Virus record (IMG/VR): IMGVR_UViG_3300044619_002381
Coordinates: 1-64,000 of that record
Length of the DNA: 64,000 nt
Direction: 5' to 3' (one strand)
Source of the DNA: a virus
In this document: in pieces, positions 1-64,000 of the stretch
How the letters are laid out: every line of letters begins with the position of its first letter
Numbering within the stretch: the stretch's first letter is position 1
Notes under the pieces: model-generated
Database searches by the model: none
Told to the model about the DNA's origin: nothing
Seen by the model: only the letters and a program-made list of their open reading frames with translations
Translations under genes and position numbers: made by a program

Positions 1-468
1 AAGTGCCTCTTTTATGCCAAAAAGTTGTTCAACGCTATCTAATGCCCTAAGGAGGGTTACACCATTTTCAACAGTGACAAAGCTCTTTATGTAACCTTCA
101 CAGAGGCCATCCAACTCAGAGTAAAGGCGAACGGTGATGTCCATGTTGCGCCCATAGCTCTCTGTCTGTCCAGCCCACACAAAGGAAAACGCAATGGCAG
201 GGCCACTCGGATAGTAGTACTTAACGACGATGGTCTTATCATATTTATCCCTAACGAGACGCTCATATTCTTTGTAGGCTAATGCGCTAGGGTTCCAACT
301 CATGGACCCTGACGGTGTTTGGCCCTCCTCATGGATATTGACTTTTACATTGTAAACCAATGGTTGCGGCCCATCGGACCCTGGCCATTTCTCTGCGCCT
401 TTAAAGAAGGTGATATTCTCGTCTCCCCAATAAACTTCGCAGCGTGGTATCAGTAAATCTCCGCCCAT
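1..468 (-). CDS. Putative virion/tail protein, C-terminus cut by window edge
   Basis: An open frame starts with ATG at 468, preceded by a good ribosome site (AAGGAG), and runs 156 codons without a stop to the window edge. The protein begins MGGDLLIPRCEVYWGDENIT. I do not recognise a family. It lies directly downstream of the tape-measure gene, 14 nt away, in the same transcription unit, so a tail or baseplate role is likely by position only. Confidence 0.75.
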   Translation of the reverse strand, partial: MGGDLLIPRCEVYWGDENITFFKGAEKWPGSDGPQPLVYNVKVNIHEEGQTPSGSMSWNPSALAYKEYERLVRDKYDKTIVVKYYYPSGPAIAFSFVWAGQTESYGRNMDITVRLYSELDGLCEGYIKSFVTVENGVTLLRALDSVEQLFGIKEAL

Positions 469-482
469 TTTATTCTCCTTGG

Positions 483-3400
483 TTATGCGTAATGGTTTCT
501 CATTTGTTCAACTGCCATGCTAAGCCTCGTTACGACAATAGTTGCCAGTTCTTCTGGATCTTGGCCCGGTTGTTGGTGTATGGTGATGGGGGCACTAAGG
601 GTCAAATCTCCGTATCTTTGGGATGCAGTTTCACTGTAAGGTTTGACATCTTTGGGTACGGTATCATTAGGTATCAACACCATTCTAAATTTGTCTGCCC
701 CGCCATATACATTTGGGCCCCCAGTCATTGCACCCCTAAACAGATTTTTACCCCCATTTCGTGCTATAGCCGCATCAAACCCACTGGAACCTGGTGCCCC
801 ACTATTCCATCCTCCGGGGTTTGAAGTGGTGAAAACTAAGGCCCCGCTTGGTATTTTACCTGCTTTAACAGCCGATAAATAATCTGAATTTTTAATTACG
901 TTTGCATTAAAATTACCATAGGGGCTTCTAATTTGTTGTGATCCGCCTAAACCGGGTAAAGATTTCCATCCAAAACTATTTATAAGCTGAGAGGCTAAGC
1001 CCCGGGGGTTATTTCCCACGTCTTTCCCGGTTGCAACAGGGTTCGGTATCCTATTCATGGCCATGGTTTCTAGAACTGCTGTTACACAGAGGCTACCAAG
1101 TCTGTAGGCTAATTTTTTTGTACTCCCCAACTTCAATAGAGTAGGACTAAACCCTACAGACCCCATCGCGCTCAGGTCAATGGGTTCTCCACTAGTTTCC
1201 ACTAGTAGTGGTAAGCCTGAAGGTGTGGTTGCCCCCTGATTCTTAAGAGAATCATCCCCAAGAGAAAGTTTAATTTGATTTAATTCAGATGTGTAACTTT
1301 TGGTAGTTAAGCTAATCTGCTCCAAAGCAAATAACATACTATTTAGAATACCCATCTTGTTGCTAATTACAAAGAGGGCCGACTTTAGATTGCCTAAGGT
1401 AGTTGCGGATGTTTGGGTGTTTTTTGCGGTTCTGGCGGTTTCAGTTGCGGTTCTGGCAGTATTGGGATTGATTTTGGCTATGTTTGTTGCCGTTCTGACA
1501 TTGGATGTTGCGGCAGCAGTTATTTGAGCTGGAGACGGCCCCCCGGTGGCAGAAGTAGTTGAGCCACTTGGTTTTCCACCTAATATGGCCTTGGCTTCTT
1601 CTATGTAAGCCTTCAGTTCAACAATTCTATAAATGTCTAAGTTCTTTTTGGTATTAATTTCTGCCTGGGCACTTGCAATACCTGCTTTTAGGTTACCCGG
1701 CCCCATTATACTTTGATTATAGGCATTCTGCCTGGCCCTAGCCTTCATTTCCTCTCGCTTAGCCTCATCGAAATCCTTCCAAGCCCCTTCCTGATGGGTC
1801 ACCATTCTAATCCAAGCCAAAAGAGTGGCCAAGCCTCTGATTCCCATTTCTAGTAACTGGAAGGCCCCCGTCAATGGCAGCATAAGGAAAGCTATCAGAT
1901 TAAATCCATCTTTTACTATACCTAAAGACCTACTTAGATCTCCCATTATCTTGAATAAGATCTCGGTAGTTTTAATAAACCCCTGGAAAGAACCCCAAAT
2001 GTTCTTAAAAATTTCTGACAGTGGTTTCTCCAACAGTTGCCCAAATTTAGCACCTAATACAGCACCAAGCAAAGGTCCTACAATGGGAATCCACCCCAAC
2101 AGCACCGATCCTATTGCGGCACCAATAGCCGGACCAGCGCCAGATGCCAAAGAGTCAAATATATTCTTCCCTTGAAACAAAGAAATTATAGTCTGCAACG
2201 CAGCCCCAAATAAAAGGAGTCTCCCTGAAAGCCCTCTAAAGGTTTCTCCGATTCTAGCTATGTTGGTGGCCGCTACACCCCGAGCTAATCCCCCTATATT
2301 AGCAGCTCCCCCCATAGCTAACCATGATACCGACCGGGCCAACCCTAAACCAACCGCTCGTGGTGCGCCGGAAATAACCCCCGAAGCCCTGGCCATTAAC
2401 CTAGGGGCTGCACCCAAACCCCTCTCAATAAAGGTCCCAAGCCTGCCAAACAATGACAACAATCCGAAAGTAATAATCTGCTGAATGATGGGCATACCGA
2501 CAGTTAATGCTGCCAATATGGACATTTGCATCGGGGCAGCTTGGAACAAGGTTTGTATCGTATTGCCAATTACCTTAAAGAGGGACTCAAATACTAACTT
2601 AACTCCTTCAAACCCTTTCGTCGCTTTCCAACCTTCAGCCAAACCTTCGGCGAATGGCCCTGTTGCCACAATGTTTGTAGCTCCGGACATAATGTCGCCC
2701 AGCATTTTAAGGGTTGATCCAATGGCACCGCCAATGGTTTTGCCGACGAAATGTGGTAAATCAGTTTGAAATAACTTCGTAAAGAGGTCTTTATTTATAC
2801 TAGCCAAGTCCGCGCTTGGCTTCATTAGCTTATTTCTAATTTCGTTGAAACCCCTTAAGCCAAATTTACCGTCTAGGAGGCTGATTAAATTGGCCAAAGC
2901 CAAAGTAAAACCCCTAGCCCCGGCAGACTTTTTGATCGCTTGTCCGGCAGGGGAGTTTATCCCCATGCCATTGGCAAGATTTTCAAATCCTTTAGAGAAA
3001 TAAATGAAACTTCTGTAGAAACTTTGTGCCGTGTCAGCAAGTGGCATCATTATATCGGCAATACTCCTCAATGGGTCCCAGATTTGAGGGAGTATCGCTG
3101 TCAACTCACTAAGTGGCAAACCGAAACCTTTTATGATTTTAGAAATTATTTCAAATAAACTATAGTCTTCTTCTGCTGCTAGTGCCGCATCTTTAACCAC
3201 TTGCCCTTGTTTATTTAGGTAACGACCATACTCATCAATTGATTTGCCAATTTTACCAAACTTTCTACCAAGGCCAAATAGACCTACCTCCGGGTCTAGG
3301 AAAGAAGATCTAAACGCTTCAAGGAAACCACTTGTCGAGTTTTTATATGCCTGAATGACTTCATTCGGCAGGATCATGTCAAGCAATTCCATGACGACTC

Positions 3401-4352
3401 TAACCCGGTCAGGTCCCCCTGCTTTTGTGGCCGCCAGTTTCTTCTGCATCTCCGGGTCTTGGAATGCGCCTGTAAAGATAGGGTTGTTCCTGAATGCCAC
3501 GTATTTTTGGAACATCTTCGGACCAATAGCCGGGGCATTAATCAATTGTTCGATGAGCTGGGGGGTTCCCAAAGGTGATTTAGTTGGGTTGCCCATACCA
3601 ATCAACACGGACTTCTCTGTTAACTTCTGGATTAGAACTCCCAAAGAATCCATCTTATCCCCAACTTTAGCCCCAAACTCTTGGCCCAATTTTGTGAACC
3701 CCTTTGGGTCATTCCCCATTGCGGTCATTACCGTGTCAGAGAGCAACTTCCCCTGCTTAACGTAATCTTCAGTGGCCCCTGGTAAAGCAGCAGCAGATTG
3801 TGCGAGCTTATAGTTAATTCTCTGCAGTTCTCTCATTGCTGAAGAGAAGTTTGGGAACAAGTTCAGCCCCTTACGTTGACTGATGGCAAACAAACCCCCA
3901 GCAGCCTGGATGTCTGACATTTCATCTTTAATTCGTTCCCCAAATGCGCTTGCAAAATACTGGAAGGGCTTTTCCATAAGATTGACGCCCATTTGGAAGC
4001 CGCTCAGTATGGCCCCAGAAATTGTGTTGGCAATCTGATAGCCCATGATCTGTGAGGCGAACCCATCACCACCATATCCACCGTAGCCACCACGGCCATA
4101 TCCCCTTCTACCGTAGCCACCACCGCCACCACCTCTTCGTTGGGTTTGATTTAACCTTTGAGCAGCAGCATTGGCAGCATCGAGAGCCCTGACATAGTTA
4201 TTCATCTGAGTGTTCAATGGCACCACAGCTTGACCCAGGGTTTGGAAGTTTGTCCGTAGCTGGTTTAGGGTGCCATTAATCCGGTTTAACTCGGGAGTAA
4301 TATTATCAGTAAAATTCCCGCTTAAGTTAAATTCTCTTTGCGTATTACTCAT
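483..4352 (-). CDS. Tail tape measure protein, possible C-terminal peptidase-like domain
   Basis: The 1,289-residue protein has the features expected of a tail length-determining protein. It has a helical N-terminus, a Gly/Arg/Tyr-rich linker at about residues 74-98, and several long hydrophobic Gly/Ala-rich stretches in the middle (about 590-860). Near residues 1080-1250 there is a compact globular segment with LCVTAV, IPSGALVF and GFDAAIARNGG. Its order resembles an NlpC/P60 or CHAP-type cell-wall hydrolase, but the catalytic histidine position is unclear, so that part is tentative. The start overlaps the stop of the upstream hub-like gene (ATGA). In the family such proteins fill the tail tube and may be ejected into the host. 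Confidence 0.75.
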   Translation of the reverse strand: MSNTQREFNLSGNFTDNITPELNRINGTLNQLRTNFQTLGQAVVPLNTQMNNYVRALDAANAAAQRLNQTQRRGGGGGGYGRRGYGRGGYGGYGGDGFASQIMGYQIANTISGAILSGFQMGVNLMEKPFQYFASAFGERIKDEMSDIQAAGGLFAISQRKGLNLFPNFSSAMRELQRINYKLAQSAAALPGATEDYVKQGKLLSDTVMTAMGNDPKGFTKLGQEFGAKVGDKMDSLGVLIQKLTEKSVLIGMGNPTKSPLGTPQLIEQLINAPAIGPKMFQKYVAFRNNPIFTGAFQDPEMQKKLAATKAGGPDRVRVVMELLDMILPNEVIQAYKNSTSGFLEAFRSSFLDPEVGLFGLGRKFGKIGKSIDEYGRYLNKQGQVVKDAALAAEEDYSLFEIISKIIKGFGLPLSELTAILPQIWDPLRSIADIMMPLADTAQSFYRSFIYFSKGFENLANGMGINSPAGQAIKKSAGARGFTLALANLISLLDGKFGLRGFNEIRNKLMKPSADLASINKDLFTKLFQTDLPHFVGKTIGGAIGSTLKMLGDIMSGATNIVATGPFAEGLAEGWKATKGFEGVKLVFESLFKVIGNTIQTLFQAAPMQMSILAALTVGMPIIQQIITFGLLSLFGRLGTFIERGLGAAPRLMARASGVISGAPRAVGLGLARSVSWLAMGGAANIGGLARGVAATNIARIGETFRGLSGRLLLFGAALQTIISLFQGKNIFDSLASGAGPAIGAAIGSVLLGWIPIVGPLLGAVLGAKFGQLLEKPLSEIFKNIWGSFQGFIKTTEILFKIMGDLSRSLGIVKDGFNLIAFLMLPLTGAFQLLEMGIRGLATLLAWIRMVTHQEGAWKDFDEAKREEMKARARQNAYNQSIMGPGNLKAGIASAQAEINTKKNLDIYRIVELKAYIEEAKAILGGKPSGSTTSATGGPSPAQITAAATSNVRTATNIAKINPNTARTATETARTAKNTQTSATTLGNLKSALFVISNKMGILNSMLFALEQISLTTKSYTSELNQIKLSLGDDSLKNQGATTPSGLPLLVETSGEPIDLSAMGSVGFSPTLLKLGSTKKLAYRLGSLCVTAVLETMAMNRIPNPVATGKDVGNNPRGLASQLINSFGWKSLPGLGGSQQIRSPYGNFNANVIKNSDYLSAVKAGKIPSGALVFTTSNPGGWNSGAPGSSGFDAAIARNGGKNLFRGAMTGGPNVYGGADKFRMVLIPNDTVPKDVKPYSETASQRYGDLTLSAPITIHQQPGQDPEELATIVVTRLSMAVEQMRNHYA

Positions 4353-5773
4353 CGTTTTGGTACATTTGTAGGATATTCATATCTATTTAAACCACCCTCG
4401 ACATTTGGATTAGATGCCGGTGTTTGTACGCCTGCAACCTGTCGGGCAGTTTCACTATTACTGGAAAGTAATTTAGAGACAGCATCAGACACAGAGGGCA
4501 AAATCGACGTTCGCCCAATTAACGCAATATTGGCAAGATCCCTGCCACTAGTAACCTGATAAGGTGGCACCTGAACAAATGAAACGTCAACCGTAGCCCT
4601 CGTTGCATTGCCCGACAGATCCCTCATCAATTCCTTTACATTAACGCTCTTAATCACAAAGTACCCGCCATCAGCACCGTTCAACCCATTTCCATACAGT
4701 TTATTATTTGCCTGGACGTAATAGACCGGAACTTTAATGTATTTGTTTTTGGTATCCAGGGTGAAATTCATTAAATTTTCTAATCTAGCAATTTTATCCT
4801 CAACTGACCTACCCCTTGAAAAACCCTCCACAAGGGCATCCGATAATGTAAGGTCTCTCATGCTCTTTGACCCCGAGATAACGGGCGGCTGATTAGTACC
4901 AAACATAGGGACACGCTCGACTTGGGCTTCGCTGTTCCATGAAATGCTTTCAGGGGCACAAATAAAATTCCAACTACCAGAGAGTGACTCCGCGAGAGAC
5001 ACACTAAGGTCAGAATTTGCAAAAAGATCCCCTAAAGGTAACCCCCCAGATCCCGACAAGTAATTAAAAAATTCCTGGCCACCCAATGAGGAGCCCCCAC
5101 CTTTAAGGTCAGGCAGAGACAAGGCAAGATCCATCTCCTTAGAGAAAGCGGCAGTTATGTCGGATTGCGGGATCGATGAAAAAACTCCTGAGGTATCACC
5201 AAAGGCCTCCCTAGCATTTAAACTTGCTTTTGATTTTGGATTAACTAACCAAGATGCAGATTCCCTGGCAGCTCCCGAAAGAGCTGGTATAATAGAAAAA
5301 GTTACATCAGGTCCATTTAACCCCTTTGTGAAAATTGTAGACCCATAATTAGCTACGGGTTCATTGGATGCACCTGGAAACCACCTGCTGGATTTCCCGC
5401 TACCTACTGCTGCCCCACTTATGTTCCCTAACAGATTCTGAAATACATTACTAGCTGCAGTCTGAGCCAAATTTATTCCAATATTCCCTAAAACTCCCCC
5501 TGCCCCTGATGGTGATAAAGTATCAGTCAAAAATTGATTGAAAAGTTGCCCCCCAGCAGAAAGAGCGCTCCTCTCGATTGATGGCAGAATATTATCGAAT
5601 GCTGTAGGCTCCACCCCGAGAACCTGTCTCCATTCCTCCGGAGTTACTTGATTCAATGCGACGTTAATAACAGACCCGCCTAAAGTTTGAACTATGCTAT
5701 TCCCTAAGCTATTAATGGCCCCATTAGCCGTAATGGGGAATGTAGGGATCACCCCACCAGAAAAATTAGCCAT
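4349..5773 (-). CDS. Putative baseplate hub / tail-tube-associated protein
   Basis: A 474-residue protein. I prefer the ATG at 5773 (MANFSGGV) over an upstream GTG at 5782, because the ATG overlaps the stop of the previous gene (TGATG) and has a G-rich ribosome site just before it. The N-terminal half is low-complexity, rich in Gly, Ser, Ala and Leu. The C-terminal half (about 265-420) holds segments such as APESISW, LTLSDALVEGF and ATRATVDVSFVQVP, an order reminiscent of tube-associated hub proteins of contractile systems. The neighbouring tape measure supports a tail role. The precise homology is inferred. Confidence 0.5.
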   Translation of the reverse strand: MANFSGGVIPTFPITANGAINSLGNSIVQTLGGSVINVALNQVTPEEWRQVLGVEPTAFDNILPSIERSALSAGGQLFNQFLTDTLSPSGAGGVLGNIGINLAQTAASNVFQNLLGNISGAAVGSGKSSRWFPGASNEPVANYGSTIFTKGLNGPDVTFSIIPALSGAARESASWLVNPKSKASLNAREAFGDTSGVFSSIPQSDITAAFSKEMDLALSLPDLKGGGSSLGGQEFFNYLSGSGGLPLGDLFANSDLSVSLAESLSGSWNFICAPESISWNSEAQVERVPMFGTNQPPVISGSKSMRDLTLSDALVEGFSRGRSVEDKIARLENLMNFTLDTKNKYIKVPVYYVQANNKLYGNGLNGADGGYFVIKSVNVKELMRDLSGNATRATVDVSFVQVPPYQVTSGRDLANIALIGRTSILPSVSDAVSKLLSSNSETARQVAGVQTPASNPNVEGGLNRYEYPTNVPKR

Positions 5774-6429
5774 CAGGACCACCCCCTATTACGTACTTTT
5801 CGGTGTTGGGGCGCCTTCTTCTTATTTTTTATGTCGGTGTTCTTTTCTAAGGAATCCAACGACTTCTCGTCCATCCTGTAGGTACACACCCAGCCCTGCT
5901 CAGTAGGTAAGATCTCAAATAGAAACTTGTATTTATCAAATTTAAATGAACCAGAGAAGGTTCCGTCCTCGTCCTGCAAGAAATTGTTCTTTGGGGAGGG
6001 GTAGCCCCCAGATTTATCTCTTATGGCATCCACCTTCTCACCAAACACACTATAAATAACTGCTGACAGAACCTTCTGGGCTCTTTCAGACGAACTCAAA
6101 TTATCTTCAACAAAGTCTAATGATTCCTCTTGCCCATTAGAAAAAATACCGCCCAAGTCAAGGTGCTCTATGGATTCAGGATCAGGCCAAAAATCAGGCT
6201 CTACCTTACTTAGCAATTCGATGGCTTCGTCTAGCTCCCAATTTTCTAACTCACCATCTATAGAAAACTTAGAAAAAGCCGACAGCAACGATACATCCCC
6301 ATCCTGAAAGCAATGGCTAAAATGCTCAGAGTAAGTCTCAGGAACGCATTCAAAATCCCCACGACTAGCTTCGTAAAGAAGACGAGCCATAGGGAGAGCT
6401 TTTGCGAGGTATGCTGAATCGGGATTCAT
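5773..6429 (-). CDS. Hypothetical acidic protein, putative tail accessory
   Basis: A 218-residue protein starting MNPDSAYLAKALPMARLLYE. It is acidic through the middle (about 50-120), with a Lys/Arg-rich C-terminus. No known domain recognised. It sits at the head of the hub and tape-measure group, its stop overlaps the next ATG, and a GGGTAAAA element lies 24 nt upstream. Position suggests a tail assembly or baseplate role (compare T4 gp26-type neighbours), but this is inference. Confidence 0.6.
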   Translation of the reverse strand: MNPDSAYLAKALPMARLLYEASRGDFECVPETYSEHFSHCFQDGDVSLLSAFSKFSIDGELENWELDEAIELLSKVEPDFWPDPESIEHLDLGGIFSNGQEESLDFVEDNLSSSERAQKVLSAVIYSVFGEKVDAIRDKSGGYPSPKNNFLQDEDGTFSGSFKFDKYKFLFEILPTEQGWVCTYRMDEKSLDSLEKNTDIKNKKKAPQHRKVRNRGWS

Positions 6430-6452
6430 TCATTGATGTTTATCTAAAAGAG

Positions 6453-6460
6453 TTTTACCC
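6453..6460 (-). promoter_or_regulatory. GGGTAAAA element
   Basis: Perfect octamer 24 nt before the start at 6429, in the intergenic gap that separates DNA-metabolism genes from the tail group. Confidence 0.5.
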
Positions 6461-6517
6461 CCTTTGCCCCACCCTTGACTACCCAGGCATAGTACCAGGG
6501 GTTAGATACCAAGGGAC

Positions 6518-6552
6518 AAATACCGAATGTCAAATACCGAATGTCAAATACC
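6518..6552. repeat. Short tandem repeat, 14-bp unit
   Basis: Two perfect copies of AAATACCGAATGTC and half of a third lie side by side in the gap between the exonuclease stop and the next gene. They are not coding. The cause may be replication slippage. Confidence 0.7.
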
Positions 6553-6559
6553 GGGCCCA

Positions 6560-7528
6560 TCAGGTAGAAACCGGAATTTCCAAACAAATCTTAGCAAAGG
6601 CCTTTACTGCCTGGTCGTAATGGTCGTTTCTAGTATTATGCTCAGGGTTGTTGATTTCGTAATAAAAAGTTTCGTCCCATAACACCGTATCAATGTTCCA
6701 TTTAGGGTTTGGTTCGCACAAGTCAAACAACTCGATAGGGCTACCTTTTACGGCATTGTCACACATATCCCCGGCAGCAGCTTTGTGCTTTGCCAGCTCA
6801 CTAGGGTGCCCAATGTCAACTTTCATCCTATGTTTAGCCCACTCAGCAACGCCAATTTCCCCGTTTAGTTGCTCTTGGATTTTTTCATTGGGGCGACATG
6901 CCCGTGTGTTTGAGAAGTAAATTTGGTTTTTATCATCGCACAACTGAGTCCAGTCCCTATCTACAGTGTGAAGCAAGATTTGGCGTTTGTGAATAACGTC
7001 GTTGGGTTCCCCCTTGTGGGATGCTCTACAGATACTACCTGCTATGTCATCGGCTTCATAACCAAGACGCCAAAACCACGGAAAATACATCTGGCAGTAA
7101 TTCCTACCTTCATTATAAACAAACCAGAAAGCATCTGATTTTTCACTCCGTGTCCCCTTATAGTGAGTGGCAAGTTCTTTGACATCGACTCCTCCAGCTG
7201 CCGCATAATCGACCCATGCTTGTTGAACTACTTCGGATTCTTTCATGAAATCATCCCTCCAGTAGTTATTTGTTTCTGGATTGCGATAATCCGCAGCAAA
7301 TACAATACGGTAAGGGTGTCTCTTCATGAACTGTGGACCGCGATTTACGAAAAGTGCCCAAGCTCCACGAACCAGCTTCTTTTCGACTTCTTTGCTGAAG
7401 GATCCTTCAATTTTTGATTCATACCAACCCAAAACAGCAAAGCACATGACGTTGAAGTCAATGACTAAAAGGGGGCTAGGGGAAGTCTTTAAGACGATAG
7501 TTTTTTCGAGTTTAGGCCTGTCCGTCAT
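6560..7528 (-). CDS. FEN-type 5'-3' exonuclease / RNase H-like
   Basis: A 322-residue flap-endonuclease-family protein, the type that removes RNA primers and 5' flaps during phage DNA replication (T4 RNase H and T5 D15 families). Visible motifs in order are the first acidic residue in LLVIDFN (D24), the helical-arch motif YKGTR with following KSD (123-132), EADD (158-161), the metal-binding D190 and D192 in TVDRDWTQL, and GDMCDNAVKG near 254-263 as the H3TH-type region. It overlaps the small gene upstream by 4 nt and sits with thyX and a DEDD exonuclease. Confidence 0.88.
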   Translation of the reverse strand: MTDRPKLEKTIVLKTSPSPLLVIDFNVMCFAVLGWYESKIEGSFSKEVEKKLVRGAWALFVNRGPQFMKRHPYRIVFAADYRNPETNNYWRDDFMKESEVVQQAWVDYAAAGGVDVKELATHYKGTRSEKSDAFWFVYNEGRNYCQMYFPWFWRLGYEADDIAGSICRASHKGEPNDVIHKRQILLHTVDRDWTQLCDDKNQIYFSNTRACRPNEKIQEQLNGEIGVAEWAKHRMKVDIGHPSELAKHKAAAGDMCDNAVKGSPIELFDLCEPNPKWNIDTVLWDETFYYEINNPEHNTRNDHYDQAVKAFAKICLEIPVST

Positions 7529-7752
7529 CTTGGCATGGGGAGATCAATGTAGTATGTTGGAAGTCCGACTTCCTGCTCTTGGAATCTAGAGTCTGGGAGG
7601 CTTAGCCATTCCCCGGACTTGAATTCCCACACATCACAATCTACCATTAAGAAAGTTCCGTCATTGGCAGGGAATGCTACAAGGTAATCTTTATCTGTTG
7701 TGGGATAATCTTCGGCGATTTTCCAAAACCCTTTTACGATCTGATTGTTCAT
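7525..7752 (-). CDS. Small protein resembling DUF551
   Basis: A 75-residue protein with the layout of DUF551-like phage proteins: an early Trp (FWKIAED), a central YLVAF strand, GEWLSLPD, and a Pro-rich end (PTYYIDLPMPR) in place of the usual ThWmPlPePP. The biochemical role of this family is unknown. It overlaps the exonuclease gene by 4 nt, so the two are probably translationally coupled. Confidence 0.65.
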   Translation of the reverse strand: MNNQIVKGFWKIAEDYPTTDKDYLVAFPANDGTFLMVDCDVWEFKSGEWLSLPDSRFQEQEVGLPTYYIDLPMPR

Positions 7753-7784
7753 TTTTGATTAGTGGTATTTAACTCCATGGAAAA

Positions 7785-9521
7785 TTAAGGGCTAAGTCTC
7801 GCTTTGTGGAGGCGCTTCTCCTTGTAGTAATTCCAGACATTTGGGGCCCATAGCGCTAATTCCGGAATAAAAGCATCACAAAGAGATTGGACCTCTAGTT
7901 GAGCATCTAGTTTTGCTCTGAGATCAATGAAGTGGAGGATTGAACGTAGGTTAAAAGAAACCACAAAGTTTTGACGAATGGCCTGTGCAAGGTAGTCGCG
8001 GATGTGTTCTTCGCACATTCCTTTAGCGTACCTATTGGCATACTTCTTACAGCCTGCTATAATCCAAGCGAATTCATCTTGTCTATCCTCTTCAGTCCAA
8101 TCGTATTTTTTGCCTTGGCGGTTAGTATAGAAACCTGCCGGCCGTACATAAAATACATCTTCAACATCAAGCTCACCTTCTGCAACTTTAATAACCCTCT
8201 TTCCCGTATATCTTTGAGATTGAACATCCCAAGAAGTTCCGATACGATGAGTCCTACCTTGTGCCACAACACTGTGAACAAAACCGGCGCAGGAAAAAGT
8301 AATTTGAGGGTGCTCAAGACAATTTCCACAAATTGCAACCTTATTATTGCGTCTGACAATAAGAGCGCCAGTGCTCACTGTTGCACAATGAATTTCACCC
8401 CTATAGTCTACCCATTCTTCAGTATAAGTTCTAGACCTGGATGTTTGAGTAATTTCAACTCTAGGATAAATTCTATCTGTAACTCTCAAACAATAGAGGT
8501 CACTATGATTTTCATTACCCCTAGTTTCCGTGCTACAAGTAAATTTGAAATCGTTTACTGCGGCAAGAGCCTGAAGTTGTGAAGCAAGATGATAAGAAGT
8601 CGTAGCATAAGCCCAGGTATTTCTACGAGTTGTCCCGTCAGAATTTCGTAAACCATCTAAAAGATTAGCAACGCAATCTTTTTCCATCTTTAAGTATTCA
8701 TGCGGAAGAACTTTTGCCCCTGTTAGAGAAAGGCAATTAGACTTCATCCACTTTCCAATATCTGGATGAGAAACAACAAACCTATCGTTTTCCGTTGGAT
8801 AAAAATCTAGGTCTAATTCTAAACATAGATTCTGAAGATACTCAATCTTTCTTTCTCTTTTTAAATGAAACCGTAGTGTATTTGTACTAGTGTGAGCTTC
8901 TCCATCACCAATCCAAAACCCAACTAAGCTCCAGAAAACAGGATCATCAATTGGAGTGTCAATAGAACTTCTATGACTTTCAGAAAGGTTTCCACAAGTT
9001 GAATACCTGACAGGTTTATTGTAAACCTCTTCGGCTGCTATTGCATAACGTTGAGACCAGCTTCCATCCTTTTTTCTAGTTTGAATAACCATTCGGTGAT
9101 CAGGACTAACTAAAAAATCTAATGCCTGACCATTTAAATGATACATTTTTCCTTCGTAATCCCATCGTTGAACTGCAGAAGGTTTTTCAAAATTAATGAC
9201 ACCAGTATTGGTATTATAGGCAGCCAATACCGTCCCCTTGGTCACACTTGGCCAAAATACCCATCCTTGTTCAGTCAGTACTTGGGTATCGGAGGAGTAG
9301 CAACCATAATGACCTCGTTCATTGGCTAAAAGTTCTCTTACAATCCACTCACCACACTCTTGGGGGGATGGGGGTTTAATGTGATGTATGGGAACTTCTG
9401 AATAATCCCCTTTGCCTGCTTGCCAAATAACAGTTTCAGTTAGCTGATAGCCATCCAACTTAACTACTTCTAATCGGGGGTCTAGCGACAACAAGTCACT
9501 TGATTTTACTGGTTTACTCAT
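7785..9521 (-). CDS. thyX: Flavin-dependent thymidylate synthase ThyX with intein
   Basis: A 578-residue precursor. Residues 1-73 and 401-578 are the two halves of ThyX, which methylates dUMP to dTMP with methylene-THF and FADH2. The signature is present as a variant, HRIGTSWDVQSQRY at about residues 425-438, followed by TGKR. The usual form is RHRxxSxxxxSxRY. Residues 74-400 are an intein lying between GHYG and CLEHP. After splicing, the enzyme would be 251 residues, the normal size. It sits between two exonuclease genes in the DNA-metabolism block. Phages use ThyX to raise dTTP supply. The call is firm; activity depends on intein removal. Confidence 0.93.
   Translation of the reverse strand: MSKPVKSSDLLSLDPRLEVVKLDGYQLTETVIWQAGKGDYSEVPIHHIKPPSPQECGEWIVRELLANERGHYGCYSSDTQVLTEQGWVFWPSVTKGTVLAAYNTNTGVINFEKPSAVQRWDYEGKMYHLNGQALDFLVSPDHRMVIQTRKKDGSWSQRYAIAAEEVYNKPVRYSTCGNLSESHRSSIDTPIDDPVFWSLVGFWIGDGEAHTSTNTLRFHLKRERKIEYLQNLCLELDLDFYPTENDRFVVSHPDIGKWMKSNCLSLTGAKVLPHEYLKMEKDCVANLLDGLRNSDGTTRRNTWAYATTSYHLASQLQALAAVNDFKFTCSTETRGNENHSDLYCLRVTDRIYPRVEITQTSRSRTYTEEWVDYRGEIHCATVSTGALIVRRNNKVAICGNCLEHPQITFSCAGFVHSVVAQGRTHRIGTSWDVQSQRYTGKRVIKVAEGELDVEDVFYVRPAGFYTNRQGKKYDWTEEDRQDEFAWIIAGCKKYANRYAKGMCEEHIRDYLAQAIRQNFVVSFNLRSILHFIDLRAKLDAQLEVQSLCDAFIPELALWAPNVWNYYKEKRLHKARLSP
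8322..9302 (-). mobile_element. Intein with DOD (LAGLIDADG) homing endonuclease, in ThyX
   Basis: A 327-residue intein. It begins with Cys74 in block A (CYSSDTQVLTEQGW), has block B at FLVSPDHRMV, two LAGLIDADG-type helices (LVGFWIGDG and LLDGLRNSDG), and block F/G ending VAICGN before the +1 Cys of the C-extein. The penultimate residue is Gly rather than the usual His, a known but uncommon variation that may slow C-terminal cleavage. The insertion site is in the conserved N-terminal domain, just before LEHPQITFSCAGF. Both endonuclease motifs keep their acidic residue, so homing may be functional. Confidence 0.9.
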
Positions 9522-9524
9522 TTA

Positions 9525-10145
9525 CTAAAAATTCAAATCAATTTCGTCTGCGCTGGCTTTAGCCGGATTGTACAAACCAGACATTAATTCCAGTACTTTC
9601 AAAGTAGAAAGGCAATCAGACATGGCATCGTGCGCCGGAAGTGCCGAAAGGTTTGGCAACCTTTGCCACTTAAATCCATCTTTCTTATCGCTCCACTCAC
9701 CACTCCACTCCGAGTATCTATCCATAGCGCATGACACTCCCGAAGTCTTAGGGGGTTCGAGATTGAACTTCTTGTACAGGTGCCACAAAAGCTTCAAGTC
9801 AAAATCCGCATTGTAAGCAATAAGGTGCTTGCCATCAAGGATAAACGACAGCATTTTGGCGATTTGCGGAAAAATCGGAGCATCCATAACCATTTCATTG
9901 GTGATTCCGTGGATGTCGATTAGTTCTTGTGTTAATGGCTTACTAGGCTTTACAAGCATAGAAAAGGTCGGGCGACCCTGCATGTTGATGACAGAGATTT
10001 GCACGACTTCCGTATCAGGGTCCTTGCTGAGGATGCCAGTGGTCTCAACGTCCAGGATTAGGGATTTTCTGTCCCCTAGGCGCTCGTTAGCCCAATTTTC
10101 TGAGTTTTTCTTAAACTCTGCTAGTTTTTCTTCTGATGGTTTCAT
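9525..10145 (-). CDS. DnaQ-like DEDDh 3'-5' exonuclease
   Basis: A 206-residue DEDD-family exonuclease. Exo I is LILDVETTG (D32, E34), Exo II is in HLIAYNADFDLKLLW, and Exo III is PAHDAMSDCLSTLKVLELM with the DEDDh histidine. There is no polymerase domain, so it is a free-standing proofreading-type or processing nuclease such as occurs in many large phages. It ends 3 nt before thyX starts. Likely role: nucleotide scavenging or DNA processing during replication. Confidence 0.88.
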   Translation of the reverse strand: MKPSEEKLAEFKKNSENWANERLGDRKSLILDVETTGILSKDPDTEVVQISVINMQGRPTFSMLVKPSKPLTQELIDIHGITNEMVMDAPIFPQIAKMLSFILDGKHLIAYNADFDLKLLWHLYKKFNLEPPKTSGVSCAMDRYSEWSGEWSDKKDGFKWQRLPNLSALPAHDAMSDCLSTLKVLELMSGLYNPAKASADEIDLNF

Positions 10146-10190
10146 TTTTGAGGTTTACTCATTGCTATTGTAGCAAGTTGCCACGAAAAG

Positions 10191-10370
10191 TCAATGCCTT
10201 TCCTCATACTCCCTAGAAATTCGCTCCCTCCACTCTAAAACCTTAGTGAAAACATTGATTAGATCCGTAGAGAAACCTCTTACGTGCTCTATTTCCTCAG
10301 GACCATCCCATAAGTCAAACTCATAGTATTCTTTGCCGTTGGAGAAGCCGTTTTTAATTTCGATTTTCAT
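10191..10370 (-). CDS. Small hypothetical protein, 59 aa
   Basis: ATG at 10370 to TGA at 10191 encodes MKIEIKNGFSNGKEYYEFDL and a helical C-terminal half, 59 residues in all. The start overlaps the end of the upstream gene by 4 nt (ATGA), typical of real coupled phage genes. No family recognised. It lies in the DNA-metabolism operon. Confidence 0.65.
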   Translation of the reverse strand: MKIEIKNGFSNGKEYYEFDLWDGPEEIEHVRGFSTDLINVFTKVLEWRERISREYEERH

Positions 10371-10720
10371 AATGCAATCTTTGGTAGAATTCCGTAATCA
10401 GTTGACCCAAATAACCCCCTATCAATTGATTTACCCCCCATCCTTTTGTAAGGGTAAACCAATCCGGTGAATCTTATTCGTTCGTTTTGGCTGGGTAACT
10501 TACCTATTTGCTGTAATTGCTTTTTAAGTATCCACATGTGGTCAATAGCTATAGATTCCCCAAATGGCACCGGGGTGACAATGAGGTTTACAAGTAAGAC
10601 GGAATCAAGATCTTTCCTCTTCTCATGACATTTGAATTCTTTCACCCTGCCGGAGCATTCCACGGTGGTCCCATTTAAGAACTCAAGATCGGTCCTTTGC
10701 CGGATTACGGAGTTTGACAT
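10367..10720 (-). CDS. Hypothetical protein of the early operon, possible small beta-barrel
   Basis: A 117-residue protein from ATG at 10720 (MSNSVIRQ). A GTG at 10732 is in frame, but the -10 box upstream puts the transcript start at about 10732-10733, so the ATG fits better. The sequence alternates beta-strand-like stretches (VECSGRVKEFKC, VLLVNLIVTPV, RIRFTGLVYPY), compatible with an OB-like barrel, but I cannot assign a family. As the first gene of the block it may be nucleic-acid binding; this is a guess. Confidence 0.6.
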   Translation of the reverse strand: MSNSVIRQRTDLEFLNGTTVECSGRVKEFKCHEKRKDLDSVLLVNLIVTPVPFGESIAIDHMWILKKQLQQIGKLPSQNERIRFTGLVYPYKRMGGKSIDRGLFGSTDYGILPKIAL

Positions 10721-10739
10721 AGTACCACTCACTACAGTA

Positions 10740-10767
10740 ATTATAGCACATATGACTAAGGGGTAAA
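10740..10767 (-). promoter_or_regulatory. Sigma70-type promoter for the DNA-metabolism operon
   Basis: On the minus strand: TTTACC, a 16-nt spacer, then a perfect TATAAT preceded by TGC (extended -10). It points into the 10720-6560 gene block. A host-type promoter suits early or middle phage genes and contrasts with the GGGTAAAA elements before structural genes. Its -35 overlaps the divergent GGGTAAAA element. Confidence 0.65.
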
Positions 10768-10768
10768 A
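10761..10768 (+). promoter_or_regulatory. GGGTAAAA element on the plus strand
   Basis: The only clear plus-strand copy before a gene. It lies 32 nt ahead of the ATG at 10801, which begins the only plus-strand gene. The motif flips with the gene, which favours a directional signal such as a promoter. Confidence 0.55.
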
Positions 10769-10800
10769 GTATTGTTAGCAAACCAAGAAACCAAGAAACC

Positions 10801-11553
10801 ATGACGATAGGTAAAACCACTTTTGGCCTCAATAAAGGTGAGTACTCCGATAAAATAACTAGGATCATTGATAACCATAGGACCAATAGCCGCTTGATTG
10901 GGGTTCCGAAAGATTTTGTTCTCCGTTCATGCCGACTGACGGAACAGTGGATGAAGCTATCGAATGAGAACGATGTAGAAGTTTACATCCGTAGCATCGA
11001 CATTGCTGGCGGAAGAAAAATCAAAATGATTTCCCTAGAAAGAGGGACAACCAAACAGCCGGTTGGCAAACTAAAGCTGATTGACATGTTGTACCCACCT
11101 AAAAAAATCGGAACCGCCCCATCTCCGGAAGAGAAACATTATAATGCCGTTCGAGCATCAATGAGGCTAGCGGTCAATGATCAGCTAAAGGCGTATAGAT
11201 CATCCGTCTCGCTTCCAATTACTTGCATGATAACGGGAATTACCATTAGGAATGGGGTCAAGACGGACGTTGATCATGTCCTACTGAGCTTCTCTGAAAT
11301 TGCAGACTCTTTCATGGCTTCTAGGGGTTTGGTTTATGCTGATATCCCCCTGGTGGGCCCCCCTACGGCTAAAAAGTTTAAAGACCAGCAACTATGGAAA
11401 GATTGGCAAGAGTTTCACAGGGGGGCTGCCAGGTACGCCTTAGTGCTAGCTAGTGCCAACCGAAGTAAAGGATGCGGGAATTACACGACCCCTGGACACT
11501 TATATGGTTCCTTCTCAAAGCAGGGTCCAGAAGATCTAGCTCTAGATTTTTGA
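10801..11553 (+). CDS. Free-standing HNH-like nuclease, DCL/DUF3223-like
   Basis: A 250-residue protein and the only credible plus-strand gene in 64 kb. The C-terminal half carries the pattern C142-x2-TG, then DVDH (156-159), then WQEFHRGAARYAL and ANRSKG. This spacing matches small HNH-like domains linked to the DCL/DUF3223 family. The N-terminal 100 residues are basic and may bind DNA. Its opposite orientation between a divergent promoter and convergent structural genes suggests a mobile, free-standing homing-type endonuclease. The alternative is a phage recombination or packaging nuclease. Confidence 0.6.
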   Translation: MTIGKTTFGLNKGEYSDKITRIIDNHRTNSRLIGVPKDFVLRSCRLTEQWMKLSNENDVEVYIRSIDIAGGRKIKMISLERGTTKQPVGKLKLIDMLYPPKKIGTAPSPEEKHYNAVRASMRLAVNDQLKAYRSSVSLPITCMITGITIRNGVKTDVDHVLLSFSEIADSFMASRGLVYADIPLVGPPTAKKFKDQQLWKDWQEFHRGAARYALVLASANRSKGCGNYTTPGHLYGSFSKQGPEDLALDF

Positions 11554-11569
11554 TTTCGATCACCCAATC

Positions 11570-11630
11570 CCGGGGTTGGGAAGGGTCACACCCACGGAGG
11601 GGTCGCGTGACAGTCTAACCCAATCTCGCG
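11570..11630. terminator. Possible bidirectional terminator region between convergent genes
   Basis: The 89-nt gap between convergent stops contains an inverted repeat CCCAA...TTGGG near 11570 and a second GTCAC...GTGAC pair further on. There is no clear U-run, so termination here is only suggested by position and potential folding. Confidence 0.3.
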
Positions 11631-11642
11631 GAATTAAAGCGA

Positions 11643-12236
11643 TTAATCAGCGGGAATCAAGCTAAGAAGCATATTAACAAATTCCTCTGGAAGATGCATT
11701 GCACTGGCTTCAGCAGCGAAACTGCGAAGGATAGCCGGGTCGGGCTCTACTGAGTTAAACACTGAGGATAAAGCAGCGTAGAAGGGGCGAGAATCCTCAC
11801 CGCGAATAACCTCGTTCAATTCAATTTGAAGTCCCAAGGCATTTACTGGGTCAGAAACAAGGGCTTGTGTGATGATACCCTTAAACTCGGGGGAACTTTG
11901 TGACAGCAACTTAAACGCTACCCAGTCAGGTTGAGGGATCGGGTTGTTAATAAGGTCCCACTCGGCAATTTCCTGTTCGGTTGCATCACGGATGGTCCAA
12001 GTCTGCTCCCATTTGCCGTCCGAATTTTGCGCAGGTTCAGATTCACTGATTCGCTGGGTGCGAGAATCGGTTAGGAGCGGGGGTTCGGTTAAGGCCACGG
12101 AGAAACAGTGGAAAGGCTCCAAGTCCCCCTCTGAAGGGGAGTCCGGGAAGGATATATTAGGGTTTTCTGCTCTCAACCGCGAAAGACTATAGGGGTAAAT
12201 AGGGTTGAAGTCCAGTTTTGTTAGAATGTAATCCAT
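11643..12236 (-). CDS. Putative tail fibre assembly / accessory protein
   Basis: I place the start at the ATG at 12236 (MDYILTKLDFNPIYPYSLSR, 197 residues). A longer frame to 12362 would overlap the upstream gene by 88 nt. The middle contains TWTIRDATEQEIAEWD, a pattern common in fibre-tip chaperones and fibre assembly proteins, and the C-terminus is helical. It follows the propeller gene and the fibre genes, consistent with assisting fibre folding. The family assignment is by pattern only. Confidence 0.55.
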   Translation of the reverse strand: MDYILTKLDFNPIYPYSLSRLRAENPNISFPDSPSEGDLEPFHCFSVALTEPPLLTDSRTQRISESEPAQNSDGKWEQTWTIRDATEQEIAEWDLINNPIPQPDWVAFKLLSQSSPEFKGIITQALVSDPVNALGLQIELNEVIRGEDSRPFYAALSSVFNSVEPDPAILRSFAAEASAMHLPEEFVNMLLSLIPAD

Positions 12237-12274
12237 TGAGTTGAAGTCAGTTGTTGTAGAGGTTGATTCGATAG

Positions 12275-13024
12275 CTATGGGAAAGTCACAGATGCCCTGT
12301 AAATGTCGCCACCAATAACAGCTGCGTAGAGGTAATCGCCTAAGGCTGTTATTGCAACCCAATCTCTACTTGTTTGGCCAAGCCCAACAAAGTTACCAGA
12401 GCCCCCTGTCTGCTTGTAAATATCGCTACCATAAACAGTTGCGTAGACATCACTTCCTAAGGTGGTCATTCCAGCCCATGCTCTACTTGTTTGGCCAAGC
12501 CCAACAAAGTTACCAGAGCCCCCTGTCTGCTTGTAAATATCGCCAAAAAGAGCAGCTGCGTAGACATCACTTCCTAAGGCGGTCAGTCCACGCCAATCTC
12601 TACTTGTTTGGCCAAGCCCGACAAAGTTACCAGAGCCCCCTGTCTGCTTGTAAATATCGCCAGCATTTACGCTCGCGTAGATATCACTGCCCAGGGGTGT
12701 CATTCCAATCCATTGTCTACTTGTTTGGCCAAGCCCGACAAAGTTACCAGAGCCCCCTGTCTGCTTGTAAATATCGCCACCCCTATCACTGGCATATACG
12801 TTACCGTTGAAGGTTGTCATTGCCATCCAATCTCTACTTGTTTGGCCAAGCCCAACAAAGTTACCAGAGCCCCCTGTCTGCTTGTAAATATCGCCACCTC
12901 TAACACTGGCATATACGTTACCGTTGAAGGTTGTCATTCCCCCCCAATTTCTAGTTGTTTGGCCAAGGGCGATAAATTGGATTGAGGGCGATCTCGCCGC
13001 CATTAGCGCCATGCGTCCCATCAT
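12275..13024 (-). CDS. Six-repeat beta-propeller-like (tectonin-type) protein
   Basis: A 249-residue protein built almost entirely of six copies of a 39-residue repeat with core GGDIYKQTGGSGNFVGLGQ followed by TSRxWxxM. Aromatic and turn positions resemble tectonin or lectin-like propellers that bind glycans. The start overlaps the stop of the giant fibre gene, so it is probably a receptor-binding or fibre-tip accessory protein. Near-identical repeats indicate recent expansion or gene conversion. Confidence 0.65.
   Translation of the reverse strand: MMGRMALMAARSPSIQFIALGQTTRNWGGMTTFNGNVYASVRGGDIYKQTGGSGNFVGLGQTSRDWMAMTTFNGNVYASDRGGDIYKQTGGSGNFVGLGQTSRQWIGMTPLGSDIYASVNAGDIYKQTGGSGNFVGLGQTSRDWRGLTALGSDVYAAALFGDIYKQTGGSGNFVGLGQTSRAWAGMTTLGSDVYATVYGSDIYKQTGGSGNFVGLGQTSRDWVAITALGDYLYAAVIGGDIYRASVTFP
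12372..12985. repeat. 117-bp tandem repeat array
   Basis: The segment TGTTTGGCCA recurs at 12371, 12488, 12605, 12722, 12839 and 12956, exactly 117 bp apart each time. The array encodes the 39-residue protein repeats. Units differ mostly at positions coding the variable strand, as expected if selection diversifies a binding face. Confidence 0.95.
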
Positions 13025-16000
13025 TATGAGTTCCTCCCCCGCAGCGCGGCAACCTCGATCACGTTTCCGCCACCGACAACTGTGATAATCACAGTCTCAG
13101 TTTCATTTGCCGTTGGTATAATTGCGTTGTTTCCATCCCACCTCAAAGTGTATCCAGAGCCTGTATTGGCCGGGAACCAATTTATGATCCCAGATGTATA
13201 TGCAAAGGAGAATACAGCTCTCCAGACTGCTCCTGTGGGAATACTCGCTAGGTTGGAAAGGTTTACTATCGTGGCACCTGCAATGGCCGCATTCGTTACA
13301 AACTCATTTCCTAGAGTTGCGTTTACGGTGTAGGTCCCAGCTGATGCCGTAACTGTTGTTCTAGTTGAGTATTGGGTGCCGTAGGTTACACCCGAAATTG
13401 AACCCCCTGTAAAAGTGACGTTTGCAGAACCCAGAGTAACCCCCGAGATTGCCCCACCAGTGATGGCTACGTTGGTAGCAGCCTGCGCTGCCATGGTTCC
13501 TGCGCCTGAAATTGTGCTAAGCGTCTGAGTACCGGTATGGTTAGCGCGATTCAAAAGGAAGGCATCAGTCTGATTCGCAGTTGCGCCATCTGCAACGCCG
13601 TTAAGCTTAAACTTATCAGCTGCACTCATGGTTCCGCGAGCAGAAGTCGTTGCTGCTGCGATAGACAAAGTCCTCTCATAGCTCCAAATTCCTATCCCGT
13701 TTACACTAGCATTGCCGGTAACACTTAAAGGCCCACCGACTTCAACGGCCACGTTGGTAACATAACGACTACCAGTGTACTCCTTAACAGCGAACTGAGT
13801 TGGTACGGTATTACCATCGGCAACTCCTGTACTTGCAATTAGGCTTGTATTATTGCTAACCTCACGAAGCTGCTCGCCGACTGTGCTAATACCACCGTTT
13901 CTACTGAATGGGCCTATGAAATTCAAACCCGACAGGTTAAACTGATCTGTATTAATTGTAACAGAGCCAGTGGTACCGTCTACATTAAAACTGCTTCCGA
14001 CTGAAAAGTTCCCAAGTTCGTCGGTGTTGCTGCTGAAGACTCTGCCATTGTTCGTTTCAACTATGTGGTTGGCAGGGACTGGTACCCCTCCATTATATGG
14101 CAAGGCGTCATAGTTTGTGCCGGAGCCGACATATTCGAAAGTGTGGCTTGGGGCGCTAACTTGGCTTCGGTTTCTAAAATCAATAACTTGGTTGGCATCG
14201 ATCGTATTTTTCAGGCCCCCGTTAGTTCCAGAATAGAAATTAATTCGGTAACCAGCTTGAGTGGGTGCGTTAAACGGTACAGGATTTCCGTTAATATCAA
14301 TCGGAACACTACCTGTAATCACGTAGCCCGAAGTTGGGCAAATGAAGTTTAGGCCCTCAACCGTGACGGTTCCGGAAGACGCCCCAGGCAAAGGGGTTAC
14401 GGTTGTGATCGTTACGAGCCCAGTGTTTTTAACATAGGAACAATCTGCCACCCCATAGTCAGTTGAACCGATGGTGGCCGTACCACCTGAAACATATTCG
14501 TGTTCTGGGCCAGAAGGAGTTGCAGTAGTTGAATAAGTGAACGTATTAGTGCCCGTCTTGATGTAAGTGAACGCTGTAGCACCACCACTTGGGAAAGGAA
14601 GTTGAGGGAATAGTAAAATACCAGAACTAGGGCGGCTAGAGGAACTACAAGTGAAAAACAGATTCTGCATCGTCACTTGGGCACCTAAGGTGGGTGCATA
14701 GCCCGTAGCTGTCAGGACCGTGGAGCCAGTCAGATTATTGTAGGTACAACTTGTAACCGGATAAGTATTAGCGCCGATGGTAACAGATCCGCCACCAGTA
14801 TACTCGTGCCTGATGGAGCTGGTGTCTAAGGTTACCGTAAAGCTAGACCCTGCGGATGTGCCACCTCTGGCCGTAATCGTAACGGCATTTCCAGGACTTC
14901 CTGCGCTTCCTGCAGTCGGGTATTTGAGTTGCCTACCTAATCTATTGGCACCCAAGTCTATTACATCAATTTCGGTATCACCCTGGCGAATAACTGTGTA
15001 AGTTCCTGTGGCAGTTCCGGAAATGTTAACTGGAGATCCACCTTGAGACAGGGAGACTTTGAAATCTACCGTGGTGAAACCACTGGAAATCACAAAGTAT
15101 TTCGTCCCTGTTACTATGTTATCCGGGAAAGTTCCTTGCGAACAGTTGAAGACAACTTGGTCGTCAATTGAGAGCCCATGCCCCAAAAGGTCAATGCAAG
15201 TTATCAGATCGGTAGAAACATCAAATGTAACACCTTTTTCAATCCTTGACGCACCAAATGCGGACACTCGTGCTTTAGCAGTATATAGGGAGGATGGAGA
15301 GTAACCATCGGCCATTAATCCATATGTACCAAAGTCACTAGTACCCCCGCCGGAAAGGTTAACTTGGCCTCCGCTTTCAGTACGAACATGGTAGATACAG
15401 AAAGTCCCGAAGAACGAAACTAGCTGCGCATAACCATCATTTTTGACAAGACAACCAGGGCCACCTAGGTTAACTTGTGTAAAGCTATCGACCACCATTG
15501 AACGGATGGGACTATTTTTAGCACAGGATGCACCATCAACAATGATTCCACCACCTGTATCCCCAGTTGACTGGGAGCCTGCGTTACCGTTGTCGTCTTC
15601 TGCAGTCAGGGAGGTACAGTTTTGAATATAGGGTGACTTGAAAATGTAAGCCCCGGGCCCGACAGCTCCTAGTGCAGTGTTATCAGCAGTTTCATCAAAG
15701 CTGACGGACCAGGCTTGCTTCCCAGTGGAACTATCAGCCTGGTGCCCAGCAAATTCCAGACCCCAGCACCAGAATCCACTATCTACTTTGAAAATATCAT
15801 TATATTCTTGACCGGCTGCAGGTTGTACCCGGGCGTTACGAAGACCCTTACCCAAAATGCCAACATCACGCTTCCAACGAATAGGGAGGCTTGGCTCGGT
15901 ATAAAGGCCAGGACCAACTTCAACTAGGTCACCAGGCTGGGCCGCTGCTGCTGCTGCGCCAAGTGTGAGTAAAGGTTCGCCCGGGGAAGTTCCATCGTTG

Positions 16001-16638
16001 CTATCGCTAGCGTAAATACTCTTGGAAACATAAATCCTATTACTATCTCTGAACTTCAGAAGTTGTTGTTGCAGGGTGGCAATGTTTGTGTTTGCAGTAG
16101 ATAAACCTGAACTTATAGTCCCTATGTTGGTGCTTAAGAGACTGATTGCCTTCGGCGTGGCCGCCAATGTCTCGGAAACATCGGTCAAAGATGACGAAAG
16201 CTGGACTTGCCCCCTTTGGGAAATGGATGCGTTCAGGTTGAATCTTTGGGGATTCCCGGCAGAATCTGTGAAGATAAGGTAGGGGTTACTAGCCGTATTG
16301 GTAAGGGATAGGTCTCCCAAATCCCCGGTACCGCCTCCACCACCTTGGATAGCGATCCAAGCAGACCCGCTCCAAATTTTGAGTTCTTCATTAACAGTAT
16401 CATACCACATTTCCCCGATGCAGTTTCCTGCAAATAGCGGTGGCAAGACTCCGGAATTGGGGGGTACAGGGCCAATGTGACAAGGCCCAACTTTCCGAAG
16501 GTTGCCGCTTGTGTCAGAGAAGTATAAACCTGGCTCAGCAGGATTAATGTTCGCAGCCAGTTGCCCCGGCAAAAGAGTTGCGGGGTTGGGGCGCTTCTTT
16601 GCCTCTAGACTCCTTAGGATTTGGATTGTTTGGGGCAT
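13024..16638 (-). CDS. Giant tail fibre protein with baseplate-attachment N-terminus
   Basis: A 1,204-residue fibre protein. The N-terminal segment (PGQLAANINPAEPGLYFSDT, KVGP) is shared with the 1,607-residue fibre at 21557-26380, so it is probably a common docking domain. A parallel beta-helix-like region follows (about 200-480), then repetitive Gly/Thr/Ser-rich modules with recurring EYxxGG and TVTG strings. The C-terminus shows short stutter repeats (TGGAISGVTLG, TGGSISGVTYG). It follows a GGGTATAAC element. Role: host adsorption, inferred from architecture. Confidence 0.75.
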   Translation of the reverse strand: MPQTIQILRSLEAKKRPNPATLLPGQLAANINPAEPGLYFSDTSGNLRKVGPCHIGPVPPNSGVLPPLFAGNCIGEMWYDTVNEELKIWSGSAWIAIQGGGGGTGDLGDLSLTNTASNPYLIFTDSAGNPQRFNLNASISQRGQVQLSSSLTDVSETLAATPKAISLLSTNIGTISSGLSTANTNIATLQQQLLKFRDSNRIYVSKSIYASDSNDGTSPGEPLLTLGAAAAAAQPGDLVEVGPGLYTEPSLPIRWKRDVGILGKGLRNARVQPAAGQEYNDIFKVDSGFWCWGLEFAGHQADSSTGKQAWSVSFDETADNTALGAVGPGAYIFKSPYIQNCTSLTAEDDNGNAGSQSTGDTGGGIIVDGASCAKNSPIRSMVVDSFTQVNLGGPGCLVKNDGYAQLVSFFGTFCIYHVRTESGGQVNLSGGGTSDFGTYGLMADGYSPSSLYTAKARVSAFGASRIEKGVTFDVSTDLITCIDLLGHGLSIDDQVVFNCSQGTFPDNIVTGTKYFVISSGFTTVDFKVSLSQGGSPVNISGTATGTYTVIRQGDTEIDVIDLGANRLGRQLKYPTAGSAGSPGNAVTITARGGTSAGSSFTVTLDTSSIRHEYTGGGSVTIGANTYPVTSCTYNNLTGSTVLTATGYAPTLGAQVTMQNLFFTCSSSSRPSSGILLFPQLPFPSGGATAFTYIKTGTNTFTYSTTATPSGPEHEYVSGGTATIGSTDYGVADCSYVKNTGLVTITTVTPLPGASSGTVTVEGLNFICPTSGYVITGSVPIDINGNPVPFNAPTQAGYRINFYSGTNGGLKNTIDANQVIDFRNRSQVSAPSHTFEYVGSGTNYDALPYNGGVPVPANHIVETNNGRVFSSNTDELGNFSVGSSFNVDGTTGSVTINTDQFNLSGLNFIGPFSRNGGISTVGEQLREVSNNTSLIASTGVADGNTVPTQFAVKEYTGSRYVTNVAVEVGGPLSVTGNASVNGIGIWSYERTLSIAAATTSARGTMSAADKFKLNGVADGATANQTDAFLLNRANHTGTQTLSTISGAGTMAAQAATNVAITGGAISGVTLGSANVTFTGGSISGVTYGTQYSTRTTVTASAGTYTVNATLGNEFVTNAAIAGATIVNLSNLASIPTGAVWRAVFSFAYTSGIINWFPANTGSGYTLRWDGNNAIIPTANETETVIITVVGGGNVIEVAALRGRNS

Positions 16639-16673
16639 GGTGACTTGGAACTCGTTTTTGTTCTTTATTAGGA

Positions 16674-16682
16674 GTTATACCC
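16674..16682 (-). promoter_or_regulatory. GGGTATAAC variant element
   Basis: It lies 36 nt before the fibre start at 16638. The same variant occurs upstream of the capsid gene at 57373. Confidence 0.45.
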
Positions 16683-16701
16683 GCTCTGATTTGAGGAAAG
16701 G

Positions 16702-17379
16702 TCACCAGGTTTGAAAGCTTTCGCTTTGGCAGTAGGTCCGCAGACTTTCTACACTATTTTGCGAAGCGGCGGTTGTGAGCTTCTCACTAGCAGCGGCTCT
16801 CACGGCTGCTCTCCAGGTAACCCATTCTCCAGGAATTGCCTTGCCAGTTTCAGACTGACGCACTACATACCAATCAGATGGTAGCAACAGCGCATAGGCT
16901 TTATCGTTGACTAGGCTAGTGACATAATTTTGGGCGCCAGCCAGGTCCAAATCAATAGGGAACGCTGACCATACAAACTCAGTGCCGTCCCAATAGAGAG
17001 ATGTATTCGGTGAAGGTTGAGCTGGGGGGGCTTGTTCGGTGCTGTTGTCGGGCTGGGGCCAACCCTTTTTAGTCACTTCAATGGGAGCACCAATGGGGGC
17101 GACAGTGCTGTAGAAAGTTTTAGGGTTACGTCGGCAGAAAAGAATTTCCTCCGCATCTAAGATTTGAGGTTCCCAGGGGTCAACATTGGTGATTTGCTCT
17201 TGGGGCCTAGTGGCACCAGTCTCCGGGTTTGTTTTAAACTCTACCGTCCCCTTACCTAGCTCTGTATTAAACTGAACGGCATGAATTTCCGGGTCTACGG
17301 ATGCCATGTCAACCCCGGAGGCCGCTGCTCCGCTAAGGACCACTACTTGGTCGATAGGGACTATTGTAATCTGTGACAT
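16702..17379 (-). CDS. Putative fibre-associated / tail assembly chaperone-like protein
   Basis: A 225-residue protein. The C-terminal third contains LLPSDWYVVRQSETGKAIP followed by EWVTWRAAVR, the SDW...R...P..W..(Y/W)R.A(L/V)R pattern of phage tail-fibre chaperones. The N-terminal part looks like a strand-rich adaptor. It sits between two giant fibre genes. A direct structural role cannot be excluded. Confidence 0.6.
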   Translation of the reverse strand: MSQITIVPIDQVVVLSGAAASGVDMASVDPEIHAVQFNTELGKGTVEFKTNPETGATRPQEQITNVDPWEPQILDAEEILFCRRNPKTFYSTVAPIGAPIEVTKKGWPQPDNSTEQAPPAQPSPNTSLYWDGTEFVWSAFPIDLDLAGAQNYVTSLVNDKAYALLLPSDWYVVRQSETGKAIPGEWVTWRAAVRAAASEKLTTAASQNSVESLRTYCQSESFQTW

Positions 17380-17400
17380 TTTGTTCTATGTATAGAAAGG

Positions 17401-17408
17401 TTTTACCC
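17401..17408 (-). promoter_or_regulatory. GGGTAAAA element
   Basis: Perfect copy 22 nt before the start at 17379. It overlaps the TAA stop of the upstream small gene. Confidence 0.5.
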
Positions 17409-17723
17409 TGGCAGGATTTCTCTCAATTCTACCGGTTGAATGGCATCCCTATTCGTGTGTCCTTGAGAAGCCTGCAAGAGGATTGTATTCATCAGGTCGG
17501 ACCTTTCTATGGACTCATTCCTGAAACTTTGAACTGACGCCGAAGTTTGTCTCTGCTGATTAGAATTTTCGATTAGGAGAATTGGAAGCAAGGTTACAGC
17601 GCATTGCCATTCTGCTACTTCTTGACCGGTATTTGGGTTAATCCCCCTCACTTGGCAAAACCAGGAGCATTTATGTTCAATGCAGTCTTTTTTAATGAGG
17701 GGGCAATAATTTACGTTTTTCAT
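17403..17723 (-). CDS. Small cysteine-rich hypothetical protein
   Basis: A 106-residue protein. The N-terminus has CPLIKKDCIEHKCSWFCQV, with a fifth Cys in EWQCAV. The spacing could bind a metal. The rest is helical and polar. It lies between fibre genes in the same unit. I do not recognise a named family. Confidence 0.65.
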   Translation of the reverse strand: MKNVNYCPLIKKDCIEHKCSWFCQVRGINPNTGQEVAEWQCAVTLLPILLIENSNQQRQTSASVQSFRNESIERSDLMNTILLQASQGHTNRDAIQPVELREILPG

Positions 17724-17750
17724 GGTTGTGTATTAGTGTGTTAGATTGAG

Positions 17751-20700
17751 TTAGAACCGTTGTGCGACAATGAAATCAACATATTTTACATTGAAGTTCA
17801 GTCCACCCATTGAGTAAGAGGGGTTGGTGAAACTGTGTCCGTGGGAATTGCTGCCACCACTCAGACCTGTTCCCCCCTTAAAGGTCATCTTATAGGAACC
17901 ATTACCCGTATAGCTCATGGTTGGGTCTCCTGTAGCATATTGGCTCGGGATATTACCTATAAATAGTCTATCAGGATTAGAGGTATCATCCCAGAAATGT
18001 TGGTGAGATGCCAATTCGGTCACAGTCAGTGTGTGATTACTCACAGAGCCGTTGGTTGCTACGCTAATACCTGAACTCCTTGATGCGGTGAATACGGTTG
18101 TGAACGGTTGGTCACCACTGGAACCCCCCGCTGCAGGGAATGCAGCTCCCGAAGAGTTAACAATCCTGATAGCAGCATTATCAAAAGCGGCACCTGTTAC
18201 GATGGCCCACCCTGGAGGTGGAGAAGCGTTGTTGAAACTCATGCGAGTACCGGTTGGGAATCCGATCACGCCTGATGCAGAAGCGTAAGCTAAGGTTGCG
18301 GGAGAAATAGCTACATCCGTGGCAGTACCAGCGGCGGTTTCGACATTGGTCGCATAACGAGTAATTCCAGTTTGGGTCTGGCTAGCAACACGGAAGTTCT
18401 GATACCAGTCCAGGGAGAAAATCGGGGCTCCCGAAATGTTACACCCTGAAGTAAATTCGACACTTGTGGTAACGCTTAGGTTATCCACGGTTAATGCAGG
18501 GTAGTATGTTGGAATATCAACTCCCGCGAAAGGATTTCCAATATCGGTAATACTAATTGTCGCCCCAGTACTCAAGTCGGTTAAACCTGCCGCAGTTACA
18601 AAGTAGCCCTCTTGGTTAAAGCCAGTCGCATAAACTCGACCACCGAGTTCGTTAGTGAAGTAATAGGTGAACTGATTTTGTGGGGACAAGTCCCCTTGGT
18701 AACGGGGGAGAGCTTTCGTATAGTTGAGGAAGCCCGCCCATTCCCAAGCATGGCCAAACATGCGTAGAACGGATGGACGCCTGAACTCAATGGACCAGTT
18801 TGATAGCAAGTTTGCTGCTCCATTAGGGGTGTACCCCTTCATGTCCACGTTGGAAGCCGGATTTAATTCCCTGTCGGCAGTTGCTACAGGTAGCAAAATG
18901 CTAGTTACTTGGGGTGCAGTGAAACCGATACCAATCAGGAACTGATAAACACCCCTATAGTCGGTTGCTGTTGTGTACTGGCCAATGATTTCTGGGTCAG
19001 TAGACCAGCAAGTGGTTAGATTATAGCCACAGTTTGTGGTAGGTTGATTGCCATCGGTATCATTATCGAAATAAATTACAGGTGCTACGTTGACGAAAAA
19101 GTCATAAGCATTGAAATCTGAGCCCATGTGAACGTAGGACTGGCTCCACTTTTCAGTGTCAAAAGTAGTATCTGAGTTCTTAACTACGCAGGTGAAGTGC
19201 TTATTCTCGCGCCTAACTGTTTCACCTGGCCTGTAATAATTGCCAGCGGCCCAAACATTGGAAGGATTGGCTCTTTCTAATATGACCTGAGCTTTCCTGG
19301 TAACAGGGTCTGTTCCAATCGGTATAGGTCCAGACTTATTCACAATTACCATGTCTGACTCAGGGAGCGAGTCTACGATACCACCACCAGAACCCAAGGT
19401 TGTTTGAATTACATAGTCTCTTAAAGGGGTGCGAGTGTTGTTATCAGTGTTGGTTACATTAATGCTGTACCGCCTTTGAGTCAAAGAGCGGTTGTCTACA
19501 AGGCGGCGAATGTATACCTTACTGCCCACTAAACTAGGCGCACCACCGACTCCTGGCGAATTTCCACTCTGGTTCCCCATTGGAACGGTAATTTGAATGT
19601 TCGCGGGGTTTGAGGAACTCCAAGCTGCTGACGACAAGGGGGCCCTCCAATCTGGTCCGCTAGGGTTTTCAATCCACAGATAGCTGCCGTCTGCGAAAGT
19701 GTAATTTTTAGACGCAAGAATTTGGGGAATACCCGGATTCACCTCAGAATCTATTAAGGGTTGGGTTAGAGTTATAGTGATAGCATTATCAGCTACACCC
19801 GAATTTACCACGCCGAGTGAGATATTATTTACGACGGTAGTTTGATCCGTCATGTTTGTTGCTAGGTTTATTGTGGCAACGCTCCAGTTTGTATCCTGGG
19901 GGAATGCCTCAGACTTGTATCCTTCAGCTAAAGCAGCACACCCACCAAATGAAGAATTAGAGTTCGTTATAGAAATTTCACCGCCAGACTTCACCCAGTG
20001 GTGAATACCTTGTCCAATGGCAAATACAGAAACTTCCTGAATGAACGCCTCATTGACAGCCCTAATGTGGAAACTTCTTTTAGCGGGGTCCATCCTAACA
20101 TTATTTGGATCTAACGCGATATAAGAGTCATAGTTGGCGATGGTATTGGTCCATGTTTTTGGACCTGAATTATATTTCTGCCAGCATGTCAAGTCTCTCT
20201 GTAAACTAACGCCAGTAAACTGGGCTACAACCATGGACTTGAATCCGGTTACATCGTTGCCGTCTGCGTTAATTCCACAAAGGCCATAATTTGAACGCAC
20301 AGAACAGTTGAAGATGTACGGGGAAGATCCGATAATGCCGTCTGTATCCTGCTCGGGGATACCAGGTGGCTGGGGGGCTACAATCTCAGTCTCACCGGGG
20401 TTAACAGGGACGTTGGAATTGGTTTGGGCAAAAATAATTTTTACTTTTTCATAGTAATCATCCAGGTCTGCCTCAGAAACAAACGAAAAACAGTCTAGGA
20501 GGTGATGACTATCGGAAAGACCTTCTTTGTCCTTGAAAGTGAAGTTAAAGAAGAACCCCCCACCCGTGATCCTTAGAATAGAGCCACGGTCAGTGTCGAT
20601 ATTACCTGTTTTTAGGGGAACATATAGGGGCCTAATGATGGTCTTCCTTAGATCTTCACCAATGACGGATACACCCCTGGGCAAAATTATACCTGGATAA

Positions 20701-21512
20701 TCCACGCTATTCATGGCCCTTAATTGGGCGGCGGACGGCACGGCACCGTTTACCCAGGCCGAAACGGACTCGCTACCAGTGGCATTATCAATCAATGCAA
20801 CCCCGGCAGTACACTTAATTACAAAGCGATCGAATGACTGGTCATCTTGGCCTAAACCATTCTGAATTCTGGCCACTTCTAGTGCGGCTCTTTGCAGGGT
20901 TTTAAAGGGTTTTTGAGCAGTGTAGCCAGCCTGCGTCATTTGGTTGGTGATGACTGGTACTACTGTATTATCGTAGATCCCGGTTACATAAATGTCGCTA
21001 CCAATTTGGGGGTTAACATATAGAGTATAAGTTCCCGTGAGAAGGGCCTCGTTAAGGTCAGCAGGGCCGTATGAGGTTTGGACCCATGAGCCACCAAAAT
21101 TTATAAAAAGATTGCCGCTGTCACTGTTCCAATATAAACCACCTTCTGGAGCTTCTTCTAATTCTGTTCCAATATCCGGGTTAGTAGTGGAAATGGGTAA
21201 TGCTGCCTTGAGGTTAGAGGCGTTGGTACCGTCCTCCACTAGACCAAAACCGGGAATTCTGCCCCATGTTAGGCTATTACCTGCTCTGAGGATAAGCTGG
21301 CCATTTGTTAATACGGATTCTGGCCAGATATAAGAGTTGAATGCTGCAGCGTTGTTTGTCCTTACTACCCCTGAAGATGTATTAGCTTTAAAATTTATTG
21401 TGCCATCAGTTAAAATCTCAACGCCCGTACCGGCTTTAACACCCCGGACCTGATCCGCAAGGACATCGCCCTGGTTTGTATCTCCAGCTATGTATTGGGC
21501 TCTAGTTAACAT
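17751..21512 (-). CDS. Giant tail fibre with collar-type receptor-binding C-terminus
   Basis: A 1,253-residue protein. The centre has the string GLCGINADGNDVTGFKSMVV, of a type I associate with long cyanophage virion fibres. The C-terminal about 140 residues (MSFNNASPPPGWAIVTGAAF, then HTLTVTELASHQH and GGSNSHGHSFTNPSY) look like a phage tail-collar/needle domain, with His-rich GxHxH strings that bind metal in T4 gp12. Likely role: terminal receptor binding. A GGGTAAAA element lies 26 nt upstream. Confidence 0.78.
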   Translation of the reverse strand: MLTRAQYIAGDTNQGDVLADQVRGVKAGTGVEILTDGTINFKANTSSGVVRTNNAAAFNSYIWPESVLTNGQLILRAGNSLTWGRIPGFGLVEDGTNASNLKAALPISTTNPDIGTELEEAPEGGLYWNSDSGNLFINFGGSWVQTSYGPADLNEALLTGTYTLYVNPQIGSDIYVTGIYDNTVVPVITNQMTQAGYTAQKPFKTLQRAALEVARIQNGLGQDDQSFDRFVIKCTAGVALIDNATGSESVSAWVNGAVPSAAQLRAMNSVDYPGIILPRGVSVIGEDLRKTIIRPLYVPLKTGNIDTDRGSILRITGGGFFFNFTFKDKEGLSDSHHLLDCFSFVSEADLDDYYEKVKIIFAQTNSNVPVNPGETEIVAPQPPGIPEQDTDGIIGSSPYIFNCSVRSNYGLCGINADGNDVTGFKSMVVAQFTGVSLQRDLTCWQKYNSGPKTWTNTIANYDSYIALDPNNVRMDPAKRSFHIRAVNEAFIQEVSVFAIGQGIHHWVKSGGEISITNSNSSFGGCAALAEGYKSEAFPQDTNWSVATINLATNMTDQTTVVNNISLGVVNSGVADNAITITLTQPLIDSEVNPGIPQILASKNYTFADGSYLWIENPSGPDWRAPLSSAAWSSSNPANIQITVPMGNQSGNSPGVGGAPSLVGSKVYIRRLVDNRSLTQRRYSINVTNTDNNTRTPLRDYVIQTTLGSGGGIVDSLPESDMVIVNKSGPIPIGTDPVTRKAQVILERANPSNVWAAGNYYRPGETVRRENKHFTCVVKNSDTTFDTEKWSQSYVHMGSDFNAYDFFVNVAPVIYFDNDTDGNQPTTNCGYNLTTCWSTDPEIIGQYTTATDYRGVYQFLIGIGFTAPQVTSILLPVATADRELNPASNVDMKGYTPNGAANLLSNWSIEFRRPSVLRMFGHAWEWAGFLNYTKALPRYQGDLSPQNQFTYYFTNELGGRVYATGFNQEGYFVTAAGLTDLSTGATISITDIGNPFAGVDIPTYYPALTVDNLSVTTSVEFTSGCNISGAPIFSLDWYQNFRVASQTQTGITRYATNVETAAGTATDVAISPATLAYASASGVIGFPTGTRMSFNNASPPPGWAIVTGAAFDNAAIRIVNSSGAAFPAAGGSSGDQPFTTVFTASRSSGISVATNGSVSNHTLTVTELASHQHFWDDTSNPDRLFIGNIPSQYATGDPTMSYTGNGSYKMTFKGGTGLSGGSNSHGHSFTNPSYSMGGLNFNVKYVDFIVAQRF

Positions 21513-21537
21513 CGGATTCCTTCTCCTAGTATGGGTA

Positions 21538-21545
21538 TTTTACCC
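21538..21545 (-). promoter_or_regulatory. GGGTAAAA element
   Basis: Perfect copy 26 nt ahead of the fibre start at 21512. The start also has a clear AGGAG-type ribosome site. Confidence 0.5.
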
Positions 21546-21556
21546 GCACCTTGTGC

Positions 21557-24500
21557 TTATTGTATAATATCGGCACTATCAGCAAGTTCCAAGACAATGC
21601 TAGGCCCCCACTTCAAGAATGATGATGCGCCGTACTTCCCAGATGGGCAAGTTATAAATTCGGCATTGGTTATAACCCTGATATTCACCGTAGCACCCTC
21701 TGCAGGCCCCTCAGTGAAAATTATCCTCGACCCTTCCACCCTGTACGAATAGTCGCCCGCAGACGCACCCTGGAAGTAAGGAATCTGCATAGAACCCCCC
21801 AGATTAACTAAAATATTCTGAGAACTAACTGAAGCAGCGTTAACTGGTCTTGGGAGAGTTTCTGCTACATCGAAGTACCCATAAGTCAAATCAAATTCGG
21901 TTTTCACACCATTAAACTGGCTGGAGATGGAATTTAAAGAATATACTTGAACAGGAAAAACCGACTGAATGGCCCAGAAAGAAGAGGTACAAACAGTTCT
22001 AACATCAAACACGGTGCCAACTGCAAGGGCTTCGGAAAAAGTGATTTCCAACTCAGAGCCAGAGAGCCTAGTTAGGGTGTAAGAGTAAGGATCTAATGGA
22101 CCGGGGGTTGTTATGGGCAACTGTCCAGTACCACCTAAGAATACAAAAGTATTATTGGCGTTAATGTCGAACGGTGCCAAGTTAATTGCAGGATCTTTTG
22201 ATACCAAAGTAAACGAGAACCGGATGCCATTAATACTCTGGCCTTCCTTGATCTTTAGGGGCACCATTTGCAAAGTCCTATTATCATCATCAGATGTGAC
22301 GATTCTAATATCACTCACTGCCCCTTGCAAAGGAGCTTCATTGAAGATTATTTGATTGCCATTGACTGTGTAGTCCTTACCGGGCACCTGAGTGACGGCC
22401 CCTAGAATTGCAAAAATGGAGTTAGCTGAAATCTGAGTTGGAGGTATGGGGACCCCACCTTTAGTCAAGGTGAAGATAGTCGTGATACCGTTGAATAGGG
22501 GCGAAATAGAATCCGTTGAATATGCAGTAACCTGCCCAGGAAACTCTACAAATGGTTGCTGTTCGTAAATTTGTTGATTGGTCAGGTTTGCGAATGGGTT
22601 GATTTGCTCGAAATAGTTAGCTGTAAGGGCTTGTCTTTGGGGGCCAAAAATGATGATTTCACCCTTATCGTTGACACCAGTAATTGTCAGCCTGCCACTC
22701 CACAAAGTAGTTGCTTGGAAGTCCGCCGCTAATTTTCTAGAGATATCGTTTGTTTGGAATTTAGGTAAGCCACGGGAGTAATTGTAGTATCCTACATATG
22801 CCCATGTATGAGTATTAGCAATGACTATGGACGGTTGATTGAATTCTACAGGCCACCTACTGGTAGTTAGGGCATAACCACCGGTTTCGGGGGTCAATGG
22901 TAAAGCACCGATGGGCAAGAGCCTATCCCCCCAATATTTAGGTTGAAGGTAAGTAAGTAGAGACTCCGGAGAATACCCCATAATCTGGAAGAATCTCAGT
23001 ATTGCTCTCTTAGTGTTGGACCAATTAGGGTCATATAGCCCCGGTTCAGGAATGGGATTAGTTCCACAAACCTTAACGGAAGTTTGAATGGGCCAAGAAT
23101 TTGGTATAGTACCGGAATTAAAGTAGAAACCATTACCGGAGTTAAGTCTGATGGCCCTAACTATGGAGCCTGAGATACCAATTATTCGGACAAACTCATG
23201 ATTGGTGTCATTTCCGATTCTGACGATAGAAACAGTTTGCCTAGGGTTCTGTAGAACACTAGCAGATAGAACAGAGAACTCAACTATTTCTGGCCTGTAT
23301 CGTTGTGTGGGCCCTGGCAACCGCTCGGTTTGAATAACCGCAAGTGGGCTCACCAAGAAAGTCTCTGCACTGGTAACTAAATCTTTAAGGCAAATACCAA
23401 GGGATTCGGAACCATCATCATCGTCGTACTGATTATTAACCGGGTAGGTGGTGTAAGGGTTGGTAGAACCCCGGAAGTAGGTAGAATTTGGATAAACCGA
23501 TAAATATTCATCTGCAGCATAGGACCCCTGGAAAGTCTGGCTGACTAAGTCCTGTCTTTCTAAGGTACTAGTATCGACGAATGGGGAATTGGTAGAAGTT
23601 GGGGATAGTTTTTCTGGTCCTGATGAGGGCTGGAAGTTACTAGCCTCCCCATAATAAACTGAGGTCCAGTAATTATTTTCCGCAGCATACCAGTTTCTAT
23701 TGGCGTATGTAGTGTAGGTTCCCGAAGGGTTATCGAAAGTCAGGTAACTATTACTGCCGGAGTCATAATTCTGCACCCACGGCCTATCGTAATCGGATGC
23801 CGTTATGGTAACATAGTACTCTATGTCTTGATTCCCATCCCCAATCAAATAGTTAAACTGAGGTGAAGATCCCAAAATTCCCGTCTCCACTGCATCCACG
23901 GTGAACACACGGCCCCATCCCCCTAGTATCCCTGGGTCAAATTGAACATTGGGCCTTAAACTCGATGACCCGAGAATCTGACTACTTTGGTTGAGACGTA
24001 AAACATCGCCTATTTGAGGAGAAATAGCATTCGATGACGTATTACTTAATACTACGCTATAAGACTTTTCAATATCACTACGGGGGTCATGGAAACGCCT
24101 GATGTATGGCACCCCTAGGACAGGGATCAAATTGGTGTCAGTCGGTATAGTGCTGTCAGAAGACCTAATTCTCAACTGAGCAAATCTAGCCGGGTCATCC
24201 TGACCAGTGTTGATTGTGGGGCCACCATCTGTGGCCAGGAAGCCACGGTATGTGCATTCTTCCGTCTCTACCCAAATTGCACTACCCGGCTTCAAAGAAT
24301 AAGGAAGTAAATACCGTGGATCAAAATCCGCACTCAACTCAACTAGCTGAATTTCGGTATTAGTTGGATCAATGTAAGAGCTTACTATTCTGGATCCCAG
24401 GGAAAGAATCTTTTTGTTTTCTGACTTCTCAACTTGACCGATAGTTAAAGTCAAAGGTCTCTGGATGCCTTCAAAGACAAATCCTTGAGTATTATTCTGT

Positions 24501-26380
24501 GCTCCACTTATTGTATTTATTCCTAGAAAACCTTCGGCTTTGAAAGCTATGGACCCGAAGTTACTTGTGCTGTTAGTTAGGCTGGTGATTCCCCCATTTA
24601 GTGACCATACCCCAATTGCTGGACCGATGGTGTACACAGATTGTAGTTGAGCATAGGCTCCGTTCCTCACTCTGAACCCAAAATGTCTAAAATCATTATC
24701 TATATCTACTATGCCTAAACTAAGATTATCAACGGTTTTTAGGTTCTGATAGTAATAACGTATGTTATTGATGGGTACTGAATTTAATTCTTGGAGCTGG
24801 TCTTCAACGGTTATATCAACTATAGATGCGGGCCTTTGGGATAAAGGCTTGGATAGATATGTATACTCAGTCAATGACCACCATTTTTGTTCAGACCCTA
24901 GAGTGGTATAAACCTCATATGCCGTTGGGTCATTTTGTAGGCTGACAGATGTACAAGAGTTGGCAATGATGGACTTAAACCCAAGGACATTGGACCCGTC
25001 AAAATCAGTAAAACACATCCCATAATCAGACTTTAGATTTACCTGATTGACATAGGATGATGAATTTTTTGTAGTATTTGAATTAATATTGTTCGGGAAT
25101 GCCGTATCGGTGGGGCCCACGATGACAAAATCACCTGAATTAACCAGTAAATCACCGTCAGTTACTCTGCCCCCAAAGAATTCTGGGAAGGCTCTTTGAA
25201 CCTTAGTATAATACTCGGCTAAGTCATTTTTAGATGCCTCTTCAACTACTCTTAGTCTGTGGGCTGATTTCAAAGTAAGGGAACAGCTGAAACTCACAGT
25301 CCTGGAATTGACATTAAGTGGAATTGATGTAAACGCAACGCTAGGTGCTCCACTAAATGGTAATTGCTTTTCTGTGGATAACTGAAAAGTATATGTTGTT
25401 ATGGGGATGGCATAGTATTCACCAGTAGAGAAAGTCCCAGTGCTTTGATCGATGCCAGGTGAGTACTGGATGTTAACTAAATCATTCAACTCTAGACCAT
25501 GGGGCCTCCTAGTTCTGAATAGTGCGTAGGTATTCTGATTGGTAACTTCGACTACTTCGTTGTAGTTTACTTTATCGTTGATGGAAAAGTTGGAAAGGGA
25601 CGAGTTGCCTGACAGTTTAAAAATAGAAGTTATAGGTTGATTAACTCCTGCTAATGCGGTAGGGAAAGTGTGGTTACGGTATGAAGGTACATATGAAGGG
25701 CAAACTACGCACTTTTTCAGGTCCAAACCAACGATAGAAATACCAGATGGCACTATAATGGACCCGCTCTCAGTGTTAAATTTGCTTAAATCAGAGCTGG
25801 AAATATTTTCCGTTCCATAATTTGATAAGTCAAGAGAGAAGTCCGACAAGCTCTGCCCAGGGCCATTATTAGCGGTGAATCTTGACGACGCCAAAAAGAT
25901 TGTGTACCTATTAGATTCACTCTTCTGGGATAAACCAGCCAGTACGTTGCTGATATAAATTTTCGATAGCTCCAGGATAGCCCTTGTTAATGTCTGGTAG
26001 GGCAATGCTTGTCCATCATTGGCAATGGCATCCGAGGAGAACTGAAATTCCGGGGCTACAAATACTACATTACCATTGCCCCCAAGGAAAGGCGCTGCGA
26101 TTGACCTCCATGACCTTACAGCATCACCTACATTCAAAGTACCGTCAACGGTATTCAACCAGGATTCACCCCTCTCTGGGGTGCTTGTAGGGGCATCTGG
26201 TAGAACTGCCGTAGGACCAACTTTAATTACTCTTCCATCTGTTGTTCCAAAGAATAATCCCGGTTCTTGGCTATTGGTGTTCAAACCGATTTCGCCGGGT
26301 TGCAGTTGGTTGGTAGGACGCTTACCCAGAAGGCTGGATTTTGCGAAAATGATTTTGTTTGCTGATTGTTCTCTGGTCAT
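21557..26380 (-). CDS. Giant tail fibre protein (largest gene in window)
   Basis: A 1,607-residue protein. The N-terminal docking segment (LQPGEIGLNTNSQEPGLFFG, KVGP) matches the 13024-16638 fibre. The centre (about 430-600) has SDYGMCFTDFDGSNVLGFKS, the same module as in the 17751-21512 protein. The last about 350 residues contain three related units with (F)NG(I/V)(K/R/T) and ALGxV/LGG plus NIRVIT-like strings, probably repeated beta-sandwiches. These features indicate a long adsorption fibre sharing parts with its neighbours through recombination. Confidence 0.75.
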   Translation of the reverse strand: MTREQSANKIIFAKSSLLGKRPTNQLQPGEIGLNTNSQEPGLFFGTTDGRVIKVGPTAVLPDAPTSTPERGESWLNTVDGTLNVGDAVRSWRSIAAPFLGGNGNVVFVAPEFQFSSDAIANDGQALPYQTLTRAILELSKIYISNVLAGLSQKSESNRYTIFLASSRFTANNGPGQSLSDFSLDLSNYGTENISSSDLSKFNTESGSIIVPSGISIVGLDLKKCVVCPSYVPSYRNHTFPTALAGVNQPITSIFKLSGNSSLSNFSINDKVNYNEVVEVTNQNTYALFRTRRPHGLELNDLVNIQYSPGIDQSTGTFSTGEYYAIPITTYTFQLSTEKQLPFSGAPSVAFTSIPLNVNSRTVSFSCSLTLKSAHRLRVVEEASKNDLAEYYTKVQRAFPEFFGGRVTDGDLLVNSGDFVIVGPTDTAFPNNINSNTTKNSSSYVNQVNLKSDYGMCFTDFDGSNVLGFKSIIANSCTSVSLQNDPTAYEVYTTLGSEQKWWSLTEYTYLSKPLSQRPASIVDITVEDQLQELNSVPINNIRYYYQNLKTVDNLSLGIVDIDNDFRHFGFRVRNGAYAQLQSVYTIGPAIGVWSLNGGITSLTNSTSNFGSIAFKAEGFLGINTISGAQNNTQGFVFEGIQRPLTLTIGQVEKSENKKILSLGSRIVSSYIDPTNTEIQLVELSADFDPRYLLPYSLKPGSAIWVETEECTYRGFLATDGGPTINTGQDDPARFAQLRIRSSDSTIPTDTNLIPVLGVPYIRRFHDPRSDIEKSYSVVLSNTSSNAISPQIGDVLRLNQSSQILGSSSLRPNVQFDPGILGGWGRVFTVDAVETGILGSSPQFNYLIGDGNQDIEYYVTITASDYDRPWVQNYDSGSNSYLTFDNPSGTYTTYANRNWYAAENNYWTSVYYGEASNFQPSSGPEKLSPTSTNSPFVDTSTLERQDLVSQTFQGSYAADEYLSVYPNSTYFRGSTNPYTTYPVNNQYDDDDGSESLGICLKDLVTSAETFLVSPLAVIQTERLPGPTQRYRPEIVEFSVLSASVLQNPRQTVSIVRIGNDTNHEFVRIIGISGSIVRAIRLNSGNGFYFNSGTIPNSWPIQTSVKVCGTNPIPEPGLYDPNWSNTKRAILRFFQIMGYSPESLLTYLQPKYWGDRLLPIGALPLTPETGGYALTTSRWPVEFNQPSIVIANTHTWAYVGYYNYSRGLPKFQTNDISRKLAADFQATTLWSGRLTITGVNDKGEIIIFGPQRQALTANYFEQINPFANLTNQQIYEQQPFVEFPGQVTAYSTDSISPLFNGITTIFTLTKGGVPIPPTQISANSIFAILGAVTQVPGKDYTVNGNQIIFNEAPLQGAVSDIRIVTSDDDNRTLQMVPLKIKEGQSINGIRFSFTLVSKDPAINLAPFDINANNTFVFLGGTGQLPITTPGPLDPYSYTLTRLSGSELEITFSEALAVGTVFDVRTVCTSSFWAIQSVFPVQVYSLNSISSQFNGVKTEFDLTYGYFDVAETLPRPVNAASVSSQNILVNLGGSMQIPYFQGASAGDYSYRVEGSRIIFTEGPAEGATVNIRVITNAEFITCPSGKYGASSFLKWGPSIVLELADSADIIQ

Positions 26381-26420
26381 TGCTAAAGAGCTTTCTATTT
26401 GAGCGCAAAGGCGCCCCTAT

Positions 26421-26428
26421 TCTTACCC
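26421..26428 (-). promoter_or_regulatory. GGGTAAGA variant element
   Basis: One mismatch from the consensus, 41 nt before the fibre start at 26380. Confidence 0.4.
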
Positions 26429-26429
26429 C

Positions 26430-27626
26430 TTAATCCTTAGAATAGTCTTTGACTCCATCATACAAAATGTCGATAACTTTGGCAGCGTCATTGTTTGATA
26501 GCTTGGCCCATGGGCCTTTCTTGTATGACTTCAGGGGCTGCCCAACCCTGGACACAATCATATAGGTAATTTCGTTGTCGGAGATGCCGTGACTCCTGAG
26601 CGCATCGTAAACCCTGGGCAGATTGTCCCTCATTTTTAGCAAATTCTGGGGGGCATCCCCCTTGATTGACCCTTTATGTACTCCCATTTGGGGGTCTGTT
26701 TTTGATCTATGGTCCCCAGAGGTCAAGGGATCAGTTTTTCTAAGGTCGAAAGTCGAACCTTTTGGTAAAAACCCCTTGTTGGTAAAAGCCCCCAGTGCTT
26801 CAGATAACGCTGCTTTGACGCTTTGCTGCGATAAGCCCATATCAACAAACCTGGACCTACCATTTTTATCGATCAATACGTTATCACTATGTGCATCGTT
26901 GTGAGCTATCCCGAGCCTATGGACCTGTGATCTCAAGAACCAGTAAGCATCTCCAATGGATGTCTTTCCTACTTTGTCTGAAGACTTACTAAAGTTACCA
27001 TAACTCTCACCTGGCACCAGTCCCATGACTATACGACCATTTATTATATAGACACCACCCTCTGCCTTTGGTTTGCCTTTGGCTATTTCCCCATATATCA
27101 GTTTAGGACCTAAACCGGCTTTCCCTAAGATTTGAGTTATTTCCGCTTCCGTTGTACTTACCTGGCCACGTTTAACGGCATAGCTCGGGTTTCCTTTTAT
27201 CAAGAGCACAGTACCAAATCCACCTTCCCCTAATTTGGTTCCTTTACTTAGGGACCCGGACCAGTCAAATTGATCCTTAGTGCCATTAATGATCCTACCT
27301 ACCTTGAAACTAGAATCAAAATCAGAAGCATCATCTCTGGCCCATTGTGTGTTACCAGTAATTATTTTTCCTGGCCTCTTGATTGACTCTTGATTTACTT
27401 TGGGTACAGATTTTGTGCTTGCTTTTGTGTTTGGTTTCACCCTCGCCAAGTAGTCTTCCAGACTTTCCTTGGCATCATCGATGAAACTAGCATCAATAGA
27501 CCCGGATATACGGTCAATAGATTTAGATATGTTATCTCCAAAATCAACCCTACAAACTTTTATTCGGGAGATGCACGTTGACCCACATGATTTTCCTATA
27601 TCACACCTGTCCCCTTTACCAAACAC
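26430..27626 (-). CDS. Protein kinase-like protein with N-terminal four-Cys tag
   Basis: A 398-residue protein. Residues 8-25 form the tag CDIGKSCGSTCISRIKVC. A disordered linker follows (60-100), then a kinase fold: glycine loop GEGGFGTV (133-140), YAVKRG with K152, catalytic loop HNDAHSDN (242-249, D244 and N249) and VDMG (261-264) in place of DFG. All key catalytic residues are present, so it may phosphorylate host or phage proteins. The tag also occurs on the metallopeptidase and a small basic protein in this cluster. Co-packaging into the virion and delivery at infection is my inference, by analogy with T4 Alt or T7 kinase strategies. Confidence 0.82.
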   Translation of the reverse strand: MFGKGDRCDIGKSCGSTCISRIKVCRVDFGDNISKSIDRISGSIDASFIDDAKESLEDYLARVKPNTKASTKSVPKVNQESIKRPGKIITGNTQWARDDASDFDSSFKVGRIINGTKDQFDWSGSLSKGTKLGEGGFGTVLLIKGNPSYAVKRGQVSTTEAEITQILGKAGLGPKLIYGEIAKGKPKAEGGVYIINGRIVMGLVPGESYGNFSKSSDKVGKTSIGDAYWFLRSQVHRLGIAHNDAHSDNVLIDKNGRSRFVDMGLSQQSVKAALSEALGAFTNKGFLPKGSTFDLRKTDPLTSGDHRSKTDPQMGVHKGSIKGDAPQNLLKMRDNLPRVYDALRSHGISDNEITYMIVSRVGQPLKSYKKGPWAKLSNNDAAKVIDILYDGVKDYSKD

Positions 27627-27630
27627 GGAC

Positions 27631-28065
27631 TCAGCCCCCGTTTAGTAAAGTCTCTAGTCTAGCGATTCGGTTTGATACTGTGTCTATCTTTTCGGAATAT
27701 GACAATTCTTCACCTGTGGCGATTCGGTGGTCATCGGTATTCTTTCTGGCCAGGTCCAGGGTGGCCATCTTGGCATCTATGTCTTCGCGCTTCTTGACTA
27801 GCTCCTTAACTTGCTTCATTTGTTCTTGCAAGGATTGAAACGCCCCCCTCTGACGGGAGATTTTCATTTTCTCGTTTAGGGACTCTATTTGGCTGGTTAA
27901 ATCCGTATGCTTTTTCCCAAGGTCTCCATACTCGCTATAACTAGGTCGAAGGCCCAGGACTACTGTAGGCTCCATTACAGTACCTTTGGCATAATCTGTG
28001 GGCTTATGGGAATAAGCTTGGATCGCCTTATCGTATGCTTCTTTTGAGATTTTATCTTTTCTCAT
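27631..28065 (-). CDS. Coiled-coil hypothetical protein
   Basis: A 144-residue, largely helical, highly charged protein. Coiled-coil patterning runs through about 55-140 (LTSQIESLNEKMKISRQ, KQVKELVKKREDID, RIARLETLLNG). The N-terminus is short and polar (MRKDKISKEAYDKAIQAYSH). No family recognised. It lies just upstream of the kinase gene, in the same unit. Confidence 0.65.
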   Translation of the reverse strand: MRKDKISKEAYDKAIQAYSHKPTDYAKGTVMEPTVVLGLRPSYSEYGDLGKKHTDLTSQIESLNEKMKISRQRGAFQSLQEQMKQVKELVKKREDIDAKMATLDLARKNTDDHRIATGEELSYSEKIDTVSNRIARLETLLNGG

Positions 28066-28087
28066 TTTAAGAGTCCATTATGTTTTC

Positions 28088-28095
28088 TTTTACCC
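28088..28095 (-). promoter_or_regulatory. GGGTAAAA element
   Basis: Perfect copy 23 nt before the start at 28065. It abuts the stop of the upstream gene. Confidence 0.5.
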
Positions 28096-28484
28096 TAATT
28101 GAAGTCGATGTTTTTTCTGGCCATAATATCCATGGCTTCATTCCATTTAAATCGATTCGACCACCAGGCCGATGAAGATGGCCCTTTAGCGATGTTCTTG
28201 GAGTGCCTAGACTTAAACTTTTTACGCTTCATCTTCATGCGTTCAGATTCACCTTCTTTAGGTGGCCCAGCAGTTTCTGCCCCCTTTTGGCCAAATTTCT
28301 TCAATTCTTCCTTACCGTCATGGCACCATTTGACCACATGGCTTTTTTCGTCGCCAGATTTAGTAGGGCGTGGTTTATTACAAGCCATTTTAGACTTGTC
28401 ATAAGTCTCCCCAAACTGCTCAGCAAACATGTTATAGAATGCCTCTAGGGCTTCATCGCTGAAATTTGCACTACCGTAAAGCAT
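28095..28484 (-). CDS. Small basic protein of a recurring phage family
   Basis: A 129-residue protein with CNKPRPTKSGDEKSHVVKWC, then KKFGQKGA, then KKFKSRHSKNIAKGPSSSAW and a final FKWNEAMDI. I have seen this order (C-x-KPR, HVVK-x-C, FG, RH-x-x-N-x-x-KG-x-x-SA-x-W) in small phage proteins of unknown function, but I do not give a family number. It is basic, so nucleic-acid or protein binding is possible. It overlaps its neighbour's start by 1 nt. Confidence 0.65.
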   Translation of the reverse strand: MLYGSANFSDEALEAFYNMFAEQFGETYDKSKMACNKPRPTKSGDEKSHVVKWCHDGKEELKKFGQKGAETAGPPKEGESERMKMKRKKFKSRHSKNIAKGPSSSAWWSNRFKWNEAMDIMARKNIDFN

Positions 28485-28900
28485 TACTCTTTCTCTCCAT
28501 GTTTCAAATAGTCTGCAATTGCTGTTAAACTGTGGGAAGCTTCTGAAATTTTTGATGCTATCCAGGGGTCTGAGTTGCTATTGGGGGTGATCATTCCTAA
28601 GGAAGTGGCGATATTATCCTGCATTGATTTTAACTGAGTGATTAACATACCACCATTAGGTTCGAAATCAGCGTCCCCTTCCCCCATGATAAAAGTCGAT
28701 GGTTTTGTGATGGGTTCTTTTTTCATACCGGGGGCAATGGCCATCTTATCCATTGGGGTAAGGTCGGGGTTTTGACCCCCTGATGCTTCACCAGATCTGG
28801 TAGTCCTGGGACCTTTAGCACCCTTGGCAGCATTCTCCACAAAATTCAAGTCAAAGCCCAAACCTTGGAGACGTCTCCAATCGTACTCAGAAATAGTCAT
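28484..28900 (-). CDS. Small protein with N-terminal EYDW tag
   Basis: A 138-residue protein. Its first 20 residues (SEYDWRRLQGLGFDLNFVEN) match the start of the gene at 29709-30209. The C-terminal part is helical (LITQLKSMQDNIATSLGMI, ISEASHSLTAIADYLKHGEK). No function known. The shared N-terminus suggests a common targeting or interaction signal. Confidence 0.7.
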   Translation of the reverse strand: MTISEYDWRRLQGLGFDLNFVENAAKGAKGPRTTRSGEASGGQNPDLTPMDKMAIAPGMKKEPITKPSTFIMGEGDADFEPNGGMLITQLKSMQDNIATSLGMITPNSNSDPWIASKISEASHSLTAIADYLKHGEKE

Positions 28901-28923
28901 TTTATCTCAGGAAGTAATTAATG

Positions 28924-28929
28924 TTACCC
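28924..28929 (-). promoter_or_regulatory. GGGTAA(C) partial element
   Basis: CAGGGTAAC, 24 nt before the start at 28900. It keeps only the first six bases of the consensus. Confidence 0.3.
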
Positions 28930-28975
28930 TGTGAGGGTTGGGGTCGTAATACTTGGGAATTAAATACCGCCATAC

Positions 28976-29695
28976 CTAGCGAGGCCACCATTTAAATAAT
29001 TTCCGGAGTGGCGATGGCTGAATGAATCGTGTCCTCATGATTTCGGAAATTTCCAGGTACAGGTTTTCTAAGGTATCCTTATTGCTTTTTATTGTTAAAT
29101 CAAATTTATTCCTTTCTTCAGTACCGTACTGAACTGACAAGATTCCAATTGGCAAATTACCCACCTTAACCATCCTATTGTAGAAACAGTCAATCCCATT
29201 CCTAGACAGATAGTCCTTACAAGCTTGAGGCAATTCCTCACTAAATTTCACAGTCAACCAATCATTTTCCTTAAGCATGGCTTCAATATCCCTTATGAAA
29301 CTGCCTATTTGAATATCTTTTACCGGGGATGCCATAGCAGAACTATCTTTAGCTGTGTAGGTATTGGTAGTGGACATTTTTTGGAGGTGGTACCCCGTAA
29401 AATCAACTTGTCCATTATGGAAGGAACACAAAATAACCCTAGAAGCATTAGTTATGATACCAATTTGAGCCAAACAAGTGTTGATTTCCTTTTCTTTCTC
29501 GATGTGATTTAGAAAGACATCTAGTTTATTTATAGTTCGGGGGGCAATCACCTTGGTAACAAGGGCCCAAAGGGCAAACCCAAGGACCAACACGGAATCG
29601 CCGGTAAAAGTGAAATTGACTGGGGCTTGGGGAGCAGGTTGCGGAGCAGGTTGCGGAGCAGGGGCCCCTTGACTGATATTATTTGGAGTGGTCAT
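28976..29695 (-). CDS. Membrane-anchored GAF-like protein
   Basis: I choose ATG 29695 (239 residues), because an upstream in-frame start overlaps the neighbouring gene by 59 nt. After a Pro/Ala/Gln-rich lead (APAPQPAPQPAPQAP) comes one transmembrane helix (about 30-50, VLVLGFALWALVTKVIA). The soluble domain follows, with SRVILCSFHNGQVDF, a KMSTTNTY string and LPIGILSVQYG, the signature layout of phage GAF-like domains. GAF domains bind small ligands such as cyclic nucleotides or bilins. The ligand here is unknown. The domain would face the cytoplasm or periplasm of the host. Confidence 0.6.
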   Translation of the reverse strand: MTTPNNISQGAPAPQPAPQPAPQAPVNFTFTGDSVLVLGFALWALVTKVIAPRTINKLDVFLNHIEKEKEINTCLAQIGIITNASRVILCSFHNGQVDFTGYHLQKMSTTNTYTAKDSSAMASPVKDIQIGSFIRDIEAMLKENDWLTVKFSEELPQACKDYLSRNGIDCFYNRMVKVGNLPIGILSVQYGTEERNKFDLTIKSNKDTLENLYLEISEIMRTRFIQPSPLRKLFKWWPR

Positions 29696-29708
29696 AGAAT
29701 TTGGTAAA

Positions 29709-30209
29709 TTATTTGGTTTTAGAGTGCTTTTTCCAAAGGTCGTTATCAGCCTGGCGAGCCTTACCAACTCCTGTAATAAATGAATTCACTCTGGCTAATG
29801 CCCATTGCTGCGGGGAAACTCCGGGCCGGTGACCGGAACGCCATGCTGCGATCCCTCTACTGTATACTTCTCCTAGGATACTAGCAGAAATTCCGGACTT
29901 CTCAGATTTTGCTTTTAGTGCCTTGCTAGACCCCTCTGAATACTTATCATCGAAGGCTTTAGTTGCGGGGGATTGAGGGATTTTTTCGTTTCTTTTCCTG
30001 AACTTATCGTCAGATTCCCAATCTTTGTATAGGTCTTTGGGTGATACTCCAGGGTCTTTAGCCTTTTGCATCGTTTCTTTAGCTTCTTCCTTGGCGATGG
30101 TTTGTTCCTTGGGGGTCAATCCTTTTTTATACCTAGCAGGTAGGGCCCTCTCTACAAACTGCAAATCAAAGCCAAGACCCTGTAGGCGGTTCCAGTCGTA
30201 TTCCATCAA
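29709..30209 (-). CDS. DUF5824-like protein with EYDW tag
   Basis: A 166-residue protein. Residues 3-22 are the tag EYDWNRLQGLGFDLQFVER, also seen at 28484-28900. The C-terminal about 85 residues read KSGISASILGEVYSRGIAAW, then GHRPGVSPQQWALARVNSFI and ADNDLW, which I recognise as the DUF5824-type domain found in many phages, function unknown. The start overlaps the stop of the gene upstream by 4 nt. Confidence 0.75.
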   Translation of the reverse strand: MMEYDWNRLQGLGFDLQFVERALPARYKKGLTPKEQTIAKEEAKETMQKAKDPGVSPKDLYKDWESDDKFRKRNEKIPQSPATKAFDDKYSEGSSKALKAKSEKSGISASILGEVYSRGIAAWRSGHRPGVSPQQWALARVNSFITGVGKARQADNDLWKKHSKTK

Positions 30210-30904
30210 TTGCCATCCGGTAAACCACTACCACCATTTTCAAGCCTTTGCCTGACAGTTTCCGGTAAACCAGATTCCCATTTGTTTTTGATTGCGATGC
30301 GGATGATGGCAGCCATAACCTTACGTGGATCAGCGGTGCGACCTACGGATGACCATGCAGCAGCGACATCTTGGGGGCTAGCGATTGGGAAAGACATTCC
30401 GGGGCCTGCGAATTCCCCCTTTGTTTTTCCTGCCTTTAGTTTTTCCCTGGACTCAGCATCCCATTCCCTGAATTTTGCTGAATTGCTTGGCTTCGCGTTA
30501 CATGAGTTACATTTACAATTACCCGACTGGCAAGACTTGCATTTATCTTCTTTGAACGGTTGGGGAATTGACATCAGTTCGGTATCGTCTGCAAAGTTAT
30601 ATTCTTTTCTTTTAAGTTCTTTGAAAGAATCCATTCTAGCTTTGCGGCGACCCATGATTTCCTTCATAGCATCTGCCCCGTCAGCGTGGCTATCATAGTC
30701 CCTATTGACTAGGTTGGCCCTCCGTTCTCGGATGGCCTTATTGCCCTTTAGAATAGCCTCCTTGTGCATCGACAAGCCACCTTCAGGGGTGGGGGACCAT
30801 TTACGGCCGATTTTATTCCTTTTCATCAACTGATCAGTAGAAATGGCATTACTGGCATTTAACTGTCCCCCGACACCCGGCAAGAGTACAGAGGAGAAAT
30901 CCAT
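30206..30904 (-). CDS. Hypothetical protein with Cys-rich centre and small C-terminal helical domain
   Basis: Start chosen at ATG 30904 (MDFSSVLLPGVGG, 232 residues), because GGAG precedes it at good spacing. An in-frame ATG at 30973 lacks a ribosome site and overlaps the upstream gene and a GGGTAAAA element. The middle has CKSCQSGNCKCNSCNAKP, which may bind metal. The C-terminus (SFPIASPQDVAAAWSSVGRT through LPETVRQRLE) is a small domain that recurs as the tail of many phage proteins. Function unknown. Confidence 0.65.
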   Translation of the reverse strand: MDFSSVLLPGVGGQLNASNAISTDQLMKRNKIGRKWSPTPEGGLSMHKEAILKGNKAIRERRANLVNRDYDSHADGADAMKEIMGRRKARMDSFKELKRKEYNFADDTELMSIPQPFKEDKCKSCQSGNCKCNSCNAKPSNSAKFREWDAESREKLKAGKTKGEFAGPGMSFPIASPQDVAAAWSSVGRTADPRKVMAAIIRIAIKNKWESGLPETVRQRLENGGSGLPDGN

Positions 30905-30945
30905 GTGTTCTCCGTAAGGCATAAGAGTAGTTAGAAACTTATTTC

Positions 30946-30953
30946 TTTTACCC
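30946..30953 (-). promoter_or_regulatory. GGGTAAAA element
   Basis: Perfect copy 42 nt ahead of the preferred start at 30904. It supports that internal start over 30973. Confidence 0.45.
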
Positions 30954-31268
30954 TTTGCCTTCGGTATTTGCATCTGAGTTGCTATCTAAACTATTGTCCT
31001 TATTGTTTGACTTACCGGAACTCCCCTTGGCAGCCATCCCCAAAGCAGCAGCGGGTACTAGCAACGCTAAGAAGACATTGGCTGCGGATTTGGCAGTTTC
31101 GGAGAAACTATCGGATATTTTTAAGCAAAAAGCTGAGTAGGAATCATTTGGTGATTTCCTTAGGTTATTGCGGCACGATATATTTTCATACCCTATCATG
31201 GCAATTTGTGCTACAAAAATAGCCACCAAAGCTCTGACTAAAAATGCTCTCTCGTTGAATTCTTTCAT
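30948..31268 (-). CDS. Small membrane protein with two transmembrane helices (holin-like?)
   Basis: A 106-residue protein with two predicted membrane segments, about 10-26 (LVRALVAIFVAQIAMIG) and 62-82 (AANVFLALLVPAAALGMAAK), and a polar, charged tail rich in Ser/Asn/Asp. Size and topology would fit a class II holin, but no endolysin is adjacent. Other phage membrane proteins share this plan, so the role is unproven. Confidence 0.6.
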   Translation of the reverse strand: MKEFNERAFLVRALVAIFVAQIAMIGYENISCRNNLRKSPNDSYSAFCLKISDSFSETAKSAANVFLALLVPAAALGMAAKGSSGKSNNKDNSLDSNSDANTEGKG

Positions 31269-31291
31269 TGCCCTTCAGCGAATCTACTTAG

Positions 31292-31299
31292 ATTTACCC
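31292..31299 (-). promoter_or_regulatory. GGGTAAAT variant element
   Basis: Twenty-four nt before the membrane-protein start at 31268. Confidence 0.45.
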
Positions 31300-31318
31300 T
31301 TTGCTGACTGGTTAATTC

Positions 31319-31498
31319 TTAAAGGTAACGCATCCCCTCAATTACTTCGGGAGATACCGAGCCTGAACTCTTTAATTCTTGGGCTGCCTTAAGGAGGGTT
31401 TGGGCCTTTTCTAAATCAGCAGGGTCTCTGCGGGCGACTTTATAAGCCCCCATTAATTTTTGGTATTTTTTATCGGATTCAGACATTTTGCTTGCCAT
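31319..31498 (-). CDS. Small helical protein, 59 aa
   Basis: ATG at 31498 with AAGG upstream, ending TAA at 31319. The protein is helical and basic, starting MASKMSESDKKYQKLMGAYK. It fills an otherwise unexplained 260-nt gap in a tightly packed gene series, which supports it being real. No family recognised. Confidence 0.6.
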   Translation of the reverse strand: MASKMSESDKKYQKLMGAYKVARRDPADLEKAQTLLKAAQELKSSGSVSPEVIEGMRYL

Positions 31499-31531
31499 CA
31501 GACCTTGTCGTATAGAAGGTCAATGTATTTC

Positions 31532-31807
31532 TTAGGGTTTTGCTAGGGGCTTCGCTGCGGACTTCTTAGCCGGGGATACCTTTTGAACTTTCTTAATTGC
31601 TTCAACAGCTTTATTTAGGCCCATGTTTAAAGACCAGGGGATATCAACCATGCAAACATGGTATCTCGGGATGCAGGATGCTCCGCAAGATTTCCCTTTG
31701 TTGCACTTTTTTCTTTTTAATTTGGGCAAATTGAGGCCGCCTAGTCTGGCTATTTGGCCTCTTTTTGCGGTATTAATTTCAGCTTCCGTTTTTCCCAGGG
31801 GTGCCAT
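31532..31807 (-). CDS. Small basic protein with the four-Cys tag
   Basis: A 91-residue protein. Its centre (about 35-53) reads CNKGKSCGASCIPRYHVC, the same four-Cys tag found at the N-termini of the kinase and metallopeptidase. The ends are Lys/Ala-rich and basic (KKSAAKPLAKP). It contains no enzyme domain, so it may be a carrier, a competitor for the tag's receptor, or the remnant of a lost effector. Confidence 0.72.
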   Translation of the reverse strand: MAPLGKTEAEINTAKRGQIARLGGLNLPKLKRKKCNKGKSCGASCIPRYHVCMVDIPWSLNMGLNKAVEAIKKVQKVSPAKKSAAKPLAKP

Positions 31808-31832
31808 TGAATTCAGGGTATTTATGCTTTAA

Positions 31833-31840
31833 ATTTACCC
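31833..31840 (-). promoter_or_regulatory. GGGTAAAT variant element
   Basis: Twenty-six nt before the small basic protein start at 31807. Confidence 0.45.
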
Positions 31841-31843
31841 AAT

Positions 31844-32536
31844 TTATTCCTTGTCGTTGTATTCCCCGTCTTCATCATCATCGTCATCGTCCGAGTCTTC
31901 ATCGCCACCTTCGCTAAGGATCTCATCGATCAGGGTATCAATTTCATCTTCATTTAGTTCTTCTTCACCTTCGACTTCGGACTCCTCATAAGGGTCTTCT
32001 TCGTATTGGGTTTCGTTGTCGTTGCTGTTGTCGTTGTCGTCAGAGTCACTTTCTGCGTCATCGTCAGAATCGCTCTCATCCGAACCCCAAATCTCTTCAG
32101 AAAGGCGTTTAAATTCTTCATCGGTTAGGAATGTTGAGTTTTCATCTGAATCTTTAATATCATCGGCATCTTCGGCATCTTCGGCATCTTCATCAACTTC
32201 TTCGGCACCATCTCCCGGGCTAGCCGGAAAATAATCGTCTGGATTAAATGGCTGGTTGGGTTTAAAGTCACGGGACATACCATCATTGGCTTTCCAGAGC
32301 CCGGTATGCTCAATCCAGGGAGATGTATTATGAACTACGTTAGTTGGCAACCCATTAATGGGGTCAATTTCGTGATCTTCAGGGTTTGACAATTGAGCTG
32401 CATAAGCTGCGCGGAAAGCTTCAATAGCATCCTGTTCAAAATCGCCGTTGATTCTATTCGTCATTTGTTTAAGGGTCGGTACTTGAATGTTTAAGTGTTG
32501 GGGGGGAGGGGTTTGGGGTGTTGGGCCCTGGTCCAT
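31844..32536 (-). CDS. Highly acidic protein
   Basis: A 230-residue protein. The N-terminal half is ordered (QVPTLKQMTNRINGDFEQDA, AFRAAYAAQLSNPEDHE). The C-terminal 120 residues are mainly Asp, Glu and Ser. Such tails are DNA mimics, scaffold-like segments or chaperone-binding regions. Nothing fixes the role here. The N-terminus is Pro/Gln-rich (MDQGPTPQTPPPQH). Confidence 0.65.
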   Translation of the reverse strand: MDQGPTPQTPPPQHLNIQVPTLKQMTNRINGDFEQDAIEAFRAAYAAQLSNPEDHEIDPINGLPTNVVHNTSPWIEHTGLWKANDGMSRDFKPNQPFNPDDYFPASPGDGAEEVDEDAEDAEDADDIKDSDENSTFLTDEEFKRLSEEIWGSDESDSDDDAESDSDDNDNSNDNETQYEEDPYEESEVEGEEELNEDEIDTLIDEILSEGGDEDSDDDDDDEDGEYNDKE

Positions 32537-32635
32537 TCAGCTTTCAGTTTTTAGGCCTATTTCAGCAAATGTTGAAAGTGTGCCCCGAGACCTACTTAGA
32601 CCAATGATTATTACCCATCGTGCTGGCGGTAGGGG

Positions 32636-32977
32636 TCACCACTTTTCAATTTTACCGGAAATATCTTGCAATAATTTGCTATTGCCTTGAAGTTCCTCTT
32701 CATATTGTCTTATGGTGGCCTTGACTTCAGCCTTTAATTTACCCTCTTTAATGAGACGTTCCTTTCTCTCATCGTCAGTTTCTTCCTTTTCAGCGTGATT
32801 TCCGTCAGCATCGTCAGCATCATCAATAACCACGGGGTGAATCTCATGAGTTAACCTATCTAGGAGTTTATCCATAGAGTCTTTCAACCCCCTTCTACAC
32901 ACTGAATCGGCAGAAATTTCCATGGGGCCGCAAGGAATCCTGTATAAGTCTCTAATTTTAGCCTCAGTTTTGTCCAT
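32636..32977 (-). CDS. Hypothetical helical protein
   Basis: A 113-residue protein with two parts: IRDLYRIPCGPMEISADSVC and a charged C-terminal helix (KAEVKATIRQYEEELQGNSK). No family recognised. It lies 1 nt from the upstream gene's stop, so it is probably co-translated. Confidence 0.6.
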   Translation of the reverse strand: MDKTEAKIRDLYRIPCGPMEISADSVCRRGLKDSMDKLLDRLTHEIHPVVIDDADDADGNHAEKEETDDERKERLIKEGKLKAEVKATIRQYEEELQGNSKLLQDISGKIEKW

Positions 32978-32978
32978 G

Positions 32979-33314
32979 TCAAGCCCCTTCTCTAGGTTTT
33001 AAAATCCATTCATTTTCGTAATCCGTGTAATGGATACCTTTTCTTTTTTCTAATCTTCTGGCAGGGTCTTTCTTGTTGGCTTCCCTCATACCGTTTACCA
33101 TGATGTCCCGCATGGCCCTAAGTTTTTCCTTTGGCACTTCACAGTGTGGGCTGTCCCTGTAGCTTCTATACCATTTACAAACTTCTGAGGGATCATCAGA
33201 TTGTAACATCATGTTCCAGATTCCCATTTCTTGGCTACCGGTTAGCGTACCCACTGGTAATTTACCTTCTAGGTCTTCACGGGGTGGCCTATTAAATCTT
33301 GTGTCTCTTCTCAT
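32979..33314 (-). CDS. Hypothetical basic protein
   Basis: A 111-residue protein rich in Arg and Lys, with a hydrophobic/aromatic centre (EMGIWNMMLQSDDPSEVCKW) and C-terminal YTDYENEWILKPREGA. No known domain. It overlaps its upstream neighbour by 4 nt. Confidence 0.6.
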   Translation of the reverse strand: MRRDTRFNRPPREDLEGKLPVGTLTGSQEMGIWNMMLQSDDPSEVCKWYRSYRDSPHCEVPKEKLRAMRDIMVNGMREANKKDPARRLEKRKGIHYTDYENEWILKPREGA

Positions 33315-33493
33315 TGGGTAGCTACCAGTAGGGCTTCCATTAGTTCATTTTTGATAAACTCAGATGACTCCATGTCCCCTCTTTTTCCCTCTAAATCAGA
33401 CAAGGCAGACAAGGCTTTTGCATATTTATCGAAGTTTTCTTTATCGGAAGGTGCCTTACGAATTAAGGCCTGGGCTTTTTCGATGCTATCCAT
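33311..33493 (-). CDS. Small helical protein, 60 aa
   Basis: A 60-residue, fully helical, charged protein (MDSIEKAQALIRKAPSDKEN). It ends by overlapping the next start and begins 3 nt after the metallopeptidase stop. It is similar in style, but not clearly homologous, to the 59-residue protein at 31319-31498. Confidence 0.6.
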   Translation of the reverse strand: MDSIEKAQALIRKAPSDKENFDKYAKALSALSDLEGKRGDMESSEFIKNELMEALLVATQ

Positions 33494-33496
33494 AGT

Positions 33497-34300
33497 TTAC
33501 CTCAGTAAGTTCCCTTCCCTTAGAACAGACTCCACCAGTTCATATTCCGCTGGAAAAAGTTTTTTCATTTTGGGTCCAGCGAATATGTAACTTGAAAATA
33601 GCTCAGCATAGTGCTCTAGTTGATTTGTTTTACTGTATGTGCTAACTCTTTTGAAGCTATCGGGAATTCCAACTTCTTTCGCTTTGAAGTGAGCGTGGTG
33701 CCCTAGTTCGTGGACTAACGTCACCAGTGTATTATTGCTGGCTGACCCTGGAGCTTTACCCATAGTGTGTGGCAGTTCTTTACCTTGGGCGGCACTGGAT
33801 AAGTGCTTTTCGGCAGTGGCCTTTATTTTCTTTACTTGCGGGGTAAACCCCTGAGCTGACCGAATAACTGTGACCCCTTCTTTATACGCTAACCCGCCCC
33901 AAGTCTTATTGTAGATTTTCTGCGAGATGGTGAAATCTGGGTTTTTGAAGTACCCTGAAAATGCGCTTCTGAAGGCTTCTTTGTTGCCTGCAATGTCCTT
34001 CCAGTCCATGAATAGGGTCTTAGTCTTATTGAAAATCCTCTGGAGAACTTCTACTCTGCGGGGGGCGTCTGGGTCCAGGGTTTTTAAATCCCGGATGGCA
34101 CCCATGATGGAGTTCCTGTTAAAGTCTATCTTTAAGTCAGGGTGAGCTTTTACTTCGCCACTTCTCATTAGCTTGATGAATTTCCCAAGGGAATCTGCAA
34201 TATATGGGCTTAATTCAACTCTGCAAACTAAACCCCGTTGAATGCAAGTTGAGCGACAAGATTTCCCTAAAGAACATCTTTTCTTCCCGGACCCCCCCAT
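33497..34300 (-). CDS. Zinc metallopeptidase-like protein with N-terminal four-Cys tag
   Basis: A 267-residue protein. The tag CSLGKSCRSTCIQRGLVC occupies residues 9-26, as in the kinase. The enzyme motif HELGHH is at 197-202 within LVTLVHELGHHAHF, and LEHYAELFSSYIF (228-240) supplies a likely third zinc ligand (E229 or E233), giving a gluzincin-like arrangement. It may cleave a host protein or cell-envelope target. Delivery with the virion is inferred from the shared tag. The ATG is followed at once by a run of seven G, inside which an upstream small frame continues. Confidence 0.75.
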   Translation of the reverse strand: MGGSGKKRCSLGKSCRSTCIQRGLVCRVELSPYIADSLGKFIKLMRSGEVKAHPDLKIDFNRNSIMGAIRDLKTLDPDAPRRVEVLQRIFNKTKTLFMDWKDIAGNKEAFRSAFSGYFKNPDFTISQKIYNKTWGGLAYKEGVTVIRSAQGFTPQVKKIKATAEKHLSSAAQGKELPHTMGKAPGSASNNTLVTLVHELGHHAHFKAKEVGIPDSFKRVSTYSKTNQLEHYAELFSSYIFAGPKMKKLFPAEYELVESVLREGNLLR

Positions 34301-34377
34301 CTCTGGGGTGCGCCTAGGTGCTGAATGGTTCCTGCAATTGCAAAATCAAATTCTTTAGGGTTATCTATTTCGATCAT
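34267..34377 (-). CDS. Possible 36-aa upstream ORF overlapping the metallopeptidase start
   Basis: ATG at 34377 has a good ribosome site (GAGGACTA). It encodes MIEIDNPKEFDFAIAGTIQH and ends 34 nt inside the metallopeptidase gene. It may be a leader peptide that couples translation. Alternatively, slippage on the seven-G run could fuse it to the larger protein. Evidence is limited to the ribosome site and overlap. Confidence 0.4.
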   Translation of the reverse strand: MIEIDNPKEFDFAIAGTIQHLGAPQRWGGPGRKDVL

Positions 34378-34442
34378 TAGTCCTCGTACCTGCCTATGGG
34401 GAATTTAATAGATGACGGGGTATATAGTAGTCCATGAATAAG

Positions 34443-34450
34443 ATTTACCC
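34443..34450 (-). promoter_or_regulatory. GGGTAAAT variant element
   Basis: Sixty-six nt before the small ORF at 34377, in the 102-nt stretch between that ORF and the phoH stop. Otherwise this stretch holds nothing I recognise. Confidence 0.4.
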
Positions 34451-34479
34451 AGGGTCACACTAACTCCCCCCCCTATCCA

Positions 34480-35301
34480 TTAAGCTTCGTATGCCTCCAA
34501 GATTTCTGCTATGATGCCGTTCCTGACGATGTCCCCTCTTTCAAATTTAACTCTCCCCACCCCTCTAATGGAGGAAAGCCGGTGATAGCAATCTAAAAGT
34601 CCATTTTCAGGTTTAAATACATCTAGGTCAATTTGCCTTGTGTCACCCGTAATGACAACTTTCGAGTCTTTTCCAACCCTACTGAGGACGGTTTTAACAT
34701 TTTCTGGTAATGAATTTTGGGCCTCATCAAAAAGAATTAGGCACTCATTTAGTGATCTCCCCCTCAAATCCTCTAGGAGTGTGGGTTCTACAATCTTTTT
34801 ATCTACAAGGTAATCCGCAGCCCCCTTGCTTCTAGTCATTACAACCAAATTGTCATAAACAGGTCCCACCAGTGGCTTCATTTTTTCTTCCAGGGTTCCA
34901 GGAAGAGCCCCCCTATTTCTTTGGTGAGAACAGCCTACGTCACTTCTAATGTAATAAATTTTTTGAATGTTACCCTTAGAAATTTCACTCAATCCCCACC
35001 ATAGCGCCACTAAGGTTTTTCCAACTCCTGATGGGCCTATAGCAATGGTGACTGTATTCTTATTTAAAGAAGACCACAAGTCCTCCTGATGGTTTGTTTT
35101 CGGGTAAAAGGGTAGAACATCCATTCCCCTATAAGAGTGCTCAACCATTTGGGCGGACTCTGCGCGGCGCGATTTGCGCTTGTCTTTTGATCTCAACATT
35201 TGGTAAAGAGGGTTAATGACAACTGTGGATAACGTGTATGCTTCGTTGCTAATTTGGATTACATGATCCTCACCCCCTTCTAAACTAATAGGCAGAGTCA
35301 T
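34480..35301 (-). CDS. phoH: PhoH-like ATPase
   Basis: A 273-residue P-loop ATPase of the PhoH family, common in marine and freshwater phages. Walker A is GPSGVGKT (89-96), Walker B is LILFDEAQNSLP (about 169-180), followed by VITGDTRQIDL. The exact phage role is unsettled; RNA metabolism and phosphate-stress links have been proposed. It has its own GGGTAAAA element after a terminator, so it begins a new unit that runs into the effector-like cluster. Confidence 0.9.
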   Translation of the reverse strand: MTLPISLEGGEDHVIQISNEAYTLSTVVINPLYQMLRSKDKRKSRRAESAQMVEHSYRGMDVLPFYPKTNHQEDLWSSLNKNTVTIAIGPSGVGKTLVALWWGLSEISKGNIQKIYYIRSDVGCSHQRNRGALPGTLEEKMKPLVGPVYDNLVVMTRSKGAADYLVDKKIVEPTLLEDLRGRSLNECLILFDEAQNSLPENVKTVLSRVGKDSKVVITGDTRQIDLDVFKPENGLLDCYHRLSSIRGVGRVKFERGDIVRNGIIAEILEAYEA

Positions 35302-35327
35302 TTGTGAAAGGGAACTCTACGACCTTA

Positions 35328-35335
35328 TTTTACCC
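35328..35335 (-). promoter_or_regulatory. GGGTAAAA element after a terminator
   Basis: Twenty-seven nt before phoH and immediately after a strong terminator hairpin. A terminator directly followed by this motif is good evidence that transcription restarts here. Confidence 0.6.
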
Positions 35336-35342
35336 TGCCCCT

Positions 35343-35370
35343 GGCAAAAAGCTCCCGTTAGAGAGCTAAT
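35343..35370 (-). terminator. Rho-independent terminator upstream of phoH
   Basis: On the minus strand: AGCTCTC, loop TAAC, GGGAGCT, then TTTTT. A 7-bp stem with one G-U pair and a U-run ends the upstream terminase unit. Confidence 0.75.
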
Positions 35371-35419
35371 GCATTAGAGAGACCACCATTTATCGTGGTT
35401 GAGCAACCACTCTATGTAC

Positions 35420-35623
35420 TCATTCATGGACCCTTTCGACGAATAAGTCGAATCCATTAGCGCCACCACACCATCGGGAGTAGGAGTCTTTCGGGATTGT
35501 GTATTGAGGTCTTTTTTTCGCTTGGCTGAGGTATCGGTCAGAAGCAGGGTCGGTAATCAGGCAGCGGGTGCCGTGTAGCTCCTGCATGATAGCGGGGTTT
35601 TTATCGGTTGGTGAAATAGCCAT
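35420..35623 (-). CDS. Small hypothetical protein between terminase and phoH
   Basis: A 67-residue frame (MAISPTDKNPAIMQELHGTR ... FDLFVERVHE) in the 380-nt gap between terminase and phoH. It is followed by the terminator. The ribosome site is weak. The sequence is protein-like in composition, so I keep it with moderate confidence. Confidence 0.5.
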   Translation of the reverse strand: MAISPTDKNPAIMQELHGTRCLITDPASDRYLSQAKKRPQYTIPKDSYSRWCGGANGFDLFVERVHE

Positions 35624-35680
35624 GAGAAACTGTTGGTAACAACAGCAACTTTTTATGCGGTTGCGAATCGCAATTTGCCG

Positions 35681-37093
35681 TCAGGTAACGATGGGTAGTA
35701 GTTGACTGTAGCTAACTAAGATTGCACACATGGTATCGGACGGGGGCCCCAATGGAATCTGGGGGTCATCACATCTATTCAAAGTGCTTTGGATATTAGG
35801 ATTGGAAGATTTCACTCTCCCTGAGTCTAGCATATGGGAGATAACGTTTAATGTGGGTTGTCTCGGCTTGCTACCTACGCAAACGTTTAACCCTAAGCCC
35901 TGTAGGTACACAGTCCAAGCTGCACTTACCATGGCGGATTCAAGTACAATTTCTTCCGCTTCGTATGCCTTAACTGCTAGGCTTAGGATTACTCCGACAG
36001 TTTTCAAGTCCCAATTGCCTTCGTAAGTGTCAAGGACATACATGTAGTCCCTTTTCTTTGTAACCCCTGCGATGCAAATACCTGTTTTATCAATGCTGCC
36101 GGCACTGAAAGCAGGATCAACAGAAATAATTACTTTATCTAATGGGGGGATTTTCGGTGTCGGTGAGCATCCCTTATAGAGCCAGGAGAACTTTTCATCG
36201 CCGATATTCCTTCTAATATGGTTCAGATTTTCGGGGGACCAGTAGGAATTGATTCTACTCAAGGTTTCCCCTACATTCCTACCAAGAATGTCAGCCTCTG
36301 CCTCTTCTTTACTTTCGATAATTGCTGACAAATTAATGTGGACGGCTCCTTTCGGGTTTGATACGGGGTCGAAAACACCGAATTTATCTAAGAAGTAGCC
36401 GAAAATGTCTTCATCGCCCCATCTTGACCCAAAAACAACTATGGCACTGTTTTGGTGGCGCCGGGTCATAATTTCCTTTTCTATCCAGTCTTTATTTACT
36501 GTCATATTTGAGGACTTGTGATAGTCATCGATTAACCAAACCCCTGGTACCCCGTTGGGTCCACCCCAAGGTGAACGATACCCGTGCGTACGCCAGGGGA
36601 TGTTAGCCGATGTTACGCTATCAGCCCGCAAATCAAGTTTTGAAAACAATTCCTCAAAAGGAAAGGCACTAACCAACTGCTTAACTCTACTTACTGCTAA
36701 GTCGGTGATACCCCCATTGTAAGAAGTTACGAAATGGTTAGTATCAGGATCTTTCCCCAGGAGCCAAGACAGAAATAGGGAGCCCAATGTAGACTTCCCA
36801 GTACGAGGAGGCATCGATACTAAGAGGATTGGGTACCTGCCTTCGGCAATGTCTTCAAAGGCGGACCCCAAGACTTCATAAGTTTCCCAATTTAGCAAGG
36901 AGTCTGTGCCTTCCGTGGCGCGAGACAAATAGCAAGGGAAACTATATTGGGCGCACTCTTTAATGTAGTCATTAATTATTTCCTTAGTCGCGCCTCTCAT
37001 TTCAAGTTCAAGAAGTCCCCTCCTATACTTTCTCCAGCTTGAATGTTCCGATAGCTGGGAAGCGTGTGTTATTTTCGGGTGTTTTGGTGTCAT
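35681..37093 (-). CDS. Large terminase subunit paralogue 1 (divergent)
   Basis: A 470-residue TerL-type motor. Walker A SMPPRTGKST (93-102), Walker B VWLIDDYH (185-192), coupling motif FGSRWGDED (221-229), nuclease motif I ISVDPAFSAG, motif II EEIVLESA and a divergent motif III (PPSDTMCA instead of the usual HDD..DA). It shares the N-terminal HASQL-x-EHSSWRxYxRGL with its neighbour. The ATPase looks intact; nuclease competence is uncertain. It may be a second packaging motor, a regulator, or one that acts on a different substrate. Confidence 0.8.
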   Translation of the reverse strand: MTPKHPKITHASQLSEHSSWRKYRRGLLELEMRGATKEIINDYIKECAQYSFPCYLSRATEGTDSLLNWETYEVLGSAFEDIAEGRYPILLVSMPPRTGKSTLGSLFLSWLLGKDPDTNHFVTSYNGGITDLAVSRVKQLVSAFPFEELFSKLDLRADSVTSANIPWRTHGYRSPWGGPNGVPGVWLIDDYHKSSNMTVNKDWIEKEIMTRRHQNSAIVVFGSRWGDEDIFGYFLDKFGVFDPVSNPKGAVHINLSAIIESKEEAEADILGRNVGETLSRINSYWSPENLNHIRRNIGDEKFSWLYKGCSPTPKIPPLDKVIISVDPAFSAGSIDKTGICIAGVTKKRDYMYVLDTYEGNWDLKTVGVILSLAVKAYEAEEIVLESAMVSAAWTVYLQGLGLNVCVGSKPRQPTLNVISHMLDSGRVKSSNPNIQSTLNRCDDPQIPLGPPSDTMCAILVSYSQLLPIVT

Positions 37094-37109
37094 TTTAGTT
37101 AAGATTTTG

Positions 37110-37140
37110 TTGGCTTGTGTTGGCTTGTGTTGGCTTGTGT
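37110..37140. repeat. 10-bp tandem repeat in the upstream region of terminase 1
   Basis: Three copies of TTGGCTTGTG run head to tail between the two terminase genes, within the leader of the downstream gene. Confidence 0.8.
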
Positions 37141-37174
37141 TGATTTTTGGTTTGCTCTAGGACTTTTTTTACCT
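37137..37174 (-). promoter_or_regulatory. Leader block shared with the decoration gene
   Basis: A 30-nt stretch (sense AAGTCCTAGAGCAAACCAAA and on) matches, with two differences, the leader before the gene at 57457-57930. AGGTAAAA, one base from the GGGTAAAA consensus, sits at its upstream side. Duplicated promoter/leader cassette is the simplest reading. Confidence 0.5.
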
Positions 37175-37178
37175 GGGG

Positions 37179-38909
37179 TCAGAGCGATAACCCATAACCA
37201 GTGTCATCCCTATTGAGGCGAGGTCTGGAAAAAGACTCTGGACCGATAAAACCAGAACCAGAATCTAAATTATTGTAAAGTCCAGCCGAAGGTAAATTCC
37301 TCCCTACTCTACCAGTAGGTAAATTTGAATTACCCAAGAATGGCCTTCTGTTTCCTCCGCTCCACCTCCTCGCTTGTATTATAGCATCTTGTATCCCACG
37401 GTCAACGGTGTCTAGCTTCATCGCATAGTACGTCAGGGACCACACAAACGCATCCACCGAGTCATCGTGCTTAACGAAGGGGAATCCTGTTAGCTCCTTA
37501 ATAAAACTATCTACCCATAACCCCTCAACAAGTTTAACCCTGTCATTCTCTAAGAGTGGGCAAACAGCTTCGAGTCTAACCGTTTTTGACCTAAGGGGTC
37601 TCATTTCTTCTACAGGTATTTTTGTTTCCCGTCTCAACATTTGTATCAAAGATTGGCCGGATGCTGCCTTTTCGATACAGATTACTTTTGGTTTGTAGAA
37701 GGAATGTAGTTGCTTAATAGAGGCAATCAAGTCCGGGAAGCCCCATCTCCCTTTAACGATTTCCCTAATGTAAACAGTTCTGGGATCTCTAGTCGAAATT
37801 CCAGCCACACAGACCGCAGTTTCGTCTGCACCTTCTTTTTCAGAAAACGCACAGTCTACACCCAGCCATACTACATCTAGTGGTGGGCACTTTTTTTCTT
37901 CTACCATGGCGATCCATCCGGCCTTTACAATTTGACCTTCTGCTGCAGTTGGAGTTCCCTGATAAAGGGCCGCAAATTTGGAACTGCCCATAGTTTTCTT
38001 TTGGGCCTCCAGCATATCAATCGAGAATGCCGGGTTATCAGGCCAATGGGACTCACCGATTTGCCTGCCTAAGGGGTCATCGACGGGGTCTTCACACAGG
38101 CCCGCAATATTCACCCATCTCCAACCTTCCGGGTTTTCTTCCTCATCATAGCTGCCGTCCGATTCTAAAACCTGGCCATGCAAATCATTGGCATGAAACC
38201 TGGTCGCAATAATTAGACGGCAATAATTGTTAGTTTTACGTGTCGATGCCTCTTCTTGCCACCACGTTTGGAGACTCTCAAAAGCCCTGGCAGAAGCTGA
38301 GCTTTTCAGTGGGTCGTCGATTACCATGGCCCCCACACCTGGGCTAATAATGTTTACAGACCCTGCCGTATGGCCAGTCAACACACCACCGACAGAAGTA
38401 GGCAGGATGTATCCGCCACTAAGCATCTCAAATTTAGAATCCTTGGCAAAACCTTTCCAATCGGGGAAGATTTTCTTAAAGACAGGTGTCTTCAACATGC
38501 CGATAACTTCCTTATGGAACTTATTGGACAGTGATAAACCATAAGAGGCAATAACGTGTTGAGTTTCTTGATCTCTCCCTAGTAACCAAGCCACAAACAT
38601 TGATGCCAGCATTGATTTACCAGATCGAGGAGGACAGGATACGATCAAGTTATGGTAGCGTTTATTTGCTAGATCCTCAAAACCACTGGCAATAATTTCA
38701 TGGAAATCCGCGACCTTTAACGCACCACCCTTCATTAAGTCTGCAAAAGCCAGGAAACAATACCTAGAAGACTCAAACATGTAGTTCTGAATGACAGAGT
38801 TTGGTGCTTCTAAGACATTAAGATGATGTAAACCCCTAATGTAATGGCGCCATGAGCTGTGCTCATCTAGTTGACTAGCGTGGTTTATTATCGGCCGTGG
38901 GAGTGTCAT
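37179..38909 (-). CDS. terL: Large terminase subunit paralogue 2 (canonical)
   Basis: A 576-residue DNA-packaging motor. Walker A CPPRSGKS (92-99), Walker B AMVIDDP, coupling motif ATRFHANDL, and the RNase H-like nuclease with LGVDCAFSEKEGADETA, VICIEKAASG and HDDSVDAFVWSL. All the expected acidic residues are visible. It is the better candidate for the working terminase. Its start overlaps the putative small subunit by 4 nt. The C-terminal about 60 residues are an Arg/Gly/Asn-rich tail. Confidence 0.92.
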   Translation of the reverse strand: MTLPRPIINHASQLDEHSSWRHYIRGLHHLNVLEAPNSVIQNYMFESSRYCFLAFADLMKGGALKVADFHEIIASGFEDLANKRYHNLIVSCPPRSGKSMLASMFVAWLLGRDQETQHVIASYGLSLSNKFHKEVIGMLKTPVFKKIFPDWKGFAKDSKFEMLSGGYILPTSVGGVLTGHTAGSVNIISPGVGAMVIDDPLKSSASARAFESLQTWWQEEASTRKTNNYCRLIIATRFHANDLHGQVLESDGSYDEEENPEGWRWVNIAGLCEDPVDDPLGRQIGESHWPDNPAFSIDMLEAQKKTMGSSKFAALYQGTPTAAEGQIVKAGWIAMVEEKKCPPLDVVWLGVDCAFSEKEGADETAVCVAGISTRDPRTVYIREIVKGRWGFPDLIASIKQLHSFYKPKVICIEKAASGQSLIQMLRRETKIPVEEMRPLRSKTVRLEAVCPLLENDRVKLVEGLWVDSFIKELTGFPFVKHDDSVDAFVWSLTYYAMKLDTVDRGIQDAIIQARRWSGGNRRPFLGNSNLPTGRVGRNLPSAGLYNNLDSGSGFIGPESFSRPRLNRDDTGYGLSL

Positions 38910-39187
38910 ACTTGGGGTTTAAACTTCTTAATGAGTTCAGCCGCAGTACCTATATACTCCTTAGTGAGTTCCTTCTCAGACTTACTTTCACCTTCTGTCA
39001 AAGCAGCCGCATCGGAAATGAAATCTCTATGGGCTTTAACGGAGGAGTTAAAAATTTTCACTAAATCGTCAGTACTACACTCCTCCAAAGAAGCCTGGAT
39101 AATAGTCAAGGAGTCCTCAGCTACTTGTAAAGTCCTGAGAGCTAGCTTTTCCTTTTGGCGTAGAATTTTTTCATTTTGATTCATCAT
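38906..39187 (-). CDS. Putative small terminase subunit
   Basis: A 93-residue, all-helical protein (ALRTLQVAEDSLTIIQASLE, HRDFISDAAALTEGE). It lies directly upstream of the canonical large subunit with a 4-nt overlap, the standard place for TerS. There is no clear DNA-binding HTH, so the assignment rests on position and size. Confidence 0.5.
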   Translation of the reverse strand: MMNQNEKILRQKEKLALRTLQVAEDSLTIIQASLEECSTDDLVKIFNSSVKAHRDFISDAAALTEGESKSEKELTKEYIGTAAELIKKFKPQV

Positions 39188-39336
39188 CTGAATCTCCTAT
39201 TACAACTTGAGCAACCCTGTGGTTTAGGGGTAGATTTGTAGGAGTGCAATCTTCTTAGTAGGGTTTCAGCTAGTTTGTTATCGCCGGATTTAACTGCCGT
39301 ATGGTACTGAGCCCATAGGGATCTTGGAGTTTCCAT
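39184..39336 (-). CDS. Small protein, 50 aa
   Basis: ATG 39336 to TGA 39184, encoding METPRSLWAQYHTAVKSGDN and ending CSSCNRRFR. The stop overlaps the start of the putative small terminase gene (ATGATGA). The W-x-QY-x2-AV-x-SGD start and C-terminal Cys pair are features of small phage proteins often found next to terminases. Confidence 0.6.
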   Translation of the reverse strand: METPRSLWAQYHTAVKSGDNKLAETLLRRLHSYKSTPKPQGCSSCNRRFR

Positions 39337-39468
39337 TTAACAATTAGCAAAGTTGACAAGGTGTAGAGTTTCCTGCCTGCACATCAGATTGGGAGTTGCC
39401 ACTTGGATCCCATTTTTACGAGGGCAATCATGGCAATCTTCAACACAGGGCCGTAGGTTCTGGCCCAC
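39337..39468 (-). CDS. Possible small Cys-rich ORF, 43 aa (GTG start)
   Basis: A frame containing CVEDCHDCPRKNG ends with TAA immediately before the next ATG (TAAATG), which hints at translational coupling. No ATG or clear ribosome site is present, so GTG at 39468 is a guess. It overlaps the upstream gene by 29 nt. Confidence 0.35.
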   Translation of the reverse strand: MGQNLRPCVEDCHDCPRKNGIQVATPNLMCRQETLHLVNFANC

Positions 39469-40672
39469 CCTGGCAAACCCCACACCCAAGTTTCCACAGG
39501 GAATTCATGGAAGCAAGTTCAAATGTACCTTCTAGTAACCAACCTTTCCCTTGAGGGGATTGACCCACGAAGTAAAATCTTCCCTTAGGCGCTTGAATGA
39601 ATATATCTGGTTTTACCCCAATTAATGAACCTCCCGCCAGGGTTTGGGTTTTTGCCTCTGGGTTTAGGGGGTCTGAGTAGAAAATTTGAAAAGCCCCCTT
39701 AACAACTGCAAATTCACCGGTATTCATTCCCTGGAAGAAAATGGCTTCTTTGACAGAATCGGATGCAATGCCGCTATTGCCATCGGTTGCCCCTTCCAGT
39801 GTATTCCTCCATAGTTCAACAGCATATCTAGCTAGCTTTTTCCCGGAATCTACATAGAAAACTTCCCTCAGTGGCTGCCTAGTTTGAGCGTCCCAAACGG
39901 TAACCACTAGGCGACCATCTTCGGTATAGCTATTGTTACTTAGCAAGTAAATAGGTTGCCCCAAGGGGTCTTCTATGTATACTTCGGAAGGATCGCAAAT
40001 AAAGACCCAGTCTCCACTTTGAGTTACTTCATTACTCCATCTGATGCCAGACTGGTTGGAAAACTCGTATTCTGACGGATTAGCGCCAGGGTACCATGGG
40101 ACATAAATACTACCGGAAGCCTCGTCTACTACTCCGCCTAGGGGCAATGTGGTAGCTACATTAAGTCCTGGGAACAACTGCCTGCAATCTCCCCTTTGGA
40201 CGCAAGGGTCTAATGCGACGTATGGGTAGACTTCCTGTACTGTTACTGTATATAGTTGGGTGTATGCGTATTGAGATTGCTCGGTTATCCCCCTAAATTG
40301 GGTCGATGCGCAGTGGAACGGCTCAATAACTTGCACGAAAGAACCCGACGGCACCCCACCTGAAATTGTGATTTCTGAACCCATTAACAACTGAGTAGCA
40401 AAATCATGGCCAGAACTGGTTAGGTAATTTTGGCAAAGGAAATTCAATTCAAATTGCATCCTCTTATCGTAAATAAGGGGAATTTTATTTGTCACATTAG
40501 ACGATGCCCCTACAAATCTAACCACAATGTTGTTAGTCTGATTTACCACACCCTCGTTATCCATGGCATCTGCCAGCCGTAGGACATTGACATTAAGTGG
40601 AATTAAAGGAGATGCTATTAGGGAGTCGCATAAGTACTGCTCTATGCGGGTTATAGTAGAAAGTTCAGCCAT
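39440..40672 (-). CDS. Putative tail completion / neck protein
   Basis: A 410-residue protein. The first 150 residues (TRIEQYLCDSLIASPLIPLN, QFELNFLCQNY, VQEVYPY) look like a small tail-terminator/completion fold as in Gp37-type proteins. The C-terminal 200 residues are strand-rich and unassigned. It follows the Mu gp36-like gene, which supports a head-tail junction role. The fusion of the two parts is unusual. Confidence 0.5.
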   Translation of the reverse strand: MAELSTITRIEQYLCDSLIASPLIPLNVNVLRLADAMDNEGVVNQTNNIVVRFVGASSNVTNKIPLIYDKRMQFELNFLCQNYLTSSGHDFATQLLMGSEITISGGVPSGSFVQVIEPFHCASTQFRGITEQSQYAYTQLYTVTVQEVYPYVALDPCVQRGDCRQLFPGLNVATTLPLGGVVDEASGSIYVPWYPGANPSEYEFSNQSGIRWSNEVTQSGDWVFICDPSEVYIEDPLGQPIYLLSNNSYTEDGRLVVTVWDAQTRQPLREVFYVDSGKKLARYAVELWRNTLEGATDGNSGIASDSVKEAIFFQGMNTGEFAVVKGAFQIFYSDPLNPEAKTQTLAGGSLIGVKPDIFIQAPKGRFYFVGQSPQGKGWLLEGTFELASMNSLWKLGCGVCQGGPEPTALC

Positions 40673-40680
40673 TGTTTACC

Positions 40681-41760
40681 TCATGGGAATATTGTATTTG
40701 ACCCGCCGATGTCGTAGCCACCCGCATCATTGGGTTGTATGACTTGTGGGGTGCCCCCCAGGTCTTCATAATTACTATCTGTTATCCAGTTGGAGTTGGT
40801 ATTATTTTGTCCTGTGGCGCCATAACCCAATCGGTAATCTGGGGATTGATCCCCGGCTGGGTCTGTATTCCAACCGCCGAAACCCTTTCCGGATACACCA
40901 TTATACCTTTGTGGAATACGCCATGTTCGCATTATACCGCGTTTAGTATCAATAGCAGAGTCCCCGTGTCCTGCCCGAATAGCAGTCATTTGCCGTTCGG
41001 CATCTAGTTGCTTAAGAGCCTCTACATAATCACTTTTGATATCATCTCTTTTACGGACTGTATCAAGGTAGTATCTAGCAATAATTAATGCAGTCCTTCT
41101 GCGACTACTGGTAATTAGTACTTTGCCAGCCTTTCCAGACTGCTCAATATAAGAGTCAATTAGAGAATTAGCATCCTCAATGGCCATCCTGAGCTTAACT
41201 ATGTTAACGCTAGTCGCAGAAGCATCATCGATATTTGTCAGTTGAACGGCTTCTTTAAGGCCGAAGGCTGTGATGAAATCATCCGGGGATGCGCTACGTG
41301 GGTCTGAACGGTTGGGCGTTAAAACTCCTGAGCGATCCTGATAGGGGAAGCCATAGCCGCCGATGGTTTGCCCTAGGTTAGACCCTTTTTGGGTGCCATC
41401 GGTCTTTTCGTCAGGGGCTAACGTATTTTTAACAGCAAACCTATAAAAGGCCCTGACGGCATTCCTCTTTTTGATTACATCATTTGAACCCGGTGGTATG
41501 GGCCCCCTGAGGCATACATTTAGGTCTAGTGGTGGTTCATACGAAACAAAGACTTCATCCCAAGGGGACAATGCAGAATCTAACCCCAGTGAGATCATCG
41601 TATCTGAGGAGTACACTATGGTGTTCACCCCATATTGACCGAAGCATACTGTGAAGCTGGAGACGGGGACAGGTATGGTAATGTCTAATGGCCCATCAAA
41701 GAATAGGACAACATTATTTGGGGTCGTTAAAGTGGATTCCTTTAATTTGGGTATTGCCAT
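40681..41760 (-). CDS. Head-tail joining protein, Mu gp36/DUF1320-like core
   Basis: A 359-residue protein. Residues about 160-260 (DDFITAFGLKEAVQLTNIDD, ANSLIDSYI, RRRTALIIARYYLDTVRKR, VEALKQL) match the DUF1320/gp36 helical fold that sits under the portal. The N-terminal 120 residues form a strand-rich extra domain and the C-terminus is a Gly/Asn tail. The family is a connector component; the extensions are of unknown use. Confidence 0.65.
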   Translation of the reverse strand: MAIPKLKESTLTTPNNVVLFFDGPLDITIPVPVSSFTVCFGQYGVNTIVYSSDTMISLGLDSALSPWDEVFVSYEPPLDLNVCLRGPIPPGSNDVIKKRNAVRAFYRFAVKNTLAPDEKTDGTQKGSNLGQTIGGYGFPYQDRSGVLTPNRSDPRSASPDDFITAFGLKEAVQLTNIDDASATSVNIVKLRMAIEDANSLIDSYIEQSGKAGKVLITSSRRRTALIIARYYLDTVRKRDDIKSDYVEALKQLDAERQMTAIRAGHGDSAIDTKRGIMRTWRIPQRYNGVSGKGFGGWNTDPAGDQSPDYRLGYGATGQNNTNSNWITDSNYEDLGGTPQVIQPNDAGGYDIGGSNTIFP

Positions 41761-41762
41761 GA

Positions 41763-42176
41763 TTATCTCAGAATTAAGTAATCGTCAGGTTCATTGGTTA
41801 CGGGGAAGAAATTCTCTGATACCCAAAATGGATAGGCATCTCTATTGACTCTGACTAGGAAGCCTTTCCCCTCCGGGTACAAGCAATTGACCAATACCTG
41901 GGCAGCAAGTCTCAGGGGCCATTCGTCTCTCCAGTTAATCTCCCAATGCTCTACTGTAATAAGATTACCCACAAGAGTGTAATCGATTCTGGACACAATA
42001 TAGCCGCCCCCGAAATCAGGTGCAGGATAGTCAAAAGTTTGCTGCAATGATTCATAGGGTTCTCCGTCGTATTTACCGAGGATGTATCTTCCTTGTTCTG
42101 GGCCATTTTCATAGTATAGAAAATCTTGAAAGGCAAATAGGTCTTGGCGATAAATTGAAGGTCGGCGGATAGCCAT
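41763..42176 (-). CDS. Putative structural protein
   Basis: A 137-residue strand-rich protein (YILGKYDGEPYESLQQTFDY, VEHWEINWRDEWPLRLAAQ, AYPFWVSENFFPV). No family recognised. It lies 2 nt from the joining protein in the neck/baseplate operon. Confidence 0.6.
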   Translation of the reverse strand: MAIRRPSIYRQDLFAFQDFLYYENGPEQGRYILGKYDGEPYESLQQTFDYPAPDFGGGYIVSRIDYTLVGNLITVEHWEINWRDEWPLRLAAQVLVNCLYPEGKGFLVRVNRDAYPFWVSENFFPVTNEPDDYLILR

Positions 42177-42178
42177 TG

Positions 42179-42598
42179 TTAAATCGCAGCGAGTACTGTG
42201 AATGTGCCATTCTGGGTTACAATTCTAGTTGGTCTAAACTCTTTACCAGCGACAATCAGGCGGTCGGTATTTGTAATATCATTTACCCTGAGGGTTTGTT
42301 CGCAATTTACGGGTTGCTCGCAGTTTACGGGTTGTTCGCAATTTACTGCCTTAAGAAAGTTAGTTGGGACCCCGACGCTAAACAAGTCTTTACTAAGCAA
42401 GCTGTCACCTACAGAAAATGATACATCGGCAAATATGCTTCGAGACGCATAAATTGAATCATAAACCGACAAATTATTAACTACACCAAGGGACTGATAA
42501 AAAACTGGAGCTAACGGGTTTGTGGCACTTTGACCGAACCCTTGATAGATTGGGAACCCTGGGTCATAATCAGCGTTGTAGTTACTTTCGAATGCCAT
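42179..42598 (-). CDS. Putative structural protein with VNCEQP repeat
   Basis: A 139-residue protein with the hexapeptide VNCEQP repeated (VNCEQPVNCEQPVNCEQT, about 85-102), coded by an 18-bp tandem repeat. The N-terminus is aromatic (YNADYDPGFPIYQGFGQ). The three Cys at fixed spacing could form disulfides or bind metal. It overlaps the spike gene by 1 nt. Confidence 0.6.
   Translation of the reverse strand: MAFESNYNADYDPGFPIYQGFGQSATNPLAPVFYQSLGVVNNLSVYDSIYASRSIFADVSFSVGDSLLSKDLFSVGVPTNFLKAVNCEQPVNCEQPVNCEQTLRVNDITNTDRLIVAGKEFRPTRIVTQNGTFTVLAAI
42298..42352. repeat. 18-bp coding tandem repeat
   Basis: Three near-perfect 18-bp copies (CGCAATTTACGGGTTGCT type) coding VNCEQP. Confidence 0.85.
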
Positions 42599-43791
42599 TA
42601 TTTGAAGGGGTTTAGTGCGGAAGTCAAAGATGAGTAAACAGTGTTTATAGTGCCTTGGGGATTTTGTAACGTTTTTAGTATGAAATTAGTTTGAGGGGAA
42701 TACGATTGTAGGGCCGCCAATGCAGTTGACTGAATAAATGTTGTGGGATCTGATATGATGTTCCTTGCAGCCTCAGCGATAGAGAGGGCTTTTTGTGCTG
42801 TTTTTAAAGCGGTCTCCGCAAAGTTTATGCCAGGTATTGCTGGTAGAGTCGCTGGAATTTGTGGAGTCCATGCGGTAGTAAAAGAGCCTTTAATTTGGCC
42901 TTCTATGTACCCGGCATCCTTCCTCACAAAATCCATCGCAGCACCCATGTCTAGGAGCTTAGGGTCTTCGAAAGGGAATGGTTGTTTATCGCTCATCGGT
43001 GGAGGATTCCAATTAGCATCGACCCCAAATGGGTTACCAGTGGGCGCAGTCCCGAAAGCTGAGTATCTTTTGCACTGGCCATTGGATGTTGGAAAAGTAC
43101 AGTCGCCTACCGTCCCGGCTTGAATGGGGTTTTGCCTATTTCCAGAAGAGTCTGGTGGTTGAATGGAATCATTAGCCCCTGCGTGTCCATGTTGCAAGTC
43201 ACAATGCCTTACCCAGATATACTCACCGTTTCTTTTCAGACAGACGCATACCCAGTCAGAACTCATGGGGCCATCCTCTTCTATGACAGAGCAACCACGG
43301 TTCTCCTTGCAAGGTGGTGGCAGGCTCCCTGAGGGGTAAGCCGGGAGGCGGGTCATGGAAGAGTTATTAGGAATTGTCAACCCCCCTGCCGCTTGTTCTG
43401 TTAGGTTTTGTGGGTCGTAAAGGGTATCACTCAAGATGGCATAGTGATATTGGCCATTACTTAGTATGACATTTACTCTGGACCCTACCAAGTCAGGGGG
43501 CTGCTTACCGACAAATGCAGGAGAAGCGTCAATCCAATGGGAATATGAATTTCCTTTACCGTCCCTTGGACCCGAAAATAAACCGGCCCCTTCAATTTCA
43601 GGGATATCCTCCGGGTTCATAGCATCAAATAGTACCCTCACCCTACCGAGATTCTCAGGGTCATCGACATCGACTATTTTTCCCCTAACCATCCCCCTAG
43701 GTAAACCAGCATACTTAGCATTGGATTCTGCAAATAGCATCAACCTGGCTAAATTGTGAGTTAGCGGTATGCAACTGAGACTTTGTGCCAT
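42598..43791 (-). CDS. Baseplate spike protein, gp5/V OB-fold type
   Basis: A 397-residue protein. The N-terminal about 37-115 is an OB domain (GKIVDVDDPENLGRVRVLFD, SHWIDASPAF, VGSRVNVILSNG), typical of gpV/gp5/VgrG spike proteins that pierce the outer membrane. A Cys/Asn-rich middle and helical C-terminus (ALKTAQKALSIAEAARNII) follow. No lysozyme domain is seen. Confidence 0.78.
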   Translation of the reverse strand: MAQSLSCIPLTHNLARLMLFAESNAKYAGLPRGMVRGKIVDVDDPENLGRVRVLFDAMNPEDIPEIEGAGLFSGPRDGKGNSYSHWIDASPAFVGKQPPDLVGSRVNVILSNGQYHYAILSDTLYDPQNLTEQAAGGLTIPNNSSMTRLPAYPSGSLPPPCKENRGCSVIEEDGPMSSDWVCVCLKRNGEYIWVRHCDLQHGHAGANDSIQPPDSSGNRQNPIQAGTVGDCTFPTSNGQCKRYSAFGTAPTGNPFGVDANWNPPPMSDKQPFPFEDPKLLDMGAAMDFVRKDAGYIEGQIKGSFTTAWTPQIPATLPAIPGINFAETALKTAQKALSIAEAARNIISDPTTFIQSTALAALQSYSPQTNFILKTLQNPQGTINTVYSSLTSALNPFK

Positions 43792-44138
43792 TACTTATGC
43801 GCTGAGAATCTAGGGGTATTTCTAAGTTGGGTGCGCTTTGGTTGGGGTTTGACTATCTTTTGTTCCCCTTGAGCTACTTGTGCCACTTGTGTGTCATCAA
43901 CCGTAAATTGAATTAATTCATTTTTGTCTAACTCTGCAGTTTCCTCAGGCACTTTTGGTTTAGAGAGGGCTTTAAGAACTGGGCTTAGTTGCTTGGGGGT
44001 TATTTCCAAAATTGGTTCAGGGCTTTCGGGGGTCTCGGGGTTCCCAAGGGTCCCAAGGCTCCCAAGGCTCTCAGCGCCCTCGGCGCTATCAGGAGTCAAA
44101 TCCTGAGTCTCATCCAAGTTTTTTCTTTTGGTGGTCAT
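43791..44138 (-). CDS. Disordered acidic/Pro-rich protein
   Basis: A 115-residue, low-complexity protein (Glu, Pro, Ser, Thr, Leu; stretches such as GSLGTLGNPETPESPEP) with a basic end (KPQPKRTQLRNTPRF). It sits between structural genes. No family; probably a linker or assembly factor. Confidence 0.55.
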   Translation of the reverse strand: MTTKRKNLDETQDLTPDSAEGAESLGSLGTLGNPETPESPEPILEITPKQLSPVLKALSKPKVPEETAELDKNELIQFTVDDTQVAQVAQGEQKIVKPQPKRTQLRNTPRFSAHK

Positions 44139-44161
44139 AATAATTTGTTTGTATGGTGGAT

Positions 44162-44169
44162 TTTTACCC
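44162..44169 (-). promoter_or_regulatory. GGGTAAAA element
   Basis: Twenty-four nt before the start at 44138, in a short gap between structural genes. Confidence 0.5.
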
Positions 44170-44191
44170 TGACTTTATTGTTACAGATCAA

Positions 44192-47086
44192 TTATGGGCA
44201 ATCCGGGCACGGGGTCAAATAGAGGGAGGTTCTTTGCGTACATTTTTTCCAAGATGTAGGATTAAATGGGTCGAAGAAAGTTTCATCAGCGGCCGACAAA
44301 TCAGCAGCAAAATACGCATAGCCGACCTTATAGTGGTTGGCGTCTACTCTGTAAGATTCTTCGTTTATGACACAAGTAGTTGGAATTTTATAGATACTGG
44401 AATCCCAGAGTGGTGCGTCTACTCTTTCGATAATTGAATCTTCCAAGTCATTAGCCAAGTGGCCAGATAGTCTTCCGCATTCGTCAGCTCTGTAGTAATC
44501 CCCTTCCCAATCCCCATAGACTTTATCTGATGTGGCTTCAGTGGTCGCTCTACGGTCGTGGAGGGGAGCGTATTCCACTATTTTGGACCCTGAGAAATCA
44601 TCAAAATCAATGTCCGCACCCGGCAATATGGCGGCATTTAGGTAGTCCTCTTCCAGACCTAGGCCGTACCTTACATTGGAATATAAGTAAGATTCAGAAT
44701 ACAGATAAGTAGGACTCGATGGTTCTAAACCGTATAGAAACACATCGTCGTAAATTCTTGGTTGCTCCTGCTGAGGGGGACACTCCATGTCTTCTGGAGA
44801 TAAAGGGGACCCCCATAAGCCAAAATCTTGGCAAATCAGGTTTACTTTTTGCCACTCTGGTCCGTTCCTTTGGTAGGCTGGTGGTAACCTTAGGAAATAA
44901 TTCTCCCAGTTATCATCGCCTACTCCTGAATTTAAATCCGCCACGAGGGCATTGTCATGCATGTCCAACTCTGGTACGGAATTGGCCACATACATGGGCT
45001 TCGTCTTCCAAATTCTCAAAGAAGTAGAAGCGTCCATTACGTTGGGGGACATGTAGATTTGTAACCCACTGAATACCAAGTTGGAGATGTCGTGTCTAAA
45101 TGTGTAAGTCAGCGAATCCGTTATTATTACTGTCGGGAGTTTAACTTTTCCCTCGAAAGTCATTGTATTGTAGGAAAAATTAAAAGTTCCATTCAGGCTG
45201 TCAACTGTAAAAACTATTTGAAAGTCCTCAGTTTGATACGGAATAGATGGCTCTAGTGGTACACCGTTACAAAATACCTTAACAGCATCAAAATTGACAG
45301 CTGATGATGGGACAGCAGGGGTGAAACTATTGATGTCTACCCAGTCTCCTTGTAGTTCCCATTGGGTGCCCACCAACTCCCACCGATTATAATAGAAGAT
45401 AGATGCCCCCCTTGTCTGTGGGTCGGGGTTACTGTAATCCCAAGATAATTCCCCATCTTGTAGCTCATCGCCAAAGAGACGGGTATCTCCGATGTACCTT
45501 AATTTGGACGGGGGTGAAATATACCAAGGACTCCTCGGCTGATTATCCCACCTTGATAAGATCAGGGGGTAAGGGCCCCCCAGGTTTGCCAATAGGTTGG
45601 CAATCACATAGCTACTAGTGGATGGGCTAAGGGATGCCGAATTCTCTAGTTTGATAATTACCCTTGCAGGTAAAATGGGGGCGTCTATGGAAAAGTTTGC
45701 CTCATCAGGGTATACTACGGACTGCAGCTGCCAGTGCCCCTCATCAGATGGTTTGAACAGGTCGATTTGGCAAGTACCGGATATGACCCCAGACAGACCT
45801 ATAACTCCATCAGCTTCTGATAGCCCGGTGGCGTCTAAGATCCTAACGACTGCCCCGACTGTAATTGGGTCCGTATAGCTAGAGAAACTATTATAATCAG
45901 GGAATAAGAAATCAGGGATTAAGGGGAAATTACCATCTTCAGGATACTCTATCTCCACCCATGGGCCACAGTTGAAGCCGCCCCCGTCGTAAACCGAAAA
46001 TGATCCTGTCTGGCTATTCCACCAGATTTGATTTTGTTTTGGGGACGGGGCAGTAGGGCTTACTGCTGCCTTCTGGTAGTAAATGAAATTTAAAATGTCA
46101 TTAAATGGTATCTTTCTCTCCACTGGCGCCAAATACAGGGAGTTTCTTTCATCGAAACCATGTAAGCTAAGGCTATCAAATACGAAATTAAATGGTAAAA
46201 ATCCGCCCTTATTTCCCCAGACCCCTGTAAAATTATCTAAGACGGATTTGCAATTCCAGTCACTATTGAATGACCAAGGCAGTACCAGGAAAGTAGAGCT
46301 GTACTCATCATACTTTAACAGGGCATTAATTCCAAGACCTTCTAATTTTAGATTTAGGGGGATGTCTAGGAACCATGACTTTGTTTCAAAACTATAGGTT
46401 GGATTTATGGTAACTTCTTCAGAAATGATGAGCTGTACGGGTTTATCAAAGTATAGTCTGGACCCCGCATAAAATATGTTGAATACATACGGTAAAGAGT
46501 ATTGGTTATCAAAATCTGGGTGGAGAACTATGGAACCAGTCTCATTTACTAGGTTAACCAAAAATGAAGCATCAGCAGAGATGCCTGGAGTTGGCCTATA
46601 GAATGGGGCTGGTCGAGTACTTTCTATATCAATTTTAATTTGGCTACCGATAGAGTAATCAAGTATGAATTGATCATTAAACTCGCTAATAAACAACGAT
46701 AAGGATTGGCTATTTTTTTGGACACCCTTTATTTCGTACGAGTAATCACCCAATGTCAAAATTTGACCGATTTGTATTCTGTTATCAGATTCAACGACAA
46801 TGGAGCCTTCCCAGTTCCTAATTTCTTTGACGGCAGGAAATACAGAGCTATTGTAAACACCAAAAGTACCACCCAAGAGTTGTCGTTTTTGGTCTATGTT
46901 TGAAGCAAGACTAAACCAGTATTCATCACCGCTCCAACCTAATAGCTGAGCTAACCAATCTAATTGGTTACTAACTCTGGTTCCAACTTGTTGGACAGAT
47001 GAAGCTTGACTTTCTGATAGGAATGGGTTGGAATACCCATAGAGTTCGTAGTCACCTATGTTAAAATTTGGGGAAATTTTGGTCAT
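44192..47086 (-). CDS. Large putative baseplate/virion structural protein
   Basis: A 964-residue protein. The N-terminus (NPFLSESQASSVQQVGTRVS, LDWLAQLLGW) is followed by many aromatic-rich beta segments and a Pro/Trp-rich middle (PSPKQNQIWWNSQTGSFSVY). No named domain. It follows the gp6/J gene, so it may be a wedge component like T4 gp7/gp10, by position only. Confidence 0.6.
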   Translation of the reverse strand: MTKISPNFNIGDYELYGYSNPFLSESQASSVQQVGTRVSNQLDWLAQLLGWSGDEYWFSLASNIDQKRQLLGGTFGVYNSSVFPAVKEIRNWEGSIVVESDNRIQIGQILTLGDYSYEIKGVQKNSQSLSLFISEFNDQFILDYSIGSQIKIDIESTRPAPFYRPTPGISADASFLVNLVNETGSIVLHPDFDNQYSLPYVFNIFYAGSRLYFDKPVQLIISEEVTINPTYSFETKSWFLDIPLNLKLEGLGINALLKYDEYSSTFLVLPWSFNSDWNCKSVLDNFTGVWGNKGGFLPFNFVFDSLSLHGFDERNSLYLAPVERKIPFNDILNFIYYQKAAVSPTAPSPKQNQIWWNSQTGSFSVYDGGGFNCGPWVEIEYPEDGNFPLIPDFLFPDYNSFSSYTDPITVGAVVRILDATGLSEADGVIGLSGVISGTCQIDLFKPSDEGHWQLQSVVYPDEANFSIDAPILPARVIIKLENSASLSPSTSSYVIANLLANLGGPYPLILSRWDNQPRSPWYISPPSKLRYIGDTRLFGDELQDGELSWDYSNPDPQTRGASIFYYNRWELVGTQWELQGDWVDINSFTPAVPSSAVNFDAVKVFCNGVPLEPSIPYQTEDFQIVFTVDSLNGTFNFSYNTMTFEGKVKLPTVIITDSLTYTFRHDISNLVFSGLQIYMSPNVMDASTSLRIWKTKPMYVANSVPELDMHDNALVADLNSGVGDDNWENYFLRLPPAYQRNGPEWQKVNLICQDFGLWGSPLSPEDMECPPQQEQPRIYDDVFLYGLEPSSPTYLYSESYLYSNVRYGLGLEEDYLNAAILPGADIDFDDFSGSKIVEYAPLHDRRATTEATSDKVYGDWEGDYYRADECGRLSGHLANDLEDSIIERVDAPLWDSSIYKIPTTCVINEESYRVDANHYKVGYAYFAADLSAADETFFDPFNPTSWKKCTQRTSLYLTPCPDCP

Positions 47087-47087
47087 T

Positions 47088-48383
47088 TTATTCTACAATG
47101 ATTAAATCATCAGATAGTGCTAAGTATTCTTGATTCATGCAAGTATTGGGGGTCATCCACAGGGTCGAATAATTATCCACTTGCTCGTATAGGTTAATCA
47201 AGTTGTCATCCCATGGTCTTGTAAGCCATTCTGCAATGGGTTGGTAATCTGCATTTACAGACTCTCTGATGTCAAAAATTTTCTTTACTTCATAACTCGG
47301 GGAAATATCAACTTGAGCAAGTTTACAATAGGTGACCGGAACCTCTTTTCCAGCACCATTGATTACTGTAGATGGCAGACTGCCTAGTGGGTGAGCAACA
47401 AGGGATACTTCTGATTTACCCGTTGATGGTCTCCTCAGGAGGGAGATAGTCCCTGAAACAGAAACAGATTGTATGGAAATTTTGGGGTCTGACCACTCGA
47501 TTTTCCAACCAGTATTAAAAGTAGGTATTGCAATTTTAAACGTAAAGAATTGACCTATACTATCCCTACTAACTTCCACTGTTTCCACAAAAATCCAATC
47601 CGGATCAGGGCAGTATGGATTATCAGGGTGCGGTTGCCCAGGGTTATCAGGATCTTCGTTAAGACAATTAGTTATAGATAGGGTGGCGTTGCCCGTAATT
47701 ACAGTGTTAGGTGGACAACGGAAAGTTATCTCAGAAAAAGAAGCCGCCCTGGGGAATTGCCAGTATAGGTATGGAGCCCCGGAATAATTTGGGAATAGCC
47801 CATCGTAATTTCTCCACTCTAAGGTCGTATCATCGCAAAAAGCATATTTAGGTACGAACCTCCACCCTACCTCAGAATCTGTGCCACTGACGACATTCAT
47901 TTCGTGACCTGATAAGGAGTAATTCTCTACAGAATACAAAGCATAGAAGGGGGAATCGTCATAGGTCAATCTATAAGCTATCAAATATTGGGAATCAGCC
48001 ATCCCCACCAATTCTAAATTTATAATGACTGGACCTATGGAAAGATTACCGTGTTCCCAAACTACGGTTCCAGGCTTGATGACTAAAAATTTATCGTCCC
48101 CTGATGGAACAACTTCTAGGGAATTAGGGCCAAACGGACTTTCCCCAGGCGGTAGATACACATAGGCAGACTTTCTATCTAGTCCAAAGTCAATATAGTA
48201 TCGTTCCGATGCAGCAGGTAACCTACCATAAATAGGTCTACCATCTGGTACCCATTCAGTGGGTGTCTCAAACAGGTTATTAGCCTCTTGAAACTGAACG
48301 GATAATATAGTACCAAATGTAGGATTAGAAGATGTTTGAATTTCTCCCCTGCCCCCATTTAAAGGCGTGATAATCTGGCTCAT
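47088..48383 (-). CDS. Putative baseplate structural protein
   Basis: A 431-residue, strand-rich protein (VWEHGNLSIGPVIINLELVG, SGTISLLRRPSTGKSEVSLV). It overlaps the gp6/J gene by 4 nt and abuts the 964-residue protein, so the three are probably made together. No domain recognised. Confidence 0.6.
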   Translation of the reverse strand: MSQIITPLNGGRGEIQTSSNPTFGTILSVQFQEANNLFETPTEWVPDGRPIYGRLPAASERYYIDFGLDRKSAYVYLPPGESPFGPNSLEVVPSGDDKFLVIKPGTVVWEHGNLSIGPVIINLELVGMADSQYLIAYRLTYDDSPFYALYSVENYSLSGHEMNVVSGTDSEVGWRFVPKYAFCDDTTLEWRNYDGLFPNYSGAPYLYWQFPRAASFSEITFRCPPNTVITGNATLSITNCLNEDPDNPGQPHPDNPYCPDPDWIFVETVEVSRDSIGQFFTFKIAIPTFNTGWKIEWSDPKISIQSVSVSGTISLLRRPSTGKSEVSLVAHPLGSLPSTVINGAGKEVPVTYCKLAQVDISPSYEVKKIFDIRESVNADYQPIAEWLTRPWDDNLINLYEQVDNYSTLWMTPNTCMNQEYLALSDDLIIVE

Positions 48384-51300
48384 AGACTTAAGGTTCCTTC
48401 TTTATAGTCAGGCGGTTGATAGGGGAAAGTAGTCCCAGTATACCAAGAAAGTTGGGGAACATCTGTATTGGAACTAGGGTTCTCCCATACATAAGTGATT
48501 TCCTGGTTGGAGTTGGTAAATCTTCCTGTATTACGAGGCACTAATGTTATTTGAGCTACGCCTAATTTAATCGAGGAGGTCTCCAGTCCAAATTGAGAGA
48601 TAATTTCCTCTTCACACCGGTAAAAAGAGACGTACCTCAGTAGGTTATCGGCAAATTCTTCAAATCTGGCCGTATTGGTGACTGTCATGTTTGTCCAGTT
48701 GGTCACCGTTGTTTGGGGGGTGAATGCTCTCATTACCCTATAGATATTCCTGCCATCTTCTGCTACAAGGGTGTCCTCTGCGTATTTGACATACTCCGGA
48801 TTAAAATATGGGACGTATGCCCGGGGGTCAAATTCGTTTGTTCCAGCTTCTGAGGAGTCTATGAAAATACCATTTTTGTAGTAAATTGAAAAGTCAAATA
48901 AGGGGCTTACGCTAGATGTGGCTGTATAGGATTTTACCGAATTACCATTTCTAAAGTAGGTTCTGTCCCCCCTATAGAAAGTAAACATCCTGATAAATGT
49001 ATTTATTTCCGTCAGCCGGGGGTAAAGAGAGGTTATTTGGATTTGGAAGCCACTGCCGGTGCCGCCCAAGTAACTATTATCTATAGTCAGGACATCGCCA
49101 ATTGAGTACCCCCTTCCAAAATCTGATAACTCGTAGGAAATAATTGTATTCCCTGAGACTACCAAGTTAATAGACCCGTTGACCCCGACCCCATTGATTG
49201 GGTTGCCATACACCAAAGGTAAGTTAGTATAGGCACCGTTTCGGTAACCTGATCCCCCGTTCACCAAGTTGGTCGTCTTTATTCTGCCAGATACGCTATT
49301 ATCTACTAGATCGTCTAATTGTGACCTTAGCTCGAATGAGGGTGCAAGGTTGATCACTGAGCCATCATTGATTAAGTCCTGAATAGATGTGCTGCTTGGT
49401 GTGAAGTACTTGGCGGCAATGCAATAAGTGGGGATTCCACCTGAAACTTCCCTGTATTCTAAATACTGCCCACATTTGAATCTAGGTTTGTATTTGTAAA
49501 TGGGTAGCCCGCCATTACCGTCTAGTACGGACACTTCTCTTATAATGCCTTGCTTGATTAATTCGCTAAAGTAATCTACGGTTAGTGCCCCATTGGGTTC
49601 GTAAGTAAAAGGTGCAATTACATAGGCGTACTTATTGACAGCCCCTTTCGTTACGTCAACATAGTCATAATGGGGGTCAGAAACAGCATCCGGACCGCTC
49701 CCAACCTGTGGTGTGTAAACCCAAGTTCCTGCTAAGTAGGACTGACCTTCAACTAGTTGATTGTAATTATTTGGCAAGCTAGAATTTAAAGCTGGTCCTA
49801 TTTTATTTTCAGTCTGGCCCCCGGTAATGTCATTCGTAGAAGGGAATAAGATAAAATTCTGAGCTACCAGCCAAGCCAATCTTCCGACAGTAGTGGTAGG
49901 TAGGAACTCACCGTCTGAGTAGTCATATTCGACGATTTCTGGGTCTATTGTTGTCCCCAGTGAATATTGGTAAGTGTTATTTACGACCCATGCAGAATAA
50001 GTCTTTGCCGAAGAAATTTTTCCAGCTACAAAGGCACTGGGGATATCTGCTGAAGATCCAATTACTATGTTTTCAAGGACTACGAATAACTGATTGCCTA
50101 AAGACACGATGTCCCCTAAACTATACCTGCCAGCAGTAAGTAACTTTATTTGCTTTAAAGCTAGATTACCGTACACAGTTTGGTCGAATTTGTTCGTTGA
50201 ATAGGGGCTATATGCTACTTCTACTGGGTAGTATGATGGGTTAGGGTTATTAACTACAATGAGGTCATCACTATTTAAAATAGTATTTACGGGTTCAAAA
50301 TCATATACATTAGTATAAATAGCAGCGTCTTTACTCAGAAGGACGGGGGTATTGTAAGCTGCAGAGTAGTTAATTTGAGGGTCTTTGAACCTGCTGATAG
50401 AATCAAAAGTATTGTAAAAAGCTGCATCAACATCACTTACGGTCGGGTTCGTATCAGTTGGGAAAACATTTCCAGGGGTCAATACTGTGGAGAGCCTATC
50501 CCTAAAATTCAAAGTTACAGGCTGATAATTAGAGCCATAAATGCCATTAGCATCAACTTCAAGAGTGATGTTATATTGAGTTTGACTCAGAGTGATAGGG
50601 TACAGGTGGGCTTGATTTTCAATGGGGATCGAGAAATTAATTACATTTTGACCCCTTCTTATTTGGTCATCTGTTAATTCTATACCATTGGGTCCAAGCA
50701 CAAAGAAAGAAACTTGTCCATTGGGCTTCGTAAAGTCAGACAAATAATTATAACCAAATCTGCTACTTCTATTGGGTTGAACAGAAGTCAGAGTCCCTAA
50801 ACCAAACATATCTATGAAGAAATTCTCCCAGTCTGCTTGGCTAACGGGATTCCTGCGTCGGATTAGGGAGAAAAACCTTTCTTGGACTTGAGCATATGTT
50901 TCTACATCACTGCCCCCTACCGCAGGTTCTGGGTTGGTTACTACGGTGCTAGCTTCCCCGAGATCTGGGGGGCCGGTAATTGAATTAGCCGGGACATTAT
51001 AGATGTTACCTACAAATTTGGAATAAACAGGGATTTCAACTTCGGTCTTACCGGCGGGTATTGTGACACTATATGAGCTTACATATTCAAATCCTTGGCC
51101 GCCCGATAATTGGGGGTTGGATGTAAATACAGACCCGGATGGTACAGATAAGTCTGAATTTCTTGGTGCTATTGACAACCTAACCAAAGCTGTAGCAGGA
51201 GTACCCAGTCTCCTTAGGGCGCCTAAAAATGGGCCTATCCATTCGATGAGGATCTTATTTGGTAGTTGATTCGCCCAAAATAAAAATTCACCTTGAGAAA

Positions 51301-51460
51301 AAGCCTGCCCCTCTAAAAGAACCGCAAGGGGATTCCCTGCACTGAAGTCATTGAGGGTTTTGTTAGACGCCTCGTATACTTTTTGCGCTGCATCTTGAAC
51401 TAATTGTGCCTCGTTCCTTGGGTCTATTGAAACCGAGGGGAGGGGAGCATATCTTGGCAT
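48380..51460 (-). CDS. Baseplate wedge protein, gp6 / J-like
   Basis: A 1,026-residue protein. The first about 340 residues match baseplate J/gp6 proteins: a helical start (LLEGQAFSQGEFLFWANQLP), strand motifs (SIAPRNSDLSVPSGSVFTS, YSVTIPAGKTEVEIPVYSKF, GNIYNVPANSITGPP) and RRRNPVSQADWENFF. The C-terminal 650 residues are an unusual, long strand-rich extension. The family forms the iris-like ring of contractile baseplates. Confidence 0.82.
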   Translation of the reverse strand: MPRYAPLPSVSIDPRNEAQLVQDAAQKVYEASNKTLNDFSAGNPLAVLLEGQAFSQGEFLFWANQLPNKILIEWIGPFLGALRRLGTPATALVRLSIAPRNSDLSVPSGSVFTSNPQLSGGQGFEYVSSYSVTIPAGKTEVEIPVYSKFVGNIYNVPANSITGPPDLGEASTVVTNPEPAVGGSDVETYAQVQERFFSLIRRRNPVSQADWENFFIDMFGLGTLTSVQPNRSSRFGYNYLSDFTKPNGQVSFFVLGPNGIELTDDQIRRGQNVINFSIPIENQAHLYPITLSQTQYNITLEVDANGIYGSNYQPVTLNFRDRLSTVLTPGNVFPTDTNPTVSDVDAAFYNTFDSISRFKDPQINYSAAYNTPVLLSKDAAIYTNVYDFEPVNTILNSDDLIVVNNPNPSYYPVEVAYSPYSTNKFDQTVYGNLALKQIKLLTAGRYSLGDIVSLGNQLFVVLENIVIGSSADIPSAFVAGKISSAKTYSAWVVNNTYQYSLGTTIDPEIVEYDYSDGEFLPTTTVGRLAWLVAQNFILFPSTNDITGGQTENKIGPALNSSLPNNYNQLVEGQSYLAGTWVYTPQVGSGPDAVSDPHYDYVDVTKGAVNKYAYVIAPFTYEPNGALTVDYFSELIKQGIIREVSVLDGNGGLPIYKYKPRFKCGQYLEYREVSGGIPTYCIAAKYFTPSSTSIQDLINDGSVINLAPSFELRSQLDDLVDNSVSGRIKTTNLVNGGSGYRNGAYTNLPLVYGNPINGVGVNGSINLVVSGNTIISYELSDFGRGYSIGDVLTIDNSYLGGTGSGFQIQITSLYPRLTEINTFIRMFTFYRGDRTYFRNGNSVKSYTATSSVSPLFDFSIYYKNGIFIDSSEAGTNEFDPRAYVPYFNPEYVKYAEDTLVAEDGRNIYRVMRAFTPQTTVTNWTNMTVTNTARFEEFADNLLRYVSFYRCEEEIISQFGLETSSIKLGVAQITLVPRNTGRFTNSNQEITYVWENPSSNTDVPQLSWYTGTTFPYQPPDYKEGTLSL

Positions 51461-51472
51461 TTAATCCTCTAA

Positions 51473-51964
51473 TCAGTATTCGCCGTTGTCAATGACTAAA
51501 TTGTTTAGCAAATCGGCTAAGATTTTCTTGGTGATTAAGTCAGCATCATCCAATGACCCGAACTTTTGAGCTACTGACGGGGTAGGTGTCCCATTGGCGT
51601 AATTATATTTATTGTTTGTCGTATAACTTCTAGGAGCATTTTCTTTGATGTTTTCAGGGTTGACATTATTATTATTTTCATCTAACAAAGTAGGGAAACC
51701 AAACCACCATTTACCCAAGGTAACTTTATTGCCGGTGATAGGGGCTCCAGAAATGAATTCATTTAAGCTAGATAGCGTAGGCTGGTTGGTACCTAAAGTC
51801 ATGTACCGACTATCCAATCCATTCGGACCAGCCGTAACCAGGGAGTTCAATCCGAGGGGGTCATAGTGCCAATCTAAATCTTGGCCATCGAAAAATATTT
51901 GTTTTGCTCCGTTCAACCATGCACTGGTTACAATGACAGCGGAACTGTAAGTTGTCTTTGCCAT
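51473..51964 (-). CDS. Putative structural protein
   Basis: A 163-residue protein (SAVIVTSAWLNGAKQIFFDG, WHYDPLGLNSL, KVTLGKWWFGFP). No firm family; the compact SAWLNGA/DGxDxDxHY start reminds me of small virion proteins in cyanophages. Preceded by its own GGGTAAAA and a terminator. Confidence 0.55.
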   Translation of the reverse strand: MAKTTYSSAVIVTSAWLNGAKQIFFDGQDLDWHYDPLGLNSLVTAGPNGLDSRYMTLGTNQPTLSSLNEFISGAPITGNKVTLGKWWFGFPTLLDENNNNVNPENIKENAPRSYTTNNKYNYANGTPTPSVAQKFGSLDDADLITKKILADLLNNLVIDNGEY

Positions 51965-51991
51965 TATCCGTTGGTAATCCTGTTATGTATG

Positions 51992-51999
51992 TTTTACCC
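51992..51999 (-). promoter_or_regulatory. GGGTAAAA element after a terminator
   Basis: Twenty-eight nt before the start at 51964 and directly downstream of the hairpin at 52007-52028. Confidence 0.6.
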
Positions 52000-52006
52000 T
52001 GCCTAC

Positions 52007-52028
52007 AAAAAAGCCCCCTTTCGGGGGC
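52007..52028 (-). terminator. Rho-independent terminator after the tube gene
   Basis: On the minus strand: GCCCCC, loop GAAA, GGGGGC, then TTTTTT. A textbook terminator that ends the capsid/tube unit. Confidence 0.9.
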
Positions 52029-52046
52029 AATTATTGAACCACAAAA

Positions 52047-52490
52047 TCAAGTTCTGTCCCAAATATTGACGGTCAGTTCCACTTCAATTTCCTGGACGTT
52101 TCCGCTGTCGCGATCAACGTTGGCAGTAGTGATTGATAGGAATTTACAACCGTAGCAGGTGTACGCGCCACCGGCTGGAGCAGATCCTGTACCAGTACAG
52201 TCCCTGGGGGTTACTGTAACGGTAACATCTTGACAATTGTAGTTTAACCAGAAGTTCTCTAATTGCTTGAAGATCGTAGGATCATACGGAGCAGTAAGAG
52301 TAACATTATCTGCAGTTCGTGGGCCAACGACATGGTACTTTCGGTTTCCAGTGCCATTGGCGTATTCGCTCTTTTCGGAAGAATCTTTGATACCACTGAA
52401 TTTTGTGAAGACAGCGATTAAAGACACCCCGTTGGGAGCTACGAACGATACCTCGTATTGCGACTTTGTTAAAGGTCTGAGAATTGCCAT
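52047..52490 (-). CDS. Putative tail tube protein
   Basis: A 147-residue, mainly beta protein with a strong ribosome site (AGAGGTGAT). Layout: start VSFVAPNGVSLIAVFTKFSG, a central TLTAPYDPTIFKQLENFWLN, and C-terminal DSGNVQEIEVELTVNIW. This resembles gp19-type tube proteins of myoviruses (T(L)xxxY..........FW). It lies directly after the capsid gene. No sheath is adjacent, which is unusual. Confidence 0.6.
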   Translation of the reverse strand: MAILRPLTKSQYEVSFVAPNGVSLIAVFTKFSGIKDSSEKSEYANGTGNRKYHVVGPRTADNVTLTAPYDPTIFKQLENFWLNYNCQDVTVTVTPRDCTGTGSAPAGGAYTCYGCKFLSITTANVDRDSGNVQEIEVELTVNIWDRT

Positions 52491-52518
52491 GGGATCACCT
52501 CTTTATTTCCTATCCTTA

Positions 52519-55500
52519 TCAGGACAAGATGTTGGTGATCATAGCGCCAGAACCGATAAGACCAGATGCACCGAGGCCAACCAAGTTAACCACACGTTCG
52601 ATGGTGATTTCAGCACGCACGACACGGCGTTCGCGAATGTAGTACTCCAATTTGTTATCGTAAAGGCTCTTTATCCTCTACATCTTTGTATTTCTACAAA
52701 GTTCAGACTATATCTTTGCCTTACATCCTTATGTAAGACATTAGGCGCTCGTGGAGTTTTCATCTGTTCTAGATTACTAACTCTAGTCGTTGAACGTTCG
52801 TTTTCTCCCGAAAACGCTTCGCTGCTGATTGCCATGGTTTGAAGTTCAAACGTTAGGGTCCCAGCAATTCACCTAATTTCTTTTTATGTCAGACCCCAGT
52901 AGTTAAGGACGGACAGCGGGTGTTCCTGTGAGTTGATCATTTTTGTTAGCGTAAAGGTTATTTATCCTTCACTTCTTTACATTTCTGCAAAGATCAGACT
53001 ATATCTTCTTCCTGAAATTTCTTATCAATCCGGTAACATGACTATCAGGTAGATTTAAGTGTCGTGCGAACTTGCGAATTGCTGGTTTACCCAGCTCTAC
53101 CCAAAGTTCAAACAATTCATCAAACCTAGACCATAACTCTTTTCTCGATCTGGGGTTATTTATTCCCCTTACCTTTAGAGACAAGGTTTTCGAGATTTTC
53201 AGTTTATGCTCTTCAGTCATTTTTCTACCAGTCCAGGGATGATTTGACTTATCCTTGAAATGATTTTTATGCCAGTCACTGTTTTTTCTTTTAGCTTCTT
53301 CTGAGCTTCCTAATTTGGGGGAAATTAAACTAATCTCCCTTGAACCTAGCCCCCATTGTTTTGAACTTTTCCAAATTGCCCACCATAATTTTTTATTATG
53401 GGGTTGGGATAAACTTAAAAGTAAATGGGCTATGTAGTGTTCTCTCCGGGTCAGCATTACTAGGTTTGATACTTCATCATTCCCTCCACAACAAATAGGA
53501 ATAATGTGATGTTTTTCAAGCCCATTTTTGCTTCCCCTTCGTTTGGGGATTGGCCGAAGTAAAAGTAAACGTGATGTGATAAGATTCCAATACCACTTTT
53601 CCCATTTATTAAGAAAGTGACATTCTATCAGGAGTGGGGCACTCGTGGATGGGTTATTATTTTCGGTATTCACCATCTAGTCGTTGAACCTTTTGACTAC
53701 AACTCTATTATAGCATAGAGTCCGAAATAGTCAACTTGGCTGCTGATTACCATAGCTTTCAAACTTTCGTTTGAAGCCGTAGGCTTCCCAGCAATTCACC
53801 CCATTGATCTGCGGATCAGGCAGATAATTTGACGTTACCGTCAAACCACGCATTCAACTCGTTTAAAAGAAACGATGTTATTAACATACGTGTAACTGAA
53901 GGCCGGAGTCGCAGCATTAGCACCACCCGCAGGCATGATCGAATCAGAAGGGCCGTTGGGGCTGTAGAACAGGAGGATGCCATTGGCGGGGAAGACAGGC
54001 TGCAAGGAGCCGTCGTTGGCCAAATAACGCCCTTCAGCTACGCGCAGGCCACGCTCAAGACCGAAGTAGCGAGCGATGACATCTGTGTCGATGCTATTGG
54101 CGGAGGTGTACTTGATACGATCAAGGATCGCTTCGTTGGTCAGCAAGAGGTCGAAAACCGAAGTTCCAAGAACAGCGGAGTTCGGACGAATGCCGATCTG
54201 GTTGGCAACAGCACGCTTCAGGGTCAGGATGTCCTCAATGGGATTAGAGGTTGCACCAGACCATGCGGCAGGGCCAGTGGCTGTGCCATAAGCGGTGTTG
54301 AAGGCGGTCCAGGTTGTAAAACCAAGACCAGTTTGTGAGCCAGGAGTCCCATTGTAGGGCTCGTATGGATTGTAGCTGCCAGTCACTGAAACAGCTTGAG
54401 CAACGGTGTACTCGTAGCTGTTCATTCATTATGTTATCGCGAGGGCTCTTTATCCCTTGCTTCTGCATGTTTCTATGCAGTTCAGACTATATCATCGTTT
54501 TGTAAACAAAACGTCAGGCGCTCGTGTCAGCTTCATTACTGTTCTAGTAGTATGCTGTTAGTCGTTGAACGTTCCGTCAATCCCTTGACGGCTTCGCTGC
54601 TGATTACCATAGCATCAAACTTTCGTTTGAAACCGTAGGTTTCCCAGCAATTCACCCAATTTTCTAAATGAGATTAATCTCATAGGGCCAATGTGTTTAG
54701 CCTAGACATCGCGTTGCGAGTCTCGATGGCGCGTAGCATTTGTTAACTCAGCGGCTCTTTATCCACTGATTCATTACCTTGTCGTTGGTAATGTTCAGAC
54801 TATATTATTGCCCCACTATGTACACGATTACTGTACTTTGTAAGACATTGGGCGCTCGTGTCAGCTTCATTACTGTTCTAGTAGTATGCTGTTAGTCGTT
54901 GAACGTTCCGTCAATCCCTTGACGGCTTCGCTGCTGATTGCCCACGCGGGGGTTCCAGCAATTCACCCAATTTATAGTGGACCTACGCTGCGATCGAAAT
55001 CGTTCGTAAAAAATAATCCACTTGTGCAGGACCTTCTCCTGCGTTTTCGATTCAATAATGTTATCGCAAAGATTTTATTCTATGCTTCTTTACATTTCTG
55101 TAAAGTTCAGACTATATCTTCACCCCTGTTTTTCTTTCTTAGCTTAGCCATATGCTCACGGGCAATCTGCCTATGGGTTTCAGACTTTTCTTTATCCGCC
55201 CAGTACTTTTTGGCGGACTCACTTCTCTTTTCCTTTTCCTCTTCAGTTTGAACCCTTCCTCTATTAGCTTCGTGAGCTTTTTTAAGTGTTTTTTCGGGCA
55301 GGGATTTACCCATCTTGGTTTTACTAAGTCTTTCTCGCATTTGCTTGGACTTAGGTCTTCCTTTCTCGGCTGCCCCCGGGGCAATACCGAATGAGGTCTT
55401 TTGTAGGGAAGTAGCTAAAATAGATGTACGTGGTCGGTAGGTAATGGCGCCTTCTCCGCATTTAACTCCCAACATCCTTCTAACTGCATACCAGTGTTTT

Positions 55501-57287
55501 ACTGAGTTAGCACCTTTCGCAAGGAGGACATGGGCTATGAAGTGTTCTCGGATTGTTAGTTTTACTCTGTTTCCTTTGGAGTTATCCCCACCGTCACACT
55601 TAGGTATGATGTGATGGACGTGGTATCCCCTTTCCTTGGAGATTCCTCTATACTTCCTGGAGGAGCAGAGTTCGTGGTACCATTTTAACCATTTGTTAGG
55701 GTGCTGGGCGCTCGTGGATGGGTTATTATTTTCGGTATTCACCATCTAGTCGTTGAACCTTTTGACTACAACTCTATTATAGCATAGAGTCCGAAATAGT
55801 CAACTTGGCTGCTGATTGCCTTGTGTTTCAGAGAAGTCACTCCTGAAACCGTCAGGGTTCCCAGCAATTCACCCAGTTTTTCTATCAGTTTTTCAACTGA
55901 CGGAGGCTATCGATCTAACCTCTTCAGGCAATTCCCAAGCCACTACTTCTTGTTCAAGAGCGTAGGGCTCAGAGTCGTAACGGCTCTGTACATACGGAAT
56001 GTTAGTCCCGTAAGCACGGCGGAAGTCGTTAATAGCAAATTGTTCCTTCAATTATGTTATCGCAGGGGCTCTTTATCCCCCACTTCTCTTTGTTTCCAAA
56101 GAGTTCAGACTATATCATCGTTTTGTAAACAAAACGTCAGGCGCTCGTGGAGTTTTCATCTGTTCTAGATTACTAACTCTAGTCGTTGAACGTTCCGTCA
56201 ATCCCTTGACGGCTTCGCTGCTGATTACCATAGCATCAAACTTTCGTTTGAAGCCGTAGGCTTCCCAGCAATTCACCCAATTTTTCATAACCCCTCACGG
56301 AGTTAAGCGGCATATGGAATACCGAAGCGCAGGATACGTCCTGCACGAGTTGGCGTGTCTACCACCGGTGCTATGAATAATATACAAAACTTAACGTTTT
56401 GCTCTGCATGTTTCCATGCAGTTTAGACTATATCATCATCTTTGCCTAAGCAAAGAGTCGGGCGCTCGTGGAAAGATTATTCTTGGGTCAGTCACTTTCT
56501 AGTCGTTGAACCTTCTTACTTCACTCTTATTATAGCAACAAGAGACCCGAAGTAAACTTGGCTGCTGATTGCCTCTTTTGCGTAGCAAAAGTAAGGTGTC
56601 CCAGCAGTTCACCCGATTATTCGACAGGGGTCACCCCCTGAAGGAACCTCATTGATTCGCAATGTTGGTAGACGGTAGCATGAAACCTTGCGCGAGGGTG
56701 GTGAGACATTTGTTAACGTAGAGGCTCTTTATTCCCTACCTCTCTTTGTTTCCAAAGAGTTCAGACTATATCATCGTTTTGTAAACAAAACGCCCGGCGC
56801 TCGTGGAGTTTTCATCTGTTCTAGATTACTAACTCTAGTCGTTGAACCTTCCTTTTCTCCCGAAAAGGCTTGGCTGCTGATTACCATAGCTTTCAAACTT
56901 TCGTTTGAAGCCGTAGGCTTCCCAGCAATTCACCGGATTTTCTTTGTTAAAAACAAAGCCACTCCTTTAAATGGGCAATATGTTATCGCAAAGGCTCTTT
57001 ATCCCTTGCTTCTACATGTTTCCATGTAGGCCAGACTATATCATCATCCTATAACTCCCATGCTGAGGAGTCAAGGAGCTGGGCGCTCGTGGAGTTTTCA
57101 TCTGTTCTAGATTACTAACTCTAGTCGTTGAACGTTCCGTCAATCCCTTGACGGCTTCGCTGCTGATTGCCTCTTTTGCATAGCAAAAGTAAGGTGTCCC
57201 AGCAATTCACCCAGTTTTCTGCCATCATTAAAATGACAGGGACCCTAATTAATCCACACCTGCGTAGGTCTGTTGTAGATTCATCAT
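52519..57287 (-). CDS. Major capsid protein, ten exons joined across nine group I introns
   Basis: Exons (minus strand): 57251-57287, 56969-56975, 56651-56706, 56321-56370, 55918-56048, 55016-55052, 54699-54736, 53852-54426, 52906-52937 and 52519-52647. They total 1,092 nt, an uninterrupted frame of 363 residues plus stop. The joined protein starts MMNLQQTYAGVDSHFLTTLA, continues with PVVDTPTRAGRILRFGKEQF (exons 3-5) and ends in ITNILS. It has features of HK97-fold capsid proteins, such as AVLGTSVFDLLLTNEAILDR in exon 8. Each splice join restores the frame, and each 5' exon ends in U able to pair in P1. It lies between decoration and tube genes, as expected. The start has AAGGA upstream. Boundaries are inferred from sequence and could shift by a few bases at introns 3, 4 and 7. 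Confidence 0.85.
52648..52905 (-). ncRNA. Group I intron 9 of the capsid gene (258 nt)
   Basis: Contains the core strings AATTGCTGGGA (P4), AATCAGCAGC (P4'), GTTCAACGACTAGA (P7) and AAGATATAGTCTG (P7'). The exon ends CCU, pairing GGG in the leader. The intron ends ACAAATTG. No ORF. It is the shortest of the nine. Confidence 0.88.
52999..53676 (-). CDS. HNH homing endonuclease in intron 8
   Basis: A 225-residue protein. The HNH motif has HH (56-57), N71 and the final H in LTRREHYIAH (80-84). A NUMOD3-like segment follows (HPWTGRKMTEEHKLKISKT), then a helix-turn-helix-like end (IRKFARHLNLPDSHVTGLIR) that may read DNA. Such enzymes cut intronless alleles, so the intron spreads. The first 13 residues match the intron 5 endonuclease exactly; the rest differs. 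Confidence 0.9.
   Translation of the reverse strand: MVNTENNNPSTSAPLLIECHFLNKWEKWYWNLITSRLLLLRPIPKRRGSKNGLEKHHIIPICCGGNDEVSNLVMLTRREHYIAHLLLSLSQPHNKKLWWAIWKSSKQWGLGSREISLISPKLGSSEEAKRKNSDWHKNHFKDKSNHPWTGRKMTEEHKLKISKTLSLKVRGINNPRSRKELWSRFDELFELWVELGKPAIRKFARHLNLPDSHVTGLIRNFRKKI
53707..53734 (-). promoter_or_regulatory. Sigma70-type promoter inside intron 8
   Basis: TTGACT, a 16-nt spacer ending TGC, then TATAAT, within the P6 extension and ending 31 nt before the HNH ATG. It would allow the endonuclease to be made independently of capsid transcription. The strands also form the P6 extension hairpin. Confidence 0.65.
54427..54698 (-). ncRNA. Group I intron 7 of the capsid gene (272 nt)
   Basis: Complete core. 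P1 is UAGGCU with GGCCCUA (one bulged C), followed at once by a TGAGATTAATCTCA P2-type hairpin. The intron ends ACATAATG. It shares the P3-P8 segment CAGCTTCATTACTG (plus-strand reading) with intron 6. No ORF. Confidence 0.87.
54737..55015 (-). ncRNA. Group I intron 6 of the capsid gene (279 nt)
   Basis: P1 is a perfect seven-pair helix, AGUGGAU with GUCCACU, closed by a 33-nt loop holding a small hairpin. The core is complete and the intron ends ACAAATG. It is close kin to intron 7. No ORF. Confidence 0.88.
55107..55745 (-). CDS. HNH homing endonuclease in intron 5
   Basis: A 212-residue protein. HNH motif: HVHHIIPKCDGGDN (H44, H45), N59 and LTIREHFIAH (H68, H72). The C-terminal half is highly charged with two NUMOD-like repeats (MRERLSKTKMGKSLPEK and KRSESAKKYWADKEKSE). 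It begins MVNTENNNPSTSA like the intron 8 enzyme. It probably promotes homing of this intron and perhaps relatives. Confidence 0.9.
   Translation of the reverse strand: MVNTENNNPSTSAQHPNKWLKWYHELCSSRKYRGISKERGYHVHHIIPKCDGGDNSKGNRVKLTIREHFIAHVLLAKGANSVKHWYAVRRMLGVKCGEGAITYRPRTSILATSLQKTSFGIAPGAAEKGRPKSKQMRERLSKTKMGKSLPEKTLKKAHEANRGRVQTEEEKEKRSESAKKYWADKEKSETHRQIAREHMAKLRKKNRGEDIV
55776..55803 (-). promoter_or_regulatory. Sigma70-type promoter inside intron 5
   Basis: The same TTGACT, 16 nt, TATAAT arrangement as in intron 8, 31 nt before the HNH start at 55745. Confidence 0.65.
56049..56320 (-). ncRNA. Group I intron 4 of the capsid gene (272 nt)
   Basis: Interrupts the codons for RFG and KEQF. 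P1 is CGGU with GCCG, short. A complete core follows, ending ACATAATTG. The P7-P8 segment is shared with introns 1, 2 and 9. No ORF. Confidence 0.86.
56371..56650 (-). ncRNA. Group I intron 3 of the capsid gene, HEG-less relic (280 nt)
   Basis: The most divergent of the set: GAACTGCTGGGA at P4 and GATATAGTCTAAAC at P7'. P1 (GAAUCAAU with GUUCCUUC) has an internal loop. It keeps the promoter-bearing P6 extension of introns 5 and 8 but has no endonuclease gene. The 3' end is set after TTCATAG by analogy of the terminal stem, and this is the least certain boundary. Confidence 0.75.
56529..56556 (-). promoter_or_regulatory. Promoter remnant in intron 3
   Basis: TTTACT, 16 nt ending TGC, TATAAT, in the same P6 position as the intron 5 and 8 promoters, but with nothing downstream to express. 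Confidence 0.5.
56707..56968 (-). ncRNA. Group I intron 2 of the capsid gene (262 nt)
   Basis: It follows the 7-nt exon 2. P1 is CCAUUU with GAGUGG (six pairs, 4-nt loop), which uses almost all of exon 2. Complete core, ends ACAAATG. No ORF. Confidence 0.87.
56976..57250 (-). ncRNA. Group I intron 1 of the capsid gene (275 nt)
   Basis: It interrupts codon 13. P1 is GGAUU with GGUCC, 6-nt loop. Complete core (AATTGCTGGGA, AATCAGCAGC, GTTCAACGACTAGA, GATATAGTCTGG), ends ACATATTG. No ORF. Confidence 0.87.
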
Positions 57288-57384
57288 AATAGATGATTTC
57301 CTTTTCTAGGTTGACTTCAAAGATTGCGTTGGCAATCTAACCCAAAAGTCCGAAAACTTCGGGGTCACTGTAGTTATACCCACA
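57288..57384 (-). promoter_or_regulatory. Capsid gene leader with GGGTATAAC element
   Basis: GGGTATAAC at 57373-57381 lies just downstream of a terminator. A leader of roughly 85 nt follows, containing a GATTG...CAATC hairpin, before the capsid ATG. Confidence 0.5.
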
Positions 57385-57407
57385 CTTTGCTAATGGAAGC
57401 CTAACCA

Positions 57408-57434
57408 TAAAAAAGGAGCCCCTTTCGGAGCCCC
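57408..57434 (-). terminator. Rho-independent terminator after the decoration gene
   Basis: On the minus strand GGGGCTCC, loop GAAA, GGGGCTCC, then TTTTTT; the arms form 8 pairs including two G-U. It separates the decoration gene from the capsid gene. Confidence 0.8.
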
Positions 57435-57456
57435 GTAGTAAAAATTCAATCAGCAA

Positions 57457-57930
57457 TCAGTTGAAGGTTGCAATAACCAAGGTACGACGACCGATCGTAA
57501 CAATCTCACGAATAAGTGGAGTGGTACCATCTAGGGTAACGTTCACACCGCTGTTGGCGACTGGGAGTGCTTTACCGTCAGTGCCAACAGAAAGGCGGCT
57601 ACCAATGGTAAAAGCAGCGACAGCCGAAGCGCTTACTTCGACGATCAAAGAGCCGCTACTGGCGACACTAACTTGACGGGCAGTTTGAGGTTGGGATAGT
57701 GCAGTCGGGATATAAGACTGGCTAACACCTACGATAGCCCCGGTAAAGGATGTTAAATTACCAGGGGAGCAGACTAGATTAGCTCCGGCATAGGTTGCTT
57801 GAGCGACGACCGAAAATTCAGGGATTTCGACTACGCCAATACTACCAGCTTGGTTGTCGGTAGCGGCTTGCCAGGTGGAAGCATATCTGATGTACTGTTT
57901 TGCGTAAACGGGTGCAATGTTTAGACTCAT
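57457..57930 (-). CDS. Putative head decoration protein (DUF2190-like)
   Basis: A 157-residue, strand-rich protein. The pattern (RYASTWQAATDNQAGSIGVV, TFTGAIVGVSQ, VSVASSGSLIVEVSASAVAA, FTIGSRLSVGTDGKALPV) fits small capsid decoration proteins that bind the shell exterior. It lies between the head morphogenesis gene and the capsid gene. Its leader includes a GGGTAAAA element and a block shared with the terminase leader. Confidence 0.65.
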   Translation of the reverse strand: MSLNIAPVYAKQYIRYASTWQAATDNQAGSIGVVEIPEFSVVAQATYAGANLVCSPGNLTSFTGAIVGVSQSYIPTALSQPQTARQVSVASSGSLIVEVSASAVAAFTIGSRLSVGTDGKALPVANSGVNVTLDGTTPLIREIVTIGRRTLVIATFN

Positions 57931-57945
57931 GATCTTTTTCTTAAT

Positions 57946-58030
57946 ATGTGTTGACTTTTGGTTTACTCTAGGACTTGTTTTTCACCTAGCTGATGTGATA
58001 ATTGGTTTTACCCCCACTTACGTGGGGTTG
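57946..58030 (-). promoter_or_regulatory. Decoration-gene leader: hairpin, GGGTAAAA and shared block
   Basis: The hairpin CCCCAC-GTAA-GTGGGG (58015-58030) is followed directly by GTAAAACC (element at 58006-58013) and, 30 nt on, by the 30-nt block (57946-57974) shared with the 37137-37165 leader. Confidence 0.5.
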
Positions 58031-58038
58031 CTGATGGG

Positions 58039-58800
58039 TTACCGGTAATCGACCAGACATCTGCATCTGTCATAGCATCTGCATCTCTGCCCAGGAAGTG
58101 GTAGGGAGCCAATGGGTTGCCAACCTAACTTCTCATATTCTTTGCATTCTTTGCAAGTTTTTTTGTCCTTTTTGGCAACTCGCATCATTTCTTTATGGCC
58201 TTGTTCTTCCTTCACTAGGTAATCACCCAGTTGAAAAAATGCGTAAGCTGGGGTAACAAGGTAGCGAGAAACCCTAGAAAAAACCCCTTGCCAGGTTTGC
58301 CCCACACCGGAATTAATCGAATTCTGTATGGCATCCTGAACCCCGGGGTCCTCAGAGTCGTAGTCGGGATCCTCTAAAATATCCCAATCATAGTCGCCAG
58401 ATGGTCCTTTGGAGGCAAAATCCATTTCGTCACCGACTATAGAGATTGCATTATTGTCAAATCGAGCCTTTGTCACATTGAGGAATTTAAGTAATGGTGG
58501 CACCAATTGTCCGACAACTGTTGGCCATGCTTTTTCCAATTTTGCTTTAGGCTTCGATGATGCTGACCCAAGGTAGACTCCTGCTAAAGATGCCTCTAAG
58601 GTTTTGTCAACCATGGCACGAGAAAACTCGTCCCACTTTATGTCTTTGTCCTTAAGAGACTTAACTAAAAGCTTAGAATCCTTAAGCATCATACTCTCTA
58701 GATTCTCAATGGTTTTAGCCTTTCTAGCTAGGGATTCGGCATTAGAGAAAAAATCTCCCCTCCTTTTAGTGGCAGAGCCAATTAAGGAAAGGAGATCCAT
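58039..58800 (-). CDS. Head morphogenesis / minor head protein (Mu gpF-like)
   Basis: A 253-residue protein. The C-terminus has TCKECKEYEKLGWQPIGSLP and GQRCRCYDRCRC, the Cys-rich Mu gpF-type end (CxxC ... LPLPG..C.C...C.C). The centre is helical. The family is needed for early head assembly alongside the portal. It follows the protease-scaffold gene. Confidence 0.7.
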   Translation of the reverse strand: MDLLSLIGSATKRRGDFFSNAESLARKAKTIENLESMMLKDSKLLVKSLKDKDIKWDEFSRAMVDKTLEASLAGVYLGSASSKPKAKLEKAWPTVVGQLVPPLLKFLNVTKARFDNNAISIVGDEMDFASKGPSGDYDWDILEDPDYDSEDPGVQDAIQNSINSGVGQTWQGVFSRVSRYLVTPAYAFFQLGDYLVKEEQGHKEMMRVAKKDKKTCKECKEYEKLGWQPIGSLPLPGQRCRCYDRCRCLVDYR

Positions 58801-58805
58801 TTAGC

Positions 58806-61379
58806 TCAGTTAGAAGTCCAAAGGCAAGTTTTGATGGCTTCCAAATAGTCGGAGGCTTCACCGCGTTTTACCATTTCAAGGGCTCTTTCATGGGGATCCA
58901 TGTTTTCTAAGGTTGCTTCAAATGCTTTGTCTTCCGGTCCAACAATTTCCCCAAAATGCACCATGCTTGGCAGGCGATTTAAAATTCCAAAGAGTTTAGA
59001 CGTTGGTGTTTCACCTTCGGAGAATTCCAAGGTCCCAAATTCTAAACCTTCGCAGAAACTTTGCAGTTCATCTTGCTGAATGATGGCATTGGTCAGTTTG
59101 CCGTCGCTATAAAGATTCTCAACGTAGTGGGAAATCCTTTGTTTATGGGCATGAACTTTCTGCTCTTCGAATTCCTTTTTGAGCCTATCATTTTCTTTCC
59201 TAAGTGCCTCAACCTCTTTCTCAATCTCCCTGTAGATTTGGGCTGGGAATCCGGTAGGACGGGCTTGACCTGCAGAACCCATTCCGCTATACTTAACTTC
59301 TTCTTCCCCGTCAGAACAAGCTCCCATGGAACCCTTGGGCTCCTTATAAGTCGAACCCTTGCCTGTTACAGTCATTGGGTCTTCCTCCTCTGCTGCCCTT
59401 TTACGGCGGGACATTTCACCTTCAGCATGGTTGACGGATGCCTTCTCACCGGACTTCTGACGGACAACCCGGACCTTATCACTTTGGGTAGCATCCTTTA
59501 CGTCAACTGCCATGTCGAGATCATCGGGATCTTCCTCAGAGCGAGTTGGGAAATCAGTCGGGCCACCCTCGCGGCCACGGGGGGCTTTACCACTGGAAGT
59601 CTTGGCGGATTTCGGTTCTCGGACGACTCCCTCTTCATCAGGCTCACCACCTTCGGCATGGTCGGCAATTGGGCCACCTTTGAGTGGGGCTCTTTTGTCG
59701 CTAGATGATTGGTGAATGACGCGGGAAGTTTTGTTACCTTTAACTGATTTGACATCTACTGCCATATCGAGATTGTCGGGGTCTTCCTCAGAAAGGTTAG
59801 AAACTGGGGTAGGCCCTTCGCTGCGGCCATGGGGATCCTTCCCATCGGAAGTTCCAGGGCGTTGCTTCTCCGGGTACTTGGTGCTGGCATCGTCGTACTG
59901 ATCGTTGTTTCTATCTTTGGCCATAGTATCTTGACCAGCCCAACGACCTTCCTGACTATTGTCACCATCTTCCTCTCTGGCAGTTTTTAGGCGGTCTTCG
60001 TCTTGTTCGCTATTTTTTGCAGTCTTGAGACGGTCCTCGTCTTGTTCACCATCGCTGGTTACACCATCGCGGTCTTCCTCTGGGGCTTTACCGGCCTTTT
60101 GACGGGCTCCGTAGCTATCATCTTTAGATCGGGCAGTAACCGAACGGCCAGTAACTTTATCTCCGGTTTCACCTTTGTGAGTGCCAAAGGATACTTTCCC
60201 ATTAGATGCGGTTTTGTGACTAACTTCGTCGTACTCTAGTTCATTGTACTCTGAATCCTCGTCATCCATTTCCTCTTCGTCCATGTCCGCTTCGTCAACA
60301 GGTTGACTGGGGGCTTTCTTTTTCTTGGACTTGGAAACTTCCTTATGCTGAGAATCGATACCTTCCTCAAATACTTGCTCAACAACCTGAACCTCCTGGC
60401 CACCAGCCCCTTTAGAGACACGGCGCTTAATGCCTTCCTCGAATTCGGTGTCTTGGCGCTCTGGTTCATCCTCGGAGGAGTCCATCATTTCGGACTCATT
60501 GCCACCTTCGGTAACTTCCTTGAATTCCCCGTCTTCTTCGGCATCATTAAGATCGGCTTTGGGGGAAGCCTCTGGTTTGGACATTTTTGGCTTGTTTTCT
60601 GGTGCTTTGGTTTCTAGATTGGCTACTTCTTGAGTAGACTCAGCGCCTTCGCGCCCCAAGTTCTTTTTCATTTCAGAGAATTGCTGATTAGGGTTATCGG
60701 GGTTGGCGTTTTGATCCGCCGAATTTGTGGTTTCAGGTTGTTGGCCTTGGCCGACATCTGGTTCTGTTTGTTGGTCCTGGTTTTGTTCTAGTTGCTGTAG
60801 GGACTGATTGACTTCACTTTTGACTTCATCTAGTCTTTCTTTTAGCATTTCTAGGGGACTTTTTTCTATAAGCAGCGTCGGTCCTAAGTCCTTATCAAAA
60901 ATTTGGTCAGGGGACAGGGCCACCGCAAAGTCGAAAACTCCCTCTTCTTCGCTGAAAGAGAATGGCTCCAAGCCTTTCACAGCTGGGGGTGCAGCTCCGA
61001 GCAATGCCAAATGCCTTGCACTCCACTTGCCTTTGTGTGGGTTAATGGGGGAATCGGGGGAATAGAAGGAAATGGAAACTTTCCTATAATGACCACCTCT
61101 AACTAAGTCCTTAGCTACATCTGTAAATTCTACATCTGCATATAAGTCATCACCCTTTTGAGAGAATCCTTTAATCCACCCGTAAGCAGGTACGCTGTCG
61201 TTATCTCCAGAGTGGCCAATTACAAGGGGGGCTGAATGGACTTTGGGGTCATATGAGTTTGCAACTTCCTTAAGGTCGTCAGCAGAGAAGTTCCTCTGCA
61301 CACCCTGTGCGCTAGTTTGGGGGCCAGCTTTAAATACGTGGACTTTTTTTGAGAACACTTTTTTATCGGATTTACTCAT
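58806..61379 (-). CDS. Head maturation protease fused to scaffold
   Basis: An 857-residue protein. Residues 1-160 look like Mu gpI-type protease: SAPLVIGHSGDNDSVPAYGW, HYRKVSISFY (candidate catalytic Ser) and RHLALLGAAPPAVKGL. From about 190 to 690 it is extremely acidic and repetitive (EQDEDRLKTA twice, SEEDPD(N/D)LDMAVDVK twice), as in scaffolds. A final helical domain (IYREIEKEVEALRKENDRLK onward) probably binds the shell. Protease-scaffold fusions are known in this class, but the acidic middle is long. Confidence 0.72.
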   Translation of the reverse strand: MSKSDKKVFSKKVHVFKAGPQTSAQGVQRNFSADDLKEVANSYDPKVHSAPLVIGHSGDNDSVPAYGWIKGFSQKGDDLYADVEFTDVAKDLVRGGHYRKVSISFYSPDSPINPHKGKWSARHLALLGAAPPAVKGLEPFSFSEEEGVFDFAVALSPDQIFDKDLGPTLLIEKSPLEMLKERLDEVKSEVNQSLQQLEQNQDQQTEPDVGQGQQPETTNSADQNANPDNPNQQFSEMKKNLGREGAESTQEVANLETKAPENKPKMSKPEASPKADLNDAEEDGEFKEVTEGGNESEMMDSSEDEPERQDTEFEEGIKRRVSKGAGGQEVQVVEQVFEEGIDSQHKEVSKSKKKKAPSQPVDEADMDEEEMDDEDSEYNELEYDEVSHKTASNGKVSFGTHKGETGDKVTGRSVTARSKDDSYGARQKAGKAPEEDRDGVTSDGEQDEDRLKTAKNSEQDEDRLKTAREEDGDNSQEGRWAGQDTMAKDRNNDQYDDASTKYPEKQRPGTSDGKDPHGRSEGPTPVSNLSEEDPDNLDMAVDVKSVKGNKTSRVIHQSSSDKRAPLKGGPIADHAEGGEPDEEGVVREPKSAKTSSGKAPRGREGGPTDFPTRSEEDPDDLDMAVDVKDATQSDKVRVVRQKSGEKASVNHAEGEMSRRKRAAEEEDPMTVTGKGSTYKEPKGSMGACSDGEEEVKYSGMGSAGQARPTGFPAQIYREIEKEVEALRKENDRLKKEFEEQKVHAHKQRISHYVENLYSDGKLTNAIIQQDELQSFCEGLEFGTLEFSEGETPTSKLFGILNRLPSMVHFGEIVGPEDKAFEATLENMDPHERALEMVKRGEASDYLEAIKTCLWTSN

Positions 61380-61381
61380 GC

Positions 61382-63109
61382 TTATTTTTTACCCTTGACC
61401 TTGTTTTCCATCTCTGATATTATAGAGTCTATTTCCTTACCGGAAATTCCACTTGTGGATTCGGTCTCATTTGCCTCTTCCTCAGGGAGTTCCCCCGGTT
61501 CGGATTCCCCTGGTTCTTCAGCCAATGCAGAGTCTAACTCGGATAGTAAGGAGTCTAACTCTTTGTTGGCTTTGCTATTTTTCTTTTTTGGTTGCTTTTC
61601 TACAGGGGGTTGCTTTGTTGGAGTTTCTTCATTCGGAGTCGTCTCATCCGGGGTTTCTTCACCCTGAATTCCCCCATCCGGGGCCTCTTCATCTGGGGTC
61701 ACATCACCCATGGTCACCTCATCCCGGGCCACATCATCCGGGGCCATCTCAGTGGTAGATCCAGGGGGCCCTTCAGCATCGCCACCCGAACCATCTTCTG
61801 GACCGAAAATCGACTCATATAGGTTCTTATCCTTTTCAGGGTCAAACGTAGTTTCTCCTTCGCTACCTTGTTGGCCTTCAGCAGATTTGGCCTCATCTTC
61901 TAGATCAACTCTAAAGTGCCTCTCAATCCATTCTCTACGGGGTTTGAAACCATTTTGAATCAATAGGGAAACATCAGCGGGTGTCAGTTGGGACTCCTCA
62001 ATTCTGAACTCCCTAGTTAAGGTCGGAGATGCAACATCAGCACCGAAATTTAAATCTACAATCCACCTTACCAAAGTTTGAGTTAGTTGATGACAGATCA
62101 TTTCTGATATCTCAGATGCCCTCACCACTCGAACTACGTTAGCAACCATCGACGAAGCCCTGGAACCAGACTCAGCCTGCCCAGCTTCATTTTCACCGCA
62201 AATCAGAAGGCTAATGACTTTATCCAGGTAGTCAATCAAGCCTTTAAACACATCGGGGCTACCTTCAGGGTTAATAAAATCCAATACGAACCCTTCAGGT
62301 AAAACCATCGCGGTCTCTTGGGATAAATTTGAGATCATCCCATAAATATTATCGATTTCGGCTGTTGATGCACTTAGGGGGGCAGTTGCTACGGTAGTCG
62401 GGGTTGCATATCTGTCACCATAAAGGACATAAGACTCTAATGCCCTCTTCCTAAACTTCACCAGGGGGTATAAAATACGACCAATCGAAGAACCATAGGG
62501 ATCCCCATTATGCTGAGTCCAGTACCTATTGATGATGAATTTACGCGCAGGTAGCTCGATACCTTCAAACATCCTGTTGAATGTCAAGCAACGCATTGTA
62601 AAACCTGTTTGAGAATCCTCAGCTTCTTGGAAGACAAATCGGCGCTGGTCTCTAACTCGAACATCAAATGGGATGACACCCCGCTTGGTTTTCTTCCACA
62701 TTACTTCCGCAACACTGAAACCAACAATTAAGGCTTCGGCTAAGCCTTTGAAAATATCGTCTATTGGCAACTCCTCTAAAACTTCTGCTACAAAGTCCCT
62801 GACGGCTAAATCCCCAGGTTTATCGCTGTATTCCTGAACATACCATGGCCTAGACGTAACTTCCTGGAGCAACTTAGAGTAAGAACCCTGGACTTGTTCA
62901 TCCAATAGCAACCTTTGGTAAGTTGATAATGCGCGATTACCTCCCTTTTGGATTAGTAGGTCGTCATTAGGGCGAACAATGCTGGAACCAGTCCCCGTAA
63001 AAGGAGAGCTAGAACCAAACATGTAAATGGAACTAAGCGCATACGGGTTACTGATGTACGAGCTTATTTCACCGGTTGGGACAGGCGATGTCTTAAATCT
63101 TTTGGCCAT
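61382..63109 (-). CDS. Portal protein, Mu gp29/DUF935-like
   Basis: A 575-residue portal. Core motifs of DUF935: EVTSRPWYVQEY, AEALIVGFSVAEVMWKKTKR, KFIINRYWTQHNGDPYGSSI, LVKFRKRALESYVLYGDRYA, GENEAGQAESGSRA. It forms the dodecameric ring at the packaging vertex. The C-terminal 130 residues are an acidic, repetitive tail (DEVTMGDVTPDEEAPDGG, EETPDETTPNEETP), which may guide scaffold or protease. Confidence 0.85.
   Translation of the reverse strand: MAKRFKTSPVPTGEISSYISNPYALSSIYMFGSSSPFTGTGSSIVRPNDDLLIQKGGNRALSTYQRLLLDEQVQGSYSKLLQEVTSRPWYVQEYSDKPGDLAVRDFVAEVLEELPIDDIFKGLAEALIVGFSVAEVMWKKTKRGVIPFDVRVRDQRRFVFQEAEDSQTGFTMRCLTFNRMFEGIELPARKFIINRYWTQHNGDPYGSSIGRILYPLVKFRKRALESYVLYGDRYATPTTVATAPLSASTAEIDNIYGMISNLSQETAMVLPEGFVLDFINPEGSPDVFKGLIDYLDKVISLLICGENEAGQAESGSRASSMVANVVRVVRASEISEMICHQLTQTLVRWIVDLNFGADVASPTLTREFRIEESQLTPADVSLLIQNGFKPRREWIERHFRVDLEDEAKSAEGQQGSEGETTFDPEKDKNLYESIFGPEDGSGGDAEGPPGSTTEMAPDDVARDEVTMGDVTPDEEAPDGGIQGEETPDETTPNEETPTKQPPVEKQPKKKNSKANKELDSLLSELDSALAEEPGESEPGELPEEEANETESTSGISGKEIDSIISEMENKVKGKK
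61387..61394 (-). promoter_or_regulatory. GGGTAAAA element inside the portal stop region
   Basis: Perfect copy, but only 8 nt before the protease start. This spacing is shorter than elsewhere and leaves almost no leader, so it may be a chance match. Confidence 0.3.
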
Positions 63110-63168
63110 TGCCTTCCCCCTTGTTGATATGATGTTTGACCAAGCTACTAAATGTTACGCTGTAGAGG

Positions 63169-63176
63169 TTTTACCC
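63169..63176 (-). promoter_or_regulatory. GGGTAAAA element
   Basis: Sixty nt before the portal start at 63109, in a 76-nt gap with no other feature. Confidence 0.45.
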
Positions 63177-63185
63177 CGTGGAAAC

Positions 63186-63563
63186 TCAGTTTCCAAGGGA
63201 GAATTGAACAGGGGGCTGAGGTATGTTATTGACGGCGTAAGTAATGGCCACTAAATAAACACCGTCGTCCCCCCTGGTTACCCAATCCCCATTAACAGAG
63301 AGGGAAGTTAAACCTGAAACCTGTGATGTTATCGAAGTTTGAAATTCTGAATTAATTTGCCCAGGGTCCATTACATCGAGAGTATGGTCACCAACCCCGT
63401 AATCAGCTCTCATCACCCTTTCGAAAAATCTCGTCTCCACTACACTTCTGATCTCTTGAGATTTCAATTCAAAATCAGTACTTGTAGCTAAATTGCCATT
63501 TTCAATTCTTAAAGGGTAAGCTATGCCCCTTACAGTGGGGTATGTCGGTTGCGGCACACTCAT
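63186..63563 (-). CDS. Baseplate wedge protein, gp25-like
   Basis: A 125-residue protein of the GPW/gp25 family. The signature GIAYPLRIENGNLATSTDFE ... RSVVETRFFERVMRADYGVG fits gp25 (sheath-initiating wedge protein): G.ayPl ... I...l.T..GER.M...yG. It indicates a contractile tail. It is unusual to find it next to head genes rather than the wedge operon. Confidence 0.8.
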   Translation of the reverse strand: MSVPQPTYPTVRGIAYPLRIENGNLATSTDFELKSQEIRSVVETRFFERVMRADYGVGDHTLDVMDPGQINSEFQTSITSQVSGLTSLSVNGDWVTRGDDGVYLVAITYAVNNIPQPPVQFSLGN

Positions 63564-63844
63564 CTATAACACCTTAGAATTTGAAGCTCTAATTGTCTTA
63601 CCCTCCTTTTTACCTCCTCTGTAGATAAGTCACTTCCCATGACTTTCTTCATTTCTAACCTAATTTGACCATTCGGTAAAGACCCGTACAGTGATGGATC
63701 TGTCAGTTGTTCTGAAACTCTTTGATTGTCGCTATCTAGCATATAGAGGCAGAATGCTTCTAATGAAACACCCTGCCCCTTAGCTTCTTGTTCTAGCTTA
63801 GAAAAAAGAGAGTCAGGAATCTGTAGCTTTAATTCCTTGTTCAT
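63560..63844 (-). CDS. Ribbon-helix-helix / HicB-like small protein
   Basis: A 94-residue protein. Residues 5-35 (LQIPDSLFSKLEQEAKGQGV SLEAF in outline) match the short RHH DNA-binding unit of Arc/HicB-like proteins. The remainder is a charged helix. It has a good ribosome site (AGAGGG). It might act as a local transcription regulator or plasmid-like partition factor. Its position ahead of gp25 is unusual. Confidence 0.55.
   Translation of the reverse strand: MNKELKLQIPDSLFSKLEQEAKGQGVSLEAFCLYMLDSDNQRVSEQLTDPSLYGSLPNGQIRLEMKKVMGSDLSTEEVKRRVRQLELQILRCYR
63596..63603 (-). promoter_or_regulatory. GGGTAAGA variant element
   Basis: Thirty-three nt before the gp25 start, located inside the coding end of the RHH gene. 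Confidence 0.35.
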
Positions 63845-63859
63845 TAACCCTCTTGTAGA

Positions 63860-64000
63860 TTAACCTAAGCCCCTTGATTGAAGTTCATTGCTCATTTGAC
63901 CAATGGAAACTCTAATCAATCCAACATCGATTCTTTCCATTGTTGGGACAGGGACATCATAGACTTGGACATTGACGATTCCGTTTTCCAAATCTTCGAC
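63860..64000 (-). CDS. C-terminal part of a gene cut by the window edge
   Basis: A frame without a start inside the window encodes 46 residues (VEDLENGIVNVQVYDVPVPT ... NELQSRGLG) and stops with TAA at 63860. No family can be named from this fragment. It has the same strand and a 16-nt gap to the next gene. Confidence 0.65.
   Translation of the reverse strand, partial: VEDLENGIVNVQVYDVPVPTMERIDVGLIRVSIGQMSNELQSRGLG

Follow-up and report, generated by a model that had tools for sequence, protein, structure and literature searches.

A four-cysteine N-terminal tag on a protein kinase and unrelated enzymes of S-CBWM1-like cyanophages is a candidate virion-loading label

Is a phage-encoded protein kinase with a cysteine-rich N-terminus an active enzyme, and what is the N-terminal tag for? 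This question is raised by a locus in the window analysed here, a stretch of 64,000 nucleotides (bases 1-64000 of a 103,308-bp IMG/VR virus record), where the original prediction had recognised a phage protein kinase with a full catalytic set and had left its cysteine tag unexplained. The gene, its product (kinase 1) and the motifs concerned are as follows.

26430..27626, minus strand: tagged protein kinase 1, 398 aa, GTG start (motifs, profiles, structure prediction, dN/dS)
27552..27605, minus strand: cysteine tag of kinase 1, CDIGKSCGSTCISRIKVC, residues 8-25 (tag HMM E 2.5e-15)
27213..27230, minus strand: G-loop GEGGFG, residues 133-138 (sequence and alignment)
27171..27173, minus strand: K152, the VAIK-type lysine (AVKRG), invariant in 22 homologues (alignment)
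26880..26903, minus strand: catalytic loop HNDAHSDN, H242-N249, with H242, D244 and N249 (alignment)
26835..26843, minus strand: DMG, residues 262-264, D262-G264 (alignment)

Kinase 1 is a real, intact protein kinase, and its full catalytic set is backed by the motifs, by profile searches and structure prediction, and by the purifying selection on the gene. An alignment of 22 tagged homologues revealed that H242, D244 and D262 are invariant, as is K152, that conservation is at least 90% at N249 and G264 and that the G-loop is nearly invariant. The single sequence matched Pfam Pkinase at E 2.7e-6, under the curated gathering cut-off; the family profile (A5) found matches at E <= 1e-3 in 902 distinct PDB sequences, the best of them at 4.8e-10, and protein kinases made up 60 of the 60 PDB matches listed. 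The GTG lies 4 nt past the stop codon of the gene upstream and has GGGGG 10-14 nt 5' of it. Because it is present at eight IMG/VR loci with 75-100% identity and has a dN/dS of 0.14-0.20, indicative of purifying selection, kinase 1 is beyond a chance reading frame.

Structure prediction, which had been proposed as a check, supported the kinase domain, and overall superposition was poor: AlphaFold2 modelled the domain (about residues 93-398) mostly at pLDDT 80-99, with the first ~90 residues disordered and the tag at pLDDT 30-55, and Foldseek retrieved kinases from the PDB (E 4e-7, probability 1.00) with a whole-model TM of only 0.25-0.33. Among viral models, the five best structural matches, at E 3.6e-15 to 3.2e-9, were the S-H34 and F5B400 kinases (TMq ~0.52 to both) and three S-CBWM1 kinases; F5B400 is 821 aa, the same length as the S-CRM01 kinase. 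Kinase 1 is thus closest in structure to kinases that have been reported from cyanophage virions. The suggestion that the enzyme may be active is thus backed by motifs, profiles, the AlphaFold2 model and dN/dS, and from these predictions kinase 1 is very probably catalytically active. The DMG noted in place of DFG is indeed there, but it is nothing special, as homologues carry DFG, DLG, DWG or DYG at this position, and we rejected it as a distinctive feature. The comparisons proposed with T7 gp0.7, HipA and lanthipeptide-type kinases led nowhere. T7 gp0.7 is likewise a phage Ser/Thr kinase that modifies host proteins, but kinase 1 had no match to the T7-kinase PHROG (phrog_15752) at E <= 0.01; one of the 22 family members, other than kinase 1, matched it (9.8e-5), which made this comparison uninformative. 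In addition, the Pfam scan of kinase 1 gave no HipA or LanC/LanM-type match, and a T7 gp0.7-like or HipA-like identity was rejected in the absence of specific similarity in Pfam and PHROG.

The phage itself is placed by its terminase.

37179..38909, minus strand: terminase large subunit, 53.5% identical to that of S-CBWM1

S-CBWM1 is a non-T4 cyanomyovirus (Aokuangvirus), and the next match of the window terminase was S-TIM5 at 34%. The window phage is judged to be a relative of S-CBWM1 because of this 53.5% identity and because its capsid, portal, PhoH and gp116 homologues are 45-70% identical to those of S-CBWM1, and we infer a cyanobacterial host. Two further features of this genome were observed. 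A second terminase-large-subunit paralogue (35681-37093, minus strand) adjoins the gene at 37179-38909, and the pair is also found in G001, G003, G018 and G009. The major capsid gene (52522-57275, minus strand) appears to be interrupted by as many as eight group I introns, with short exons between them: Intron_gpI of Rfam was matched eight times on the minus strand across 52522-57275 (E 6e-24 to 2e-11), and the exon matches to S-CBWM1 gp175 between the introns are in some cases only 19-21 aa long. A capsid gene broken up by introns in this way is very unusual.

The cysteine tag turned out to be the most informative part of kinase 1, because many enzymes of this phage lineage, unrelated to one another, have it in common as an N-terminal module. 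It is real, as had been noted: C8, C14, C18 and C25 are invariant in 22/22 homologues. The window holds three copies, on kinase 1, on a zincin and on the remnant of a second kinase; the latter two are listed with the genes around them.

33497..34300, minus strand: tagged zincin-like metallopeptidase, 267 aa, HELGHHAH ... HYAELFSS, between PhoH and the gp107 homologue (motif)
34223..34276, minus strand: cysteine tag of the zincin, CSLGKSCRSTCIQRGLVC (tag HMM E 8.9e-12)
31532..31807, minus strand: remnant of tagged kinase 2, a 91-residue ORF that keeps tag and linker (tag HMM E 1.1e-17)
34480..35301, minus strand: PhoH, which is 70% identical to S-CBWM1 gp105 and bounds cargo slot 1 on the left
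32979..33314, minus strand: gp107 homologue, which bounds cargo slot 1 on the right
21557..26380, minus strand: counterpart of S-CBWM1 gp116, whose annotation is putative baseplate wedge (45% identity over 1628 aligned columns); it borders cargo slot 2 and lies directly 3' of kinase 1

A scan of IMG/VR with the tag gave 50 loci, and 62 distinct tags were read altogether. The tag has the form C-x5-C-x3-C-x6-C (consensus KRCxxGKSCGAxCIxxxKxCxVDLP), with the 5-3-6 spacing in 61 of the 62; it is N-terminal in all, with the first cysteine at median residue 14, and the G, K, S and C around its second cysteine are nearly fixed. Beyond the cysteines, hydrophobic and charged residues follow in what resembles a short amphipathic helix. 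Trimmed of the tag, the proteins sorted into groups with no relation to one another: 27 were kinases and 11 HNH-like proteins, next to three zincin groups, likewise unrelated, and singletons. The HNH-like proteins are large and conserve D-x-Y-T...EH...N...N residues of HNH type; their AlphaFold model had a mean pLDDT of 60.7, too low for a fold search. Among the others is a zeta-toxin-like kinase (Pfam E 8e-22), and two singletons (L024 and L038) are ADP-ribosyltransferase-like by motif; the Pfam scan gave no match for the ART-like and some of the zincin assignments, which are based on visible motifs. At one locus (L079, G010:C1:12384-14060), a tagged PGDYG-domain protein adjoins a tagged zeta-toxin-like protein, possibly as a pair.

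The tag is restricted to phages of one kind. In a phage collection of 50,697 records it occurred in one species only, Synechococcus phage S-CBWM1, the only tagged isolate, and it was not found in the T4-like cyanomyoviruses S-CREM2, S-CRM01, S-B68 and S-H34 or in S-TIM5. Wherever a terminase was detected on a tag-bearing contig, it is 62-100% identical to that of the window, and the tag therefore marks one lineage. One of these contigs, G001 (129,961 bp), has a kinase, zincin and terminase 100% identical to those of the window. The searched forms of the tag had no encoding match in 84,980 prokaryotic genomes and none in a plasmid search, so that, for these forms, an origin as a cyanobacterial host motif taken up by the phage was rejected. 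Five tags were counted in S-CBWM1, five in G001 and eight in G011. The last is a 47,102-bp contig (L034) with its eight tags in 47 kb, where four tagged kinases stand in near-continuous tandem and another lies beside PhoH, an apparent expansion of cargo via duplication.

Comparison of gene neighbourhoods revealed two cargo slots in which position and tag are constant and the enzyme changes. In slot 1, between PhoH and gp107, the window has the tagged zincin and L034 a tagged kinase, and S-CBWM1 (gp106), L042, L043, L056, L059 and L060 have a tagged HNH-like protein there. Slot 2, beside gp116, holds a tagged kinase in the window and in L044, L057 and L035, and the tagged kinase gp113 of S-CBWM1 is two small genes away from gp116. 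Compared with L003, the kinase 2 remnant lacks ~0.93 kb at 31535/31550, a deletion that removed its kinase domain; kinase 2 is intact (399-406 aa) in L003, L004 and L006. In L006-L008 the situation is the opposite of that in the window, as kinase 1 carries a frameshift and kinase 2 is intact; such reciprocal loss suits redundant cargo. Elsewhere in the window, two neighbouring and otherwise different proteins (28484-28900 and 29709-30209, minus strand) have a common N-terminus, EYDWxRLQGLGFDLxFVE; the latter, a DUF5824 protein, matches a phage cytidyltransferase family over that family's C-terminus.

The tagged isolate S-CBWM1 connects the tag with the virion. According to PMC10665884, which quotes Xu et al. 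(2018), kinases of APH, ChoK and RIO types were found in S-CBWM1 virions. We identified these as gp162 (APH-like), gp161 (ChoK-like) and gp113 (RIO-like), and all three carry the tag, as do gp106 and gp174; gp174 is annotated as a virion structural protein and adjoins the major capsid gene. The public protein records of gp113 and gp161 are without the tag owing to mis-annotated starts: in GenBank MG450654 the annotated starts lie inside the tag, and upstream in-frame ATGs restore it, that of gp113 being preceded by GGGAGAGG. A fourth S-CBWM1 kinase, the PknB-like gp173, is untagged and is absent from the kinases named in PMC10665884, which also reports an NMNAT from the virion. The tag is thus on three of the four named non-structural virion enzymes, against five tagged among 178 genes (hypergeometric P 4e-5, indicative only, as the four enzymes were picked by their authors as recognisable); restricted to the four kinases, the match between tag and virion has P = 0.25. 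The NMNAT, gp39, lacks the cysteine tag but has a different N-terminal motif with two cysteines (YDFTRCVRPDGSAYGTGGKCRKGTE). This second motif was also observed on gp165 and in L037, L041, L053, L057, L058, L060, L062 and L078, on various proteins of tag-bearing phages and often near cysteine-tagged genes, and in the phage collection it occurred in S-CBWM1 only; it is possibly a second loading label.

The most persuasive comparison is between the tag and the starts of homologous kinases in T4-like cyanophages. The kinases of S-CREM2, S-CRM01, S-B68 and S-H34 have no cysteine tag and begin instead with VKRFDAFLTEE (S-CREM2, annotated as a virion protein), MISFDQFLSEK (S-CRM01), MKRLGRLLAEN (S-B68) and MRLSQFNEN (S-H34). 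Similar starts were found on other non-structural virion proteins of S-CREM2, namely MKDFDSFLEE on a SAM hydrolase and MKNFSSFLTE on a cytidylyltransferase, and its Cas9-like protein has LRFASFMAEAA at residues 17-27. The capsid-targeting sequence (CTS) of phage T4 is MKTYQEFIAE, which these N-termini resemble. Kinase 1, which starts MFGKGDRCDIGKSCGSTC, is without a T4-type capsid-targeting start, CTS-like starts being confined to the T4-like homologues. In the kinase tree, which has no fixed root and in which long branches meet, the T4-like kinases form one clade (100/100) among the tagged kinases, its exact place being unsettled, and kinase 1 belongs to a separate clade. One kinase family thus carries either of two N-terminal labels, depending on the phage lineage. 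For loading into the T4 head, the 10 N-terminal residues of IPIII are enough (PMC9026906), and the T-even internal proteins are diverse and have only the capsid-targeting sequence in common (PMC3012670). A short N-terminal label common to diverse proteins, as in T4, is also what the cysteine tag provides.

We therefore consider it reasonably probable that kinase 1 is catalytically competent, that its tag is a virion-loading label and that the cargo is injected with the DNA into the cyanobacterium. The first ~30-90 residues of kinase 1 would constitute a detachable address label, made up of a four-cysteine knuckle with GKSCG and a helix-like stretch, that the cargo enzymes have in common throughout this lineage of S-CBWM1-like (Aokuangvirus-like) cyanomyoviruses. 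This label would bind a putative component of the assembling particle, such as scaffold, core or portal, and kinase 1, once loaded into the virion, would enter the cyanobacterium alongside the DNA and could phosphorylate host proteins as early as the first minutes of infection. The tag would then be T4-CTS-like in action, with a swappable effector attached and a signal unrelated in sequence. On the broader proposal, the balance tips only slightly towards a new virion-loading signal, a four-cysteine and probably zinc-binding knuckle, with which a non-T4 cyanomyovirus lineage loads interchangeable enzymes for injection. We lean just as narrowly towards an enzyme set of kinases, HNH-like nucleases, zincins, ART-like and zeta-toxin-like proteins whose loading as cargo the tag predicts from sequence.

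Other explanations of the tag were weighed against virion loading. The four invariant cysteines, which invite the guess that the tag may bind zinc, and their basic surroundings (K+R ~16%, D+E ~7%) would also suit a small metal-binding (zinc or iron-sulphur) domain with a regulatory or nucleic-acid-binding role inside the infected cell, for example in tethering late enzymes to phage DNA, presence in virions being a side effect of binding to DNA. In one zincin protein (L028) the tag is weakly like the BFD [2Fe-2S] domain, but this Fer2_BFD score (E 0.02) is under the Pfam cut-off and the tag had no counterpart in the PDB, and a known zinc or Fe-S fold was rejected. Sorting is favoured because one tag is found on many enzyme classes and is replaced by T4-type sequences in homologous kinases, and we regard an intracellular metal or nucleic-acid domain as unlikely, if the least so of these alternatives. 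It is slightly harder to accept that kinase 1 is an ordinary late regulatory enzyme, that virion kinases are abundant contaminants and that the tag has an unrelated role. The authors of PMC10665884 allow that such proteins may co-purify with virions, but that paper records kinases in virions of S-CRM01, S-TIM5, S-CREM2 and S-CBWM1, and this recurrent detection coincides with N-terminal address-like sequences of two unrelated forms.

The tag might also direct enzymes to the lumen or tip of the tail or to the baseplate rather than to the head, where they would act upon attachment or right after it the baseplate-wedge gene gp116, and peptidases are among the cargo; however, the other cargo slot is beside PhoH and the terminase, and the tagged gp174 adjoins the gene for the major capsid protein. 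Cytoplasmic substrates are needed, moreover, by kinases and by ART-like and zeta-toxin-like enzymes, which also speaks against a tail location, and we hold this to be the most doubtful of the alternatives.

Injected effectors, T4-type targeting, MuF toxins and polyvalent proteins are already known, and what is new, as far as limited literature searches go, is the cysteine tag, for which no prior description was found. The cyanophage virion kinases (S-CBWM1 gp162, gp161 and gp113, S-CRM01 PKN8, S-CREM2 gp14 and that of S-H34) belong to the same family as kinase 1; those of S-CBWM1 have the tag in common with it, whereas those of T4-like phages have a CTS-like N-terminus. The T4 internal proteins and Alt likewise carry a short conserved N-terminal label on diverse host-entering proteins (PMC3012670, PMC9026906), but the T4 CTS is ~10 residues long and has no cysteine, whereas the tag has four invariant cysteines, no sequence similarity to the CTS and a place in a non-T4 lineage. 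The MuF polymorphic toxins of temperate phages (PMC5576092), for which phage delivery has been proposed, similarly combine a common N-terminal region with exchangeable C-terminal effectors. The ~30-residue tag, however, is no structural head protein, and Pfam and PHROGs scans found no MuF domain in the tagged proteins. Polyvalent proteins (PMC5512222) offer the same palette of enzymes predicted to be injected, namely protein kinases, ARTs, peptidases and nucleases. They hold several catalytic domains per polypeptide, an arrangement that Pfam scans did not find in the tagged proteins examined, which are many separate proteins with one domain each; polyvalent kinases have also lost the C-lobe, which the tagged kinases seem to keep.

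The first minutes of an infection are set by enzymes injected with the phage DNA; such enzymes are hard to spot by sequence and have so far been known mainly via proteomics. If the tag is a loading signal, the cargo of S-CBWM1-like cyanophages would be readable from their genomes, proteins of unknown function included, and the recurrence of kinases in cyanophage virions would be explained, with two unrelated label systems serving homologous kinases. In addition, the tag would then offer a short, testable handle for placing chosen proteins in phage heads in cyanobacteria.
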